Source of the DNA: Serpentinimonas maccroryi
GTDB lineage: Bacteria > Pseudomonadota > Gammaproteobacteria > Burkholderiales > Burkholderiaceae_C
Direction: 5' to 3'
NCBI RefSeq assembly: GCF_000828915.1
Contig: NZ_AP014569.1
Coordinates: forward strand, 2,480,001-2,544,000
DNA length: 64,000 nt
The stretch's first letter is position 1; each line of letters starts with the position of its first letter. This document shows, in pieces, positions 1-64,000 of the stretch. The translations under genes were made by a program, and so were the position numbers. Below the pieces are notes generated by a model. It was not told the DNA's origin, made no database searches, and saw only the letters and a list, made by a program, of their open reading frames with translations.

Positions 1-2
1 GC

Positions 3-2234
3 ATTTACAGCCTGATAGGCGACAACACCGAGCACGGCCAGGTGTTTCGGGTCGATCTGGCGTTGCGGCCCAACGGCAACTCGGGCCCGCCCGCGCTCTC
101 GCTCGACGCGCTCGAGGAGTATTTTTTGGTGCAGGGGCGCGAATGGGAGCGCTTTGCCTGGCTCAAAAGCCGCGTCGTGGCGCCGCAGCAAGTGCTGGAC
201 ACCGACCACCCGCAGGCGCTGCGCGCCCTGGTGCAGCCCTTTGTGTTCAGGCGCTACCTCGACTACAGCGTGTTCGATGCGCTGCGCAGCCTGCACCAGC
301 AGATTCGGGAGCACGCGGCCAAACGGGCGGCGGGCAACCCGGGCCGCTTGAACGACGTCAAGCTCTCGCGCGGCGGCATCCGCGAGATCGAGTTCACGGT
401 GCAGCTGCTGCAGGTGGTGCGTGCCGGCCAGTTCCCCGAGCTGCGCACCCGCGCCACGCTGGAGGCGCTGAAGCGGCTGGTGCGCGCCGGCCTGATGCCC
501 GAGCCCAAGGCGGCCGCGCTGGCGCAGGCCTACGAGCTGCTGCGCAAGGTGGAGCACCGCATCCAGTACCTGGACGACCAGCAAACCCATCTGCTGCCCA
601 CGCGCGACGACGACCTGAGCTGGATTGCCCAGACCTTGGGTTTTTCCGACACCGCCGCTTTTTTGTGTGTGCTCGACGCCCAGCGCGAACTGGTGGCGCA
701 AGAGTTCGACACCCTGCTCGGGGCCGGTGCGCTGCCCTGCAACGGCAAAGGCTGCAACGGCCACGCACCGGCAGCGCCCAGCCACGATTGGCTCACTGTG
801 CTGGCGCAACTGCCGCCGGGGTTGGGGCTGCGGGTGGCGCAGTGGGCCGAGTCGCCGCGCGTGCAGGGTTTGCGCGAGAGCGCGCGCCAGCGCCTGCTGC
901 GGCTGTTGCAGCGCACCGGTGCCTGGCTCAATGAAGGGCGGGTGAGCGAGGGCGCGGCGCTGCGCTTGTGCGACTGGATCGAGCCGCTGCTGCGCCGCGA
1001 GAGCTACCTGGCGTTGCTGCAAGAGCGCCCGGCGGTGCACGAGCGGCTGCTGCGCATGCTCGGTGCCGCCCAGTGGCCGGCGCGCTACCTGTTGCGCCAT
1101 CCCGGTGTGATCGACGACTTGGCCGGGCAGCAGCTGTACCAAGAGCGCTTCGAGGCGCCGCAGTTCGAGGCCGACCTCGAGGCGCGCCGCCAGGCGCTGG
1201 CCGCCGGCGGCGACGACGACGAAGAGGCGCTGCTCGACCTGCTGCGTCGCGCGCACCACGCCGAGGTTTTTCGCACGCTGGCGCGTGACGTCGAAGGCGT
1301 GCTCACGGTCGAGCAGGTGGCCGACGACCTGAGCGCCCTGGCCGACGCCGTGCTGCGCGTGAGCGGCCGCTGGTGCTGGCAGCGCCTCAAGCAGCGCCAC
1401 CGCGACGAGCCGCGCTGCGCCATCATCGGCTACGGCAAGCTCGGCGGCAAAGAGCTGGGCTACGGCAGCGACCTCGACATCGTGTTCGTTTACGACGACC
1501 CAGACGAGCGCTCCAGCGAGGTCTATGCCACCTTGGTGCGCAAGCTCATCAACTGGCTCACCGTCAAGACCGGCGAGGGCGATCTGTACGAGATCGACAC
1601 CGCGCTGCGCCCCAACGGCAACTCGGGTCTGCTGGTGACCAGCTTCGACGCCTTTGCGCACTACCAGCAAAACCGAGGCAGCAACACTGCCTGGACTTGG
1701 GAGCACCAAGCGATCACGCGCGCGCGCTGCGTGCTCGGGCCGCCCGACTTGGTGCAGCGCTTCGAGGATGTGCGTCTGGCGGTGCTGACGGCGCCGCGCT
1801 CGAGCGCCGCACTGGCGGCCGAAATCTGCGCCATGCGCGAGCGCTTGCGCCAAGCGCATCCGGTGCGTGCGGGGTTGTTCGACATCAAGCACAGCCCCGG
1901 CGGCATGGTCGATGTCGAGTTTGCGGTGCAGCACCTGGTGCTGGCGCACGCCGCCGCGCACCCGGCGCTGTGCGCCAACAGCGGCAACATCGCCTTGCTG
2001 CACGCCGCCGAACAAGCCGAGCTGCTGCCCGCTGGCATGGGGCAGGCGGCCGCGCGCGCCTACCGCGCCCTGCGCCAGCGCCAGCACCGGGCGCGGCTGG
2101 ACGAAGCCAGCACACAGATCGCCCCAGAGCTGGTGGCCGAGCACAGCGCGGCGGTGCGGGCGCTGTGGGCGCAGGTGTTCGGGTCCGTCGATTGCACGGC
2201 CCCCGTAGGCCCCGCAGCCCTGCCCACCCGGTAA
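3..2234 (+). CDS. glnE: Glutamine synthetase adenylyltransferase/deadenylase, 5'-truncated by the window edge
   Basis: Bifunctional enzyme that attaches and removes AMP on glutamine synthetase in response to nitrogen status through PII. The frame is open from base 3, so the true start lies upstream; 743 codons are visible, against about 950 residues in the family. Two nucleotidyltransferase-like halves are seen. The first shows the end of the deadenylase domain (LALRPNGNSG near visible residue 20) followed by its helical partner. The second, near residue 480, has GYGKLGGKELGYGSDLDIVF, the adenylylation centre with the metal-binding DLD, and a second ALRPNGNSG. The C-terminal helical domain is complete. 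The next gene, a pterin dehydratase, starts 27 bases downstream. The identification is firm. Confidence 0.97.
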   Translation: MYSLIGDNTEHGQVFRVDLALRPNGNSGPPALSLDALEEYFLVQGREWERFAWLKSRVVAPQQVLDTDHPQALRALVQPFVFRRYLDYSVFDALRSLHQQIREHAAKRAAGNPGRLNDVKLSRGGIREIEFTVQLLQVVRAGQFPELRTRATLEALKRLVRAGLMPEPKAAALAQAYELLRKVEHRIQYLDDQQTHLLPTRDDDLSWIAQTLGFSDTAAFLCVLDAQRELVAQEFDTLLGAGALPCNGKGCNGHAPAAPSHDWLTVLAQLPPGLGLRVAQWAESPRVQGLRESARQRLLRLLQRTGAWLNEGRVSEGAALRLCDWIEPLLRRESYLALLQERPAVHERLLRMLGAAQWPARYLLRHPGVIDDLAGQQLYQERFEAPQFEADLEARRQALAAGGDDDEEALLDLLRRAHHAEVFRTLARDVEGVLTVEQVADDLSALADAVLRVSGRWCWQRLKQRHRDEPRCAIIGYGKLGGKELGYGSDLDIVFVYDDPDERSSEVYATLVRKLINWLTVKTGEGDLYEIDTALRPNGNSGLLVTSFDAFAHYQQNRGSNTAWTWEHQAITRARCVLGPPDLVQRFEDVRLAVLTAPRSSAALAAEICAMRERLRQAHPVRAGLFDIKHSPGGMVDVEFAVQHLVLAHAAAHPALCANSGNIALLHAAEQAELLPAGMGQAAARAYRALRQRQHRARLDEASTQIAPELVAEHSAAVRALWAQVFGSVDCTAPVGPAALPTR

Positions 2235-2261
2235 CGCCCAGACACAGGAGCAGAGCAGACC

Positions 2262-2561
2262 ATGAAAAAACTCGAAGGGGCGGCCCTGCAAGCCCAGATC
2301 GAACGCCTGCCGCTGTGGCGCTTCAACCCGCAGCGCCACGCGCTGGAGCGGTGTTTGGTGTTCAGCGATTTCAACGCCGCTTTCGGCTTCATGAGCCGGG
2401 TCGCGTTGGCGGCCGAGCAGCGCAACCACCACCCCGAGTGGGCCAATGTGTACAACCGGGTTGACATCGCCTTCACCACCCACGAAGTGGGGGGCTTGAG
2501 CCTGCGCGACATCGAGTTCGCGCTCTGGGTGGACACGCTGGCGCCCGGCGTGGGCGACTGA
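2262..2561 (+). CDS. phhB: 4a-hydroxytetrahydrobiopterin (pterin-4a-carbinolamine) dehydratase
   Basis: Small cytoplasmic enzyme of 99 residues that dehydrates 4a-carbinolamine tetrahydropterin, recycling the cofactor of aromatic amino acid hydroxylases. The family signature is present around residues 48-55 (EQRNHHPEW), with the following VDIAFTTHEVGGLS strand. An AGGAG-like ribosome site sits just before the ATG. It follows glnE by 27 bases on the same strand. A diverged member of the same fold, the RuBisCO assembly factor acRAF, occurs at 50365-50682; this copy has the canonical catalytic motif and is the true dehydratase candidate. No phenylalanine hydroxylase gene is visible here, so its partner is unknown. 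Confidence 0.9.
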   Translation: MKKLEGAALQAQIERLPLWRFNPQRHALERCLVFSDFNAAFGFMSRVALAAEQRNHHPEWANVYNRVDIAFTTHEVGGLSLRDIEFALWVDTLAPGVGD

Positions 2562-2622
2562 GGGGGCGCCCTCTCAAGCGCGCATCATCGCTGCTTGCCA
2601 GCCGCTGCGTGCACGCGCCGCT

Positions 2623-3609
2623 TTAGTCCGCCGTGATGTTGCGCTCGCGCACCACCCGGCCGTAACGCTCGCTGTCGGTGCGCGACAGCGCCAGAAGCTG
2701 GGCCGGCGTCAAGGGCGTGGGTTGGGCGCCAAAGCCGCGGATCGGGTCGATCACGCTCTGCACGGCTAGGGCGCTGTTGATCTCGCGGTTGAGGCGCTCG
2801 ACGATGGGCGCTGGTGTGCCGGGCGGAGCCCAAAAGCCATGCGAGGTGCCCACGTCGAAATCGGCCAAGCCCAGTTCGCGCAGCGTGGCGACGTTGGCAA
2901 ACTGCTCGACCCGCCGCTCCCCGGTGACGGCCAACATGCGCAGGCGACCGGCGCGCACGTGCTGGAACGACACGCCCGGATCAAACGCCCAATCGACCGT
3001 GCCGGCCAGCAAGGCCTGCATGACGTCGGCCGAGCCGCGGTACGGGATGTGCACCGCTTGGGTCTGGGTGGCTGCCTGCAGCATCTCGGCGGCGATGTGC
3101 GGCGAGCTGCCATTGCCGGGTGAGCCAAAATTCAGCCGGCCCGGGTTGGCGCGCATGTGGCGGATCAAGCCGGCGTAGTCGTCGAAGGGCAGGCCGGCGC
3201 GCGTGACCAAGAACAGCTCGAAGCGCGCCGCCGCCGCCACCGGCACCATCTCGCGCAGCGGGTCGTAGGTCTTGCGCAGCAGGTGCGGCCCGATGACCAT
3301 GGTGCTGCCGGCAATCAGCCCCAGCGTGTAGCCGTCGGGCGCAGACGTGTGCACGGCGTTGAGGCCAATCATGCCGCCGCCGCCAGAGCGGTTCTCGACC
3401 ACCACCGGCTGCCCCAGCGATTGTGAAATTTGCTGCCCCACCGCACGCGCCACGATGTCGGGCGTGCTGCCCGGTGCGAAGTTGACGACCAGGCGCAGCG
3501 GCCGGGTCGGGAAGGACTGCGCCAGCGCGGGCAGCAGCGGCGCGCTCAAGGCGAGGCCGGCGCCCATGGCGAGCACGTGGCGGCGGGAAAGGCGGGGGGG
3601 TTGGGTCAT
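2623..3609 (-). CDS. Bug/TctC-family periplasmic solute-binding protein
   Basis: Extracytoplasmic receptor of 328 residues from the Bug family, which is greatly expanded in Burkholderiales and binds carboxylates or aromatic acids. The N-terminus has a twin-arginine-like motif (SRRHVLAMG) and a hydrophobic stretch ending near ALAQS, so it is exported. The mature protein opens with the typical FPTRPLRLVVNFAPGS segment and has the ENRSGGGGMIG loop. No tctA/tctB membrane genes are adjacent, which is usual for orphan Bug receptors. It is the last gene of a minus-strand run after the aldehyde dehydrogenase (gap of 88 bases), suggesting the same aromatic or carboxylate substrate range. The ligand is unknown. 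Confidence 0.88.
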   Translation of the reverse strand: MTQPPRLSRRHVLAMGAGLALSAPLLPALAQSFPTRPLRLVVNFAPGSTPDIVARAVGQQISQSLGQPVVVENRSGGGGMIGLNAVHTSAPDGYTLGLIAGSTMVIGPHLLRKTYDPLREMVPVAAAARFELFLVTRAGLPFDDYAGLIRHMRANPGRLNFGSPGNGSSPHIAAEMLQAATQTQAVHIPYRGSADVMQALLAGTVDWAFDPGVSFQHVRAGRLRMLAVTGERRVEQFANVATLRELGLADFDVGTSHGFWAPPGTPAPIVERLNREINSALAVQSVIDPIRGFGAQPTPLTPAQLLALSRTDSERYGRVVRERNITAD

Positions 3610-3697
3610 GTTTGTCTCCTAGCGGTCAAAGCCGGTGTGATGGGTGAAAGAAAAAGCGAAGGCAGCGCGTGTTGAATGAGGGCCTAGCGGGCGCTGG

Positions 3698-5152
3698 TCA
3701 GAACGGGTAGTGCCGCGGTTGCGTTTGCACCGTGATCCAGCGCAAATCGGTGAACTCGGCGATGCCGGCGCGCCCGCCGAAGCGCCCCATGCCCGAGCCC
3801 TTGACGCCGCCAAAGGGCATCTGGGCTTCGTCGTGCACCGTGGGGCCGTTGACGTGGCAGATGCCGGTGTCGATCTGGCGCGCCACATTGAAGGCGCGCG
3901 CCAGGTCGGCGCCAAAGACGGCGGCCGACAAGCCGTATTCGTTGTCGTTGGCGCAGGCCACGGCCTGCTGGGTGTCTTTGACGCGCACGATGCACTTGAC
4001 CGGGCCGAAGGTCTCCTCGTGGTAAATGCGCATGGCCGGTGTCACGTGGTCGAGCAAGGTGGCTGGCATCAGGGTGCTGTCGGCCTTGCCGCCGCAGAGC
4101 AGCCGGGCGCCTTTGGCCAGCGCGTCGTCGATCAGCTCGTTGCAGTGGTGCACGGTGTGCATGCCGATCACCGAACCCAGCACCACCGGCTCGGGCTTGC
4201 GCGGGTCGCCCAGCGGCAGCGCCTTGGCCTTGTCGGCAAAGCGGCGCACGAATTCGTCGGCCACCTTCTGATCGACGATCAGGCGCTCGGTGCTCATGCA
4301 GATCTGGCCGCTGTTGGCAAAGCAGCCAAAGGCGGCGGCGTTGACGGCGTCCTCAATATCGGCGTCATCGAGCACGATCAGGGGCGCCTTGCCGCCGAGT
4401 TCGAGCACCACCGGCTTGAGGTGGCGCGCGCAGGTGATGGCGATGATCTTGCCGACTCGGGTGCTGCCGGTGAAGTTGACGCGGCGCACCGCCGGATGCG
4501 CGATCATGGCATCGACCACCGCCGCGGCATCGGCGGGGGCGTTGGTGAGGTAGTTGACGACGCCGGGGGCAAAGCCGGCCTCTTGGAAGGCTTCGGCGAT
4601 CAGGGCATGGGTGCGTGGGCAGTTTTCGCTGCCTTTGAGCACCACCGTGTTGCCGCAAGCCAGCGGGGTGGCGATGGCGCGCACCCCGAGGATGACGGGC
4701 GCGTTCCAGGGCGCAATGCCCAGCACCACACCGGCTGGCTGGCGCATACCCATGGCCAAGCTGCCGGGTACGTCCGAGGGGATGACCTCGCCGGCGACCT
4801 GGGTGGTCAGCGCGGCGGCTTCGCGGATCATGCCGGCGGCCAACATGACGTTGAAGCCGCCCCACGGGCCGGTGGCCCCGGTCTCGGCCGCCATGGCCTC
4901 GATGAAGGCCGGGGTTCTGGCTTGCAGGGCGTCGGCGGCCTTGAGCAGCAGCGAGCGGCGCTCGTTGGGCCCGGTCTGGCTCCAGCTCCTGAAGGCTTCG
5001 GCGGCGGCCTCCACGGCCAGCACGGCGTCGGCGGGTGAGGCCGCTGGGGCCCGGGTGGCCACGGTGCCGTCGAGCGGGTTGCGGCGCTCGAAGGTCGCGC
5101 CGCGCTCGGCGCTCACTTTCAGGCCGTTGATCAGCATGGACAAATCAGACAT
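3698..5152 (-). CDS. NAD(P)-dependent aldehyde dehydrogenase, aromatic-aldehyde type
   Basis: 484-residue member of the aldehyde dehydrogenase superfamily. It oxidises an aldehyde to the acid through a cysteine thioester. Visible hallmarks are the cofactor-binding NFTGSTRVG loop, the general-base glutamate in LELGGKAP, the catalytic cysteine in NSGQICMSTER, and EETFGPV near the C-terminus. The overall pattern, including PWNAPVILGVRAIATPLACG, resembles salicylaldehyde, benzaldehyde and vanillin dehydrogenases rather than betaine or semialdehyde dehydrogenases; this is inference from motif style. It lies 42 bases downstream of the livF-like ABC gene and upstream of a Bug receptor, which supports a role in breakdown of an imported aromatic compound. 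The exact substrate cannot be read from the sequence. Confidence 0.9.
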   Translation of the reverse strand: MSDLSMLINGLKVSAERGATFERRNPLDGTVATRAPAASPADAVLAVEAAAEAFRSWSQTGPNERRSLLLKAADALQARTPAFIEAMAAETGATGPWGGFNVMLAAGMIREAAALTTQVAGEVIPSDVPGSLAMGMRQPAGVVLGIAPWNAPVILGVRAIATPLACGNTVVLKGSENCPRTHALIAEAFQEAGFAPGVVNYLTNAPADAAAVVDAMIAHPAVRRVNFTGSTRVGKIIAITCARHLKPVVLELGGKAPLIVLDDADIEDAVNAAAFGCFANSGQICMSTERLIVDQKVADEFVRRFADKAKALPLGDPRKPEPVVLGSVIGMHTVHHCNELIDDALAKGARLLCGGKADSTLMPATLLDHVTPAMRIYHEETFGPVKCIVRVKDTQQAVACANDNEYGLSAAVFGADLARAFNVARQIDTGICHVNGPTVHDEAQMPFGGVKGSGMGRFGGRAGIAEFTDLRWITVQTQPRHYPF

Positions 5153-5194
5153 AGGGGGGCTCCAGATTAGACAGCGATAAAAAAAGCGGTGCGG

Positions 5195-6009
5195 CTAGGC
5201 TGATCGTGCGCTGGCCAGCGACGATCGGGCGGCCTTGGCGGCCGTTGCGGGCTGTGGGGTGGCGCAGGCGGCGGCACCGAGGTAGGCCTCGCGGATCACG
5301 TTCGATCGCGCCAGCAGCCTGGCGGCGCCGCTGGCGACCAGGGTGCCGCGCTCCATCACGTAGCCGCGGTCGGCCACGGCCAGCGCCTTTTTCACGTTCT
5401 GCTCGACCATCAGCACCGTCGTGCCGGCGTCGGCGATGCGCCGCGCGATAAGCAGCAACTCATCGACCATGCGCGGCGCCAAGCCAAGCGAAGGCTCGTC
5501 GAGCATCAGCAAGCGCGGCGCACTCATCAGCGCGCGCGCCACCGCCACCATCTGCTGCTCGCCGCCGCTCATGGTGCCGGCCAGTTGGCTGGCGCGCTCC
5601 TTGAGCTTGGGAAAGTCGATCAAGACCTGTTCTAGGCGGCGTGCGCGCTCACCCTTGGGCACCAGCCAGCCGCCAAGCTCTAGGTTCTCGCGCACCGTCA
5701 ACTGCGGAAACAACTGCCGACCTTCTGGCACCAGGGCCACCCCGGCACGGACGATTTCGTGCGTCTGGCTGGGCAGCTCCGCGTCATCGAGCCAGACATG
5801 GCCGCTGCGCCCGATCAGGCCGTTGAGGGCTTTGAGCAATGTGGACTTGCCCGCTCCGTTGGGCCCCAAGATCACGGTCAGGCCGGGCTTGACTTCTAAA
5901 CAGAGCTTGCGCAGCACCAGAAAATTGCCATAACCCGCACTCAGATCATCGACCCACAGCCGGGCGGCCTCTTGCGCGCCCAAGGTGAAGGGGGTGTTGC
6001 GGTACCACA

Positions 6010-6013
<4 letters not shown>
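5195..6013 (-). CDS. livF: ABC transporter ATP-binding protein, LivF type
   Basis: 272-residue ATPase subunit of a branched-chain amino acid type (HAAT) importer. Walker A is GPNGAGKST near residue 50, the ABC signature is MSGGEQQM, and Walker B is RLLMLDEPS, followed by the LGLAP segment typical of LivF. The start overlaps the stop of the livG-like gene by 4 bases (ATGA), so the two are translationally coupled. In this operon the receptor, two permeases and two ATPases are complete. Given the adjacent aldehyde dehydrogenase and AraC regulator, the cargo may be an aromatic acid or amide rather than leucine; this is inference. Confidence 0.93.
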
Positions 6014-6799
<786 letters not shown>

Positions 6800-6807
<8 letters not shown>

Positions 6808-7828
6808 GACGACGCTCCCGGGCGCGTTGGCGCGCGCGCGCTTCGTCGCGCGCTTGCTGCCCGCTCCACCTGTAGCGGCGCACGCGCCAGCCTTCGCGCA
6901 GGGCGCTCCAGGCCGCATGCAGCATGAACCAGCGCACCGAAGCCAGCCCGCCGGGGAGGTAGAGCACGAACAGGATCAGCAGCAAGCCCAGCGACATCAT
7001 GTACAGCTCGGGCGCCTGCAGGCGCAGGGTTTCCGCCAAGATGCTGAACAGGATCGCTGCCAGCAGCGGCCCCCACAGCGTCATGGCGCCGCCTATGAGC
7101 GCGATCAGCACGGTTTGAAAGCCGATGAAGGGGTTGAACACGGTGGTCGGGTCGATGTAGGTCCAGCGCACCGCCATCGCCGCCCCGACGGCCCCGGCAA
7201 AGGCGGCGGTCAGGGCAAAGCCACCGATCTTGACCAGCCGGGTGTCCACGCCCAGGGTCTGGGCCCGTTGCTCGTCGGAGCCGATGCCCTGCATGGCCAG
7301 GCCAAAGCGGGTGCGGCGCACCACGATCGAGGTCGCCACCGCCGCCACCGCCAGCAGCAGCACCGTGTAGTAGACCGTCTTGCTGTCGGGTGCCACCAGA
7401 ATCATGCGCCCGACGGTGCCGGTGACCGTGCTTTCGTAGAAGGTGACGGTATGCCGGATGAGTTCGGTCATGCCAAAGGTCAGGATGGCGAAGTAGGTGC
7501 CGCGCAGGTGCAGCACCAGCGCGCCCATGAACACCGCCAGCAGCGCCGCGACCAGCGCTCCCAGCGCCACCACCTGCCACCAGGGCCAGGTCTCGACCAG
7601 CAGCGCGCTGGTGTAGGCACCGACGCCGAAGAAGGCCGCCGTGGCCAGCGACAGGTAGCGAGTGGTGCCACAGAACAGCGCCCAACTGGTTGACAGCGCC
7701 ACGTACATCAGGCAGGTCAGGGCCATCGAGAGCACGAAATCGCTGGCAAAGCCAGGCAGGGCCACGGCCCAGCCGGCGAAAGCGAACAAGATCAGCACAT
7801 CGCGCAGCAGCGTTTGACGGGAATTCAT
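6800..7828 (-). CDS. livM: Branched-chain-type ABC transporter permease, LivM
   Basis: 342-residue polytopic inner-membrane permease. About eight to ten hydrophobic helices are visible, with the family segment LSLATAAFFGVGAYTSALL near residue 60 and the cytoplasmic EAA-like loop with GIGSDEQRAQTLGVD. The C-terminus is an arginine-rich cytoplasmic tail, somewhat longer than usual. It overlaps livH at its start by 4 bases and livG at its end by 8 bases, as expected of a tight operon. It would pair with LivH to form the translocation channel. Confidence 0.93.
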
Positions 7829-8715
7829 GCCTTGCGCCCCTTGCGAGTGAACAAACCTTCAGGGCGCAACACCAGCACGCCAATGAAAACCAGATACGAC
7901 AGCAGCGCCTTGAGCGATGGGCTGGTGAAATGCATGGCGATGGCCTCGATCACCCCGAGCAACAAACCGCCGACCAAGGCCCCGCCCATGCTGCCAAAGC
8001 CGCCCAGCGCGATGACGATCAAGGCCGTGATGGTGTAGGCTTGGCCCATGTCCGGGCTGATGGTGTAAGCCATCGAGAGCAGCACCCCGGCCACGCCCGA
8101 GAGCCCCAGGCCGATGCCAAACATCAGCGGGTGCAAGCGCTTGGTGTCGATGCCCACCAGTTGCGCGCCCATCGGCGACTGCATCAGCGCGCGCACGCCT
8201 TTGCCCAGCAGCGTCAGGCGCAGCAGCACGATCAGGGCGGCGCAAAACAGCAGCGCCAGCGCGAAGATCAGCAGCTTGTTGGCGGCAAACTGGCCAAACC
8301 CTAGGTGCACCGGTTGCGACAGGTAGTCGTAGCCGCGGATGTCGCCACCCCAGACGTAGGTGACGAAGCTCTTGACTAGGAACATCAGCCCGAAGGCGAC
8401 CATCAGGCCACGCGCCTCGAACACGTCCAGATTGGGCGACGTCTGCGTCAGCGGCCTGAAGCACAGCCTGTGCAGCACCCAGCCCAGCAGCAGCAGCAGG
8501 CCGAAGGTCACGGGCAACATCAGCAGCGGCGACAGGCCAAAGCTGGTGTGCACCATCCAGGTCAGGAAGGCGCCGACCAGCAAAAACTCGCCATGGGCGA
8601 TGTTGAGGATGCGCATCAGCCCGTACTGGAGGTTGAGCCCCAGGGCGATGAGCGCATAGATGCCGCCGGTGATGAGTCCGGAGACGATCAGCTCGATCCA
8701 TGTAGAAAGGGACAT
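7825..8715 (-). CDS. livH: Branched-chain-type ABC transporter permease, LivH
   Basis: 296-residue polytopic inner-membrane permease. It shows the LivH N-terminus (SGLITGGIYALIALGLNLQYG) with LRILNIAHGEF-like spacing after it, and later GVDTKRL-type and GGFGSMGGALVGGLLLG segments. It forms the membrane pore with LivM. The gene follows the periplasmic receptor by 96 bases and overlaps livM by 4 bases. The spacer before it contains two short direct tandem repeats, noted separately. Confidence 0.93.
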   Translation of the reverse strand: MSLSTWIELIVSGLITGGIYALIALGLNLQYGLMRILNIAHGEFLLVGAFLTWMVHTSFGLSPLLMLPVTFGLLLLLGWVLHRLCFRPLTQTSPNLDVFEARGLMVAFGLMFLVKSFVTYVWGGDIRGYDYLSQPVHLGFGQFAANKLLIFALALLFCAALIVLLRLTLLGKGVRALMQSPMGAQLVGIDTKRLHPLMFGIGLGLSGVAGVLLSMAYTISPDMGQAYTITALIVIALGGFGSMGGALVGGLLLGVIEAIAMHFTSPSLKALLSYLVFIGVLVLRPEGLFTRKGRKA

Positions 8716-8720
8716 GAAAG

Positions 8721-8760
8721 TGCGTGGGTGCGTGGGTGCAGGTCTGTGTGCAGGTCTGTG
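8721..8760 (+). repeat. Two short tandem duplications in the livK-livH spacer
   Basis: An 8-base unit (TGCGTGGG) occurs twice at 8721-8736, and a 12-base unit (TGCAGGTCTGTG) occurs twice at 8737-8760. They lie between the receptor stop and the livH start. They look like replication-slippage duplications rather than operators. Confidence 0.7.
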
Positions 8761-8811
8761 TGCGGCGCGGGCCGTGGGTGGGCGACCGCGCCGTAAAGGG
8801 CTGGCGTGGAA

Positions 8812-10005
8812 TTACCAGGCGGGCTTGTTCGGGTTGAGCGCCGCGGTGGCCACTGCGCGCGGCCAGACGACCTCGAACTCGCCGCGTTGCCACTGCCCCA
8901 CCGTGCCCGGCGTGCCGACGTTTTCGCTGCCACTGAAGCGGATGTCGCCGACGATGGTGCGGTGCGTGTTGCCGGCCACAAAATCGCGGATGGCCCGCCG
9001 ATCCAGCCCGACCCGGGCCACGGCAGCGCTCAGAATCTCCAGCGCCGCCCAGGTGTGCCCGCTGGCCCAGCGGTCGGGCTCGCGGTTGTGGCGCGCCACA
9101 TGGGCCTCAAAATAGGCCTGCGCCCCGGGGCTGCTGCGGCGGTTCCACGAGCCCATGCCCATCACGCCTTCGGCGCCGGTCGGGGTCATGACTTCGCGAA
9201 ACATCGGAAACGCAGTCCCGACCGAGGCATAGAAAAAGCGCGGGTTGAAGGCGATCTCGCGCGACTGGCGGCTGGCCAGCACGGTATCCGGCGGGTAGGT
9301 GAAACCGACAAAGGCGTCCGGGTTGCGGCCTTTCATCGTGCGCAGCACCGGCGCCAGATCGCGCACGCCCAGCGGGTAGCTGCGGTGGTCCACCATCTCG
9401 ATGCCGCTGCCCTGCAAGGCCACGCGCAAGGCGGCAAAGTTCTCCAGCCCGAACAGGTCATCGACGTAGATGCAGGTTAGGCTGCGCACGCCGTTGGCGC
9501 GCAACATGTCGACCAGCGCACCCACCATGGCAGCGGGCTGTTGCAGCAACAGAAAGAAAAAGGGCAGGCGCAGCTCGACCAAGCGCCTAGAGAGTGCGGT
9601 CGGGGCCAGGAAAGGGTAGCCGTGGCGGTTGGCCAGTGGGGCAACGGCAAAGTTGGCGCTGCTGCCCCAAGGCGGCAGCACCAGATCGACGCGCTCGCTG
9701 CCCATCAGCCGCTCGTAGGTGCGGATCACGGTTTCCATGTCGCTGCGGTCATCGACGCCGATCAGCTCGATCCGGCGGCGCACACCCTGCACGTTGAGGC
9801 CACCGGCGGCATTTTGCTGCTCGGCCCACAGAATGTAGTTTGGCTCCTGGCTGGTCTGGGCGCCCACCGTCCACGGACCGGTGCGCGACATGGAGTAGCC
9901 GATGCGCACCGGGGCCCCCTGGGCCAGCAGGGGCGGCGCAAAGGCCAAGGTGCCCAAGGCGGCGGCGCTGCCTTGGACGACGGTGCGGCGGGTGGGGTGA
10001 TTCAT
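8812..10005 (-). CDS. ABC transporter substrate-binding protein, LivK-like
   Basis: 397-residue periplasmic receptor of the amino-acid/amide (HAAT) uptake family. I chose the ATG at 10005 because an AGGAGA ribosome site lies just upstream and the protein then begins with a Tat-like leader (TRRTVVQGSAAALG) cleaved near LLAQG. The mature part opens VRIGYSMSRTGPW, typical of type I periplasmic binding proteins, and has two Rossmann-like lobes. Members of this family near aromatic catabolic genes bind aromatic acids, amides or urea as well as branched-chain amino acids. First gene of the transporter operon, divergent from the AraC regulator, with about 195 bases between the two starts for the promoters. 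Confidence 0.9.
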   Translation of the reverse strand: MNHPTRRTVVQGSAAALGTLAFAPPLLAQGAPVRIGYSMSRTGPWTVGAQTSQEPNYILWAEQQNAAGGLNVQGVRRRIELIGVDDRSDMETVIRTYERLMGSERVDLVLPPWGSSANFAVAPLANRHGYPFLAPTALSRRLVELRLPFFFLLLQQPAAMVGALVDMLRANGVRSLTCIYVDDLFGLENFAALRVALQGSGIEMVDHRSYPLGVRDLAPVLRTMKGRNPDAFVGFTYPPDTVLASRQSREIAFNPRFFYASVGTAFPMFREVMTPTGAEGVMGMGSWNRRSSPGAQAYFEAHVARHNREPDRWASGHTWAALEILSAAVARVGLDRRAIRDFVAGNTHRTIVGDIRFSGSENVGTPGTVGQWQRGEFEVVWPRAVATAALNPNKPAW

Positions 10006-10201
10006 GCTGGTCTCCTGGTGCGGAAGCGGATGCGGGTGCGCAATGGGGGCATCGTAGAAGTTTGCTGCCGCGCGCGCTTGCACCACGGTGCACGGCGTTT
10101 TGACGATGCGTGCAGCAAGGAGCGGGATTACCCTAGCCCAAAAAAGCTGGCTGAAGCAAGGGGCCGGCCCGATAATTTGGCGCACAGCAAACCCGGAGCG
10201 A

Positions 10202-11176
10202 ATGATGACCCCTTCCCAGTCGATGAGCACCGATTTGTACCCGGTCAAGGAGCGCTCGTTGGCGTGGGCAGACTGGATTTCGGGCCACTTCGGCGGTTTG
10301 GATTCGGATTTGTACGGCGACTCAGGCTTCGACGGTCGGGTGCTGTCAAGCCGGGCCGGCGAGGTGGTGCTGACCAAGTTGGAGGCCAACCGGCACCGGG
10401 TGATGCGCAGCAGCAAGCTGGCGCGCACGGCTGAAAACAGTTACCTCAAGATCGTGGCACCGTGGCAAGGCAGTGCCGCCGTCGAGCAGCATGGTCGCCA
10501 GGCTTGGGTGCGCCCGGGTGGTTGGGCCATTTACGACACCACGGGCAGCTACGAAGTCGCCAATCCGGAGCAGGTCGAGCACCTGATCGTGATGCTGCCC
10601 AAGGCCAATTTGCTGGAGCGCGGCCTCAAGCTCGAGCCGCTGATGGCGCGCCACGTAGGCGGCTCAAAGGGCATTTCCCGGGTGGCGCTGGAGGCCATGC
10701 GCAGCACCTGGCAGGAGTTGCCGGTCATGGGGGCGCAGGCGGCTCGCGGGGCCGGCGAGGCAATCGTCGAGCTGGTGCGGCTGTCCTTGCTGGAGCTGGC
10801 GGGCCGCTCCACCGGTACCACGCAGATGGAAGCCTTCAGGGATCGGATTCGGCACTACATCAGCCTGCATCTGCACGACCCAGAGCTGAGCATCGAGCGC
10901 ATCGCGGTGGCGCTCAATTGCAGCAAGCGGCATTTGCACAATGCCTTCAGCGAGGAGGAGGGCACCTTGGCCTTGTACATTTTGCGCCGACGCTTGCAGG
11001 CCTGCATGCGCGACCTGGGCAATCCGGATCTGAATGCGCGCACCATCACCTCGATTGCTTTGACATGGGGCTTCAACCAGAGCGCACACTTTAGCCGGGT
11101 GTTCCGCGAACACACCGGTTTGTCGCCCAGCGATTACCGCCAGCTGCAACGCCGCAACGCCAAGCTGGCGCACTGA
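10202..11176 (+). CDS. AraC/XylS-family transcriptional regulator
   Basis: About 324 residues. The N-terminal part (to about residue 190) matches the AraC_binding_2 type of effector domain found in regulators of aromatic and nitrile catabolism. The C-terminal part has the two helix-turn-helix motifs, LSIERIAVALNCSKRHLHNAF and the signature SIALTWGFNQSAHFSRVFRE, ending in GLSPSDYR. Two adjacent ATG codons at 10202 and 10205 follow a GGAG, and another ATG lies at 10223; I give the first. It is divergent from the ABC transporter operon and is the likely activator of that operon together with the aldehyde dehydrogenase. Confidence 0.85.
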   Translation: MMTPSQSMSTDLYPVKERSLAWADWISGHFGGLDSDLYGDSGFDGRVLSSRAGEVVLTKLEANRHRVMRSSKLARTAENSYLKIVAPWQGSAAVEQHGRQAWVRPGGWAIYDTTGSYEVANPEQVEHLIVMLPKANLLERGLKLEPLMARHVGGSKGISRVALEAMRSTWQELPVMGAQAARGAGEAIVELVRLSLLELAGRSTGTTQMEAFRDRIRHYISLHLHDPELSIERIAVALNCSKRHLHNAFSEEEGTLALYILRRRLQACMRDLGNPDLNARTITSIALTWGFNQSAHFSRVFREHTGLSPSDYRQLQRRNAKLAH

Positions 11177-11224
11177 TGCGGTGCGGACTCGGGTGTACCC
11201 AGCCGTGTGCCGCGCCCCCAATGC

Positions 11225-12280
11225 TCAGCGCGCCAGCGCGCACCCTTGCGCCACCTGCTGCGCCAGCCGCTCCAGCGCTTGCCAGGGGTGGGCGGGCCAG
11301 TCGGGGTGGCGCAGGCCCTTGACGATGCCGTCGACGGTGTGCGCATCCAGCAGCCAGCGTTCGAGCTGCGCCAGCCCGAGCCGGGGCAGCAGGCGCTCGA
11401 AGCGCTTTTCGCGCCCGCCCCAGACGCGCTGTTCGCGCAGCGCCAGCGGCAGCGGCTTGCCCTGCGCGAGTTCGTTTTTCACGCGCCACAGCGCCCGGAT
11501 GTCTTCGGCCAGCGCCCAATGCACCAGCACGGCGGCGCTGCCGTCGGCTTGCAGGCCGTCGAGCAGGCGCTGCACGCGCAGCGGTTGGGCGTCGAGCACC
11601 GCCTCGGCGAGCTTGAAGGGGTCGTGGCGCGCCACGTCGAGCACGGCGCGCTCGATCTGCTCAAAACCGAGCTCGCCTGCCGGGTAGAGCAGCGCGAGTT
11701 TTTGCAGTTCCTGGTGCGCCGCCAGCAGATTGCCCTCGACCCGGTCGGCCAGAAAACCCAGGCACAGCTGGCCGGCCTCGCCGCTGGGCACGTGTTGCCC
11801 TTGCAGGCGCAGCCGTTGCGCGATCCAAGCCGGCAGCTGGGCGCGCTCGACGGCGTCGATGCGCAGCGTCAGGCCGTGTTGCTCGAGCGCGGCAAACCAG
11901 GGGCTTTTGAGGGTGGTGGCGTCTAGCCTAGGCAGCAGCACCAGGGTGAGCAGATCGGGGTGATGGGGGGCGGCGGCGGCCAGTTGCTGCAGCACCGCCG
12001 CGCCCTCCTTGCCGGGTTTGCCCGAAGGGATGCGCAGCTCCAGCAGCTGGCGCTCGGCAAATAGGCTCTGGCTGCGGCCAGCGGCCAGCACCGCGCTCCA
12101 GTCGAAGTGCGCGCCGCTGACCGTGCACACGCTGCGTTCCACAAAACCCTGCGCCCGCGCGGCGGCGCGGATGGCGTCGGCCGCCTCCTGCACCAGCAGC
12201 GCTTCGTCGCCGTGCACGGTGTAGAGGGCTTTGAGGCCGCGCTGCAAGTGCGCGGCCAGTTGGGTGGGGGAGCTTTGCAT
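11225..12280 (-). CDS. holA: DNA polymerase III subunit delta
   Basis: 351-residue clamp-loader subunit that opens the beta sliding clamp. The N-terminal AAA+-like part (YTVHGDEALLVQEAADAIR, then FAERQLLELRIPSGKPGKEG) and the C-terminal collar region fit the family, and there is no Walker A motif, as expected for delta. Essential housekeeping gene. In most Burkholderiales holA directly follows leuS-lptE. Here lptE and leuS lie about 11 kb away on the same strand, separated by the block 12316-23268. The preceding cyclase gene ends 35 bases upstream of the start. Confidence 0.92.
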   Translation of the reverse strand: MQSSPTQLAAHLQRGLKALYTVHGDEALLVQEAADAIRAAARAQGFVERSVCTVSGAHFDWSAVLAAGRSQSLFAERQLLELRIPSGKPGKEGAAVLQQLAAAAPHHPDLLTLVLLPRLDATTLKSPWFAALEQHGLTLRIDAVERAQLPAWIAQRLRLQGQHVPSGEAGQLCLGFLADRVEGNLLAAHQELQKLALLYPAGELGFEQIERAVLDVARHDPFKLAEAVLDAQPLRVQRLLDGLQADGSAAVLVHWALAEDIRALWRVKNELAQGKPLPLALREQRVWGGREKRFERLLPRLGLAQLERWLLDAHTVDGIVKGLRHPDWPAHPWQALERLAQQVAQGCALAR

Positions 12281-12315
12281 GGCAGGGCTGCAGTGTAGCG
12301 GCTGCCGTGCACGGC

Positions 12316-14463
12316 CTATTTGCTTTCGAGCACCAAGCGATCCCCGCTCTCGCCCAGCCTGAGGCGCTGGTGGTGCAGGCGCACCAGCGGGTCGTCTGGG
12401 TAGCGCTGCGCCAGCGCGGCAAAAAGCGGCTCCGCCTCGGGGCTCGACTGCGCCAGCGCAGCGTAGGCGACCTGGTATTCATCCAGCGGGGCGTAGGGGC
12501 CGGGCACCTCGGCGCTCAGCGGCTCGAACACCGCCAGATCCTGGCTCTTGCCCTTGAGCACCAGCCGCCCGATCGGCCGTGCCGGCAGGTCGGGGCAGTC
12601 GGCCAGCGTCTGGCCCGAGACGCAGATGCGGGTGCCCAGCTGCTTGTTGGCGCTCTCGAGCCGTGCGGCGGTATTGACCGGGTCGCCCAAGGCGCGGTAA
12701 TCAAAAATGGCTTTGCCGCCAAAATTGCCCACGATCACCTCGCCCGAGTGCACCCCCAGCCGGGTGTGGCCAAAGGGGATGCCGCGCGCCTGCAATTCGC
12801 TCGCGTAGCGGCTGGCAAAGGCGTGCATCTCGAGCGCGCAGCGCAGCGCGCGGCGCGGGTGATCGGGTTGCTGCACCGGGGCCGAGAACATGATCGCCAC
12901 CGCGTCGCCCACGATCCGGTCCAGCGTGCCTTGGTGCTTGAAGGCAATCTCGATCATCTGCTCGAGGTAGTGGTTGAGCAAACCGAGCGCCTCGCCGGGG
13001 TCGGTTTTTTCCATCAGGCTGGTAAAACCGGCCAGATCGGTAAACACGAAGCTGCAGGTCTGGCGCTGGCCACCCAGGTTCAGGTCCTGCGGGTGCTCGA
13101 CCAGGTATTCGACCCGGTTCGGCGACACGTAGCGGGCAAAGGCCTGCTTGATGAAGCGCTGCTGCTGCTCGCTGCGAAAGTGGTGCGCAAGGCTGGCAAC
13201 CACAAAGGCGGCGCTCCAGACCAGCGCCGGGATCACGCTGTTGAACAGCAAGCCCTGGGAGCTGAAGGCCCACCAGCCGCCCCACAAGGCGGCGCCTATC
13301 AGCAGCGCCGCCGCCGCCGCCGCCCACAAGGCGCGGGCGTAGATGGCCAGCAGCACCAGCAGCACGGTGCCCAAAGCCTGCAGCAGCGCCTCCAGCCCCA
13401 GCGCCCAAGTCGGGCGCGTCAGAAAATGCCCACCCAGCGCCTGCTCGAGCGCTTGCGCGTGGGCTTCGACGCCGGGCATGATGCGGCCCAAGGAGTTGAA
13501 GCGCAAGTCCATCAGGCCCTGGGCCGAACTGCCCACCAGCACCAGATGGCCTTGCAGCAGCGCCGGATCGGCGCTGCCGTCGAGCAGCTTCCAGGCCGGG
13601 ATGTAGCGCTCGGGTACCGGCTCGGTGTAGTGCAGCCAGAGCTCGCCGGCTGCCGTGGTCGGCAGGGTCAGGTCGCCGATGCGCACCTCCTCCAGCGCCG
13701 GCCGGCCCTGCTCGGCGCTGCGCAGCATCACGTTGCGGGCGTCGAGCCCCACGCGCAGCGTTTCGGTGACCAAAGAGGGCACGAGCTGATCGCCCAGCCG
13801 CAGCACCAGCGGCACCCGGCGCACCACGCCGTCGGCATCGGGGACGAAGGTCAGGGCCCCGTTGCCGGCGGCCTGTCGTTCCAGCTGGTCCAGCGCCACC
13901 AAGGCCGAATCAAAGCCGTGCAGCGCCTGCGGCTGCGCCCCGCCACCCAGCCAGACGAAGCGCGCGGCCACGGCGGGGGTGCGTTCGTTGGGGCGCGCGG
14001 CGCGCTCGCGCTGCAGCGAAAACCCGAGCACCACGTGGCGATCGGCCAAGTTTTGCGCCAGCACGGCGTCGTGGTCGGGCAGTTGCAGCAGGGCTTGACG
14101 GGTTTGCGGCGCCAAGGGCCAAAGGGGGGCCAGCGCCTGCGGCGAGGTGCGGTCGGGCTCGATGAACAAGACGTCAAAGCCGATCGCGGCCACCTCGGCC
14201 GCGTGCAGCCGCTGCACCATTTCAGCCACCTGGGTGCGCGGCCAAGGCCATTGCCCCAGCCGCTGCAGGCTGGCTTCGTCGATGTCGATGATGCGCACCG
14301 GCTGCGGCGCATAGACCCGGGGCGACCAACGCTGGTACTGGTCGAACACCTGATAGCGCACGGTTTGCAGCAGCACCGGATCGGTCACCAGCAGCAGCAG
14401 GCCCAAGGCCAGCCCCAACAGCGACAACCAAAAAGCCATCGCGCGCTGGTAGAGGTGTTTCAT
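12316..14463 (-). CDS. CHASE2-domain membrane adenylate/guanylate cyclase
   Basis: 715 residues. A first membrane helix (about 10-28) is followed by an extracytoplasmic CHASE2 sensor (about 40-340, with VRIIDIDEASL and GFDVLF). Then come three hydrophobic helices (about 350-430) and a cytoplasmic class III cyclase domain (about 450-630). The cyclase has both metal-binding aspartates, in VFTDLAGFT and RIVGDAVAIMF, so it should be active; cAMP is more likely than cGMP by family but not proven. CHASE2 cyclases are commonly found beside FecR-domain genes, and one lies at 21955-22416 with a class II phosphodiesterase just beyond it. It ends 35 bases before holA. Confidence 0.92.
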   Translation of the reverse strand: MKHLYQRAMAFWLSLLGLALGLLLLVTDPVLLQTVRYQVFDQYQRWSPRVYAPQPVRIIDIDEASLQRLGQWPWPRTQVAEMVQRLHAAEVAAIGFDVLFIEPDRTSPQALAPLWPLAPQTRQALLQLPDHDAVLAQNLADRHVVLGFSLQRERAARPNERTPAVAARFVWLGGGAQPQALHGFDSALVALDQLERQAAGNGALTFVPDADGVVRRVPLVLRLGDQLVPSLVTETLRVGLDARNVMLRSAEQGRPALEEVRIGDLTLPTTAAGELWLHYTEPVPERYIPAWKLLDGSADPALLQGHLVLVGSSAQGLMDLRFNSLGRIMPGVEAHAQALEQALGGHFLTRPTWALGLEALLQALGTVLLVLLAIYARALWAAAAAALLIGAALWGGWWAFSSQGLLFNSVIPALVWSAAFVVASLAHHFRSEQQQRFIKQAFARYVSPNRVEYLVEHPQDLNLGGQRQTCSFVFTDLAGFTSLMEKTDPGEALGLLNHYLEQMIEIAFKHQGTLDRIVGDAVAIMFSAPVQQPDHPRRALRCALEMHAFASRYASELQARGIPFGHTRLGVHSGEVIVGNFGGKAIFDYRALGDPVNTAARLESANKQLGTRICVSGQTLADCPDLPARPIGRLVLKGKSQDLAVFEPLSAEVPGPYAPLDEYQVAYAALAQSSPEAEPLFAALAQRYPDDPLVRLHHQRLRLGESGDRLVLESK

Positions 14464-14540
14464 CGCGGGCGAGGTGGCTGGGTTTCAGTCGGTCGGCATG
14501 GCAGCTGGGTCAGGCGCGTAGGATGCTCAACGGATGCACG

Positions 14541-15512
14541 TCAATTGGTGGTGTTGGCGGCCTGACGGTTGCAGCCCGGCAGGTTGTGGTTCCAGTTTCT
14601 GAGATCGGGGGCGCATTTGCGGATGATAGCCTGACCCTCGACCGTGCACGTCACCCGCAGGCCCAAGGGCAGCGCCTCGCAGGTGAATGGCGCCGGAGCA
14701 GCCGCAGCGGCAGGGCTGGGCGGCGGTGGTGGAGCCGGTGCCGGGGCGGGCGGAGGCGGGGCGGGTGGTGGCGCGGGAGTGGCCAGCGGTGCCGGCACCG
14801 GAGCCGGCAGGGGGCGAGGAGCCGGAGCAGGGGGAGTCGGGGCTGGTCTGGGTGCGGGAGCAACGGTCGGCGGCCGCGGGCTCGGGGCCGTTTGCGGGGC
14901 TGGGGCCGACACAACCGGGGCCGGTGCTGGAGGAGGGGGCGCGGGAGGGGGAGGCTGCAGCGGCTCGGGGGTGGCGGGGGCAAGGGGTTCGGTGGCCGAG
15001 GCGGGCGCTGGTTCGGGGGCGATTGCGGCTGCTGCCGCAGGGGCTGGGGCTGCGCTTGCAGGCGGTTCGGCCGCAGGGGCCGGATCCGCTCCTCCGTGTT
15101 GGAGGTACCAGTATGCGCCGCCAACTACCGCGACCAAGCCCACCCCGAGCAAACCAAGCAGGGCCAGTTTGAGGTTGCGCGGTTTCTGCCCGACTTCATT
15201 GACAGGCGCTGGCGACAGATCCCGAGGGCCTGAATCCACCACCGGTATGGCGATAGGTGCTGGTGCTGGTGCTGGTGCTGGTGCTGGTGCTGGTGCTGGT
15301 GCTGGTGCTTCGGGCTCAGGTGGAGCTGGCACGGGGTCGGTATTGGGCTGGGCAGTGAATTTGATGCCGCAAGCCGTGCAAAATTTCAGGCTCTTGGATT
15401 CTGCCTTGCAGGCTGGACAAATCGTGGGAGCGGCGAGTTCGGCGCGGCATTGCTTGCAAAATTTTGCGCCAGGGGAGTTATCGGTTTGGCAAGAGGGGCA
15501 TTTCATTGGCAT
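14541..15512 (-). CDS. Zinc-ribbon protein with one membrane helix and long Pro/Ala-rich region
   Basis: 323 residues; no specific function recognised. The N-terminus carries two CxxC-x(n)-CxxC zinc ribbons (residues about 5-22 and 33-49). An alanine-proline tract follows (about 60-85), coded by nine exact GGTGCT hexamers. One transmembrane helix lies near residues 117-137, followed by a roughly 140-residue Pro/Ala-rich stalk. The C-terminal domain has three cysteines (FTCEALP, VTCTVEG, IIRKCAPD) and would lie in the periplasm if the ribbons are cytoplasmic. It is third in a same-strand set of three zinc-ribbon genes that share the ribbon-plus-membrane plan, and may work with them in an envelope-linked process. 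Composition is strongly biased by the low-complexity stalk. Confidence 0.75.
   Translation of the reverse strand: MPMKCPSCQTDNSPGAKFCKQCRAELAAPTICPACKAESKSLKFCTACGIKFTAQPNTDPVPAPPEPEAPAPAPAPAPAPAPAPAPIAIPVVDSGPRDLSPAPVNEVGQKPRNLKLALLGLLGVGLVAVVGGAYWYLQHGGADPAPAAEPPASAAPAPAAAAAIAPEPAPASATEPLAPATPEPLQPPPPAPPPPAPAPVVSAPAPQTAPSPRPPTVAPAPRPAPTPPAPAPRPLPAPVPAPLATPAPPPAPPPPAPAPAPPPPPSPAAAAAPAPFTCEALPLGLRVTCTVEGQAIIRKCAPDLRNWNHNLPGCNRQAANTTN
15256..15309 (+). repeat. Nine perfect tandem GGTGCT hexamers
   Basis: 54 bases made of nine identical hexamers inside the zinc-ribbon gene at 14541-15512. They code an alternating Ala-Pro tract. Loss or gain of units keeps the frame, so linker length can vary between strains. 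Confidence 0.95.
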
Positions 15513-15529
15513 TCTCCAGTCGGGCGCGT

Positions 15530-15723
15530 TTATCTGACGCGTGTCAGGCGGATGTCGAGGCCGACCAATTCTGCGCGCAGATTGTTGCTATCGATGACAC
15601 GCACGATCAAAAGGACTTGATTGTGTTCGGTGCTGTAAACCAAGACACGGTTGTCATTGATCTCATATCGAACCGATGCTTGACCGGTTGGAGAGGTCAT
15701 GGTGTGACGGTCAAACTCAAAAC
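15530..15723 (-). pseudogene. 3' fragment of a zinc-ribbon gene interrupted by an IS element
   Basis: This is the C-terminal part of the gene whose 5' part lies at 17463-18410. If the IS and one copy of the AAAAC duplication are removed, the frame runs without a break from SSRF in the upstream part into EFDRHTMTSP here, and ends at a TAA at 15530 after about 62 residues. The segment is rich in beta-strand-like sequence (NRVLVYSTEHNQVLLIVRVI). It has no start or ribosome site of its own and is presumably not translated. See the finding on the insertion. Confidence 0.88.
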
Positions 15724-17462
15724 CCTGAATCCGTGACCTCAATCCCCGCATCACGACATGCCCGCCCAACCGCCGCCCCAAACTGAGATTTCTCGCACTT
15801 TTCCCGCCCAGCGGGCCGCGCGAAGACCCATCGGCGCTCACAAACACCCCGCACAAGGCGCTTGCAAGCCCATCTAACCGTGTTTTCGCCCGCTTTCGCC
15901 ACCACCAGCGCAGCCTTAGCCCCGCAGAACCCCGCGTTTTTCGCAATCCGTGAGTTCGCTGAGCCCGATCTGACCCAGCCAGCAACCTTAAGCTGCCTTC
16001 ATCTTGCCAAAGGCACGCTCAAACACCGCAAAGCCCGAGTCCGAGCCCGAGATGCCCAATGCCCAGCCCCGCGCATGGCTGATGACGCGCGCGGCCTTGT
16101 ACATCAGCTCTTGCATCACGGTCTTGATGCGCCGGCGCAGCGCGGTCTTGCGCATCGGGCTGTCGCTCTCGTGCAGCGTGTACTGCCCCACGATGCGCAA
16201 CAGGTTCATGGCCAGCGCGGCCAGCGCACACACCAGGTGGTTGGTGGCAAACTTGCCCGAGGGCAGTCGGTTCAAGTCCATGTCGGTCTTGAACTCGGCA
16301 TGAAACTGCTCGTGCGTGGCGTGGTCACGGTACAGGGCGATGACCTGCTCGTGTGCCACCTCCGGCCCCAGCGTGGTGCTCCAGCCTTCCAGCACGTACT
16401 CGGGAAAGAGCAAGGGCTGGCCCCGCTTGTCCAGCGTGCGCTCGGTCAGACGATAGACGCGGCGCAGTGCGCGGCTGCTTTCTGCTTGGGTTTCAATGCC
16501 AAGCAGCGCTTCGCTCCACAGGCATTCGCGCTTGCCGGCTCGAAGCGGGTTCCAGACGGTGTGGGCATCGGCGCAGCGCTGGGCGGCAATCTGCTCCACC
16601 GGCGCGGCGCGCGGATTCCATTTGATCAGCAGATCGACTTGGCGCCCCAGCTTGGCCGCTTGTTCTTGTGTGCGCGCTATCAGGTGCTGCGAGCAAAAGC
16701 CCGAGTCGGCGCGCAGCAGCAAGGGCGCTTGGGCCACCGCACAGGCGGTGCTCAGGGCCCGTTCGATGTTGTATTCGCTCTCGCGCGCGCTGTGCTGGCT
16801 GCCCGGACGCAGATCAAGCTCCAGACAGTAGCCGCGGGTGCCCAGGTACAGGGCGATGGGGCAGTAGCCATCGACTCCGGCGTAGGTGTAGGACACGCCT
16901 TCTTTGGCGCTGTCGCTCTGATCCATGACGAAGGTGTCGATGTCCAGTGGCAGGTGGCCGCTGGGCAGGGCCCCGAAGTCGATCGCTGCGCCATCGATGT
17001 GCAAGCCCAGCAGGGCGCGGTTGATCGAGTCGGCCAGTACGCTCCACTCGCAGCCCATGGCATCGAAGCGCTGGCGCAAGGTGGCGCTGGAGGGCACGGC
17101 GCGCAGGCCCAAGGCTTGGTGGGCAAAGCGCTGCTTGCGAAAGGCTTCGACGGCTTCGAAGTCGTTCTTGCCCAAGGTGAGCATGGCCACATAGCACTTG
17201 AGGATGTCGCTGTTGGCAATTCCGGCACGCACGGGATACTGGGGATCGACCATGGCCGGCAGGTTGATGCGCTTGAACAAGCGCCCCACCAAGGCCAAGC
17301 CACCGTGGCTGGACAAGTCGTAGGGCAGCTTTTTGACAACGAACTCGACTGGGTCAGTCATTTGCGGCGCTTGCACCTGCTGGGTGCGCGGTGGGATGTT
17401 GGTAGTGCGTTGATTATAATCGAAAAACGTTGGGTTTGTGGGGTTCAGGTCACGGATTCAGG
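15724..17462 (-). mobile_element. IS1380-family insertion sequence, complete
   Basis: 1,739 bases bounded by terminal inverted repeats whose first 16 bases are identical (CCTGAATCCGTGACCT read inward from both ends), with partial match beyond. It is flanked on both sides by AAAAC (15719-15723 and 17463-17467), a 5-base target duplication. It holds a single transposase gene in full length and a TATAAT-like -10 element between the right end and that gene. Perfect ends, intact transposase and intact duplication all indicate a recent insertion. Confidence 0.92.
15988..17376 (-). CDS. IS1380-family DDE transposase
   Basis: 462 residues, the usual size for this family. The C-terminal half contains the IS4-superfamily style signature around YRDHATHEQFHAEFK, and acidic residues compatible with a DDE triad, including the aspartate in LLRADSGF. 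The N-terminal part (LSSHGGLALVGRLF and later PSSATLRQRFD) is characteristic of IS1380 transposases. No frameshift or internal stop is seen, so the element should be mobile. An ATG at 17376 is used; a later ATG (MTDPVEF) is possible. Confidence 0.92.
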   Translation of the reverse strand: MQAPQMTDPVEFVVKKLPYDLSSHGGLALVGRLFKRINLPAMVDPQYPVRAGIANSDILKCYVAMLTLGKNDFEAVEAFRKQRFAHQALGLRAVPSSATLRQRFDAMGCEWSVLADSINRALLGLHIDGAAIDFGALPSGHLPLDIDTFVMDQSDSAKEGVSYTYAGVDGYCPIALYLGTRGYCLELDLRPGSQHSARESEYNIERALSTACAVAQAPLLLRADSGFCSQHLIARTQEQAAKLGRQVDLLIKWNPRAAPVEQIAAQRCADAHTVWNPLRAGKRECLWSEALLGIETQAESSRALRRVYRLTERTLDKRGQPLLFPEYVLEGWSTTLGPEVAHEQVIALYRDHATHEQFHAEFKTDMDLNRLPSGKFATNHLVCALAALAMNLLRIVGQYTLHESDSPMRKTALRRRIKTVMQELMYKAARVISHARGWALGISGSDSGFAVFERAFGKMKAA

Positions 17463-18410
17463 AAAACGGCTGGAAACTCCAGGAATCATTTCAAACGACC
17501 AAACGCCCAAGATCGGGTTGGAAGGGCCAAAGCCAAACAGCGCCGCCAAATTGGCAAAAAAGCCCGCACCTTCTTGGGTGCGCTCGGACTTCTGTTCCTG
17601 CTCCCGAGCCTGCGTCCGAGCTTGCGCCAAGGTGCTTTGATTGGCCTGCACCCACTTTCCATCTTGCCGCATCAAAATAAATTCATTGCGCGCCGATTCG
17701 CTGTGTGCGTTCTCCAGTGTGCGCTCGAGTTGGCGTGCCTGCGCTGTCTTGGTCCAAGGCATCGGGTTGCGCAGCGCCAGCCGCACGGTGACCAGCGAAA
17801 CCTCTGTTTGCCCAACCTGCTGCGGCGGGGTAAAGTGGAGCACCTCGGCCACTTCGAGCCCATCTGCGATGCAGAGCGCATTGTTGTGGGTGGCCTTGCG
17901 CCCAGCTTCGGTTTTGCTGAATCTGAGCCGTGTTTGCGTAAAGAATCCGTGCTGGGTCGTGATTGTCTCGGGCCCGCTATACAGTCCGGCTTCGGTGAGC
18001 AAAGCCATCCAGGATTGGGTGCGCCGATCCGCTGTACTGATCAGCACCGTGTCTTCGCGGTAATTCATGTTTTGCAGGCAATACTGCTCGCGCAACAAGT
18101 TGGGGTCGGCCAGCAGCAGCCGGTCGATAGCCTTGCCGAAGGATTCGTTGGAAGCGCGTTCCGGTGCCAGCAGAAATGCCAATCCGGCACCCAGTATCAC
18201 CAAGCCCACCAAGCCCGCTGTCAGCATCATGAGCAAGCGCTTGCTTGGCCTGCTGGCAGAGGAGCTGGTGGCGTGCAGGGTGCCTTGGGCGTTGGGCTGG
18301 GGTGCTGTGGCTGCAGTAGCCGCTGGTTCGGTGTGCTGGGGTTCGCCACAGGCTTCACAAAACCGCGCATCGGCGTCGTTTTTGTGGCCGCATTTTCTGC
18401 AAAATGCCAT
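17463..18410 (-). pseudogene. 5' fragment of a zinc-ribbon membrane-anchored gene interrupted by IS1380
   Basis: 316 codons survive before the IS; reading then runs six codons into the element (PESVT and stop). One zinc ribbon lies at the N-terminus (CRKCGHKN then CEACGEPQ). A Ser/Ala-rich linker and one membrane helix (about residues 60-83) follow, then a roughly 230-residue domain with FGKAIDRLLLADP and a lysine/glutamate-rich segment. The intact protein would be 378 residues and end with the fragment at 15530-15718. The domain is unrecognised. The truncated product keeps the membrane anchor and most of the outer domain, so partial function cannot be excluded. Confidence 0.88.
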
Positions 18411-18420
18411 GATGATTCCG

Positions 18421-19617
18421 TTATTTCAGTTTGTGACCGCAATTGCCGCAGAACACGTCGTCGGCACCAGCAGGGTGGTTGCAACTGGGGCAGGCCAGCG
18501 CGGCCGTAGCCACTGGGGCGGTGGCGGGCGGTGTTGTGGTGGCGCTTTGCACTTGTGCTGAATGGGCCGCTTGTTTTGCCGCTTGTTTGAGTGCTTGCTC
18601 TTTGGCTTCCTTGGCGCGGCGCTGCACGTCTGCGATTTTTTCTTGTATGGCCTGCTCGGCGTCTGCCAATGACAGATCGGCAATGGCAGCGCGGTGAATG
18701 ATGGTCGCTCCCTTCATGCCCACCAGCATGCCGGGAGTCACCCCCAGCAGAAACAGGGTTGCGGCACCAAAGCCCAGGGCCCACAGGTAGCCACTGCCCA
18801 TATTGCCTCCCATGCCGCCCATCGTGCCCATGACCAAGCCGCCTAGGCTGTCCAAGCCGCCCAAGGATGAGCCAATGATGGATGCCGACAGCCCCAAGGT
18901 CATGGCGGTGCCAGTGCTTATGATTGCCGTGATGATCAAGGTCACGAGCAGCAGCAGCAAACCCAGCAACAGGGTCATGACCACCACGAACAGCAGGCGC
19001 TGGCGCGCAATTTCAGCGAGCATGGCCAAGGCGTTCATCACGGTGGCACCATTCCAGACCGCCGGGGCCGCCAAAGGAACGGCGACGTAGAGCAGCGTAA
19101 ACAGAATCACGCCCGTCAGGATGGAGCCGGCCGGGAACACCACGGCGTACAGCAGTGGCCCGATGCCGGGGATGCTGCAGATAAACAGAACGATTGCAAA
19201 AACAATCAGGTAGAGCAAAAACAACAGGCCTTGGAGGAGCAAAATCCCGATCAGCCGGTGGCTGGTGAAAAGCGAGGCGAACAACGCCTCAACCATGTTG
19301 CGCTGTGGCCGCTCCCAGGTGTCATCAGACAACAGGATGCCGGCTGCATTGACGCCGACCAAGGCGGTGACCATGACCAGCAGCAGGGTCACGACCCCCA
19401 GCAGACCGGCCACGAAACCCGAGTGGCGGGCCATGGCTGCGCTGACCCCTCCGAGCACCGCCATCAGGATCATGCATGCCAAAAAAGTCAAGACCAGCAT
19501 GGCAAAAGGCCGCCAGCGTGTGATCGCATCGAGCGCGCCGAGCAGGGAGCGCGATTCGGCCAGTTTGTGGTGCAGCGACGGAGCGGCGGTAGGGGATTCG
19601 GGTGCGGCTGTGGTCAT
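18421..19617 (-). CDS. Polytopic membrane protein with C-terminal zinc ribbon
   Basis: 398 residues; function not recognised. Six or so long hydrophobic segments lie between residues 35 and 310, including a Gly/Met-rich hydrophobic loop (MGTMGGMGGNMGSG). The pattern is loosely like YIP1-type proteins. A Lys/Ala-rich coiled-coil-like segment follows (about 330-355), and a zinc ribbon closes the protein (CPSCNHP then CGNCGHK). It is first of three zinc-ribbon genes on this strand; the next starts 10 bases downstream, so they were probably one operon before the IS insertion. The ribbon is C-terminal here and N-terminal in the other two. Confidence 0.75.
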   Translation of the reverse strand: MTTAAPESPTAAPSLHHKLAESRSLLGALDAITRWRPFAMLVLTFLACMILMAVLGGVSAAMARHSGFVAGLLGVVTLLLVMVTALVGVNAAGILLSDDTWERPQRNMVEALFASLFTSHRLIGILLLQGLLFLLYLIVFAIVLFICSIPGIGPLLYAVVFPAGSILTGVILFTLLYVAVPLAAPAVWNGATVMNALAMLAEIARQRLLFVVVMTLLLGLLLLLVTLIITAIISTGTAMTLGLSASIIGSSLGGLDSLGGLVMGTMGGMGGNMGSGYLWALGFGAATLFLLGVTPGMLVGMKGATIIHRAAIADLSLADAEQAIQEKIADVQRRAKEAKEQALKQAAKQAAHSAQVQSATTTPPATAPVATAALACPSCNHPAGADDVFCGNCGHKLK

Positions 19618-20009
19618 GGCTTCTACTTCGTGTCGGTATCAGAGCTTTGTGTAAAACCACCGACCCGATGAAAGCTGCAGCACACGCGGTCGGCTACCAA
19701 GGTGCCAAGCGATGACTGCCGTCGCCAACCAATGCGCCAACACACAATCCCCCGCCTGAGCAAAGGGATGCTAACACAGCTTTATTACTTCGCACGCCTT
19801 TGCCGCAAGGGGGCATGCGCAAGCTCGAATGGACCTAGGGAGTCGTAGGCGGAGCGCTTCGCCTGCGCAAGCGCCGGCGTTCATGTATCATTCTAAGCAC
19901 TGAGGCGGGTCTGCGTGCGGATCGTTTCTTTGTTGGGGTGCTGGCTTTGGCTCTGAGCGCCGCTTGCAAGCACTGTGAGCTTTTTTTATTTTCTCAGGAG
20001 CTTAGTGTG
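19618..20009. other. 392-base divergent intergenic region
   Basis: Lies between the divergent zinc-ribbon membrane gene and the TolC-OmpA fusion and must hold both promoters. A short GC-rich inverted repeat (GCGCTT and AAGCGC) occurs near 19854-19874. I see no gene, operator or terminator that I can name. Confidence 0.5.
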
Positions 20010-21968
20010 ATGCCACCCTTCAAACCCCTAGGGCTTGCCCTTTGTTTGGCCGCGGCAGCGGCCAGTGCGCAGCCTTTGCCGGCTCCTTTGGTGCAAGCCA
20101 CCCAAGCGGCGGTGCTGCACAGCCCGGAGGTGCAGGAGCGCTGGCGTGCCTTGCAGGCCACACGCCAGCAGGTGCCGTTGGCGGCAGCCGGCTGGCGGCC
20201 GCAGGTCGATCTGCAGGCCAGCATTGGGCGCCAAGAGCGGCGCACTCCCAGCCAGAGCGGGGCTTGGATGGGGGTGAGTGGGGTGCAGATCAGCCTGAAT
20301 CAGTTGCTGTTCGACGGTGGGCAGGCCGCCGCTGCAATGCGCCAGGCCAGCCAAGCCGAGGTGGCAGCGTATTTTGATCTGCGCCATGGCAGTGAAACGG
20401 TGGCGTTGCAGGTGGTGCTGGCCTACCTCGAGCTGTTGCGCCTGCAGCAGCGGGTGGAGCTGGCCACCGAAAACTACGTCGAGCACCGCAAACTGTTCGA
20501 CGCCATAGGCGAGCGCACCCGCGCCGGGGTGGGGCGGCGGGTGGATGCCGAACAGGCGCAGGCGCGGCTGGCGGTGGCCGAATCGTCGCTTGTGGGCGAG
20601 ACCAGGGCCTTGCACGAAGCGGGGCTGAACTACCAGCGCTTCGTCGGGCAGTTGCCGCCCGCCACGCTGCCGGCTTGGCCCAGCGGGCGCGGTGTGGCCC
20701 CCATGCCCGATTCGGCGGCGGTGGCGCTGCGCCAGGGTCTGGAGGCCAACCCGCAGCTGCGTGCCGCCTACCACCGCTGGCAGCAGGCCCAGCAGGCGGT
20801 TGAGGGCCGGCAAGCCGCCTTCATGCCGCGCCTCGAGGGGCGCCTGTCGGCCCGCGAGAGCCGCAACCGCGATGGCGTGCGCGGCGAGTTCCGCGATCAG
20901 GTGGCCGAGCTGGTGCTGTCGCACAATCTGTACCGCGGCGGCGCCGATTCGGCGGCGCTGCAGCGCGCCACCGAGCTGCAGGCGCGCTCACTGGCCGAGA
21001 TGGACCTCGTTTGCCGCCAAGTGCAGCAAAACCTCTCGATCGCCTTCAACGACACGCAGACCTTGCGCATACGCCAGCGCTTGGCCGACGCGCAGCAGCT
21101 GGCGGTGGAAAAATCCGTCACGGCCTTGCGCCAGCAGTTTGACATCGGCCAGCGCAGCCTGCTGGACGTGCTCGACACCCAGGCCGAGTTTTTTGACGCC
21201 ACGCGCACCTACGTCGATTCGCGCTACGAGCAGTTGCGTGCCGAGGCCCGCACCCTGGCCTCGATGGGCCAATTGGTGGCGCTGTTTGGCGCCGCGCCCG
21301 CCGACCAGGCCGCCGAGCTCGAGGCGCTGGCGGCGCAGCCCAGCGGCTTCGATGCCGCAGCGCTGTGCCCGGCTCAGGTCACGCACATGGAGTCGCTCGA
21401 GCGCATCAAGGCCTCGTTGGTGTTGCCGCCGCTGCCGCAGCGCGCCGACCGCGTGGTGCTGCTGCCCAACCCCGATGGCAGCGTGGGCCAGGTGGTGGTG
21501 ACTGGCCGCGCGGGGCAGCAGGTGCTGGGCGCGGCCTTCACGGGCACGGTTTTGACGGGCGCAGCCCCCGTCGTGGCCATCCCCGAGGAGCAGGTGCGGC
21601 GCGAATTCGCTGCCGCGCTCGAGGCCCAACCGCAACGGCCCGAGCGTTTTACGCTGTTTTTTGAAGACGGCAGCGTCAACCTGACCCGGGCCAGCGCCGC
21701 CGAGTGGCCGCAAGTGGTGCAGAGGCTGCGGGCGCGCCAAGCGCTCGACCTGACCGTGGCCGGCCACACCGACACCAGCGGCCCGGCACGGCTCAACGAG
21801 GCGCTGGCGCTGCGCCGGGCGCAAACCATCGCGCAAAGGCTGCGCGCCAGCGGTTTGCAAGACACCGAGATCGCCATCGAAGGCTTTGGCGAGCGCTTGC
21901 TCGAGGTGCCCACGCCCGATGGCACGCGCGAAGCGCGCAACCGGCGCGTGGTGATCAGCGCGCGCTGA
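20010..21968 (+). CDS. TolC-family outer-membrane efflux protein fused to an OmpA-like domain
   Basis: 652 residues. The ATG at 20010 is preceded by CAGGAG and gives a clear signal peptide (LGLALCLAAAAASAQ). Residues about 25-440 are a TolC/AggA-type outer-membrane factor with two repeated coiled-coil halves (SLNQLLFDGGQAAA; later SHNLYRGGADSAA and FDIGQRSLLDVLDTQAEFFDA). A linker follows, then a C-terminal OmpA domain (about 530-652) with VAGHTDTSGPARLNEALALR, which binds peptidoglycan. Normally these are separate proteins. It should export a protein or solute while anchored to the cell wall. No membrane-fusion protein or ABC exporter is next to it. It converges on the FecR gene, overlapping its end by 14 bases. 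Confidence 0.9.
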   Translation: MPPFKPLGLALCLAAAAASAQPLPAPLVQATQAAVLHSPEVQERWRALQATRQQVPLAAAGWRPQVDLQASIGRQERRTPSQSGAWMGVSGVQISLNQLLFDGGQAAAAMRQASQAEVAAYFDLRHGSETVALQVVLAYLELLRLQQRVELATENYVEHRKLFDAIGERTRAGVGRRVDAEQAQARLAVAESSLVGETRALHEAGLNYQRFVGQLPPATLPAWPSGRGVAPMPDSAAVALRQGLEANPQLRAAYHRWQQAQQAVEGRQAAFMPRLEGRLSARESRNRDGVRGEFRDQVAELVLSHNLYRGGADSAALQRATELQARSLAEMDLVCRQVQQNLSIAFNDTQTLRIRQRLADAQQLAVEKSVTALRQQFDIGQRSLLDVLDTQAEFFDATRTYVDSRYEQLRAEARTLASMGQLVALFGAAPADQAAELEALAAQPSGFDAAALCPAQVTHMESLERIKASLVLPPLPQRADRVVLLPNPDGSVGQVVVTGRAGQQVLGAAFTGTVLTGAAPVVAIPEEQVRREFAAALEAQPQRPERFTLFFEDGSVNLTRASAAEWPQVVQRLRARQALDLTVAGHTDTSGPARLNEALALRRAQTIAQRLRASGLQDTEIAIEGFGERLLEVPTPDGTREARNRRVVISAR

Positions 21969-22416
21969 CTTGGCCGGTGACGGCGTCCACTTCAACCACG
22001 AAGTGGGTGCCGCGGATGCCGATGGTCCCGGTGGGGGTGCGCACCTGGACGTTATCCGGCCGCTGGCGCGCAATCGCCCCCGAGACGTAGTTCAGGGTGC
22101 CGCGCGCCAACCGGGTGCTCAGGCGGCCGTCGCGCTGCGCCGGCGCATAGACGAACTCATCGACCGTGAGTTCGGTGTTGGGGCCAAACGACATCACGGT
22201 TTCATCGCGCAGGGTCACGCCCATGCTGCTGCGCGCCCCGGTGCGCAGCACGCTGCCCAGATGCACCGGTGTGCCGACCGCCGCCGTTTGCGTCTGGGCG
22301 CCGGTGACCACCTCGGCTTGGCCCGAGACGGTTTTGACGAAACCGATCGGCACCCCCGTGGCATGGGCGGCTGCCATGGCCGACAACAGCAGCAGCGTGA
22401 GAGCAGATTTGAGCAT
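21955..22416 (-). CDS. Secreted FecR-domain protein
   Basis: 153 residues with a signal peptide ([14 protein letters not shown]) and a compact FecR domain: GFVKTVSGQAEVVTG, then GSVLRTGARSSMGVTLRDET, and RTPTGTIGIRGTHF near the C-terminus. Such short periplasmic FecR proteins are widely found beside CHASE2 cyclases and OmpA or TolC genes, and may act as ligand or sensor partners. This differs from the ferric-citrate anti-sigma FecR, which has a cytoplasmic part and a sigma factor neighbour, both absent here. The gene converges on tolC-ompA and lies 72 bases downstream of the phosphodiesterase gene. Confidence 0.85.
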   Translation of the reverse strand: MLKSALTLLLLSAMAAAHATGVPIGFVKTVSGQAEVVTGAQTQTAAVGTPVHLGSVLRTGARSSMGVTLRDETVMSFGPNTELTVDEFVYAPAQRDGRLSTRLARGTLNYVSGAIARQRPDNVQVRTPTGTIGIRGTHFVVEVDAVTGQVSAR

Positions 22417-22488
22417 GGCGAGATCCTCTTGAATGAGGTATCAGTGTAAGCGTTTTTTGCCGGCCGCGTCAATGGCCGTCAGCGCGCA

Positions 22489-23268
22489 TCAGAAGTCGAA
22501 GCGCTGCCCCGATTCGAGCCAGATCAAGGGGTAGCGCTGCGCCAAGCCCAGCGCCGCGATGTCGGCCTCGATCTGGGGCCGCTCGGCCGGTTTAGTGTGG
22601 GTGAGGCCGATGCGCAGCCCCGGGTGGCGGCCGAGGTCGAGCTGGGCCAGCTCGAGCGCCAGCAGGCTCGGGCTGAGGTGCTGGCTGCGCAGCGCCAGCC
22701 AGTGCTCGCGTTCGCTGAAGGCGCATTCGATTACCAGCATGGCCAGGGGCAGCTCGTTGACGCAGCGCCAAAAGGCCGGGTTCGAGCAGGTGTCGCCCGT
22801 GAAAACCCAGTTTCCGCTGGGAGTCGCCACGGCGTAGCCCACGGCGGGCACGTTGTGCTGGGCGGGCAGCGCCTGCACGCGGTGGCCGCAGACCTCGTGC
22901 ACCTCACCCACTTGCAGCGGCTCGAAGCGCAGGAACGGGTGCTCGGGCGAGGGGATGAGCGAAAAATCGGGCCAGATCACGTGGTTGAAGATGTGCTGGC
23001 GCAGCGCCGCGATGGTCTCTGGCAGGGCGTGCACCAGCAGGGGGCGGCGCAAGCCGGCGGCCATGGAGTCGATCATCAAGGGCAGTGCGGCGATGTGATC
23101 GAGGTGGGCGTGGGTCAGAAAGACGTGCTCGATGCGCAGCATTTCATCGACCGTGAGGTCGCCCACGCCGGTGCCGGCGTCGATCAGGATGCGCTCGTCC
23201 AGCAGAAACGAGGTGGTGCGGGCATCGCGGGCGATGGCGCCGGAGCAGCCCAGTACGCGCACTTGCAT
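22489..23268 (-). CDS. Class II 3',5'-cyclic-nucleotide phosphodiesterase (metallo-beta-lactamase fold)
   Basis: 259 residues. It has the metal site LTHAHLDHIAALP near residue 72 and later FTGDTCSNP, ALLVIECAFSE-type and LTHTKP segments, the pattern of class II cAMP phosphodiesterases (yeast PDE1-like) rather than RNase Z or glyoxalase II. It should hydrolyse cAMP or cGMP in the cytoplasm. It stands in the same inserted block as a CHASE2 cyclase and a FecR protein, so synthesis and breakdown of the nucleotide are encoded together. It begins 8 bases after the lptE stop. The cyclic-nucleotide specificity is inference. Confidence 0.85.
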   Translation of the reverse strand: MQVRVLGCSGAIARDARTTSFLLDERILIDAGTGVGDLTVDEMLRIEHVFLTHAHLDHIAALPLMIDSMAAGLRRPLLVHALPETIAALRQHIFNHVIWPDFSLIPSPEHPFLRFEPLQVGEVHEVCGHRVQALPAQHNVPAVGYAVATPSGNWVFTGDTCSNPAFWRCVNELPLAMLVIECAFSEREHWLALRSQHLSPSLLALELAQLDLGRHPGLRIGLTHTKPAERPQIEADIAALGLAQRYPLIWLESGQRFDF

Positions 23269-23276
23269 AGGCTTGG

Positions 23277-23822
23277 TCAGAGTGAGCGCAACGCTGCCAG
23301 CCGCGCCATGAGTTGGCGCGCCAAGGCTTGTTGCATGTCCTGGTACAGCAGCGCTTCTTCGGCTTCTTTGCCCAAGGCCTGGGCTTCGGTGAAGCTGAGC
23401 TCGCGCTGCTGCAGCAGCTCGGTGTCGGGGATGAGCTCGCGCCCAGCCAAGGTGCGCAAGCGAAAGCGCAGGCGCTGGCGCAGCTGCAGCTCGCGTACCT
23501 GCCCAGCGGCGGTGGTGCCGGCGACGGCGCGCTCGCTCTGGTCCTGGGCGATATCGAGCAGCACCTCGGGCGGCGCACCGCCCGGCGGCAGCGGCTGCGG
23601 CACCAAGCTCACGCCGCTGGCCTGCAGTTGCGGGATCAGCAGCCGCGCCACCGGGCTATGCGGCGGGGCGCTCAGCTGCAACCGGCTAAAGGCCAGCGGG
23701 GCGGCAGTGCCACGCAGGCGAAAGCCGCAGGCGCTCAGCAGCAGCGGCGCACCGGCCAGCGCAAAGCCCGCCAGCCAGCGGCGGCGGGTGGGTGCGAGTT
23801 GAACGCTGGGGCGGTGGGTCAT
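23277..23822 (-). CDS. lptE: LPS-assembly lipoprotein LptE
   Basis: 181 residues. The lipobox LSACG near residue 32 marks an outer-membrane lipoprotein; it then continues GFRLRGTAAPLAFSRL, the family start. LptE plugs the LptD barrel that inserts lipopolysaccharide into the outer leaflet. It follows leuS by 58 bases, the standard order in Betaproteobacteria, but the holA that normally follows is 11 kb away. The leader also contains TRRRWLAGF, so the N-terminus looks Tat-like, though the lipobox decides. Confidence 0.92.
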   Translation of the reverse strand: MTHRPSVQLAPTRRRWLAGFALAGAPLLLSACGFRLRGTAAPLAFSRLQLSAPPHSPVARLLIPQLQASGVSLVPQPLPPGGAPPEVLLDIAQDQSERAVAGTTAAGQVRELQLRQRLRFRLRTLAGRELIPDTELLQQRELSFTEAQALGKEAEEALLYQDMQQALARQLMARLAALRSL

Positions 23823-23880
23823 GGGGCAGGATACAAAAGCGGGCGATCCGTTGGGCTAGTCAAAATCAGCAACAGCCCGT

Positions 23881-26751
23881 TCAGAGTACCACGTTGACCA
23901 ATCGCCCCGGCACCCACACCACCTTTTTGGGTGCGGCGCCTTGGGACAATTTTTGCACCGCTTCGTGCGCCACCGCGGCGGCTTCGATGGCCGCGCGCTC
24001 GGCTTGCGCGCTCACGCGCAGCGCGCCGCGCAGCTTGCCGTTGACTTGCAGCACCAGCTCGATCTCGTCTTGCTCCAGCGCCTTGGGCTCCACCTGCGGC
24101 CAAGGGGCGTCGAGCAAATCGCCCAGTTGGGCCGCGTAGCCCAGCTGCTGCCAGAGCGCGTGCGCCAGGTGCGGGGTGGCGGGGTAGAGGCAGCGCAGCA
24201 ATATCCCCATGCCCTCGGCCAGCGCCAGCCCTAGGCTGGGGTCGGGCGCGGTGCTGGCGGCGCTGGCGCGGCGCTGGTCGGCCAAAGCGGCTTCGAGCGC
24301 GTTGCCCAATTTCATGCAGCCCGAGACCACGGTGTTGTACTGCAGGCGCTGGTAGTCGTAGTCGATCTGCTTGAGCAGGCTGTGGACTTCGCGCCGCAGC
24401 GCCTTGGCTGCCGGCCCAAAAGCGATGTCCGAGAGCTGCTGCGCGCCGCCAGCGCTGGCCGCAGCGCCAGCCCAGTCGGCCTGCCCGAGCTGCTGCCCCA
24501 GCGCCCAGACGCGCTTGAGGAAGCGGTGGCTGCCCTCGACCGCGGCGTCGTTCCACTCCAGCGTGGCCTCGGGCGGGGCGGTGAACATGGTGTAGAGGCG
24601 CGCGGTGTCGGCGCCGTATTTTTCGATCAAATCCTGCGGATCGACGCCGTTGTTTTTGGACTTGGACATCGTGCCCACGCCCTCGTAGTCGATGGCCGTG
24701 CCGGGCGGCAGGCGGCCGTCGGCGCTGTCGGCGGCATTGAGCAAGCGCGCGCCGACGATCTTGCCGCTGGCGTCGAGCACGTGTTCCACGTCGTGCGGCC
24801 AGAAGTAGTCTTTGCCGCCGCGCTGGTTGCGGCGTGAGTAGATGTGGTTGAGCACCATGCCCTGCGTCAGCAAGCGCTTGAAGGGCTCGTCGATCTGCAC
24901 CAGCCCCAAATCGCGCATGACCTTGGTCCAAAAGCGCGCGTACAGCAGGTGCAAAATGGCGTGCTCGACGCCGCCGATGTACTGGTCCATCGGCATCCAG
25001 TACTGCGTGCCCGCGCCCACCATGGCCTGCTCGTTGCCGGGGTCGCAGTAGCGCATGAAGTACCAAGACGAATCGACGAAGGTGTCCATGGTGTCGGTTT
25101 CGCGCCGCGCCGGCTTGCCGCAGACCGGGCAGGTCACACCAGCATGAAAATCCGCGTGCTTGAGCAGCGGGTTGCCCGAGCCGTCGGGCACGCAGTCTTC
25201 GGGCAGCAGCACCGGCAAGTCGCGCTCGGGCACCGGCACCGCGCCGTGTTCGGGGCAGTGGATGATGGGGATCGGTGTGCCCCAGTAGCGCTGGCGGCTG
25301 ATGCCCCAGTCGCGTAGGCGCCAGGTGGTTTTTTTGGCGCCTAGGCCGCGCTCGGCCAGCAGCTGCGCCACCTTGTCCACCGCCGCTTGGTAACCCAGCC
25401 CGTCGAGCACGCCCGACTGGATGCAGACCAGCCCGTGCTTGTCGGCGTACCAGTCCTGCCAGCGAGTGGGGTCGAAAATTTTCGTGCCCACCAACGAGTC
25501 AGCGCTGGGCTGCCCCCCCGGTGAGGAATCGGAACGTGTGACTGACGAACCGGGGGGGCAGCCCGGCGCTGACGGAGCCACGCCAACGCCAACCGCGCCA
25601 CCCTGCACCCCCACCACCTGCCGAATCGGCAACCCGTACTTGAGCGCAAAAGCAAAGTCGCGCTCATCGTGCGCCGGCACCCCCATCACCGCGCCGTCGC
25701 CGTAGCTCATGAGCACGTAATTGCCCACCCACAGCGGCAGCTGCTCACCGGTGAGCGGGTGCTGCACGTGCAGGCCGGTGGCCATGCCGCGCTTTTCTTG
25801 CGTCGCCAGTTCGGCCTCGGTGTGGCTGCCGGTGAGGCATTCCTCGATGAACGCCGCCAGCGCTGGGTTGCCCTCAGCGGCTTGGCGCGCCAGCGGGTGC
25901 TCGGGTGCCACGGCGCAAAAGGTCACGCCCATGAGGGTGTCGGCGCGGGTGGTGAACACGTACAGACGGCCGTCTAGTATCGGGTTGCCGTCGTGGCCGC
26001 AGATGGAGTGCGTGAAGGCAAAGCGCAGCCCTTCGCTCTTGCCGATCCAGTTTTCCTGCATCAGCCGCACCTTGTCCGGCCAGCCCTCCAGCGTGGCTTG
26101 AGGGTGGCCCAGCTGCACCTGCTGCAACAACTCGTCGGCATAGGCCGTGATGTTCAGGTAGTAGCCCGGGATCTCGCGCCGCTCCACCGGGGCCCCGGTG
26201 CGCCAGCCACGGCCGTCGATCACCTGCTCGTTGGCGAGCACGGTCTGATCGACCGGGTCCCAGTTCACCACCTGGGTTTTGCGGTAGGCGATGCCGCGCT
26301 CGAGCATCTGCAAAAACAGCCACTGGTTCCACTTGTAGTAGTCGGGCGAGCAGGTCGCGACTTCGCGGCTCCAGTCGATCGCTAGCCCCAGCGCCTGCAT
26401 CTGGCGCTTCATGTAGGCGATGTTGTCGTAGGTCCAGCGCGCCGGCGCCACCTGGTTTTTGATCGCTGCGTTCTCGGCCGGCAGGCCAAAAGCGTCCCAG
26501 CCCATCGGCATGAGCACGTTGTAGCCCTGCATGCGCAGCTGGCGCGCCAGCATGTCGTTGATGGTGTAGTTGCGCACGTGGCCCATGTGCAGCTTGCCGC
26601 TGGGGTAGGGCAGCATCGAGCAGGCGTAGTACTTGGGCTTGGGCGCGCCTTGGGCGTTGAGCGCGTGTGCATGCACGCGGTAGGCGTCGCGGGCCTGCCA
26701 ATGCGCTTGGGCGGCGCGCTCGACGTCTAGGGGCTGGTATTTTTCTTGCAT
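23881..26751 (-). CDS. leuS: Leucyl-tRNA synthetase with an in-frame insertion
   Basis: 956 residues, longer than the usual 860-880. Class I hallmarks are the HIGH motif as [10 protein letters not shown] near residue 50 and KMSKS as [10 protein letters not shown]. The editing domain is present. Inside it, after QVVGVQ, an extra segment of about 35 residues ([10 protein letters not shown] to GGQPSADS) is coded by a near-perfect DNA palindrome at 25498-25573; the family sequence resumes with [13 protein letters not shown]. The insert sits in a loop at the edge of the CP1 editing domain, so activity is probably kept. Upstream gene of lptE; 77 bases separate its start from the dapB stop. Confidence 0.97.
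25498..25573. repeat. Palindromic element inside leuS
   Basis: Two 25-base arms (25498-25522 and 25549-25573) are inverted complements with one mismatch, around a 26-base loop. The arms contain GGCTGCCCCCCCGG. Translation through the element stays in frame on the leuS strand. The structure resembles the mobile palindromic elements that insert into genes in some bacteria. Confidence 0.85.
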
Positions 26752-26789
26752 GGGCCTTATTTTAGGCCGAAGGGTGGTGGCGGCCCGCG

Positions 26790-26811
26790 TGCCGCGCAGC
26801 CCACTGCGCGG
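26790..26811 (-). terminator. Hairpin after dapB, possible terminator
   Basis: A perfect 9-base-pair GC-rich stem (GCCGCGCAG paired with CTGCGCGGC) with a 4-base loop, 18 bases past the dapB stop and upstream of leuS. There is no U-tract, so it may be a pause or processing site instead. Confidence 0.4.
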
Positions 26812-26828
26812 CCCAGCAGGGCTAGGGT

Positions 26829-27641
26829 TTAGCGCAAACCCAGCACGTCGTACATATCGTAGAGGCCGCTTGAGCGCCCGGCCAAAAAGCGCACGGCTTG
26901 CAGGCTGCCTTGGGCGTAGGTGGTGCGGCTGCTCGATTTGTGGCTGATCTCGATGCGCTCGCCCGTGCCGGCAAACAGCACCGTGTGGTCGCCCACGATG
27001 TCGCCGCCGCGCACCGTGGCAAAGCCGATGCTGCCCGGGGCGCGGGCGCCGGTGTGGCCGTAGCGCTCATAGACCGCGCAGTCGGCCAGCTCGCGCCCCT
27101 GCGCTGCCGCGATCACCGCGCCCATGTGCAGCGCGGTGCCGCTGGGTGCATCGACCTTGTGGCGGTGGTGCGCCTCGACGATCTCGATGTCGTAGTCGGG
27201 GCCGAGCGCGCGCGCCGCCTGCTCGAGCAGCTTGAGCGTGACGTTGACGCCCACGCTCATGTTGGGTGCCATGACGATGGCGATGTGCTGCGCGGCGGCC
27301 TCGATCGTCGCCTTTTGCGCCGCATCAAAACCGGTGGTGCCGATCACCATCTGCACCCGCTGCTGCACGCAGGCTTGCAGGTGCGCCAGCGTGCCTTCGG
27401 GGCGCGTGAAGTCGATCAGCACCTGGCAGCCGGCCAAGGCCGACAGGTCGGCGCCGATCACGGCCCCGCTGCGCTGGCCCAAAAAGGCGGCGGCATCCTG
27501 GCCCAGCGTGGCGCTGCCGGGCTGGTCAAAGGCGGCGCCAATCCGGCAGTCGTCGGCTGCCAGCACGGCTTCGACCAGCATGCGGCCCATGCGGCCGCTG
27601 GCACCGGCGATGCCGACGCGGTAGGTGGGGGAGGGGGTCAC
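26829..27641 (-). CDS. dapB: 4-hydroxy-tetrahydrodipicolinate reductase
   Basis: 270 residues. It reduces 4-hydroxy-tetrahydrodipicolinate with NAD(P)H in lysine and diaminopimelate synthesis. It has the nucleotide-binding [12 protein letters not shown] at the N-terminus and the signature [16 protein letters not shown] near residue 160. The start is a GTG at 27641, giving the normal family length; a longer open frame upstream codes Arg/Ala-rich sequence without family resemblance. It follows bamE by about 90 bases, a standard Burkholderiales order. Confidence 0.95.
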
Positions 27642-27732
27642 GGTGCGCGAAAAAAGAAGGGGGGTTGGAACGGGGCAGGGGCAGGCACCAACAACCGCTC
27701 GGCAAGCTTTGGCGGCGACGCCTGCGCAGCGC

Positions 27733-28293
27733 CTAGCGCGCTTCGAGCGGCGGGAACGGACCGGCGGGCACGGGGGCCGGGGCTGGCTGGATCGCAGGCG
27801 CGGGGTGGCGTTCGCGGAAGGCGCGCAACTGCTCCTCGCTGGCTTGCAGCACCGGCGTGCGGCCGGCGGCGCGCTCGGCTTGCAGCGCGGCCACGAACTC
27901 TTGCTCGGTGGGCAGTTCGTCGGCCTCGACGCGCTGCAGGGCGTTGCCCTCAAAGAACACCGTCACGCGGCGCAGCTGTGGCTCTTGGCCCTGGCGGTTG
28001 AAGGTGAACACGTAATCCCAGCGCGCAGCATGAAAGGCGCTGGCCACCAGCGGCGTGCCCAGAATCGCCTGCACCTGCGCGCGCGGCATGCCCGGCTGCA
28101 GCGCTTGCAGCTGCTCGCGCACCACCACGTTGCCCTGCTGGATGTCCATGCGGTGCGGAGTGAGCAGGCCGCCCAAGGTGCTCATTTGGGTGCCGGCGTT
28201 TTGGAAACTGGCGCAGCCCGACAGGGCCAAGGCGGCAGCCACGAGTGCGCCCACTCCGACCGAGCGAGCGCACGACAACAAAGGTTTGAACAT
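27733..28293 (-). CDS. bamE: Outer-membrane assembly lipoprotein BamE
   Basis: About 186 residues. The lipobox is ALSGCASFQ. The core matches the SmpA/OmlA fold, with [25 protein letters not shown] split over residues 45-70, then ILGTPLV and WDYVFTF. It belongs to the BAM complex that folds barrel proteins. I chose the ATG at 28293; an in-frame ATG nine codons upstream (28320) is also possible. The C-terminus has a proline-rich extension beyond the usual domain. Divergent from fur, upstream of dapB. Confidence 0.92.
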
Positions 28294-28401
28294 GTGGGCG
28301 GTGCGGATGATGGAAACCACCGGTGCACACCAAGGCGCACCGTACTATGATGCAGGCCATTGTAGCCCTTGCCGACCCAGGCAGCCACCCGCACCAACCG
28401 C

Positions 28402-28839
28402 ATGAGCAACATCGACGAACTCAAAAGCACCGGCCTCAAGGCCACCCTGCCGCGGCTGAAAATCTTGGAGATCTTTCAGACCGGCCGCCAGCGCCACATG
28501 ACGGCCGAAGACGTGTTCCGGGTGCTGCTGGCCGACCACGCCGACATCGGGCTGGCCACCGTGTACCGGGTGCTGACGCAGTTTGAGCAGGCCGGGCTGC
28601 TGGTGCGCAGCAATTTCGAGTCGGGCAAAGCGGTGTTTGAGCTCAACGAAGGCCAGCACCACGACCATTTGGTGTGCCTGGATTGCGGCCGGGTGGAGGA
28701 GTTTTACGACGCCGAGATCGAGCAGCGCCAGCACGCGGTGGCCGAGCAACGCGGTTTTAAGCTGCAAGAGCACGCGCTGTCGCTGTACGCGCACTGCACC
28801 AAGCCCGACTGCGCGCACCGCGTGCCGGGCCGGCGCTGA
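28402..28839 (+). CDS. fur: Ferric uptake regulator
   Basis: 145 residues, the usual length. It starts [18 protein letters not shown], the beta-proteobacterial Fur N-terminus. It has the winged-helix segment with [18 protein letters not shown] and the metal site [16 protein letters not shown]. An upstream in-frame ATG exists but lacks family resemblance. Iron-bound Fur represses iron uptake genes. It is divergent from bamE, with about 108 bases between starts. Confidence 0.96.
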
Positions 28840-28867
28840 CGGCGCGTCAAAGCCGCGCACTCGCGCG

Positions 28868-29782
28868 TCAGTGCCTTCCCATCAGCGCAGGCGTGCTCTG
28901 CGCCAACCAGGCTTCGAAAGCTTGTGGCTTGCGCCCTGTGATGCGTTCGAAATCGCCCGTGACTTCTGCCACGCAGCCGGCGGCGGTGTTGGTGTCGAAC
29001 GACGCAAACACGCGCGCCAGCGGCTCGGGCAGCCCAGCCGCGACCATGCCCTGCACCAGATCCTCCAGCGCCACGGGCACCACGTCGATCGGCTGGCCCA
29101 CAGCCTTGGCAATCAATGCAGCCATTTCAACCGTGGAGTAGGCCCTTGTTCCGCTCAGGGTCCAGGTGTTTTTGCCGCTCCCTTTGCCGGCCAGAACGGT
29201 GGCAGCCGCCAAGGCCAGGTCGTCGCGCGCAATGTGCGCCACCCGCCCTTGACCCGCAGCCGAGTACCATTTACCCGTCGGCAGCACCTGGGGCAGCGTC
29301 ATAAACAGGTTTTCAAAATACCAGTGGTGGCGCAACACGGTCCAGTTCGGCAAGGCGCTGGCGGCTAGGGCATCCTCGCTGCCGGCGTGGTCTGGCGCGA
29401 TCAGCAGTGGGGAGCGATGTGGCACCGGCATGGAGGTGTAGGCCACGTGGTCAAGGCCCGCCAGTTCGGCCGCTCGGATGGCGTTGCGGTGTTGCGCCAA
29501 ACGTCGACCGGCAACGTCAAGCGCATCGGTGCTGATGAGCAGCATGCGGCTGGCCCCCCGGAAACAAGGGGCCAGCGCTTGCGCGTCATCAAAGTCTGCG
29601 GCACGCACGTCCACGCCCTGCGCGGCCAACGCAGCCAGCTTGGCTGGCGCGCGCGTCGTGGCGATCAAACGCTGTGCCGGCACACCCAAAGTGTTCAGCA
29701 GGTGGTGCACGACACGCAGCCCCAGTTGGCCCGAGGCGCCCGTCACGAGCAGTCTGGTGTTGTTGTGGTCATTGGTATTCAT
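28868..29782 (-). CDS. NmrA-like NAD(P)H-binding quinone reductase, QorB/YtfG type
   Basis: 304 residues of the atypical short-chain dehydrogenase fold. The N-terminal Rossmann motif is LLVTGASGQLGLRV, and the sequence continues with the QorB-like pattern (VAYTSMPVPHRSPL, HHWYFENLF). It lacks the Tyr-x-x-x-Lys catalytic pair, as in NmrA-type enzymes. It probably reduces quinones with NADPH. It is divergent from an HxlR regulator, the same pairing as ytfG-ytfH in enterobacteria, and is probably under its control and induced by electrophiles. Confidence 0.85.
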   Translation of the reverse strand: MNTNDHNNTRLLVTGASGQLGLRVVHHLLNTLGVPAQRLIATTRAPAKLAALAAQGVDVRAADFDDAQALAPCFRGASRMLLISTDALDVAGRRLAQHRNAIRAAELAGLDHVAYTSMPVPHRSPLLIAPDHAGSEDALAASALPNWTVLRHHWYFENLFMTLPQVLPTGKWYSAAGQGRVAHIARDDLALAAATVLAGKGSGKNTWTLSGTRAYSTVEMAALIAKAVGQPIDVVPVALEDLVQGMVAAGLPEPLARVFASFDTNTAAGCVAEVTGDFERITGRKPQAFEAWLAQSTPALMGRH

Positions 29783-29895
29783 AAGGAACTCACTTTCAAA
29801 AAGGAAACAAGTCCTTTATGATGCCGGCATTCTGGGTACCCCGCAAGAGATGTTGTAAAAGTGACCGGGTTACCGCCAAGTCACCAAGGAACTTC

Positions 29896-30282
29896 ATGAA
29901 CCTGCACAAGTCCCGTGCACCCTATGCCGATCAATGCCCCGTGCGCGATGTGCTGGACCGTCTGGGCGATCGATGGAGCATGCTGGTGCTGATGGTTTTG
30001 GATGAGCGTGGAACGCAGCGGTTCTCGGTCCTGAAAGCGCGCATCGACGACATATCGCAGCGCATGCTGGCACAGACATTGCGCCGGCTGGAGCAAGATG
30101 GGCTGGTCTCGCGCACGCTGTACCCGACCGTTCCACCCAAGGTCGAATACGCCCTGACACCGCTGGGTGCGTCGTTCATCAAACCCCTGCGCAGCCTAGA
30201 GCAATGGGCGCAAGCGCACCACGAGCAAGTGCGCCAAGCCCGAGCCCGCTACGTCGCACCACAGCGCGCACAAGCCCTTTGA
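29896..30282 (+). CDS. HxlR-family transcriptional regulator (YtfH/QorR-like)
   Basis: 128 residues. The winged-helix domain of the family is clear: [40 protein letters not shown], then [17 protein letters not shown] chose the ATG at 29896 because AAGGA precedes it and the cysteine, often a redox sensor in this family, then falls about residue 14. The about 113 bases between the two divergent starts should contain its operator. Confidence 0.9.
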
Positions 30283-30306
30283 ACCGTGAGAGTCGGTTCT
30301 GGACTC

Positions 30307-30467
30307 AGAGGCTGAGAGGCAATTGGGCGTGTCCGAAAGGGCGCTCCAAAGCGCCGACGGCAAGGCGCAAAGCACAGCCGTAGCCCGTGCTACGGCGAGC
30401 ATTTGCAACGCCGCAGGCGGTGTTTTGGGGCGTCAAGGCGGGCATGACCGATTGCCTCTCAGCCTCT
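30307..30467. repeat. MITE-like element with 17-base terminal inverted repeats
   Basis: A 161-base noncoding segment bounded by perfect 17-base inverted repeats (AGAGGCTGAGAGGCAAT inward). Its right end touches the stop codon of hprK. The inner part contains a second inverted motif (GCCGTAGC and GCTACGGC). A 37-base part (30421-30457) recurs at 44483-44519 with 34 matches. No coding sequence is evident. Confidence 0.65.
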
Positions 30468-31417
30468 CACCCCCCGCGCAGCATCGCCGCGCGCTGGCGC
30501 TGGGCGAACTCCTGGTAGGTATCGATGCCGCGCAGCTGCAAAATGGTGTTGCGCACGGCGGCTTCGACCAGCACCGCCATGTTGCGCCCGGCCACCACCT
30601 GAATCACCACCTTGCGCACCGCCACCCCGAGCACGTCGTGGTACAGCGGCTCGTGCGGCAGGCGCTCAAAGTCGCGCTCCAGCGTCTCTTTGCGCACCAG
30701 ATAGACGATCAGGCGCAGCCGCATTTTGCGCCGCACGGCGGTTTCGCCAAAAATGGCCTTGATGTCGAGCAGCCCGATGCCGCGCACTTCCAGCAGGTTT
30801 TGCAACAGCTCGGGGCAGCGGCCTTCGAGCACGGTTTGGTTGATGCGGTCGATATCGACGGCGTCGTCGGCCACCAAGCCGTGCCCGCGCGAGACCAGCT
30901 CGAGCCCGAGTTCGCTCTTGCCCAGGCCCGATTCGCCAGTGATCAGCACACCGAGGCCAAAAATATCCAGGAACACGCCGTGCAAGGTGGCGCTGTCGGC
31001 AAACAGGCGCGACAGGTGCGCGCGCAGCACGTCGATGACAAAGGCGGCTGAAGATGCGGTGATAAAGAGTGGAATCTGGGCGCGCTCGCACATGGCCACC
31101 AGTTCGGCCGGTGGGGGCACCTCGTCGGCCAGCACCAAGGCCGGGGGCTCGAGTTCCACAATGCGCGCCACGCGGCGCCGGCAATCGTCGGCGCTGGCGT
31201 TGAGCAGGTAGTCCACCTCGCGCCGCCCCAGAATCTGCACCCGGTAGGGGTGGATGTAGTTGAGGTAGCCGACCAAGTCGGCCCCAGAGCGCGCTGCGCT
31301 CACCGCCTGCTCGAGAAAACGGCGCTCGGAGGCGCTCTGCCCAGCCACCCACTGCCACTTGAGGGTCTCGCGGTGCTCCTCGAACAAGGCGTCGGCGTTG
31401 ATCGCAACCGGCTTCAT
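30467..31417 (-). CDS. hprK: HPr kinase/phosphorylase
   Basis: 316 residues. It phosphorylates and dephosphorylates Ser-46 of HPr. The C-terminal kinase domain has Walker [15 protein letters not shown] and the family signature [11 protein letters not shown]; the N-terminal half is the DRTGG-like domain. In Proteobacteria it belongs to the nitrogen-related PTS and often influences carbon storage or envelope functions. It lies downstream of ptsN with a 39-base gap. Confidence 0.95.
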
Positions 31418-31456
31418 CTGCAGTGCGCGGCCATGACTGGTTTGCGCCTGCGCCGC

Positions 31457-31927
31457 TTAGGCCAGTGCGTGCGCCGAGTGCCAGTTGTGGATCAGGGCGT
31501 GCAGATCGGACGCGGCGGTGCTGCGCTTCATCTGCTCGCGCAGCGCCGCATCGCTGAGCAGTTCGGCGATATCGGACAAAATTTCCAGGTGTTTTTGCGT
31601 CGCCGCTTCGGGCACCAGCAAAAAAAACATCAGCCGCACCGGTTGCTCGTCGGGGGCGTCGAAGCCGATCGGCTCGGCGAGCTGGAACACCGCCGCCAAG
31701 GGTTGCTTGAGGCCCTTGATGCGCCCGTGCGGGATTGCCACCCCATGCCCGAGCCCGGTCGAGCCCAGCCGCTCGCGCGCAAACAGGCTGTCGGTGATGA
31801 GGGCGCGGTTGAGCCCGTGCAGGGATTCAAACAGCAGCCCAGCTTCTTCGAAGGCGCGCTTTTTGCTGGTGGCATCGAGCGCGACCAGCACCTGATCGGC
31901 AGGCAAAATGGCAGAAAGACGGTTCAT
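31457..31927 (-). CDS. ptsN: PTS EIIA-Ntr phosphocarrier
   Basis: 156 residues. The phosphorylated histidine is in GVAIPHGRI near residue 66, and the following LAAVFQLAEPIGFDAPD and HLEILSDIAEL segments are typical. It regulates potassium transport, stress and nitrogen metabolism through its phosphorylation state. Order hpf-ptsN-hprK is standard in Betaproteobacteria. Confidence 0.95.
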   Translation of the reverse strand: MNRLSAILPADQVLVALDATSKKRAFEEAGLLFESLHGLNRALITDSLFARERLGSTGLGHGVAIPHGRIKGLKQPLAAVFQLAEPIGFDAPDEQPVRLMFFLLVPEAATQKHLEILSDIAELLSDAALREQMKRSTAASDLHALIHNWHSAHALA

Positions 31928-32059
31928 AAAGACCTCGCAAGGCGCGAATTATGCGCTTTTGCGACGCGTTGGCAAGTGCAGAAAACAAACAAGCCGCTTG
32001 ACAAAATGGGCGGCTTGTTGCAGCGCAGCACAAAAGCTGCGGGGGCTCAGGGGGCGGTG

Positions 32060-32392
32060 TCAGTGCGTTTCGCGTTTGGCCGTTTCGTGGTGGTGGTCTT
32101 GCATCTTGGTTTTGTGGCGCAGCACCTGCCGGTCGAGCTTGTCGGCCAGCTCATCGACGGCGGCGTAAAGGTCGGCATGGCTGCTTTCGGCGAAGATGTC
32201 TTTGCCCTTGATGTGGATGTTGCACTCTGCTTTCTGGCGCAGGGCCTTTTCGGTCTGGTTGTCCACCGTCAGCAGCACGCGCACATCGACGACTTGGTCA
32301 AAATGCCGAGCAATCCGGTCGAGTTTGGCCGTGACATACGTGCGCAGCGCCGGGGTGACTTCGAGATGATGACCGTTGATCGACAAGTTCAT
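32060..32392 (-). CDS. hpf: Ribosome hibernation promoting factor, short form
   Basis: 110 residues of the HPF/RaiA family: [20 protein letters not shown] at the start and [18 protein letters not shown] in the second helix. The short length means that it lacks the C-terminal dimerisation domain of long HPF. It binds the ribosome in stationary phase. A strong AGGAGG site precedes the start. The rpoN gene that commonly lies just upstream is not present here. Confidence 0.93.
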
Positions 32393-32421
32393 GGAGAGCC
32401 TCCTAAAGCTCGGGTTGTAAA

Positions 32422-32444
32422 GGCCGACCCCAACTGGGTCGGCC
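32422..32444 (-). terminator. Strong hairpin upstream of hpf
   Basis: A perfect 9-base-pair stem (GGCCGACCC and GGGTCGGCC) with loop CAACT; on the minus strand it is followed by TTT. It lies 30 bases before the hpf ATG, so it is either part of the hpf leader or a terminator left from a former upstream gene. Confidence 0.45.
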
Positions 32445-32813
32445 GGCGAAAACTGGCTGCCGCCTTGTGGGCACTATGCCATGTTCGGTGGCTGGGGGCA
32501 AGTGTGCCACGAATGCGGGTGCCATGGCCTTTGAGCTGGCTCAAGGTGCAGCTGCGGCGGCCACATGGGCCTCACACTTTGCGGGCATAATGTGTGGCTG
32601 AATCAACCACTGAAAGCCCCGAATGGACAGCGCCCCTAGTCGCGCGCTTTCGGCTTCCTGCGCTTCTGGCTGACGTCGAGCTCCATTGGGGGGTGTGGCG
32701 CAAAGGCTAGGGCGGGGGAGGCCGAAAGCGCATCGCTCCCCTCCCACCTTGCCGCAATGGGCAGCGCCCGCTGCTGCCCAAACCACCACCTGTAGCCCCA
32801 AGGAGCTTGCCCC
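32445..32813. other. Intergenic region between hpf and corA
   Basis: About 370 bases with the promoters for hpf and corA. A CATAAT element near 32588 could be a -10 box for corA. The 5' leader of corA would then be long (about 220 bases) and could hold a magnesium-responsive structure, but I do not recognise a known riboswitch. Confidence 0.35.
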
Positions 32814-33800
32814 ATGCTCAACGTGTTCACCTTGGCCAACGGCCGCCTGTTTCAAGAAGAAATCGAATCGCTCGAAGACCTGGCCCGCTTCACGCCGGTG
32901 TGGGTCGATATGGAAGCGCCCACGCCCGAAGAGCGGCGCTGGGTGCGCCAGCATTTTGGCCTGTCCATCCCCGAAGACGCGATGGACGAGGACATCGAAG
33001 AGTCGGCCCGCTTTTTCCAAGAAGACAACGGCGAGCTGCACGTGCGCAGCGACTTTCTGATCGCCGATGACGCCGACCCGCGCGCGGTGCGCGTGGCTTT
33101 CATCCTGAACGAACACAACGACGCCCTGAAAAGCCGCGGCGTGCTGTTTTCGATCCACGACGAAGACGTGCCGGTGTTCAGGCTGCTGCGCTTGCGCGCG
33201 CGCCGCATGCCGGGCCTGATCGAAGACGCCAAAGACGTGCTGCTGAGCCTATTTGACACCGACGCCGAATACTGCGCCGACACGGTCGAAGACATCTACG
33301 ACGACCTCGAAAAGGTCAGCCGCCAGGTGCTGGCCGGCGACGTGACCGACCACAAGGCGAGCGAGGTGCTGGCGGCGATCGCGCGCCACGAAGACATGTC
33401 GGGCCGCATCCGGCGCAACATGATGGACACCCGGCGAGCGGTCAGTTTCATGATCCGCACCCGGCTGCTAAGCGCGGCGCAGCACGAGGACGCGCGCCAG
33501 ATTCTGCGCGACCTCGACTCGCTCGACAGCCACACCGCGTTCATGTTCGAGAAAATCAACTTCTTGCTGGACGCCACCATCGGTTTCATCAACATCAACC
33601 AGAACAAGATCATCAAGATCTTCTCGGTGGCCGCGGTCTCGCTGCTGCCGCCCACGCTGGTGGCGAGCAGCTACGGTATGAACTTCGAGCACATGCCCGA
33701 ACTGCAATGGGAGCTCGGCTACCCGATGGCCATCGGCATGATGGTGTTGGCGGCGGTGATCCCGATGCTGTACTTTCGCAAGCGCGGCTGGCTGCGCTAG
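32814..33800 (+). CDS. corA: CorA magnesium/cobalt transporter
   Basis: 328 residues. A long cytoplasmic N-terminal funnel domain is followed by two C-terminal membrane helices, with the pore signature YGMNFEHMPE near residue 290 between them. The start has CAAGGAG just upstream. It is monocistronic. An 8-base-pair hairpin without a U-tract (33790-33797 with 33813-33820) overlaps its stop codon and might act as a terminator. Confidence 0.96.
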   Translation: MLNVFTLANGRLFQEEIESLEDLARFTPVWVDMEAPTPEERRWVRQHFGLSIPEDAMDEDIEESARFFQEDNGELHVRSDFLIADDADPRAVRVAFILNEHNDALKSRGVLFSIHDEDVPVFRLLRLRARRMPGLIEDAKDVLLSLFDTDAEYCADTVEDIYDDLEKVSRQVLAGDVTDHKASEVLAAIARHEDMSGRIRRNMMDTRRAVSFMIRTRLLSAAQHEDARQILRDLDSLDSHTAFMFEKINFLLDATIGFININQNKIIKIFSVAAVSLLPPTLVASSYGMNFEHMPELQWELGYPMAIGMMVLAAVIPMLYFRKRGWLR

Positions 33801-33844
33801 GGCCGCTAAGCCGCGCAGCCGATTAGAGGCTGGCTCAGCCCCCG

Positions 33845-34600
33845 TTAGAGCAAGTTGAGCGCCTTGCGCACGATGCGCGCGCTGTAGTGGCGCGCCACTT
33901 CGTGCAAAAAAAGCCGGAAGTCGACGTGCGCCTGGCTGTCGGCGCGGTCCGAGATCGTGCGCACCACCGCAAAGGGCAGGCCGCAATCGTGGCACACCTG
34001 CGCCACGGCGGCGCTCTCCATGTCCACTGCCAGGGCCTCGGGCAAGGCCGCGCGCAGGGCGGCGCTGTCGGCCTCGCAGGACACGAAGCGGTCGCCGGTG
34101 GCGATCTCGCCTTGGTGCACGCTGGGCGAGTGCAGGCCCATGGCACGCAACACCTCGGGGTTGAGCAGCTTGGGCAACCAGGTGACGGCGTCTTTGGCGG
34201 CCGCGTGCAGGACTTGGGTCAGGGCCAGATCGGGCTGGAAGCGGCTGCGGCCGTAGCCCGGCACCTCGTGGCGCGCAAACAGCGGTGTGGCGTCGAGGTC
34301 GTGCTGCACCAAGGCGCTGCCGACCACGATGTCGCCCACTTCCACACCCGACATCAGCCCGCCAGCGACGCCGGTGAAAATCACCTGCTGCGGAGCAAAG
34401 CGCTCGATCAGCAGCGCGGTGGTGGTCGCGGCCGCCACCTTGCCTATGCCGCTGAGCACCGCCACCACCTCGTGGCCTTGCAAGTGCCCCTGCCAGTACG
34501 TGCGCCCGCCCAAGGCCACCTGCTGTTCGTCGGGCATGAGCTGCAGGATTTCGGCCAGTTCTTCGTGGACGGCGCTGATGAGGGCGATGCGTTGACCCAT
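33845..34600 (-). CDS. mtnN: 5'-methylthioadenosine/S-adenosylhomocysteine nucleosidase
   Basis: 251 residues. It cleaves adenine from methylthioadenosine and S-adenosylhomocysteine. Visible are the base-pocket glutamate region AVHEELAEI, GVAGGL, and the catalytic aspartate in RTISDRAD. I chose the ATG at 34600, five bases after GGAG, rather than the GTG two codons upstream. A C-terminal stretch of the usual length closes the protein. It follows fadD by 12 bases and may be cotranscribed. Confidence 0.93.
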   Translation of the reverse strand: MGQRIALISAVHEELAEILQLMPDEQQVALGGRTYWQGHLQGHEVVAVLSGIGKVAAATTTALLIERFAPQQVIFTGVAGGLMSGVEVGDIVVGSALVQHDLDATPLFARHEVPGYGRSRFQPDLALTQVLHAAAKDAVTWLPKLLNPEVLRAMGLHSPSVHQGEIATGDRFVSCEADSAALRAALPEALAVDMESAAVAQVCHDCGLPFAVVRTISDRADSQAHVDFRLFLHEVARHYSARIVRKALNLL

Positions 34601-34612
34601 GAACACTCCGGA

Positions 34613-36307
34613 TTAGCTTGGCTGGCGCAATTGACGGCGCAAAATTTTGCCGACCGGGGTTTTGGGCAGTTCGCTGCGGAACTCGATCAGCTTGGGGATT
34701 TTGTAGCCGGTCAGGCGCTCGCGGCAGTAGTCGCGCACCGCCTGCTCACTCAAGGCCGGGTCTTTTTTGACCACGATCAGCTTGACCGCCTCGCCCGAGT
34801 GCTCGTCGGGGATACCCACCGCCGCGCATTCGAGCACCCCGCCCATGCCCATGACCACGTCTTCGACCTCGTTGGGATAGACGTTGAAGCCGCTGACCAG
34901 GATCATGTCCTTCTTGCGGTCCACGATGCGAAAGTAGCCGCGCTCGTCCATCACGCCGATGTCGCCGCTGCGAAACCAGCCGTCGGCGCTCATCACCTTG
35001 GCGGTTTCGTCGGGGCGCTGCCAATAGCCGGCCATGACCTGAGGGCCCTGGATGGCGATCTCGCCCGGCTGACCCAGTGGCACCTCGTGGCCTTCGTCGT
35101 CGATGCACTTCATGCGCGTGCCCGGCAGCGGCACGCCGATGCTGCCGCTGAAGGCCGTGACCGTAACCGGATTGCAGCTGGCCGAAGGGCTGGTCTCGGA
35201 CAGGCCGTAGCCCTCGCAGATCGGGCAGCCGGTGCGCTCGAGCCAGAGCTTGGCCACGGCCGCCTGCACCGCCATGCCGCCGCCGATCGAGACCTTAAGG
35301 TGGCTCCAGTTCACGCTGCCAAAATCGGGGTGGTGCAGCATGCCGTTGAACAGCGTGTTGACGGCCGGAAAGCTGTGAAAGGTCTGGCCCCTGAGGGCTT
35401 TGAACACCGCCGGCAAGTCGCGCGGGTTGGGAATGAGGATGTTTTTGCCGCCGCTGCGCAGGCTCAGCATCATGTTCACCGTGAAGGCGAAGATGTGATA
35501 GAGCGGCAGCGCGCACACGGCGGTGGGCTGCTCACCGGCCGGAATGCGGTGCATCACCGGCGCGTCCCAGGCCTCGGATTGCAGCACGTTGGCCAGCACG
35601 TTGCGGTGCAGCAGCACGGCGCCCTTGCTCACCCCGGTGGTGCCGCCGGTGTATTGCAGCACCGCCATGTCGTCCGGGCCGATGTCCACTGGCTTAAAAC
35701 TTAACCCGTGGCCCTGGTGCACGGCATCGGCAAAGCGCACCGCGCTGGGCAGCTCAAAGGGCGGCACCAGTTTTTTGACGTGGCGCACCACGTAATTGAC
35801 GAGCCAGCGCTTGGGCCAAGGCAGCAGCTCGCCCATCGAGGCCAGTACGATGTGCTTGACCGGCGTTTTGCCTAGGCAGGCGGCTAGGGTGGCGGCAAAG
35901 TTTTCGATGATCACGATCGCCTTGGCGCCAGAGTCGTTCAACTGGTGTTCGAGCTCGCGTGCGGTGTAGAGCGGGTTGACGTTGACCACCACCAGCCCGG
36001 CGCGCAGGATCGCCGCCACCGCCACCGGGTACTGCAACACATTGGGCATCATCACCGCGACCCGGTCGCCTTTGACCAAGCCCTTGCTCTGCCAATAAGC
36101 CGCCAGCGCACGCGCCTGCGCGTCCACCTCGGCGTAAGCCATGTCGTGGCCCATGTAGTGGTAGGCGCTGCGCGCGGCGTACTTGGCCAAGCTCTCGTCG
36201 AGCAATTGCACCAGCGAGCGGTACGGCGAGAGGTCGATGTCGGCGGGCACGCCGTCTGGGTAGGCGCTCAGCCAGGGGCGGTCGGCGGCGTTGGGGGGGG
36301 TGGACAA
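34613..36307 (-). CDS. fadD: Long-chain fatty acid-CoA ligase
   Basis: 564 residues of the AMP-forming acyl-CoA synthetase family. Motifs in order: YTGGTTGVSKGAVLLHRN (P-loop, near residue 215), GYGLSETSP, SGDIGVMDERGYF, the hinge VDRKKDMILVSGFNVYP, and the catalytic lysine in PKTPVGKILRR. It activates fatty acids for beta-oxidation or lipid synthesis. Chain-length preference cannot be read. Confidence 0.93.
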   Translation of the reverse strand: MSTPPNAADRPWLSAYPDGVPADIDLSPYRSLVQLLDESLAKYAARSAYHYMGHDMAYAEVDAQARALAAYWQSKGLVKGDRVAVMMPNVLQYPVAVAAILRAGLVVVNVNPLYTARELEHQLNDSGAKAIVIIENFAATLAACLGKTPVKHIVLASMGELLPWPKRWLVNYVVRHVKKLVPPFELPSAVRFADAVHQGHGLSFKPVDIGPDDMAVLQYTGGTTGVSKGAVLLHRNVLANVLQSEAWDAPVMHRIPAGEQPTAVCALPLYHIFAFTVNMMLSLRSGGKNILIPNPRDLPAVFKALRGQTFHSFPAVNTLFNGMLHHPDFGSVNWSHLKVSIGGGMAVQAAVAKLWLERTGCPICEGYGLSETSPSASCNPVTVTAFSGSIGVPLPGTRMKCIDDEGHEVPLGQPGEIAIQGPQVMAGYWQRPDETAKVMSADGWFRSGDIGVMDERGYFRIVDRKKDMILVSGFNVYPNEVEDVVMGMGGVLECAAVGIPDEHSGEAVKLIVVKKDPALSEQAVRDYCRERLTGYKIPKLIEFRSELPKTPVGKILRRQLRQPS

Positions 36308-36483
36308 TGGATGCTCCTGCTTGTAGTGGTGATCGCAGCGTTCAGGCCAAACTGAAGGCCTGCGCTGGGCCCACCATTATGCAGGCATCAAGGCCTGGGG
36401 TTTGCTAGCGCAAGTCGCTGACCTGACTCTGACATTCGGGCGCGGGCGCAGCGGGGTTTGCGTGGGCGCCCTTGCAATCACGG

Positions 36484-37638
36484 CTACGACCCAGACGAGC
36501 CAGCGCATGCAGGTTGCGCGCAGGCTGACGCCTCGAGGCTAAAGCTCTGCTTGAGGTCGTTCATCCATGAGGGTTCGATGTACCCGTCATGCTGCAGGCG
36601 GCCCACCACGATGCCAGGGTGGACGCCGATGGCTTGCGCAAACTCTTCCGCCTTCCTCTTGGTACGAAGCTTCGCAAGGGTTGACGCATGTTGCTCAGGG
36701 ATGAGACAGTTGCCTGCCCAAGTGTTGGCTTCATGTTCCCGCGGGTCGGTGGTGTGTGCTGCGTTGGGGTCATCCAGAAAGATGGATTTTTTGTCTTCTG
36801 GGCTGTTGGCATGCAGCAGTATATGGGCGGCTTCATGGAAAAAGCTGAACCAGAATTTGTCGTTGGTCTTGCCGTAGAGCGACAGCTGGATCAAGGGGCG
36901 CGTGGGGCTGAGCCAGCGCGCCACCCCGCTCACATGGGCGCGGGGTATGGCAGGCACCAGCACCAGCAGCACGCCCGCGTCCTGCAACAGGCTGCGCAGC
37001 TTGGGTTCAAAAACCTGGGGCTGCTCACGGGTCAGAGCTCGGATGGCCACCAGTGCTTTTTCGAAGCGGGCCTTGTCGTACTTGGGTCCGTCCAGCTTTT
37101 CAGCTTGCTGTTCGCCCAATCTCAGCCAAGCCGATATCGCACCCACGTCGCTTTGGTCCTCGCGGCTGCGCCTAAAGGCCACGTGCATGCCAGCGTAAAG
37201 GTTGCGCCATTCATCGGGCGATGCGACGCCAAAAAATCGCAAGCAAGCTTCAACCAGCCTAGGCTTGTTTTTGGCATCTGCACGCATTTTGGGTACTGCA
37301 CCGCAGGCCATCAGCTCTTTGAGCGGCAATTCGTCCAGCCAACCTGCCCAAGTGGCGTGTCGTTTGGCGGCTTCCAGCCGTGCCTTGTGGCGTTGAAAAT
37401 TGGCTTCGCGGGCCAACCAAAAATCGGCCGAGCTGCCCAGCACACGCTCTAGGCGCAGGGCCGCATCGACACTCAGCGGCACCTTGCCGTTGATGAGGTG
37501 GCTGACATGTTTTTCGCTATACCCCAGTCGGAGGGCCAGTTCGGCTTGGGTCCAGCCGCGTTCCTCGACAATGTCGAGGACGGTTTCGCCAGGTGGGGAG
37601 ACCCAGTCTGGCGCGAAAGGAGCACTCAGCTCAGTCAT
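36484..37638 (-). CDS. XRE-family DNA-binding protein fused to an ImmA/IrrE metallopeptidase domain (HigA-like antitoxin)
   Basis: 384 residues. The N-terminal helix-turn-helix (about 20-75: WTQAELALRLGYSEKHVSHLIN) is of the HigA/VapI type. The C-terminal half is an ImmA/IrrE-like zinc peptidase with HEAAHILLH near residue 270 and a downstream EHEANTWAG. Such fusions act as antitoxins or as stress-cleaved repressors. Its start codon overlaps the original stop of the toxin frame (ATGACTGA), the arrangement of a toxin-first operon. The toxin upstream is broken, so the protein is now probably an orphan. Confidence 0.85.
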   Translation of the reverse strand: MTELSAPFAPDWVSPPGETVLDIVEERGWTQAELALRLGYSEKHVSHLINGKVPLSVDAALRLERVLGSSADFWLAREANFQRHKARLEAAKRHATWAGWLDELPLKELMACGAVPKMRADAKNKPRLVEACLRFFGVASPDEWRNLYAGMHVAFRRSREDQSDVGAISAWLRLGEQQAEKLDGPKYDKARFEKALVAIRALTREQPQVFEPKLRSLLQDAGVLLVLVPAIPRAHVSGVARWLSPTRPLIQLSLYGKTNDKFWFSFFHEAAHILLHANSPEDKKSIFLDDPNAAHTTDPREHEANTWAGNCLIPEQHASTLAKLRTKRKAEEFAQAIGVHPGIVVGRLQHDGYIEPSWMNDLKQSFSLEASACAQPACAGSSGS

Positions 37639-37896
37639 GATAATCCCCTACGTAATCAATGCAGACGATGGTTACTTGGGACCAGTCAACCCCGCCATCT
37701 GGCCGGGCCGGCGAAGGGTCGTGGGCAGGAGAGAGCACGAGCCGCCAGCCACCAGATCTGACACCCGACCGGCGGCCTCCAGATCACTCAAGCGGAGGCG
37801 AAGTTTCCCAGCGCACGCGGCGCCCAATTTCTGCTCAGCGACAACGCGCTTCTCGCACAGATCGCGAACCTTCTTGTCTTTGTAACGAATCTGCAA
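37631..37896 (-). pseudogene. HigB/RelE-like toxin gene broken by an internal deletion
   Basis: The N-terminal part is a good HigB-like start (MQIRYKDKKVRDLCEKRVV, then LRLRLSDLEAAGR). After SDLVAGG the frame leaves the family, running to a TAA at 37672. In another frame the typical C-terminus follows directly: RLVLSPAHDPSP, DGGVDWSQVTIV, VGDYHD, ending at a TGA at 37631 inside the antitoxin start. About 20 central residues expected between VAG and GGWRL are missing, which fits a deletion across a short GGCTGG repeat near 37757. The toxin should be inactive. Confidence 0.8.
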
Positions 37897-38057
37897 GAGC
37901 CCTCCATTCTACCGATATTTACCTATCAGGTAAACTTTATTTTTTCTCTAGGTCGTCAAAAGCTTCTTCCTGGGCATTCATCTGTGGCCTAAACGGCCGC
38001 TCCTCGCTCTCCTCGGCGAGGGGCTGGCTATTGTTTACATGCAAAGAAACCTACGGG

Positions 38058-38546
38058 CTAGAACGGAATATCGTCCTCCATGCCGTCAAAGTCGGTCGAG
38101 GCGGCAGCGGGTTTAGCGGCGGCGGGGCGGCTGGGGGCGGGCCGGTTGGCTGCCGGGGCGGCAGCGCGCGGGGCGGCGCCAGCGTCGTCTGAGGTGGGGG
38201 CGCCCATGCCTTCGCGGCCGCCAAGCAGCTGCAGCTCGGAGGCCACGATGTCGACCGTGTTGCGCTCGACGCCGGACTGGTCGGTGTACTTGCCGTATTT
38301 CAGGCGGCCTTCGACGTAGATCGGGCGGCCTTTTTTCACGTACTCGCCGGCGATCTCGGCCAGCCGCTCGTAGAAGGTGATGCGGTGCCACTGGGTGTCT
38401 TCGACCATTTCGCCGCTGGTGCGGTCTTTGCGCCGGCTGGTGGTGGCCAGTGTGACGTTGGCCACTGCTTGGCCCGAAGGCAGGTAGCGGATCTCGGCGT
38501 CGCGGCCGCAGTTGCCGACCAGTATGACTTTGTTGACGGATGCCAT
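38058..38546 (-). CDS. ssb: Single-stranded DNA-binding protein
   Basis: 162 residues. The OB fold starts [21 protein letters not shown] and includes the [21 protein letters not shown] core. An Ala/Pro-rich linker leads to the acidic tail [11 protein letters not shown], which recruits repair and replication partners. I used the ATG at 38546; a longer open frame upstream does not match. It is divergent from hoxA. Confidence 0.96.
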
Positions 38547-38716
38547 GGCGCGGGTGCTCCTCTCTGAGGGTGGGTGATGATGGGTGGGATGCGAAGGATT
38601 GTGCAGCATTTCAAACCCGGTTCTGCGGTTTGATTCGCAGCCCAAGCTGCAGCTGCAGGCCAAAGCGATCGCCGCCGCTGACCCGGCTGCGATCATTGGT
38701 TTGGCGCTTGCCTACA

Positions 38717-40228
38717 ATGGCCAGCGCGCAACCCTTGTTTCCCGATCGGCCCAGTGCTTTGACCACGCCCCCTTTGCCCCTCAACCCCGAGCCCACCGTG
38801 CTGGTGGTCGATGACGAACTGCGTTCGCAAGAAGCGATCCGGCGCACCCTGGAGGAAGACTTTCGCGTGCTCACCGCGGGCAGCGCCGAACAGGCCAGCG
38901 CCTTGCTCGAGCGCGAGCCGGTGGCGGTGCTGCTGTGCGACCAGCGCATGCCCGGCACCAGCGGCGTGGCTTTTCTCAGGCAGGTGCGCCAGCGCTGGCC
39001 CGAGGTGGTGCGCATCATCGTTTCGGGCTACTCCGAGAGCGCCGACATCGTGGCCGGCATCAACGAAGCCGGCATCTACCAGTACATCCTAAAACCCTGG
39101 GCGCCCGAGCACCTGCTCGACTCGGTGCGCAACGCGGTGGAGGCGCAAGCCCTGCAGCGCCAGACCGCGCGTCTGGATCTGGAGCTGCGCACCAGCACCC
39201 CGGCGCTGCGCCAGCGCGTGAGCCAGCGCCAGCAGCAGGTGCAGCAGGTGTACGGCTTCGAGCGCATCGTGCGTGCAGCGGGCAGCCCGCTCGACGGCGT
39301 CTGTGCGCTGGCGGCAAAGGTGGCGCGCTACGATTTGCCGGTGCTGGTGCTGGGCGAATCGGGCACCGGCAAGGAGCTGCTGGCGCGCGCCATCCACTAC
39401 GCCTCGCCGCGCGCGAGCGGCCCGTTCGTGGTCGAAAACTGCGCCGCCATCACCGACACGCTGCTCGAGTCCGAGCTCTTTGGCCACAAGCGCGGGGCCT
39501 TCACCGGCGCTTACGAAGACCACGTCGGGCTGTTTCAGCGTGCCCACGGCGGTACCGTGCTGCTCGACGAGATCGGCGAGACCTCGGCCGCGTTTCAGGT
39601 CAAGCTGCTGCGCGTGCTGCAAGAGGGCGAGGTGCGGCCGGTGGGTGCGGCGCGGCCGCTGCCGGTCGATGTGCGCGTGCTGGCTGCCACGCACCGCGAA
39701 CTCGAGCAGCGCGTGCGCGACGGGCTGTTTCGCGAAGACTTGTACTACCGCCTGGCTGCGGTCACCCTCACCATGCCGCCGCTGCGCGAGCGCATGGCCG
39801 ACATCGGGCCGATCGCGCAGCAGCTGCTGCACCAAGTGGCCGCCGAGCTGCGCCGCCCGGTGCCCGAACTGCCCGATGGCACCCTGGCTTGCCTGCTGGC
39901 TTACCCGTGGCCGGGCAACATCCGCGAGCTGCGCAACGAGATCGCGCGCGCGCTGGCGCTGCACGACGGCGCGCGGCTGCCCCCCGAGGTGTTCTCGCCG
40001 CGCGTGCTGCAAGGGCACGGCACCGGCAGCGCCGCGGCCCAGCTGGCGGCGCTGGTGCCCAGCAGCGGCACCTTGGCGCAGCGGCTCGAAGTGATCGAGG
40101 CCATGCTGCTGCGCGAAACGCTGCTGCGCCAGCGCTGGAACAAAACCCGTGCAGCGCAAGAGCTGGGCCTGTCGCGCGTGGGCCTGCGCAGCAAAATCCA
40201 GCGCTTTGGGCTGGAGCCCGGCGCATGA
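38717..40228 (+). CDS. hoxA: Hydrogenase transcriptional activator, NtrC family
   Basis: 503 residues. Receiver domain (about 25-145; VLVVDDE, the phosphorylated aspartate in VLLCDQRMPG, conserved KPW). Central AAA+ domain with GESGTGKELLAR, GAFTGA (sigma-54 contact) and PWPGNIRELRNE. C-terminal Fis-type helix-turn-helix (KTRAAQELGLSRVGLRSKI). It activates sigma-54 promoters of energy-converting hydrogenase operons, which are outside this window. In Ralstonia the non-phosphorylated form is active. It overlaps hoxB by 4 bases. Start at 38717 chosen from the domain boundary; a start upstream would read through the ssb side. Confidence 0.93.
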   Translation: MASAQPLFPDRPSALTTPPLPLNPEPTVLVVDDELRSQEAIRRTLEEDFRVLTAGSAEQASALLEREPVAVLLCDQRMPGTSGVAFLRQVRQRWPEVVRIIVSGYSESADIVAGINEAGIYQYILKPWAPEHLLDSVRNAVEAQALQRQTARLDLELRTSTPALRQRVSQRQQQVQQVYGFERIVRAAGSPLDGVCALAAKVARYDLPVLVLGESGTGKELLARAIHYASPRASGPFVVENCAAITDTLLESELFGHKRGAFTGAYEDHVGLFQRAHGGTVLLDEIGETSAAFQVKLLRVLQEGEVRPVGAARPLPVDVRVLAATHRELEQRVRDGLFREDLYYRLAAVTLTMPPLRERMADIGPIAQQLLHQVAAELRRPVPELPDGTLACLLAYPWPGNIRELRNEIARALALHDGARLPPEVFSPRVLQGHGTGSAAAQLAALVPSSGTLAQRLEVIEAMLLRETLLRQRWNKTRAAQELGLSRVGLRSKIQRFGLEPGA

Positions 40229-41220
40229 ACCTGCTCTGGTTGCAAGCCGGGGGCTGTGGCGGCTGCAGCATGTCGCTGCTGTGCGCCGACACCCCCGACT
40301 GGCACGGCCAGCTGCGCGCCGCCGACATCGAGCTGCTCTGGCACCCCTCGCTCTCGCTGGCCAGCGGCGCCGAGGTGCTGGAGCTGCTGCAGCGCTGCGC
40401 CGATGGCCGCCAGCCGCTCGATGCACTGTGCATCGAAGGCGCGCTGCTGCGCGGCCCGCACGGCACCGGGCGCTTTCATGTGCTGGCGGGCACCGGGGTG
40501 CCGATGATCGATTGGGTGCGCCGTCTGGCCGCCCGGGCGCGGCACGTGCTGGCGGTGGGCAGTTGCGCCGCGTGGGGCGGGGTCACTGCGGCGGGCGAGA
40601 ACCCGACCGACGCCTGCGGCCTGCAGTACGAGGACGAGCGCCCCGGTGGCCTGCTGGGCGCCGAATTTCGCAGCGCCAGCGGCCTGCCGGTGATCAACAT
40701 CGCTGGCTGCCCGACGCACCCGAACTGGGTGCTCGACACGCTGGCGGCGCTGGCGGCCGACAGCCTGGCTGCCGCCGACCTCGACGCGCTGGCGCGGCCG
40801 CGCTTTTATGCCGACCAGCTGGTGCACCACGGCTGCACGCGCAACGAGTACTACGAGTTCAAGGCCAGCGCCGTCAAGCCTTCCGATCTGGGTTGCCTGA
40901 TGGAGCACATGGGCTGCAAGGGCACCCAGGTGCACGCCGACTGCAACATCCGGCTCTGGAACGGCGAGGGCAGCTGCACCCGCGGCGGCTACGCCTGCAT
41001 CGCCTGCACCGAGCCGGGTTTCCAGGAGCCGGGCCACGCCTTTGCCCAGACGCCCAAGGTGGCGGGCATCCCGATCGGGCTGCCGACCGACATGCCCAAG
41101 GCCTGGTTCATCGCGCTGGCCGCGTTGTCCAAGAGCGCCACGCCCAAGCGCGTGCGCGACAACGCCGAAGCCGACCACCTGCTGCAAAAACCCGCGCTGC
41201 GGCGCACGCGGCTCAAATGA
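40225..41220 (+). CDS. hoxB: Regulatory [NiFe]-hydrogenase small subunit
   Basis: 331 residues. The N-terminus opens directly with LLWLQAGGCGGCSMSLL, the proximal cluster ligands, without a Tat leader, as expected for the cytoplasmic hydrogen sensor. Further iron-sulfur ligands appear in GSCAAWGG, NIAGCPTHP, HHGCTRNEYYEF and GCKGTQVHADCN. With HoxC it binds hydrogen and signals to HoxJ. ATGA overlap with hoxA indicates cotranslation; hoxC follows after 21 bases. Confidence 0.95.
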   Translation: MNLLWLQAGGCGGCSMSLLCADTPDWHGQLRAADIELLWHPSLSLASGAEVLELLQRCADGRQPLDALCIEGALLRGPHGTGRFHVLAGTGVPMIDWVRRLAARARHVLAVGSCAAWGGVTAAGENPTDACGLQYEDERPGGLLGAEFRSASGLPVINIAGCPTHPNWVLDTLAALAADSLAAADLDALARPRFYADQLVHHGCTRNEYYEFKASAVKPSDLGCLMEHMGCKGTQVHADCNIRLWNGEGSCTRGGYACIACTEPGFQEPGHAFAQTPKVAGIPIGLPTDMPKAWFIALAALSKSATPKRVRDNAEADHLLQKPALRRTRLK

Positions 41221-41241
41221 ACGCACCATGAACGCACGCCC

Positions 41242-42726
41242 ATGAGCCGCCTGATCGTTGGGCCCTTCAACCGCGTCGAGGGCGACCTCGAGGTCACGCT
41301 CGACGTGGCCGACGGCGCGGTGCGCGCGGCGCACGTGAACGCGCCCATGTACCGCGGCTTTGAGCAGATTTTGCACGGCAAACTGGCGCACGATGCGCTG
41401 GTGTTCGTGCCCCGCATCTGCGGCATCTGCTCGGTGTCGCAGTCGGTGGCTGGCGCGCGTGCCTTGGCCGATCTGGCTGGGGTGAGGCCGCCGCCCAACG
41501 GCCAGCACGCCATCAACCTGATGCTGGCGACCGAAAACCTGGCCGACCACCTGACGCACTTTTACGCCTTCTTTATGCCCGACTTCTGCCGGCCGGTGTA
41601 CGCCGACCGGCCTTGGCACGGTGAAGCCCGGCGCCGCTACTTGCCCGAACACGGGGTGCAGACCCGCCAGGCGCTGGCGGCGCGCCAGCGCGCCTTTACC
41701 CTGCTGGGCACGCTGGGCGGCAAGTGGCCGCACACGCAATCGATCGAGCCCGGCGGCAGCACGCGCGCCATCGACGCCGCCGAGCGGGTGCGGCTGCGCG
41801 CCAAATTGCGCGAATGGCGCGCCTTTCTGGAGCAGCAGCTGTTTGCCGACACGCTGGAGCGCGTGAGCGGCCTCGATAGCTTGGCCGGGCTGTGGCGCTG
41901 GCACGCCGCGCAGCCCGAGGCCGGCGATTTGCGTTTTTTCCTCACGCTGGCGCGTGACACTGGGCTGGCTGGTTTGGGGCTGGGCCCGGGGCGCTGCCTG
42001 AGCTACGGCACCTACCCGCAGCCCGACGGCACGCTGGCGCTGCCGGCCGGGGTCTGGCAGCAGCAGCCCGGTGGCGCGCAGGTGCTGGCGCTGCAGCCCG
42101 AGGCCATCAGCGAAGACGCCAGCCGCAGCTGGCTCGAGTCGGGCCCGGCGGGCGCTGAGGGCGCTGCGGTGGCGCTGCACCCCTGGAGCGGCCTGACCCG
42201 CCCGGCCCCCGACAAAGCCGATGCCTACACCTGGAACAAGGCGCCGCGCTGGGCCGGCCAGGTGGTGGAGACGGGGGCGCTGGCGCGACAGCTGGTGGCC
42301 GGGCAGCCGCTGGTGTGCGAGGCGGTGGCGCTGCATGGGTGCAGCGTGCTGACGCGGGTGCTGGCGCGCGCCCTCGAGCTTGCGCAAGTCTTGCCGCTGA
42401 TGGAGCGCTGGCTGCAAGCCATACAGCCCGGCGAGGCCTTCTGCGTGCCGGCGCCGCTGCCCGATGCCGGGCGCGGCATGGGCCTGACCGAGGCCGCGCG
42501 CGGCAGCCTAGGGCATTGGGTGGTGGTGCAGCAGGGCCGCATCGCCAACTACCAGATCGTGGCCCCCACGAGCTGGAACTTTGCCCCGCGCGACGCCGCC
42601 GGTGTGCCGGGCGCGCTCGAACAGGCGCTGGTGGGGGCGCCGGTGCGCGCCGGCGAAGACACGCCGGTGGCGGTGCAGCACGTGGTGCGCTCCTTTGACC
42701 CCTGCATGGTCTGCACGGTACACTGA
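41242..42726 (+). CDS. hoxC: Regulatory [NiFe]-hydrogenase large subunit
   Basis: 494 residues. The active site is held by RICGICSVSQ near residue 58 and by DPCMVCTVH at the very C-terminus. The protein stops right at the conserved histidine, so there is no cleavable tail and no maturation protease is needed. This is diagnostic of sensor hydrogenases (HoxC/HupV). Nickel insertion would need hyp genes outside the window. Confidence 0.95.
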   Translation: MSRLIVGPFNRVEGDLEVTLDVADGAVRAAHVNAPMYRGFEQILHGKLAHDALVFVPRICGICSVSQSVAGARALADLAGVRPPPNGQHAINLMLATENLADHLTHFYAFFMPDFCRPVYADRPWHGEARRRYLPEHGVQTRQALAARQRAFTLLGTLGGKWPHTQSIEPGGSTRAIDAAERVRLRAKLREWRAFLEQQLFADTLERVSGLDSLAGLWRWHAAQPEAGDLRFFLTLARDTGLAGLGLGPGRCLSYGTYPQPDGTLALPAGVWQQQPGGAQVLALQPEAISEDASRSWLESGPAGAEGAAVALHPWSGLTRPAPDKADAYTWNKAPRWAGQVVETGALARQLVAGQPLVCEAVALHGCSVLTRVLARALELAQVLPLMERWLQAIQPGEAFCVPAPLPDAGRGMGLTEAARGSLGHWVVVQQGRIANYQIVAPTSWNFAPRDAAGVPGALEQALVGAPVRAGEDTPVAVQHVVRSFDPCMVCTVH

Positions 42727-42795
42727 AAAGCCGCAGCCCACAAGGCGACACCCAGCACCCTTCCCATTCAGCCTCTCCAGCCTTCAGAGCCCCGC

Positions 42796-44190
42796 ATGGC
42801 AGCGCGCCCACCCTTGCCCGCCCGGGCTGTGCCCGAGCCCGCCAGCAGCCTCGAGCGCCTCGGTGCGCTCGAGGGCGTGGACGAATCCGCCTGGCTGGAT
42901 GTGATCCAGAAAATGGAGCAGGTCTATACCCAGTTGATCGACGACGAGGTCAAGCTGGAGCAAAAAAACGCCGAACTGGAGTTGCAGCAGCAGTTCATCG
43001 CCAGCGTGATGGCCTCGATGTCGGACGTGCTGGTGGTGTGCGACCGCAGCGGCCGCATCGAACAGGTCAACCGCGCCTTGTGCGAGCTGGTGGGGCGCAG
43101 CGAAGCCGAGCTGGTGGGCCAGCCGGTGGCGCGCTTGCTGGCCGATGCAGGCAGCCAAGAGCGGGCGCAGCGGGCGATGCAAGGCAGCACCCAGCAGGGG
43201 GTGGAGATCGAGCTCAACCTGCTCGACCGCCATGGGCAGCCGCTATCGGTCGATGCCAGTTGCACCCCGCGCTTCGGCGGTGCGCGGCGCCGTTTGGGCA
43301 CGGTGTGGGTGGGGCGCCCCACGGGCGAGCTCAAGCGCGCCTACCAAGAGTTGCAAGCGGCGCACGCGGCGCTCAAGAGCGCGCAACAACAGCTGTTGCA
43401 TTCCGAAAAAATGGCCTCGCTCGGGCAGCTGGTGGCCGGGGTGGCGCACGAGCTCAACAACCCCATCAGTTTCGTGCTCGGCAACACCCACGCGCTGCAA
43501 AAATACTGCAACCGCTTGCAAAGCTACTTGAGCGCGGTGCACCAGCAGCGGCCCAATGCCGATCTGGCCGACCTAGCCGAGCTGAGTGCGCTGCGCCAGC
43601 GCCTGCGCATCGACCGCTTGCTCGACGACCTGCCCGAACTGATCGCCGGCACGCTCGAGGGCGCGCAGCGCACCGCCGACATCGTGCAGGGGCTCAAGCG
43701 CTTTTCGGCCATGGACCCGCAGGAGCACCAGCCGCTGGAGCTGGCGGCGGTGATCGAGCTGGCGATCGCCTGGGTGCAAAAGGGGCAGGCGGAGCCGGTG
43801 CAGCTGCGCTGGCAGCGCCCGGCCACGGCGCTGCCGGTGCGTGGCAGCGCGGGCCAGTTGCAGCAGGTGCTGATGAACCTGCTGCAAAACGCCTGCTACG
43901 CCGTGGCCACCCAGCCCCCCGAGCGCCGCTGGGTAGAGATCCGCGCGACCGCCGACGCCAGCTGGGTGCGGGTGTGCGTGCTCGACGCCGGGGCGGGCAT
44001 TGCGCCCGAGCACCTGCCGCGCATTTTCGACCCTTTTTACACCACCAAACCGGTTGGGCAGGGCACGGGCTTGGGGCTGTCGATCAGTTACGGCATCGTG
44101 GAGGAACACGGCGGCCAGCTGCGCGCGCGCAACAGCGCCCACGCCGGGGCCGAGTTCGAGCTCAGCCTGCCACGGGCTTGCGCACCTTGA
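42796..44190 (+). CDS. hoxJ: Hydrogen-sensing histidine kinase
   Basis: 464 residues, soluble. A coiled coil (about 35-65) leads to a PAS domain (about 65-175, VLVVCDRSGRIEQVN), then the phosphorylated histidine in VAGVAHELNNPISF, and an ATPase domain with NLLQNACYA, GAGIAPEHLPRIFDPFYTTK and GTGLGLSISYG. It receives the hydrogen signal from HoxBC and controls HoxA. Order hoxA-B-C-J is that of Ralstonia. Its end overlaps the convergent small gene at 44162 by 29 bases. Confidence 0.93.
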   Translation: MAARPPLPARAVPEPASSLERLGALEGVDESAWLDVIQKMEQVYTQLIDDEVKLEQKNAELELQQQFIASVMASMSDVLVVCDRSGRIEQVNRALCELVGRSEAELVGQPVARLLADAGSQERAQRAMQGSTQQGVEIELNLLDRHGQPLSVDASCTPRFGGARRRLGTVWVGRPTGELKRAYQELQAAHAALKSAQQQLLHSEKMASLGQLVAGVAHELNNPISFVLGNTHALQKYCNRLQSYLSAVHQQRPNADLADLAELSALRQRLRIDRLLDDLPELIAGTLEGAQRTADIVQGLKRFSAMDPQEHQPLELAAVIELAIAWVQKGQAEPVQLRWQRPATALPVRGSAGQLQQVLMNLLQNACYAVATQPPERRWVEIRATADASWVRVCVLDAGAGIAPEHLPRIFDPFYTTKPVGQGTGLGLSISYGIVEEHGGQLRARNSAHAGAEFELSLPRACAP

Positions 44191-44455
44191 AGCGCAGCGC
44201 GCTCACCGGCTGCCCGCTGGCCTGCAAGGCCTGCAGCAAGGCCGGGGCGAGCTGACGCAGCTTGCTGCCCACGGCGGGGTTGTGGACCAGCAGGCACCAG
44301 ACGCCGTCGTCGAGCGGGCCGGCGCTCACCTGATCGCGCAGCGGCGGCGGCAGCAGCGGCAGCACCAAGCGCAGCAGCTGCTGCGACTGCGCCACGCGCT
44401 GCGTGATGGCCGACAACACGCTGGAGGCGCGCACGGCTTGTTCGAGCGGAATCAT
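44162..44455 (-). CDS. DciA-like (DUF721) small protein
   Basis: 97 residues resembling the DUF721/DciA family that helps load the replicative helicase: LEQAVRASSVLSAITQRVAQ, WCLLVHNPAVGSKLRQLAP and a C-terminal VSALRFKVRKP. In this family the KH-like fold is typical. It converges on hoxJ and overlaps its 3' end by 29 bases. It sits 74 bases downstream of the protease gene that ends the carboxysome operon and is probably a separate unit. Confidence 0.7.
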   Translation of the reverse strand: MIPLEQAVRASSVLSAITQRVAQSQQLLRLVLPLLPPPLRDQVSAGPLDDGVWCLLVHNPAVGSKLRQLAPALLQALQASGQPVSALRFKVRKPVAG

Positions 44456-44482
44456 GGGGCCTGAGTATCGCTGTTTTATCGC

Positions 44483-44519
44483 TGTTTTGGAGCCTCAAGG
44501 CGGGCACGACCGATTGCCT
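44483..44519. repeat. Partial second copy of the 30.4-kb repeat
   Basis: 37 bases with 34 identities to 30421-30457 (shared core TCAAGGCGGGCAYGACCGATT). As in the first copy, it lies immediately downstream of a minus-strand stop codon, here that of the protease gene. Confidence 0.7.
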
Positions 44520-44529
44520 CGCCAGCCGC

Positions 44530-45357
44530 TCAGTCCAGCCAGCGCCCTAGGTAGGCCGCCAGCAGCTCTTGCACCGCGCTGGCCTTGATCACCAGCCCGA
44601 GGTCGATCATCTCGCTGCCCAACACCGTGCCGCCGACGCTGGCCGGTACCGGCACCGGCACCAGGCGGCTGGCTTCTTCGCGAAAAAACACCGCCGCCAC
44701 CACGCCGGCAAACCAAGGCGCACTCTGGCTGGTGTCGTCGGGCGCGCCGTCGCTGCGGCGGCGGCGCACGAACACCGGCGAGCCGCTGGAGCCCGGATAG
44801 ACGGCGGCGTCGATCAGAAACTCGGCCCGGCCCTCGAAGTCCAGCGCCAGCGCCGTGGCGGTGCTGCCGCGGCGCAGAATCGGCAGCGCGTTGACCTGAT
44901 CCCAGACGCCGCTCGGGTAGCCGACAAACAGCACGTCTTCGAGCGCGTCGAAGGCGGCGCTGTCCGCCGCGTTGGGCATGGTGCGGCTGTCGATGGGCTG
45001 CACGTACAGCTCCACGCCTTGGGCCTGCGCGGCCTCGAGCAAGGGCCGCAGCGGCACCAGCGCCAGATCGACCTCGGGCTGCGGGTGGCAAAACCAGGCC
45101 TGCGGGAAGTCTTCGATGTCGATCTGGAAGCGCTGCCCGATCAGCGGCTGGCCATTGTGGGCGCGCGTGAACACCAGCGCGCCGCGCTGCACGCCCTCGA
45201 CCAGGTGCCGGTTGGTGACCACGAAGCGGCTGCGGCCGCGCGTGTGTTGGTGCTCGATCACGAAGGCGGTGCCCGAACCCAAGCTGCCGTCGGCGAGCAC
45301 GGTATCGACGCGCACGGTGTGGAACAGCAGGCGTTTGGCGGCGGTATCGACGTGCAT
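44530..45357 (-). CDS. Trypsin-like serine protease, last gene of the carboxysome operon
   Basis: 275 residues with the chymotrypsin-type triad in order: histidine in FVVTNRHLVEG (near 50), aspartate in EVDLALVPL (near 98), serine in YPGSSGSPVFV (near 190). A short N-terminus leads into SLGSGTAFVIEH. There is no signal peptide or membrane helix, so it should be cytoplasmic, unlike DegP-type proteases, and it lacks a PDZ domain. Its ATG lies 4 bases after the csoS1D stop, with GAGGA in the end of csoS1D as ribosome site, so it is almost certainly cotranscribed with the shell genes. I know of no established protease of alpha-carboxysomes. A role in processing shell or scaffold proteins, or in quality control, is inference. 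Confidence 0.85.
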   Translation of the reverse strand: MHVDTAAKRLLFHTVRVDTVLADGSLGSGTAFVIEHQHTRGRSRFVVTNRHLVEGVQRGALVFTRAHNGQPLIGQRFQIDIEDFPQAWFCHPQPEVDLALVPLRPLLEAAQAQGVELYVQPIDSRTMPNAADSAAFDALEDVLFVGYPSGVWDQVNALPILRRGSTATALALDFEGRAEFLIDAAVYPGSSGSPVFVRRRRSDGAPDDTSQSAPWFAGVVAAVFFREEASRLVPVPVPASVGGTVLGSEMIDLGLVIKASAVQELLAAYLGRWLD

Positions 45358-45361
45358 GGTT

Positions 45362-46018
45362 TTAGTCCTCGCCTAGGGGGGCGGCGTTTAGGTTGATGGT
45401 GGCGATGGCGCGCTCGGCCGCCTCCAGCGCCTGCTCCGCTTCGGCTTCGCTGCCCATCATCGTCAGGCGGCCAAAGGAGCCGAAGGGGCGCACGTCGATC
45501 AGGGTGACGTTGGCGGCTTTTTCGGCCTGGTTGGCGGCATAGACCACGTAGCCCGCCGGCTCGACCTCGAAGATGAACATGCTCTTGCCCGGCAGCAGCA
45601 TCGAGCCTTTGCGGAACTGGCGGTTGATCAGGGTGGCGTGGTCGGGCGTGAGGGCGCAGATGACTTCGCTCCAGGCGATGCGGCACGGCAGGCGCTCGGA
45701 TTCCGCTGCGCCCAGCTGCTGCAGGATCAGCTGCCCGGCCTGCGCCACCTCGCTCTGGTTGCGGTAGTGGATTTCCATCGAGCCAAAGGCGCGCTCCACC
45801 ACCTGCTCGCCCATGTGCACGTTGCTGCTCTTGAGCGCGATGTCGGACAGGCGGTGCACCGCCATCCCCGGCGCCACCTCGACCCACAGGCAGGCGTCGC
45901 CCGGCACCGGCAAAAAGCCCTGCGACGAGGTGGCGAGGTACGAGGCCAGCTGCGGCTGCAGCGAGTCGATCAGGACGTAGGTGCGCAGCGACACCGGCGC
46001 GCCGCCGGCGGTCTTCAT
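45362..46018 (-). CDS. csoS1D: Carboxysome shell pseudohexamer, tandem BMC (CsoS1D)
   Basis: 218 residues with two fused BMC domains. Segments such as [54 protein letters not shown] and [13 protein letters not shown] correspond closely to CsoS1D. Trimers form double-layered hexagonal tiles with a gated central pore thought to pass larger metabolites such as RuBP. It starts inside the end of cbbO (ATGA overlap of 4 bases) and is followed 4 bases later by the protease. Confidence 0.93.
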
Positions 46019-48387
46019 CGGGTCAGGCCCAGGTAGAGCTGCGGCAGGCGTTCGGGCAGGCGCTCGACGCGGTCGATGACGCTGTAGTGGCCGCTGCCAA
46101 AGATGCGCTCGACGTAGCCGTCGGCACGCGGATCGAGCGACAGGCCGTAGCACATGGTGCCGTCGCGCTGCAACTCCTGCACCGCGCGCTGGGCGTCGAG
46201 GCGCAGGTACTGCGGGTCGGTGACGTCGCGGTCGGCGGGCGCGCCGTCGGTGATCACCAGCACCAGCCGTTTGCGCTGCGGCTGGCGCCGCAGTTGCGCG
46301 CCGGCGTGGCGCAGCGCCGCGCCCATGCGGGTCGAGTAGCGCGCCTGCATCGCCGCCAGCCGCGCCTGCGCCAGTTCGGCAAAGGGCTCGTCGAAGCCTT
46401 TGAAGCGGTGGTAGTGCACGTCGTGGCGGCCGTCGGAGCAAAAGCCGTGCAGGGCAAAGGGGTCGCCGATGCGGCGCAGCGTCTCGGCCAGCAAGATGGT
46501 GGCGGCGCGCGTGAGCTCGAGCACGGTCTGCTCTTGGCCGCGCACCTTTTCGTTGGCCGATTCCGACAGGTCGAGCAACACCAGCAAGGCCAGATCGCGC
46601 TCGTGGCGCTGGCGCCGCTGCATGATGCGCGGGTCGGGCTGGCGCCCCAGGCGCCAGTCGAGCAGCGCTTGCAGCGCCGGGTCGAGGTCGATGTCGTCGC
46701 CGTCTTCGATGCGCCGGATGCGCTGCAGGCCCTGCGGCGCCAGCGCCTCGATCAGGTATTTGAGGCGCGCGATCACCGGCTTGTTCTGTTCCAACACGGC
46801 TTGCACCGGCGCAGGGTCGGCGAGTTCGACGTGGCGCTCCTGCACCGTCACCCAGTCGGGCCGGTGCAGCTGGATTTGGTAGTCCCACTCGGGGTAGTGC
46901 ACCGGGTCGGCCAGCGGCGCGCGGCCCAGCAGCGAGTTGATGGTCACGCCTTCTTGGTCCAGCCAGTATTCGGTCGGCAGGGTCCAGATTTCTTGCGCGT
47001 CGTCGCCGGCGTATTCGACGTCGACTTCGTTGACCATCTCCATGATGTTGACTTTGCGCCGCACCTGCTGGCGGCTGTCCCAGTCCGCTTGCAGCGCCTG
47101 CGCCTCGTCGTAGCGCGCCGCTTGCCAGAGGTAGCGGTTGTCGTCGCGGTAGGGGGCGCGCAGGGCGTCGTGGCGGGCTGAAAACGGCGCCCAGCCGTGT
47201 TGCAGGCGCCAGTGCTCGAGGCTCGCAGCCAGCTCGAGGCCGGTGCTCAGGCTGCGCTGGGCGTCGTCGCGATCGGGCCAGGCGGCCCAAGCCGCCAGAC
47301 CCTGCTGCACCCAAGGATGGGGGTCGGGGCGGGCGGGCTCGAGCCACGCGCGCACCAAGCGGTGCAGCAGGTCGCCGCAGTGGGCGGGTTCGGCCACCGG
47401 CGGCGGCTGCAGGCGCAACCAGAGCGCAGCCAGCCCGGGGAAGCGCGCGATCGCCAAGGCCTCGACGCGCGCGTCTTCGACCGCTTCGACCAAGGCGCGC
47501 TGCAGGGGCGACAGGCCGCTGTCGTCGAGCGCCGTCTGGCCAAACACGAGGTGCGCGGCGCAGTGGGCGGCGGCGGCGCGGTAGAGCTCGAGCGCGCTCA
47601 CCGGGGCGGCCTCGGTGCTGCCGTCGCTGCTCGGGTTGGCGGGCACGTCGTCGTAGGCGTCGGCGAGGTGGATCACCATCTGGTCGATGAACGGGCGCAA
47701 GCCTTGGCGCTGCTCGTAGTCGCCGGCGGTCGGGCGCAGCACGAAGTCGCGGCCCCAGAGCGCACGCAAATACATATTCAAGCGGCGCTGCACATCGACC
47801 AGCAGCGTGCCCTTGCGCTCTTGCTGCAACACCGCCAGCGCGTCCGGGCTGGCGAGGCCAAAGTAGCGCTGCTGGCCTTCAAAATCGCTGCGGTAGGCGT
47901 TGGCGCCCCACATCACCCAGCGCCGCAGCCCACCCAAGGTGAGCTGGCCCAGCAGGCGGTCGAGCTGCTCGAGCATCGGGCGCAGACCGCGCGGGGCTTG
48001 CGCCAGCACCAGTTCGAGCACGCTCAGGTACTGACGCCACAGGCTGGCGTCGCCCAAACGCTCGGCCACCGTGCCGGAGGTGCCGGCGATCAAGGCCAGC
48101 ACCTGGCCCGAGGTGCGCGAAGCCATGCCGAGCAGGAACTGCACCAGCCCCGGTAGCTCTTCCTCGCCCACGGCGCGCGCCAGGTGCGGCATCTGCTGCA
48201 GGTAGGTGAGCACCAAGTCTTCGCCGCGCCCGAGTTGGTGCAGCGCCCGCGCGCCCTTGAGGTAGTTGTCGAGCCCGCGCGGCGACATGGCGCGCGCAGC
48301 CTCCTGCCACGCTGCGGGCAGCAGCTCCTGCGCCCGGGGGGGCAGTTCGGCGAGCAGCTCGTGCTGGTCGTGCAGGTGGATGCTCAT
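46015..48387 (-). CDS. cbbO: RuBisCO activase accessory protein CbbO
   Basis: 790 residues. The C-terminus has a von Willebrand A domain with a MIDAS motif (LLDLSESAN near 610), and the long N-terminal part is helical. CbbO binds inhibited RuBisCO and, with the AAA+ ring of CbbQ, removes tight-binding sugar phosphates. It directly follows cbbQ, with 49 bases between them. Confidence 0.93.
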
Positions 48388-48436
48388 GGCGCTTGGGGGC
48401 CGTTTTTAGGCTGAGGGGGTGCGGTCGTGCTGCGTG

Positions 48437-49432
48437 TTAAAAGTAGGTGCCCACGGCGGCGTCGAGCACGTCGCGCATGTCGGCGTCGTCGGTGATCGGG
48501 CGCACCAGCGCCATGCGGCAGGCCGCCGCAGGCGCCACGCCGCGCGCGATCAGGGTGCCGGCGTAGATCAGCATCCGGGTCGAAAGCCCCTCGTCGAGGC
48601 CGTGGCCCTTGAGGTTGCGTGCGCGCTCGCCGATGTGCACCAGCCGCCCCGCGGTTTCGGCATCGACGCCGGACTCGTGGGCCACGATCTCGACTTCGAG
48701 CGCGTGCTCGGGGTAGCCAAAATCGAGCGCCGCAAAGCGCTGTTTGGTGGACTGTTTGAGGTCCTTCATGAGCGACTGGTAGCCCGGGTTGTACGAGATC
48801 ACCAGCACAAAGTCGGGGTGGGCGTGCAGCAGCTCGCCTTTTTTCTCCAGCGGCAGCAGGCGCCGGGCGTCGGTCAGCGGGTGGATCACGACCGTGGTGT
48901 CTTGGCGCGCCTCGACCACTTCGTCGAGGTAGCAAATCGCGCCGTGGCGCGCCGCCAGCGTCAGCGGCCCGTCTTGCCAGCGTGTGCCCTGGGCGTCGAG
49001 CAAAAAGCGCCCGATCAGGTCCGATGCCGTCATGTCTTCGTGGCAGGCCACGGTGACCAGCGGCCGATTCAGGCGCCAAGCCATGTGTTCGATGAAGCGC
49101 GTCTTACCGCAGCCGGTTGGGCCTTTGACCATGACCGGCATCCGGGCGCCGTAGGCGGCCTCGAACAGCTCGACCTCGTCGGCGACGGGGCGGTAAAAGG
49201 GCTCGTGTGTGGTGCGGTAGGCGCTCAGGGGGTCGCTGCTGCTGCCAGCGCTGGGCGGGGTGTCAAGGCTTGGGCGCATGGCGGCGTGGCTGCTGTGGGC
49301 GGCGCCGGCTGGGGTGCGGCCTGTGGGCGCAGCGGAGTATGTAGGCGCTTGCGCCGGGTGCATGCCGGCGAGGTCGAGGTGGCGCGCCGGGTAGCTGCGT
49401 TCTGGGTAGTTGCGCGTGGGGGTGCTGATCAT
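48437..49432 (-). CDS. cbbQ: RuBisCO activase CbbQ (MoxR-type AAA+ ATPase), with N-terminal extension
   Basis: 331 residues. The ATPase core starts near residue 70 with [16 protein letters not shown], followed by Walker [12 protein letters not shown], Walker [13 protein letters not shown] and the C-terminal [12 protein letters not shown]. Other CbbQ proteins are about 265-275 residues. The extra 60 or so residues at the N-terminus ([13 protein letters not shown], then Pro/Ser/Ala-rich) are predicted disordered and may serve as a tether to the shell. The ATG at 49432 is the start of the open frame; a shorter start at the internal Met (MRPSLDT, about residue 52) is possible. Confidence 0.92.
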
Positions 49433-49452
49433 GGTCGTGCTCGGGTTAAAGC

Positions 49453-49719
49453 CTAGTCGGGCCAGACGCGCTGCGGGAACAGCTCGCCGGCGCTGCTGCG
49501 TGGGGTTGAGGCGCTGGCGCTGGCGTCGGGCTGTGGCTGGACGGGTGCTGGTGCGCGCGGTTTGGGCGCTGCACGCGGCGCGCGCGCCGGCCGTGTGTCG
49601 GCAGACGCATCGGCCTTGGGAGCCAGCGTGGGCGGCGCCTTGCTGGCCGATTCGGCCCCAAGCTCAGGCTGAGCGCTGCGGCGCACGCTGGCGGCGAGTT
49701 GGGTTTTGAGTGCGGTCAT
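49453..49719 (-). CDS. mcdB: Carboxysome positioning adaptor McdB, alpha type
   Basis: 88 residues, low complexity and rich in Ala, Pro, Arg and Lys. It follows mcdA with a 4-base overlap (ATGA). The C-terminus reads [12 protein letters not shown], so a tryptophan lies near the end, as reported for McdB proteins. Position, small size, disorder and C-terminal Trp identify it rather than detailed similarity. It should link carboxysomes to the McdA ATPase on the nucleoid. Nothing in it looks like ParB. Confidence 0.78.
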
Positions 49720-50357
49720 TTCAGTATCTCCTCGAGTACGGCTTCGATTTCGGCCCGGGCCGCGGCCGCTTGGCGCCCCAGCGTGTGCACGGTTTGCCCC
49801 TGCAGCGCGGCGCTGCGGTAGATCGCGCGCCGCCGCACCACCGATTGCAGCAGCTCGAGCCCAAACTCGGCCACCGCCTCGTTCATGGCCTGCGACCAGG
49901 CGCGATCGGGCTCGGCTTGGTTGAGCACAAAGGCGGCGCGCCAGGCGCTGCGGCCGGCCCCGGCTTGCTCGAGCAAACGCACCAAATGCCAGCTGGCCCA
50001 CAGGTCGAGCGCCGAGGGCAGCACCGGCACCAGCACCCGATCGACCCGGCCCAGCAAGGCCTGCAAGCCGTCTTGCTGCAGCGCCGGCGGGCAGTCCCAG
50101 ACCACGTAGTGCGGGCTCGGCTGCGATTCGTCGGCCAGCATCTGGGCCGCCTCGGCGCCATACACCGCCATCGGCAAACCCGCCGCACCGCTCTGCGCCG
50201 CCCATTGCAAGGCCGAACCCTGCGGGTCGAGGTCCACCAGCACCGTGGGGCCGCGTCGTGCCAACGCCGCAGCCAGGTTCACGGCCAGCGTGGTCTTGCC
50301 GGTGCCGCCCTTGTGGTTGATCAGGGCGAGCTGAAACGGTGCGGCGCGGCGGCTCAT
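49716..50357 (-). CDS. mcdA: Carboxysome positioning ATPase McdA (ParA family)
   Basis: 213 residues. It has the deviant Walker [17 protein letters not shown], the [10 protein letters not shown] motif and YVVWDCPPA (Walker B). In carboxysome operons this ParA-type ATPase coats the nucleoid and spaces carboxysomes by a Brownian-ratchet mechanism with McdB. It lies between acRAF (gap of 7 bases) and mcdB (overlap of 4). Confidence 0.9.
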
Positions 50358-50364
50358 GGCGCTG

Positions 50365-50682
50365 TCAGGCCGTGGCCAACCGCCCCAGTTCAGCCGCCAG
50401 CGCGTACTCGGCCGGGCTCAAGGCCGCGCCCGTGGCGCTGAGCGTGACGTTGACGTAGGTGCGGCCAAAGTTGATGTTTTGTGCCGTCACGCCGCTGGAC
50501 TCTTGCAGTTCGGCGAGCCGATCCAGAAAAGTCCGCGTTTGGGCATAACTGGCGAACTCGAAGCGCCGAAACAGGCTCGGCGGGCGTTCGCTAAAGCTCC
50601 AGCCCGGCGCGGCAGCCGCCAACGCCGTGGCCTCGCTGGCCGTGGCCGGGTTGCCGCTGGGCGTTGGGTTGAGCGCTTGCAT
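50365..50682 (-). CDS. RuBisCO assembly factor acRAF (pterin dehydratase-like)
   Basis: 105 residues of the PCD-like fold: [21 protein letters not shown], then [21 protein letters not shown] and [10 protein letters not shown]. The catalytic His-His-Pro motif of true dehydratases is missing, as expected for the chaperone that promotes assembly of form IA RuBisCO. The ATG at 50682 is preceded by AAAGG at 7 bases. It lies between csoS1 and mcdA, the usual place. Confidence 0.88.
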
Positions 50683-50701
50683 GCGATGGCCTTTCAGCCG
50701 C

Positions 50702-51040
50702 TCAGCTGCGGGTCGAGGTGATTTCGAGGTCGCGGCCACCGCCGTCGGCGTCGGGGCGCTCGGGCAAAATGCCTTCGACTTCGTTGTGCACGCGCGCGAT
50801 GATGTGCGCGGCCACCAGCCCGTCGCCCACGCGTTCGCAGGCGTCGGCGCCGGCACGCACCGCTGCGTTGACGGCGCCGGTCTCGCCGCGCACCAGCACC
50901 GTGACGTAGCCGCCACCGACGAACTGGCGCCCGATCAGGCGCACTTCGGCGGCTTTGGTCATGGCGTCGGCGGCCTCGATGGCCGGCACCAGGCCGCGTG
51001 TTTCAATCATCCCGAGGGCGATTCCTGTGCTCGTAGCCAT
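50702..51040 (-). CDS. csoS1B: Carboxysome shell hexamer CsoS1, longer (CsoS1B-like) form
   Basis: 112 residues with a BMC domain (IALGMIETRGLVPAIEAADA, then RLIGRQFVGGGYVTVLVRG). It has a 14-residue C-terminal extension (ERPDADGGGRDLEITSTRS) not present in its upstream twin, as in CsoS1B proteins. Residues 5 to 92 match the twin without change at the protein level, and 218 bases are identical. It forms facets of the shell. Confidence 0.93.
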   Translation of the reverse strand: MATSTGIALGMIETRGLVPAIEAADAMTKAAEVRLIGRQFVGGGYVTVLVRGETGAVNAAVRAGADACERVGDGLVAAHIIARVHNEVEGILPERPDADGGGRDLEITSTRS

Positions 51041-51331
51041 CGTGTTGCCTCTTTGTCTTTAAAAAGTTGAGTGGATTCAAGCGCTCGGGGCCACGGGCAG
51101 AATGCCTTCGACCTCGTTGTGCACGCGCGCGATGATGTGCGCGGCCACCAGCCCGTCGCCCACGCGTTCGCAGGCGTCGGCGCCGGCACGCACCGCTGCG
51201 TTGACGGCGCCGGTCTCGCCGCGCACCAGCACCGTGACGTAGCCGCCACCGACGAACTGGCGCCCGATCAGGCGCACTTCGGCGGCTTTGGTCATGGCGT
51301 CGGCGGCCTCGATGGCCGGCACCAGGCCGCG
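50768..51331 (-). repeat. Tandem gene duplication within the two csoS1 genes
   Basis: Bases 50768-50998 match 51101-51331 with one difference (T at 50780, C at 51113). The stretch 50781-50998 equals 51114-51331 exactly over 218 bases, third codon positions included. The gene ends differ. This points to recent gene conversion or duplication. Confidence 0.93.
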
Positions 51332-51373
51332 GGTTTCGATCATGCCCAGGGCAATACCTGTGGTTGCTGCCAT
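51077..51373 (-). CDS. csoS1A: Carboxysome shell hexamer CsoS1 (CsoS1A/C form)
   Basis: 98 residues, a single BMC domain of standard length ending EGILPVAPSA. It is the major facet protein of the shell. An AAGGAGAA site precedes its start. 36 bases separate it from the longer csoS1 downstream. Only two single-domain copies are seen, where the Halothiobacillus operon has three. Confidence 0.95.
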   Translation of the reverse strand: MAATTGIALGMIETRGLVPAIEAADAMTKAAEVRLIGRQFVGGGYVTVLVRGETGAVNAAVRAGADACERVGDGLVAAHIIARVHNEVEGILPVAPSA

Positions 51374-51424
51374 TTCATTTCTCCTTCAGTTCAAAAAAAA
51401 CACCAAAAAACACCTAAACCCCAC

Positions 51425-51450
51425 GAGCCGTTGGTCAAAGCAAACGACTC
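51425..51450 (-). promoter_or_regulatory. Leader hairpin upstream of csoS1
   Basis: An 8-base stem (GAGTCGTT with AACGGCTC in mRNA sense, one G-U pair) and a 10-base loop in the 123-base spacer between csoS4B and csoS1. U-rich runs follow on the minus strand (around 51390-51412). It may be an attenuator or a processing site that raises csoS1 mRNA. Confidence 0.35.
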
Positions 51451-51496
51451 ACCCATGCCCACACGAGCTGGCCAGCGGCCGGCCCACTCAGCATTC

Positions 51497-51820
51497 CTAC
51501 GGTGCAGCGCGCACGTCGGCGCGTGCTCCGGTATCGGCCGCCGCGGCGTCTGGCGTTACCGCCTGCGCGTTGCCCGCACATTCCCAGTGATCGACGATGC
51601 CGCAGATCGCCAAATCGGTGATCGTCAGCGGATCGGGCATCGCAAACCGGGCCGCGCTGCCGGTGGTGACGAAGACCCACTTGCCCTCGGGCACCCCGAC
51701 CGGGTCGGACGCCACCGACACCACCCCCTGCTCGCTTTGCAACACGCGCAGCGACACCGCCTGCATGCCCTCGACGCGCCGGGTGCACACCAGATCGGCC
51801 ACAACTTGCAGCACTTCCAT
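51497..51820 (-). CDS. csoS4B: Carboxysome shell vertex pentamer CsoS4B
   Basis: 107 residues of the BMC-P (CcmL/EutN) family: MEVLQVVADLVCTRR, ASDPVGVPEGKWVFVTTGSAARFA, and AICGIVDHWE. Pentamers cap the vertices of the icosahedral shell. A tail of about 20 residues is longer than usual. The start overlaps the csoS4A stop by one base (TGATG). Confidence 0.93.
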   Translation of the reverse strand: MEVLQVVADLVCTRRVEGMQAVSLRVLQSEQGVVSVASDPVGVPEGKWVFVTTGSAARFAMPDPLTITDLAICGIVDHWECAGNAQAVTPDAAAADTGARADVRAAP

Positions 51821-52080
51821 CAGGCGCTCCCCTCTGGCGTCCAGCGGTCGATGATGCCGACGATGGTCAGGTCGGAGGGGAAGTCGCGGCCGCCGGCGGC
51901 TTCGCGCGCGGCCGACGAACCGACGCAAATCACCCAGTCGCCCGGCACGCAGCCGATGGCATCGACCGCCACGCTACGCGCTCCGCCGGCGCGCTCTTGC
52001 AGCACCAGCAACGGCCGGTGGCCAAAGGCTTCGATCCGGTTGGTCGAAACCAGGGTTTTTTCCACGCACATGATCTTCAT
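51820..52080 (-). CDS. csoS4A: Carboxysome shell vertex pentamer CsoS4A
   Basis: 86 residues, BMC-P family: MKIMCVEKTLVSTNRIE, DAIGCVPGDWVICVGSSAAREA, TIVGIIDRW. It is the standard first pentamer gene, 17 bases after csoSCA. The pentamer seals the shell; loss in other species makes it leaky. Confidence 0.95.
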   Translation of the reverse strand: MKIMCVEKTLVSTNRIEAFGHRPLLVLQERAGGARSVAVDAIGCVPGDWVICVGSSAAREAAGGRDFPSDLTIVGIIDRWTPEGSA

Positions 52081-52097
52081 GGTTCGGCTCCTGCGCT

Positions 52098-53627
52098 TTA
52101 GTGCCCAGCCACCGTGGCTGCGGGCGCATCGGCCCATTCGAGCCGCTGGCCGCTGTGGCGCTCGCTCACCGCCACGCGGCAGTGCAGCAGACCGCGCTCG
52201 GCCAAGTGGGCAAAACGCTCCCGCGCCGCCTGCGCCACGCGCAAACCGCGCGCCACCGCGCGCTCGCGCGAACCCGGCACACGCGCGCTGTAGGTGAAAT
52301 GCACCAGCAGCGGCAGCGGCAAACCGCGCTGCACGTTCAGGCCCTGAAAGATGCGCGCGCCCACGTCGAGGTCGGCGGCACCTTCTTCGACCGTGTCGAG
52401 GTGGGCAAAATAAAACTGGTTGCGCAACTGCAGCGAGGGCACGGCCTCGCCGGCGCAGACAAAGGCTTCGTCGTGGCCGATCACGGCGTAGCGCCCGCCG
52501 TGGTGCTGTTGCACGTAGTCGAGCTGCGAGAAGTTGCCGACCAGCCAGGCTTGGGCCAAGCCCAGCAGCCCGTGTGGGAGGTGGTAAAGCGCAGCGCCGC
52601 CGAGCTCGGTGGCATAGCGCTGCAGCGCAGCATCGAGCGCCTGCTGCGCTGCATCGGCGCTCAGGCCCAGCGTGGCGCGGTACAGCGCGGCGCTGTCGAG
52701 GTAGCGCTCGGCGCGCAACTGGCCGCTGGCGTCGGGCAGGTGGATGCGGATCGCGTCGCAATCGGTGTCAACCCCGAGCAGCAGCACCTGGGGCGCGGCG
52801 CCGTGGCCATAGGTGTTGTCCACCGCCACTTGCAGCGCGTGCAGGCGCTCGATCGCGGCGGCCACAGCGGCGGCGTCGTGGCTGCCGTGGGCGGCGCAAC
52901 CTTGGTCACAGGGGGCCGAGCTGCTGTAGTGGTAGGCCGCGACTTTGAGGTAGTCGAGCCGGTCGCCGCCTTCGATGGCCCCGGTGAGGCGCTCGAGCTC
53001 GCGCTGGGTCCAGTCGGCCACGTCGTGCTCGACGTCAAACAGCGCGCCGGCGTAGGCCTTGACCCAGACGAAAGGCGCGGGCGCGGTGCGCAGCACAAAG
53101 GGCAGCAGGCCCTGCAAGCGGCCGTCGGCGCAGGGGCTGATGTCGATGGTGTGAAAACCCAAGGCGTGCCAGTGCACGCTCTGCAGCGTCATGCGCGGCT
53201 GCCAGCAGGCTTGGTCGATGCCGGCGTGATCCACCGAAGCGGCAATGGTCGCAAACAGGCAGTGTGCGTACATTGCCGACATATCGACACCCTGCACCCA
53301 GGCGCTGGCCAGCCAGTCGGCGGGCAACTCAAAGCCCAGCCGCTCGAGCGCCAGCGCTTGCGCCTGCTGCGCAAAGTCGCGCTCGTGCTGCAGATTGGAG
53401 AGTGTGCGCAACACATCGGTGACGGCAGCAAAGCGGCCGCGCAGCGTCAGCTCGTAGTGGCGCAGGCAGTCGTTGAGCGCCGCATCCACCAGCGCATGTT
53501 GTGGGCGCTCTGGGACCAGCGGCGCACCAGCCGACCGGGTGCGCGCCGACGCCCCTGCCCGTGCGGTGGGCGCAGGGTGGCTGCTGGCGCGTGCGCTCAG
53601 GGCCAGACGGCGTTGCAGGGTGTTCAT
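52098..53627 (-). CDS. csoSCA: Carboxysomal beta-type carbonic anhydrase CsoSCA (CsoS3)
   Basis: 509 residues. The ATG at 53627 gives an N-terminus typical of the family (MNTLQRRLALSAR); a TTG further up is less likely. Zinc ligands are all present: Cys166 in DISPCADGR, His233 in AYHYS and Cys244 in DQGCAAHG, with Asp168 and Arg170 completing the active-site dyad. The C-terminal half is the degenerate catalytic repeat. It converts bicarbonate to CO2 inside the shell. The disordered N-terminus (about 1-50) would bind RuBisCO. Confidence 0.95.
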   Translation of the reverse strand: MNTLQRRLALSARASSHPAPTARAGASARTRSAGAPLVPERPQHALVDAALNDCLRHYELTLRGRFAAVTDVLRTLSNLQHERDFAQQAQALALERLGFELPADWLASAWVQGVDMSAMYAHCLFATIAASVDHAGIDQACWQPRMTLQSVHWHALGFHTIDISPCADGRLQGLLPFVLRTAPAPFVWVKAYAGALFDVEHDVADWTQRELERLTGAIEGGDRLDYLKVAAYHYSSSAPCDQGCAAHGSHDAAAVAAAIERLHALQVAVDNTYGHGAAPQVLLLGVDTDCDAIRIHLPDASGQLRAERYLDSAALYRATLGLSADAAQQALDAALQRYATELGGAALYHLPHGLLGLAQAWLVGNFSQLDYVQQHHGGRYAVIGHDEAFVCAGEAVPSLQLRNQFYFAHLDTVEEGAADLDVGARIFQGLNVQRGLPLPLLVHFTYSARVPGSRERAVARGLRVAQAARERFAHLAERGLLHCRVAVSERHSGQRLEWADAPAATVAGH

Positions 53628-53675
53628 GGTTGGCGCTTCAAGGTCAAACGAGGTGGACAAAGGCGGTGGTGGCGC

Positions 53676-55535
53676 TCAGCCGCGCGCGCCGCCCGATACC
53701 GTGACCGTGGCGCCGCGCCCGGTGCTGCCCGAGGAGCCGGTGACTGGGCTGGGCGGAATTTCGGGGCGCACTTGTTCGCGCACCTGCTCGCGCGCTGCCC
53801 GTGCATCCATGCCCACGCCGCGCGGCTGGCCGCGCAGCGTCGGGTTGCGTCCTTGGGACCAAGCGCCTTCGGTGCTCGAGACGCGGCTGTTGCCGCTCCA
53901 GGCGTCGCCGGTGACGCGGCTGCCCTGCTGGCGCCCGTCGCCCGAGATCTGGCTGGAGGCCGTTGCAGGCGGTGTGGCCGGGGCGGCGGGTGCGGTCGGC
54001 GCGGCTGGCGTGCGATCGCTGGCAAGCAGGCGCCCAGTGGCACGGGGGCTGGAGCCGTGGCGGAACTCGGGCGTGCCGGTGATCATGCCTTGGGCCTTGA
54101 AGCCGGGGCCGGTGATGCGCTCGCTGGCGCCGCCGCTGCCGCTGGCCACGCCGGTGACCGAGCGCACGCGCTCGGGGGCGCGCTGGCGCGCCGGCGGCAC
54201 GATGCTAAAGCCCTGTGGCGCCGTGGGCACCTGCTCCAGCGCCAGCTCGGGGTGGCGGGTGAGCCAGGCGCCGTCGATGCGGCACGAGGCGTGCTGGTTG
54301 TCGGGCCCGATGTAGGCCGTGCCGGTGACCGGCTCGCAGGCGCCGCGTTCATCACCCGTGACACCGCCGCCGCCCACGCCGGGCCGATCGCCGGTGAGCG
54401 ACTGCGGCCGCCAGCTGGCTGGCTGCACTTGCGTTTTCGCGCTGCTGGAGCGGGCATACTGGGTGCCGGTGATCGGGCGCTGCGCGCCGGCTTCGCCGCC
54501 GGTGACGCTGCCACCGCTGTGCAGCGTCACGCCGGTCACGGTCTGCTGGCCACGGCTGGACATCACGCTGACCTTGTGCGGGCCGCCGCGCAGCCCCTCG
54601 TCTTGGCACAGCTGCAGCGTTTCGGCGGCCAGGTACTGCGTGCCGGTGATGCCGCGGCAAGCGCCGGTCTGATTGCCGGTGACCACCGGTTTGGGATCGA
54701 CTTCGGTGCCGCTCACGGTCTGCTGTTGCACCGTGGTGAGCGACTGCCCGACTTTGGGCGGGCGCGGTTGCGGCCGCGCTTCGCACCAGGCTTCGAACTG
54801 CTCTTGGCCAATGTATTCGGTGCCGGTGACGTTGCGGCAGGTGCCGGGTTCTTGGCCGGTGACCTTGCCGCTGCGCTCGACTTGGGTGCCGGTGACTTCT
54901 TGTCCGCTCAGGGTGTGGCCGGCTTCGACCTTTTGCAGCACCGGCCGGGTGCGCCCGCTGGGGCGCATGGCGGCCGAATGGCTGCTGGCTTCGGTGCGGC
55001 CAGTGAGCGAGGCCACCAAGCGTTTTTGCATTGCCAGCTGCCGACCGGTGGCGCCTTGCTCGAGCGCGGTCTGCCAATCGGCGCGGTCGGGCATCGAAGC
55101 GGCGATGCGCGTGGCATTGGCCACGCGCTGGATGCCGGGTTTGCCCACGGCGGCCAGCGCTTGGCGCCGTGCGCGGGCCAAGGTGCGGCCCGTGGGGGCG
55201 GCGTAGGGGTTGCGCACAGGCGCCGCTGCAACACTCACGGCTTCAGCAGGCGCAGCGTTGTTGCAGCCGCAGCCGCCCGCAGCGCCGGTGCAAGCGCATT
55301 CGTTGGCTGCATCGGCGCGCGGCAGTTCAATCTGCGGGCTTGGGCTCGTATGGGCAGCGGCCAGTGCGGCCCCGCCCAAGCCCGAACGGCTGCCCGATTG
55401 GGCCTGCGCCAGCAGCGACTGCGCGCTGGCGCGGCTCGCCACCTTGCCCGCCGTGGCCATGGCTTGGCGGCGCAGGCGCGCCAGTTCGCGCCCGGAAAGC
55501 GTCACGTCGCCGTGTTTGACAGTGCTAGGCCCCAT
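53676..55535 (-). CDS. csoS2: Carboxysome scaffold protein CsoS2, compact form
   Basis: 619 residues, intrinsically disordered. The N-terminal region has three basic repeats that bind RuBisCO (GRELARLRRQAMATAGK, GRTLARARRQALAAVGK, and a weaker GRQLAMQKRLVASLTGR). The middle region has only about four repeats built on VTGT/ITGT-Q/E/A-Y, with CRNVTGTEYI, CRGITGTQYL and CEPVTGTAYI; the third lacks the cysteine. The C-terminal region anchors to the shell (VTGDAWSGN, GAWSQGRNP, REQVREQV). Halothiobacillus CsoS2 has 869 residues and more middle repeats. It lies 109 bases after cbbS, past a terminator-like hairpin. Confidence 0.93.
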   Translation of the reverse strand: MGPSTVKHGDVTLSGRELARLRRQAMATAGKVASRASAQSLLAQAQSGSRSGLGGAALAAAHTSPSPQIELPRADAANECACTGAAGGCGCNNAAPAEAVSVAAAPVRNPYAAPTGRTLARARRQALAAVGKPGIQRVANATRIAASMPDRADWQTALEQGATGRQLAMQKRLVASLTGRTEASSHSAAMRPSGRTRPVLQKVEAGHTLSGQEVTGTQVERSGKVTGQEPGTCRNVTGTEYIGQEQFEAWCEARPQPRPPKVGQSLTTVQQQTVSGTEVDPKPVVTGNQTGACRGITGTQYLAAETLQLCQDEGLRGGPHKVSVMSSRGQQTVTGVTLHSGGSVTGGEAGAQRPITGTQYARSSSAKTQVQPASWRPQSLTGDRPGVGGGGVTGDERGACEPVTGTAYIGPDNQHASCRIDGAWLTRHPELALEQVPTAPQGFSIVPPARQRAPERVRSVTGVASGSGGASERITGPGFKAQGMITGTPEFRHGSSPRATGRLLASDRTPAAPTAPAAPATPPATASSQISGDGRQQGSRVTGDAWSGNSRVSSTEGAWSQGRNPTLRGQPRGVGMDARAAREQVREQVRPEIPPSPVTGSSGSTGRGATVTVSGGARG

Positions 55536-55601
55536 GGCACACCCCTCGATACTTTCTGGCGCGCAGCAAAGCCGCGCCGCCCTTGCGATGCTTGTGGATA
55601 C

Positions 55602-55637
55602 AAAAAAGAGGGCGCTTACAGCGGCTGCCGAGCGCCC
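55602..55637 (-). terminator. Intrinsic terminator between cbbS and csoS2
   Basis: On the minus strand GGGCGCT (55637-55631) pairs with AGCGCCC (55616-55610) around a 14-base loop, directly followed by TCTTTTTTG. It begins 8 bases after the cbbS stop. Partial termination here would give more cbbLS than shell-gene mRNA. Confidence 0.75.
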
Positions 55638-55644
55638 AGCGCTT

Positions 55645-55971
55645 TCAGCGATAGACCACGAAGGCCAGACCCTGGCTTTGCGAGTAGTTGTCGTAGGCCA
55701 CGAAGCGCACCACGTGGTTTGGGAACTCGCGGTGGCAGGCTTCGACCTCGGTCAACACCGCATCCACGCTTTGTTCGCCAAACAGCGGCAGCTTCCACAT
55801 GTACCAAAAGCTGCTGGTGGCGGCGGTGCCGCGCTCGGTGTGCTCGACCGCTGGGTTCCAGCCTTGGGCAATCGCGTAGGCGATCTGGCGCCGCACCTGC
55901 TCGGGCTTCATCGGCGGCAGGTAGGAAAAGGTCTCGTAGCGCTGGGTTTGTTGGTAGGCTTGTACGGCCAT
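55645..55971 (-). CDS. cbbS: RuBisCO small subunit, form IA
   Basis: 108 residues. Family segments are [38 protein letters not shown] and [11 protein letters not shown]. The length and lack of the longer loop fit the carboxysomal form IA. It caps the L8S8 holoenzyme. It starts 53 bases after cbbL. Confidence 0.97.
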
Positions 55972-56024
55972 GATGGGCTCCTGTCAATGCTCGATGGGGT
56001 TGCTGGAAGGTGTGGACGCGGGCA

Positions 56025-57446
56025 TCACTTGTGGGTCACGTCGAGCTTGTCGACGGTGTCGAACTCGAACTTGATCTCTTTCCAGGTTTCCATCGCGATC
56101 TTGAGTTCCGGGCTGTGGGCGGCGGCGGCGCTGAGGATTTCTTTGCCCTCTTTTTCCAGTTGCCGGCCTTCGTTGCGCGCTTGCACGCAGGCTTCGAGCG
56201 CCACCCGGTTGGCGTGTGCGCCGGCGGCGTTGCCCCAGGGGTGGCCGAGCGTGCCGCCACCGAATTGCAGCACCGAATCGTCGCCAAAGATGCTCACCAG
56301 CGCCGGCATGTGCCAGACGTGGATGCCGCCCGAGGCGACTGCGAACAGACCGGGCATCGAGCCCCAATCTTGGTCAAAGAAGATGCCGCGGGCGCGGTTT
56401 TCGGGCACGAACGATTCGCGCAGCAGATCGATCCAGCCCAGCGTGGCCTCGCGGTCGCCCTCGAGCTTGCCGACCACGGTGCCGGTGTGCAGGTGGTCGC
56501 CGCCCGAGAGGCGCAAAATCTTGGTCAGCACACGGAAGTGGATGCCGTGGTGCGGGTTGCGGTCGATCACGGCGTGCATGGCGCGGTGGATGTGCAACAG
56601 CATGCCGTTTTCGCGGCACCAGTTGGCCAAGCCGGTGTTGGCGCAAAAACCGGCCGTGATGTAGTCGTGCATGATGATCGGCGCGCCGATCTCTTTGGCG
56701 TACTCGGCGCGCTTGTACATTTCCTCGGGCGTCGGGGCGGTGACGTTGAGGTAGTGGCCCTTGCGCTCGCCGGTCTCGGCCTCGGCCTTGAGCGTGGCTT
56801 CTTGCACAAAGTCAAAGCGCTGGCGCCAGCGCATGAACGGTTGGCTGTTGATGTTTTCGTCGTCTTTGGTGAAATCGAGCCCGCCGCGCAAGCATTCGTA
56901 AACGGCGCGGCCGTAGTTCTTGCCGCTCAAGCCGAGTTTGGGCTTGATGGTGCAGCCCAGCATCGGGCGCCCGTACTTGTTCAGAATGTCGCGCTCGACC
57001 TGAATGCCGTGCGGTGGGCCGCCACAGGTTTTCACGTAGGCGATCGGGAAGCGCACGTCTTCGAGGCGCAGCGCACGCACGGCCTTGAAGCCGAACACGT
57101 TGCCCACCAGCGAGGTGAAGACGTTGACCACCGAGCCCTCTTCGAACAGGTCGATCGGGTAGGCGATGAAGGCGTAGAAGCAGCTGTCGTCGCCGGGCAC
57201 GTCTTCGATGCGGTAGGCGCGGCCCTTGTAGTAGTCGAGGTCGGTGAGCAAGTCGGTCCAGACCGTGGTCCAGGTGCCGGTGGACGATTCGGCTGCCACC
57301 GCGGCTGCGGCCTCTTCGCGATCCACCCCCGCCTGTGCGGTAATCTTGAACACCGCCAACAAGTCGGTGTCGAGGGGGATGTAATCGGGCATCCAATAGG
57401 TTTGACGGTATTCTTTGACACCGGCACTGTAAGACTTGACAGCCAT
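56025..57446 (-). CDS. cbbL: RuBisCO large subunit, form IA
   Basis: 473 residues, the exact size of form IA large subunits. The active site includes the lysine in [14 protein letters not shown], the carbamylated lysine in [12 protein letters not shown], and the phosphate-binding loops including [12 protein letters not shown] and [17 protein letters not shown] lies 6 bases before the ATG at 57446; an earlier ATG in the same frame lacks resemblance. First gene of the carboxysome operon, divergent from cbbR across about 150 bases. Confidence 0.98.
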
Positions 57447-57579
57447 GCTTGCTCCTGTTTGTAGAAGGGTGGAACCAAGTACCTGCACCCTTGCTGTGTT
57501 GAGTGCCGATCCAATGGTTTGCATTGTTGGCCCCTTTTTTGTTTGATGCAAGTAAATTGTTCAGACTGTCATGTTTTAT

Positions 57580-57592
57580 TGAAGTAAACTTA
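57580..57592 (+). promoter_or_regulatory. CbbR-type box (TNA-N7-TNA) in the cbbL-cbbR intergenic region
   Basis: TGA-AGTAAAC-TTA fits the LysR/CbbR consensus TNA-N7-TNA and overlaps the near-palindrome GTAAACTTAC (57584-57593). A matching half (GTAAATT) lies 30 bases away at 57552. A related box occurs at 61059-61071, upstream of the other LysR gene. Confidence 0.5.
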
Positions 57593-57597
57593 CGCCC

Positions 57598-58542
57598 ATG
57601 AACCTGCGCCACCTCACCCTGCACCAGCTGCGCATCTTTCACGCTGTGGCGCGCCACGCCAGTTTCGCCCGCGCTGCCGAGGCGCTGCACCTGTCGCCGC
57701 CCACGCTGTCGCTGCAAGTCAAGCAGCTGTCCGAGACCGTCGGGCAGCCCTTGTTCGAGCAGATCGGCAAAAAGATTTTTCTCACCGCCAGCGGCCGCAC
57801 GTTGGCCGACGCCTGCCACGACATCGAAGCGCGCATGGAGCGCCTGAGCGCCGACCTGTCGGCCCTGCAAGGGGTGGAGCGTGGCAGCATCAAGCTGGCG
57901 ATCCTGACCACCGTCAAGTACACCGTGCCCAAGCTGCTGGGGCGTTTTTGCGCCGTTCATCCTGGTATCGAGGTCAGCATGCAGGTGGGCAACCGCGAGC
58001 TGCTGCTGCAGCGTCTGGCGCAAAACCTGGACGACCTGACCATCATGGGCCAGCCGCCCGAGCAGCTGGCGTTGGTCTGCGAGCCCTTTGCCGACAACCC
58101 GCTGGTGCTGGTGGCGCCACCCGATCACCCCTTGGCCGGCCAGCGCCAGATCGACCCGCAGCGCCTGCAGGGCCTGCCCTTTGTGCTGCGCGAACCGGGC
58201 TCGGGCACGCGCTTAACCAGCGAGCGCTTTTTTGCCAACCAAGGGATTGCGATCAAACCCCGGCTCGAGCTCGCCAGCAACGAGGCCATCAAGCAGACCG
58301 TGGCCGGCGGCTTGGGGCTGGCGGTGCTGTCGGCGCACACGGTGGTGGCCGAACTGGCGCTGGGCGAACTGGTGCAGCTCGACGTGCAGGGTTTCCCGCT
58401 GATCCGGCGCTGGTACGTGGTCTATCCGCAGGGCAAGCGCCTGTCGGCGGCGGCGCTGGCCTTCAAAGACTGGCTGTACACCCACCGCAGCCCCGAGAGG
58501 GCCGGAGAGCACAGCGCCGGCGCCGAATCAGGCGATGCTTAA
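57598..58542 (+). CDS. cbbR: LysR-family regulator CbbR of the carboxysome operon
   Basis: 314 residues. N-terminal winged helix (TLHQLRIFHAVARHASFARAAEALHLSPPTLSLQVKQL) and the CbbR-type effector domain (TIMGQPPEQL, REPGSGTR, SNEAIKQTVAGGLGLAVLS). It is divergent from cbbL, the classic CbbR position, and should activate the operon when carbon is low, probably through metabolites such as RuBP, PEP or NADPH. Confidence 0.93.
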   Translation: MNLRHLTLHQLRIFHAVARHASFARAAEALHLSPPTLSLQVKQLSETVGQPLFEQIGKKIFLTASGRTLADACHDIEARMERLSADLSALQGVERGSIKLAILTTVKYTVPKLLGRFCAVHPGIEVSMQVGNRELLLQRLAQNLDDLTIMGQPPEQLALVCEPFADNPLVLVAPPDHPLAGQRQIDPQRLQGLPFVLREPGSGTRLTSERFFANQGIAIKPRLELASNEAIKQTVAGGLGLAVLSAHTVVAELALGELVQLDVQGFPLIRRWYVVYPQGKRLSAAALAFKDWLYTHRSPERAGEHSAGAESGDA

Positions 58543-58669
58543 GCGGGGTCACAAAAGAATTGAAGGCGTTGACAAGGCACAAGGGCCAAGCAGGGGCGGC
58601 GCCGTCACGGGCCGCACTTCACGATCTGGAATAATGTTTCATCCATCACCGCAGCAGCCCGGAGCCCCC

Positions 58670-60100
58670 ATGACACCACGCGCCACCAAGATCGTCGCCA
58701 CCCTCGGGCCGGCTTCCAACACGCCCGAGATATTGCAAGCCATCATCGAGGCCGGCGTGAACGTGGTGCGGCTCAATTTCTCGCACGGCACCGCCGACGA
58801 GCACCGCCAGCGCGCAGCCATGGTGCGCGCTGCGGCGCAAAGCGCCGGGCGGGTGGTGGGCATCATGGCCGACCTGCAAGGGCCGAAAATCCGCGTCGGC
58901 AAATTTGCCCAAGGGCGCGTGCAGCTGCAAACGGGCCAGCCCTTCGTGCTCGACGCCGCGCGCAGCCTGCCGGGCGACGAAACCGCCGTGGGGCTCGACT
59001 ACAAGAGCCTGCCCGACGAGGTGCAGGTGGGCGACGTGCTGCTGCTCAATGACGGCCTGATCGTGCTGCAGGTGCTGCGCCTTGAGGGCGCGGCGGTTCA
59101 CACCGAGGTGCTGCAAGGCGGCGAGCTCTCCAACCACAAGGGCATCAACAAGCGCGGCGGCGGCCTCACCGCCCCGGCGCTCACCGCCAAAGACATGGAA
59201 GACCTGAAGGTGGCGATGGCGCTGCAGGTCGATTTTGTGGCCGTGAGCTTCCCCAAAGACGCGGCCGATATGGAGCTGGCGCGCCAGCTGTGCCACTTGG
59301 CCAACCCAGACGGCCCGCAGCCGGCCCTGATCGCCAAGATCGAGCGCGCCGAAGCCATCCCCGTGCTCGAAAGCATCGTGCTGGCCAGCGACGGCATCAT
59401 GGTCGCGCGCGGCGATCTGGCGGTCGAGGTCGGCAACGCAGCCGTGCCGGCGCTGCAAAAGCGCATGATCCGGCTGGCGCACGCGCACGACCGCTTCGTC
59501 ATCACCGCCACGCAGATGATGGAGAGCATGATCCACGCCCCCATGCCCACGCGCGCCGAAGTCAGCGACGTGGCCAACGCCGTGCTCGACGGCACCGACG
59601 CCGTGATGCTCAGCGCCGAAACCGCCGCCGGCAAGTTCCCGCTCGAAACGGTGCGCGAAATGGCCCTGATCTGCGAGGCCGCCGAACGCGCCGACCGGCA
59701 CGACCTCGAGTCCGACTTCAGCGGCAAAACCTTCACCCGCATCGACCAGTCGATCGCCATGGGCGCGCTCTTCACCGCCTCGCACCTAGGCGCCAAGGCG
59801 ATCGTGGCGCTGACCGAATCGGGCTCGACCGCGCTCTGGATGAGCCGCCACAAGGTGCACATTCCCATCTATGCCCTAACGCCGCGCCTGCGGGCACAGC
59901 GGCGCATGGCGGTCTATCGCAACGTGCACCCAATGCTGGTGGACTCCAGCACCGACCGCGACACCGCGCTGGCCCAGGCCGAGCAGCACCTCAAGGCGCG
60001 CGGTATCGTCGCCGCCGGCGACGTCTATGCCATCACCTGCGGCGAACCCATGGGCACCCCGGGCGGCACCAACATGCTCAGAATTTCGCGGGTGGGTTAA
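58670..60100 (+). CDS. pyk: Pyruvate kinase
   Basis: 476 residues. It starts MTPRATKIVATLGPASNTPE after GGAG; the barrel has VVRLNFSHG, LQGPKIRVG, LIAKIERAEAI and the signature ARGDLAVEVG, and the C-terminal effector domain is present. It converts PEP and ADP to pyruvate and ATP. It lies between two LysR regulators in the Calvin-cycle cluster, as in several autotrophic betaproteobacteria, to draw off fixed carbon. Confidence 0.95.
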   Translation: MTPRATKIVATLGPASNTPEILQAIIEAGVNVVRLNFSHGTADEHRQRAAMVRAAAQSAGRVVGIMADLQGPKIRVGKFAQGRVQLQTGQPFVLDAARSLPGDETAVGLDYKSLPDEVQVGDVLLLNDGLIVLQVLRLEGAAVHTEVLQGGELSNHKGINKRGGGLTAPALTAKDMEDLKVAMALQVDFVAVSFPKDAADMELARQLCHLANPDGPQPALIAKIERAEAIPVLESIVLASDGIMVARGDLAVEVGNAAVPALQKRMIRLAHAHDRFVITATQMMESMIHAPMPTRAEVSDVANAVLDGTDAVMLSAETAAGKFPLETVREMALICEAAERADRHDLESDFSGKTFTRIDQSIAMGALFTASHLGAKAIVALTESGSTALWMSRHKVHIPIYALTPRLRAQRRMAVYRNVHPMLVDSSTDRDTALAQAEQHLKARGIVAAGDVYAITCGEPMGTPGGTNMLRISRVG

Positions 60101-61025
60101 AGGGCAGCAACTGTCCGAAGCGCGCCGCCAGAAAACCCTCGCCGCGCTCGAGGATGAAGTAGCGAAAGGCCTCGGCCGCCGGCGAGAGCACTTTCGACAA
60201 GGTGTGCACCAGATTCCACGCCCGCACCACCGGCGTGGCCTCCACCTCGAGCCGGGCAATCAGGCCGTGCTGCAGTTCCAACCCGATGGTGTGCAGCGAC
60301 AAAAAGCTCAAGCCCATGCCGGCCATCACCGCCTGCTTGATGGCCTCGTTGCTCGACATCTCCATCACCACGCGCGGCTGCAAGCGGGTGCTTTGCAAAA
60401 ACTTCTCCATCGCCGCCCGGGTGCCCGAGCCGCGCTCGCGCACGATGAAGCCATAGGGCTCCAGCGCTTGCGCCGTGGGGTGGCCGATTTTGAGCAGCGG
60501 GTGATCGATCGAGGCCACGAACACCAGCGGGTTGGCGGCAAAGGGTTCGGTGCGCGTGGCCAGTTCTTTGGGCGGCTGGCCCATGATGGCGATATCGACT
60601 TCACCGCCTTGCAGCATGCGCAGCAGCTGGTCGTGGTTGCCCAACACCAGCCGCGTTTCCACGCCCGCGTGTTCGAGCCGGAACTGGCCGATCAGGTGCG
60701 GCAAAAAATACTGCGCCGTGCCCACCATGCCGATCGTCAGCTGCCCAACCTCGACCCGTTTGAGGCGCGCGGCGGCGTCTTGGGCGTCTTTGAGCGTGGC
60801 CAAAATCTTGCGCGCATAGACCAGCATGTACTCGCCGGCGGTGGTCAGCGACACCTTGCGGCCGCTGCGCTCGAACAGCGGCAGCCCCACGTTGTCTTCC
60901 AACTCCTTGATTTGCATGGTCACGGCAGGCGGCGTGAGGTGCAGGGCTTCGGCGGCGCGGGCAAAACTGAGGTGGCGCGCGACCTCAGTGAAAACCCTGA
61001 GTTGGCGAAAGGTGGTGTTTTTCAC
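60078..61025 (-). CDS. cbbR: Second CbbR-like LysR regulator, divergent from cbbY-fbp-prk
   Basis: 315 residues. Its N-terminal DNA-binding domain (FRQLRVFTEVARHLSFARAAEALHLTPPAVTMQIKEL) and effector domain (TIGMVGTAQYFLPHL, IMGQPPKEL, RERGSGTRAAMEKF, SNEAIKQAVMAGMGLSFLS) are of the CbbR type and parallel the first copy. Divergent from cbbY with about 100 bases between. Probably controls the downstream Calvin genes. It overlaps the end of pyk by 23 bases. Confidence 0.92.
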   Translation of the reverse strand: MKNTTFRQLRVFTEVARHLSFARAAEALHLTPPAVTMQIKELEDNVGLPLFERSGRKVSLTTAGEYMLVYARKILATLKDAQDAAARLKRVEVGQLTIGMVGTAQYFLPHLIGQFRLEHAGVETRLVLGNHDQLLRMLQGGEVDIAIMGQPPKELATRTEPFAANPLVFVASIDHPLLKIGHPTAQALEPYGFIVRERGSGTRAAMEKFLQSTRLQPRVVMEMSSNEAIKQAVMAGMGLSFLSLHTIGLELQHGLIARLEVEATPVVRAWNLVHTLSKVLSPAAEAFRYFILERGEGFLAARFGQLLPFNPPAKF

Positions 61026-61058
61026 TCAGCTTATCCTGAATCGGTTGTGAATAAAACG

Positions 61059-61071
61059 TAAATTTACCTTA
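61059..61071 (+). promoter_or_regulatory. CbbR-type box upstream of cbbY
   Basis: TAA-ATTTACC-TTA fits TNA-N7-TNA, and GTAAATTTAC at 61058-61067 is a perfect 10-base palindrome. It sits between the divergent LysR gene and cbbY. Confidence 0.5.
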
Positions 61072-61124
61072 TCTGGCTTTGAAACTACATTGCGGTTTCC
61101 CCCTAAATTTGCACGCCGCTTTCT

Positions 61125-61901
61125 ATGCTCAATGCCCTGATCTTCGACGTCGATGGCACCCTGGCCGACACCGAGAGCGTGCACCTCGCAGCGTTCAACC
61201 ACGCCTTCGCGCAAGAGGGGCTGGGCTGGCATTGGGACGTGCCGCTCTACACCCAACTGCTCGACGTCTCGGGCGGCAAAGAGCGCCTGCTGCACTACTG
61301 GCGCATGGTGCAGCCGGGTCTGAAAGAGGTCGATGGCGGCGCCGTGCGCGACACCGTGGCGCGGCTGCACGAAATCAAAACCGCTTGCTACGAGCAAGCC
61401 ATCAGCGCCGGCGCGGTGGCGCTGCGCCCGGGCGTGCTCACGCTCATGCAGGCCGCGCTCAACCAGGGCCTGCAGCTGGCGATCGCCACCACCACCTCGC
61501 CGGTGAACATCGCGGCGCTGCTGCGCACGGCCATCGGGCCAGACTGGCGCAGCCACTTTCTGGCCATCGGCGACGCCAGCAACGCGCCCCTCAAAAAACC
61601 GCACCCGCAGGTCTATCTCAAGGTGCTGGCCGACATGCGCCTCGACCCGGCGCAGTGCGTGGCCTTCGAGGACTCGGCCAATGGCCTGCAGTCGGCCACG
61701 GCGGCGGGGCTGGCAACCGTCATCACCCCCAGCAGCTACACCGCGCAGCACGATTTTGGCACCGCGCTGCGCGTGCTGCCCGACTTGAGCCAGCTCGATT
61801 TGGGGCAGTTGCGCCAGTGGTTGGTCGAGCGCGAAGCCACTCGGGCCACCCTTGGCGCCCGGCGCCCAGCGGCCAAGCCCCAGGGCGGCACCAAACGTTG
61901 A
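61125..61901 (+). CDS. cbbY: CbbY-type HAD phosphatase (xylulose-1,5-bisphosphate phosphatase)
   Basis: 258 residues. HAD motifs: nucleophile in LIFDVDGTLADTES, the threonine in ATTTSPVN, lysine in KKPHPQVYL, and the acidic FEDSANGL. CbbY removes xylulose-1,5-bisphosphate, a misfire product that inhibits RuBisCO, complementing CbbQO. Phosphoglycolate phosphatase is the alternative, less likely in this context. First gene of the fbp-prk operon. Confidence 0.9.
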   Translation: MLNALIFDVDGTLADTESVHLAAFNHAFAQEGLGWHWDVPLYTQLLDVSGGKERLLHYWRMVQPGLKEVDGGAVRDTVARLHEIKTACYEQAISAGAVALRPGVLTLMQAALNQGLQLAIATTTSPVNIAALLRTAIGPDWRSHFLAIGDASNAPLKKPHPQVYLKVLADMRLDPAQCVAFEDSANGLQSATAAGLATVITPSSYTAQHDFGTALRVLPDLSQLDLGQLRQWLVEREATRATLGARRPAAKPQGGTKR

Positions 61902-61954
61902 CGCCCCCAATCTCCAGCCGCCCCCCACTTTCATAAAAACCACCGAGACAAACC

Positions 61955-63049
61955 ATGCTCCAGACCAACCGCTCCACGCTGACCCAGTTTTTGATCGAGG
62001 AGCGGCGCCGCTTCCCGCAGGCCAGCGGCGACTTCAACGCCCTCATCCTCGATGTGACCTTGGCTTGCAAAGCGATTGCGCGCACCGTGGCCTATGGCGA
62101 ACTCGGGGGGGCCATGGGCAACTATGCGCCCGAGGTTGGTGGCAGCGTCAACGTGCAGGGCGAAACGCAGAAAAAACTCGACGTGCTGAGCAACGAATTG
62201 TTCCTGCAGCGCACCGAGTGGTCGGGCCACTTGGCGGGCATGGCGTCCGAAGAAATGGACTTGCCGTATCAAATCCCGGTGCAGTACCCGCGCGGCCACT
62301 ACCTGCTGGTGTTCGACCCGCTCGACGGCTCGAGCAACATCGATGTCAACGTCTCGGTGGGCAGCATTTTTTCGGTGCTGCGCGCCCCCAAAGAGGTGGT
62401 TGAAAGCGGCCGCGATGTGGTTGAAGCCGATTTTTTTCAGCCCGGCGCTACCCAAATGGCCGCCGGTTACGCCATCTACGGCCCCACCACCATGCTGATC
62501 CTGACCGTGGGCCGCGGCGTCAACGGCTTTACGTTGGACCCGAACCTGGGTGAATTCATGCTCACGCATCCCGACATGAAGGTGCCGCCGGATACGCAGG
62601 AGTTTGCCATCAACGCCTCCAACAGCCGCTTCTGGGAGGCGCCGGTCAAGCGCTACGTCGATGAATGCCTGGCCGGCAAGACGGGGGTGCGCGGCAAAGA
62701 CTTTAATATGCGCTGGATCGCCTCGATGGTGGCCGAGGCGCACCGCATCCTGATGCGTGGCGGCGTCTTCATGTACCCGCGCGACACCAAAGACCCGCTC
62801 AAGCCGGGCCGGCTGCGCCTGCTCTACGAAGCCAACCCGGTCGGGATGCTCATGGAGCAAGCCGGGGGCCGCGCCAGCACCGGGCGCGAGCCCATGATGG
62901 ACGTGGTTCCGACCTCGCTGCACCAGCGCATTGGCTTGGTGTTTGGCAGCAAGAACGAAGTTGAGCGCATCGAGCGCTACCACCGCGAACCCGCGCAGGC
63001 CAAAGAGGGCGAGCCGCTGTTCGCTTCGCGCTCGTTGTTCAGAGACTGA
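61955..63049 (+). CDS. fbp: Fructose-1,6-bisphosphatase, class I
   Basis: 364 residues. It has the metal/phosphate site [18 protein letters not shown] near residue 120 and the C-terminal [12 protein letters not shown] and [16 protein letters not shown]. It produces fructose-6-phosphate in the Calvin cycle regeneration phase. Gap of 53 bases after cbbY; prk follows after 53 bases. Confidence 0.96.
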
Positions 63050-63102
63050 AGCCCTGCCGCGGCGCAAGCCGCCCTTAGCCATACACAATCTAGGAGACCG
63101 CC

Positions 63103-63987
63103 ATGTCTGAACGCCACCCCATCATCGCCATCACCGGTTCATCGGGTGCCGGCACCTCGACCGTCACGCGCACCTTTCAGAACATTTTTAGGCGCGAGGG
63201 CGTCAAGGCCGCCGTGATCGAAGGCGACAGCTTCCACCGCTTTGAGCGTAAGGCCATGAAGCAGCGCATGGCCGAGGAGGAGGCCGGCGGCAACCGGCAC
63301 TTCAGCCACTTTGGCGCCGAGGGCAATATGTTCGAGCAGCTCGAGGCGCTGTTTCGCGATTACGCGGCCAGCGGTCAAGGCAAAAGCCGCCTGTACCTGC
63401 ACAACGAGCTCGAGGCCGCGCCCTACGGACTAGAGCCCGGCACCTTTACCCCGTGGACCGACTTGCCCGCCGGCACCGATTTGCTGTTCTACGAGGGCCT
63501 GCACGGCGCCGTCAAGACCGAGACCGTGGATGTGGCGCGCTACCCCGATTTGCTCATCGGCGTGGTGCCGACCATCAACCTCGAGTGGATTCAGAAGCTG
63601 ATCCGCGACAAAACCCAGCGCGGCTACAGCCAAGAGGCGGTGGTGGACACGATTTTGCGCCGCATGCCCGACTACGTGAACTACATCGTGCCGCAGTTTG
63701 GCCTCACGCACGTCAACTTCCAGCGCGTGCCGGTGGTGGACACCTCGAACCCGTTCATCACGCGCGACATCCCCACCGCCGACGAAAGCGTGTGCGTGGT
63801 GCGTTTTGCCCAGCCCAAGGGCATCGATTTCCAGTATTTGCTGAGTATGATCAACGGGTCGTGGATGAGCCGCGCCAACACCATCGTGGTGCCCGGGGGC
63901 AAGATGGAACTGACGATGCAGCTCATCTTCACGCCCTTCATCTGGCGCATGATGGAGCGCAAAAAGCGTGCGCTCGGTCTGGCCTGA
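63103..63987 (+). CDS. prk: Phosphoribulokinase, bacterial class I
   Basis: 294 residues. Walker A is GSSGAGTSTVTRTF, and VIEGDSFHRFER, FYEGLHGAVKTE and NLEWIQKLIRDK follow. The short octameric-type enzyme of autotrophic Proteobacteria; it makes RuBP, the RuBisCO substrate. AGGAG before the ATG at about 8 bases. The operon probably continues beyond the window end with transketolase and other cbb genes. Confidence 0.97.
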   Translation: MSERHPIIAITGSSGAGTSTVTRTFQNIFRREGVKAAVIEGDSFHRFERKAMKQRMAEEEAGGNRHFSHFGAEGNMFEQLEALFRDYAASGQGKSRLYLHNELEAAPYGLEPGTFTPWTDLPAGTDLLFYEGLHGAVKTETVDVARYPDLLIGVVPTINLEWIQKLIRDKTQRGYSQEAVVDTILRRMPDYVNYIVPQFGLTHVNFQRVPVVDTSNPFITRDIPTADESVCVVRFAQPKGIDFQYLLSMINGSWMSRANTIVVPGGKMELTMQLIFTPFIWRMMERKKRALGLA

Positions 63988-64000
63988 AACTGATTCCGAC

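Follow-up and report, generated by a model that had tools for sequence, protein, structure and literature searches.

A putative cytosolic serine protease encoded with the CO2-concentrating genes of one proteobacterial alpha-carboxysome lineage

The alpha-carboxysome operon of Serpentinimonas maccroryi ends in a gene for a trypsin-like protease that, on comparative grounds, is quite likely dedicated to the CO2-concentrating mechanism (CCM) of one proteobacterial alpha-carboxysome lineage. The gene lies in a 64,000-nucleotide stretch of contig NZ_AP014569.1, referred to here as the window. The protein has a known protease fold, and what is new is its undescribed, lineage-marking role at a carboxysome locus. 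It probably belongs to the CO2-concentrating machinery as a dedicated component that has so far gone unstudied.

The protease gene and its operon

The protease gene (44530..45357, minus strand) has an ATG start and encodes a predicted cytosolic protein of 275 amino acids. The gene upstream is csoS1D (45362..46018, minus strand), which encodes a tandem BMC pseudohexamer shell protein of 218 amino acids (BMC PF00936; CcmP model 3e-67). The coordinates agree with an earlier note on this DNA, which placed the protease start 4 bases after csoS1D on the same strand, and GAGGA, a Shine-Dalgarno-like sequence, is located at the csoS1D end ahead of the protease. The csoS1D gene itself overlaps cbbO by 4 nt. 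Because of this gene spacing, the protease is probably translated from one mRNA with cbbQ-cbbO-csoS1D. A promoter/terminator scan of 44100-46100 gave no promoter-like site and was uninformative.

The other operon genes are also on the minus strand. These are cbbO, the VWA adaptor of the Rubisco activase (46015..48387; identified by sequence and Pfam); cbbQ, a MoxR AAA+ Rubisco activase with a lineage-specific N-terminal tail (48437..49432); a gene for an 88-amino-acid protein positioned after mcdA (49453..49719); McdA, the ParA-type carboxysome positioning ATPase (49716..50357); acRAF, between the csoS1 pair and mcdA (50365..50661); two csoS1 hexamer shell genes (51373..51077 and 51040..50702; NF053791); csoSCA, the carboxysomal carbonic anhydrase (52098..53660; synteny and tblastn across loci); the scaffold csoS2 (53676..55535; PF12288 in the host genome); and cbbS and cbbL of form IA Rubisco (55645..57551). 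The 88-amino-acid protein has no Pfam match, and we take it to be McdB-like from its position and C-terminal FPQRVWPD. The complete order is cbbL-cbbS-csoS2-csoSCA-csoS4A-csoS4B-csoS1-csoS1-acRAF-mcdA-mcdB-cbbQ-cbbO-csoS1D-protease. The protease was said to close the operon, which is accurate for the CO2-fixation genes but not necessarily for the transcript, since a DciA-like gene (44455..44162, minus strand) follows on the same strand 74 bases past the protease. Convergent to this end of the operon is a hydrogen-sensing-like gene set (38540..44190, plus strand), which we take from the translations to be a sigma-54 response regulator, small and large hydrogenase-like subunits and a PAS histidine kinase.

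The only Pfam match of the protease is Trypsin_2 (PF13365; 2.4e-12, 48.2 bits against a gathering cut-off of 27.6), a family matched by 24 of 24 members scanned. The catalytic residues His51 (NRHLV; codon 45205..45207), Asp97 (VDLAL; 45067..45069) and Ser191 (YPGSSGSPVF; 44785..44787), all on the minus strand, are intact as first reported, and together with the PGSSGSP context they are kept in all of the best 80 of 91 relatives. Across these relatives, 76 of the 275 alignment columns are invariant. Conservation at the N-terminus begins with residue 1, and the sequence there does not resemble a signal peptide. No PDZ domain was found in a Pfam scan, and the structure model ends at the C-terminal helix of the protease, all of which bears out the description of a protein without signal peptide or PDZ. 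No oligomerisation module was seen in the scan or the model. A dN/dS of 0.07-0.25 points to purifying selection on the gene. The product is predicted to be a catalytically competent, cytosolic, chymotrypsin-fold serine protease.

Distribution across genomes and loci

About 760 whole genomes were sampled regardless of the protease, by class (369) and by order (399) with few in both. Presence of csoS2 was scored by PF12288, and proteins over 450 bits were counted as protease orthologs. Of these genomes, 115 have csoS2. All 8 protease orthologs are in csoS2-positive genomes and none is in the ~650 csoS2-negative ones (Fisher p 2e-7), where the search scored at most 6 candidates per genome and may have missed a few orthologs. 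The other 107 csoS2-positive genomes (about 93%) have no ortholog, so the protease is dispensable for carboxysomes in general, and a universal or core carboxysome component was rejected.

A tree of CsoSCA, CsoS4B, acRAF and CsoS1 was built from 141 loci, drawn from nearly all csoS2-positive genomes and from the scan described below. A single branch with 100% SH-aLRT separates the 37 protease-bearing loci (8 from the unbiased sample and 29 found by the scan) from all 104 protease-negative loci. A first cso tree of 70 loci agrees with this. The protease is absent from none of the 8 unbiased members of the lineage, and its distances follow those of the cso proteins (Mantel r 0.80; 0 of 5000 permutations as high). 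Most protease-negative loci have csoS1D without adjacent cbbQ-cbbO, or cbbQ-cbbO without csoS1D. Single-branch placement and occurrence in 8 of 115 genomes indicate that the gene marks one proteobacterial cso lineage, and from these comparisons it appears to be an inherited, retained marker of that lineage, which spans alpha-, beta- and gammaproteobacteria. The earlier note considered that the gene might occur only in this strain or be scattered independently of cso operons; instead, 8 of 8 orthologs are in csoS2-positive genomes and in one cso lineage. The tie of a cytosolic protease to the alpha-carboxysome is thus strongly supported by linkage, by restriction to csoS2-positive genomes and by the single lineage, but not as a general component.

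A GTDB-wide scan by two conserved peptide patterns, and thus biased to close relatives, gave 91 confirmed places, of which the best 80 were kept. These relatives are 62-83% identical and are found in beta-, gamma- and alphaproteobacteria. Among the relatives kept, the closest one with a named genome is from Serpentinimonas barnesii (83% identical), and the genera listed include Thiobacillus, Thiomonas, Nitrosomonas, Nitrobacter, Tepidimonas, Thioalkalivibrio, Thermomonas, Nevskia and Hydrogenophaga, along with Rhodospirillales. Among the best 80, cso genes are on the protease stretch in 66, and 13 have SbtA/SulP/LCIB-like inorganic-carbon genes without cso genes in reach. Linkage to cso and/or bicarbonate-uptake genes (SbtA/SbtB/SulP, LCIB-like carbonic anhydrase) is found in 79 of the 80, and the remaining locus is a truncated contig.

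Four gene orders recur. The first is cbbQ-cbbO-csoS1D-protease. The second, of Thioalkalivibrio type, is cbbQ-cbbO-protease-SbtA, with csoS1D not seen nearby. The third is cbbO-protease-(100-aa protein)-SulP-SbtA-SbtB-csoS1D. In the fourth, csoS1D is followed at some distance by SulP-protease-(100-aa protein); these loci often also carry SbtA-SbtB along with a divergent LCIB-like carbonic anhydrase gene. Loci of Thiobacillus type have the protease between SulP and SbtA/SbtB. The expectation that the gene would recur beside csoS1D in other lineages holds for many genera, with csoS1D the nearest recognised upstream gene in 43 of the best 80 (cbbO in 14, SulP in 11), but not for loci without a nearby csoS1D. 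A csoS1D-specific link was rejected because of such protease loci (cbbO-protease-SbtA) and because many csoS1D loci have no protease. Since Thioalkalivibrio-type and Thiobacillus-type loci place the protease by other genes, it appears to be part of a wider CO2-concentrating island and not tied to csoS1D as such. The immediate neighbour changes, yet the protease stays in the island, which is a stronger sign than fixed adjacency would be.

Several neighbours in these loci were also observed. A conserved ~100-aa protein (L024:10860-11162 and 43 other loci) is usually directly 3' of the protease and was not found in the window's genome. It has no Pfam, NCBIfam or PADLOC match, and its predicted structure of three helices gives no hint of function; it could regulate or inhibit the protease. 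A divergent 382-aa LCIB-like carbonic anhydrase homologue (PF18599, below the cut-off) is encoded at L024:6610-7758 (minus strand) and similar loci, and it adjoins SulP and the protease in Thiobacillus-type loci. The SulP beside the protease (L024:7859-9979 and relatives) has a long insert that splits the Sulfate_transp match in two.

Proposed role and candidate substrates

The protease would perform ATP-independent limited proteolysis on a flexible segment of a CCM protein. Such proteolysis would control assembly, activity or turnover of the carboxysome, the activase or bicarbonate uptake, and would not be bulk degradation. The earlier note put forward CsoS2, CsoSCA and misassembled shell proteins as possible substrates; comparison of loci contributes two further candidates, the CbbQ tail and the bicarbonate transporters.

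Of the cso proteins compared, CbbQ alone shows a clear difference specific to the lineage, namely its tail. In the window it covers about residues 1-70 (49223..49432, minus strand), with an RSYPAR motif followed by an A/S/P-rich linker. The tail is present in 68 of 68 protease-bearing loci scored and in 0 of 26 protease-negative loci scored. It is some tens of residues long and carries R-T-Y-x-P-R or a closely similar motif (64 of 68 by pattern), ahead of a low-complexity A/S/P-rich linker. In most of the 26 protease-negative loci CbbQ starts right at the AAA+ core, and one of these rows has a chance R-T-Y-x-P-R pattern match 5' of its start codon. One possible function of the tail is as a targeting peptide. 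Because it is confined to protease-bearing loci, this disordered segment is ranked as the best single candidate substrate, though a tentative one. The tail, the protease and the csoS1D and cbbQO order are all traits that a single lineage has inherited, so finding them together counts as one evolutionary event and not as a set of independent tests. A fuller mechanism, in which the protease would cut the R-T-Y-x-P-R tail of CsoCbbQ, mature or regulate the activase and switch it between a carboxysome-targeted and a free state, is less likely still. If true, carboxysome biology would gain in this cleavage its first dedicated proteolytic step, as far as the papers found show. The linkers of CsoS2/CsoSCA are speculative candidates held with the same low confidence as the tail, as are SulP/SbtA/SbtB; the remaining probability goes, speculatively, to quality control or other substrates.

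The bicarbonate transporters are central to an alternative, in which the protease regulates inorganic-carbon uptake and not the carboxysome by trimming or removing SulP/BicA-like, SbtA or SbtB proteins at plentiful CO2. We regard this as possible but doubtful. In 52 of the best 80 of 91 loci, SulP, SbtA/SbtB and an LCIB-like gene accompany the protease, often as direct neighbours, and in Thiobacillus-type loci the protease is inside the transporter cluster, away from cso genes. However, Serpentinimonas, Nitrobacter and several Thiomonas loci have no adjacent transporter gene, the SbtA genes of the window's genome are elsewhere (G000 2550847 and 111066), and in Tepidimonas, Thioalkalivibrio and window-type loci cbbO or csoS1D stays the upstream neighbour of the protease. 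Somewhat less probable is a role in quality control, in which the protease would act on misfolded Rubisco, shell or activase protein much as HtrA does, but in the cytosol. The fold and the active-site motif DAAVYPGSSGSPVF resemble those of HtrA proteases, but general quality control has no need for restriction to one cso lineage, and the missing PDZ or oligomerisation module also argues against it.

In another reading, which we think very improbable, the protein is a stress or phage-defence protease (PADLOC candidate PDC-S45) that acts by itself and hitchhikes in the operon lineage. Rapid gain and loss is usual for defence genes, and the retained linkage speaks against this. The PDC-S45 match (6e-82) is stronger still for relatives outside cso loci, and these relatives have varied contexts. 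In the best 80 of 91, however, CCM linkage persists despite neighbour rearrangement and a location among defence genes was not found; the lack of loss in the 8 unbiased lineage members, the tight translational spacing and the strong purifying selection also count against this reading. Catalytically dead trypsin-like proteins exist as a precedent for a binding module without protease function, but a triad and G-x-S-G motif invariant in 80 of the best 80 of 91 relatives make this hardly credible here.

Comparison with known carboxysome loci and proteases

The operon shares acRAF, McdA, CbbQ, CbbO and CsoS1D with published alpha-carboxysome loci, whose descriptions do not name a protease (PMC4207490, PMC4633670, PMC12918739). 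Papers on alpha-carboxysome loci, activases and structure make no mention of it (PMC4207490, PMC4633670, PMC9164163, PMC12918739, PMC8718961), though a supplementary gene table may list it. A search of largely open-access literature on carboxysomes with protease or peptidase gave no report describing this protease. An unexplained peptidase has been remarked on in GRM3 metabolosome loci (PMC4207490). In the published description of H. neapolitanus, csoS1D is called the terminal gene (PMC4633670). Carboxysome engineering and models rest on Halothiobacillus and cyanobacteria, where published loci list no such gene. A lineage-wide protease (Thiobacillus, Thiomonas, Nitrosomonas, Nitrobacter, Thioalkalivibrio, Tepidimonas, Serpentinimonas) suggests post-translational control that is hidden from these model systems.

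Trypsin_2 (PF13365) is recognised by a profile match above the curated cut-off and by the H-D-S order of the triad, but this very broad family is uninformative on carboxysomes. The AlphaFold model of the protease is of chymotrypsin type (pLDDT 83, pTM 0.84). A PDB sequence search gave no significant match, and Foldseek ranks DegP, DegQ, DegS and V8/Spl proteases as the nearest structures, at 13-17% identity, with DegP at E 9e-9 and a TM of about 0.5. The likeness to HtrA/Deg is in the fold and the DAA-x-x-x-G-x-S-G active-site context; the protease differs in its missing PDZ and signal peptide, an identity of about 13-17% and a TM-score of about 0.5. On the model, it would work in an HtrA-like manner, with an HtrA-like fold, and it is not classed as HtrA/Deg because the PDZ is missing. 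By analogy with HtrA, the small residues beside the presumed S1 site suggest a small or aliphatic P1 preference. Trypsin-like zymogen activation via a new N-terminus is not expected, as the DAAVYPGSSGSP segment is without the Asp of trypsin's GDSGGP. V8/Spl-type glutamyl endopeptidases (S1B) share the G-x-S-G-S-[PA]-V motif and fold similarity. They are secreted and have propeptides, whereas the cso-locus protease has no signal peptide.

A likeness in size and signal-less architecture is seen with PDC-S45, a phage-defence candidate that matches the protease over its full length (residues 1-267, 272.8 bits, E 6.3e-82) in a profile library that gives no curated cut-off for it. Relatives at 30-44% identity are outside cso loci, and they occur in kinase-WD40/AAA contexts, a hydrogenase-maturation operon and a repeat-rich toxin-antitoxin region. 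One is within a run of hypA, hypB, protease, peroxiredoxin-like, hypF and hypC, read by translation (L136:6173-11364). Distant homologs were rejected as further cso proteases, with 0 of 8 examined near cso genes. Because the wider family is scattered in other contexts and matches a phage-defence model, its ancestral function was probably not carboxysomal, and this cso lineage probably acquired its protease in a single recruitment of a cytosolic protease that had another role. The wider-family tree has some long branches, and only the cso grouping is taken from it: compared with PDC-S45, the cso members form one group in the wider family (support 85), tied to CCM genes and not to defence genes.
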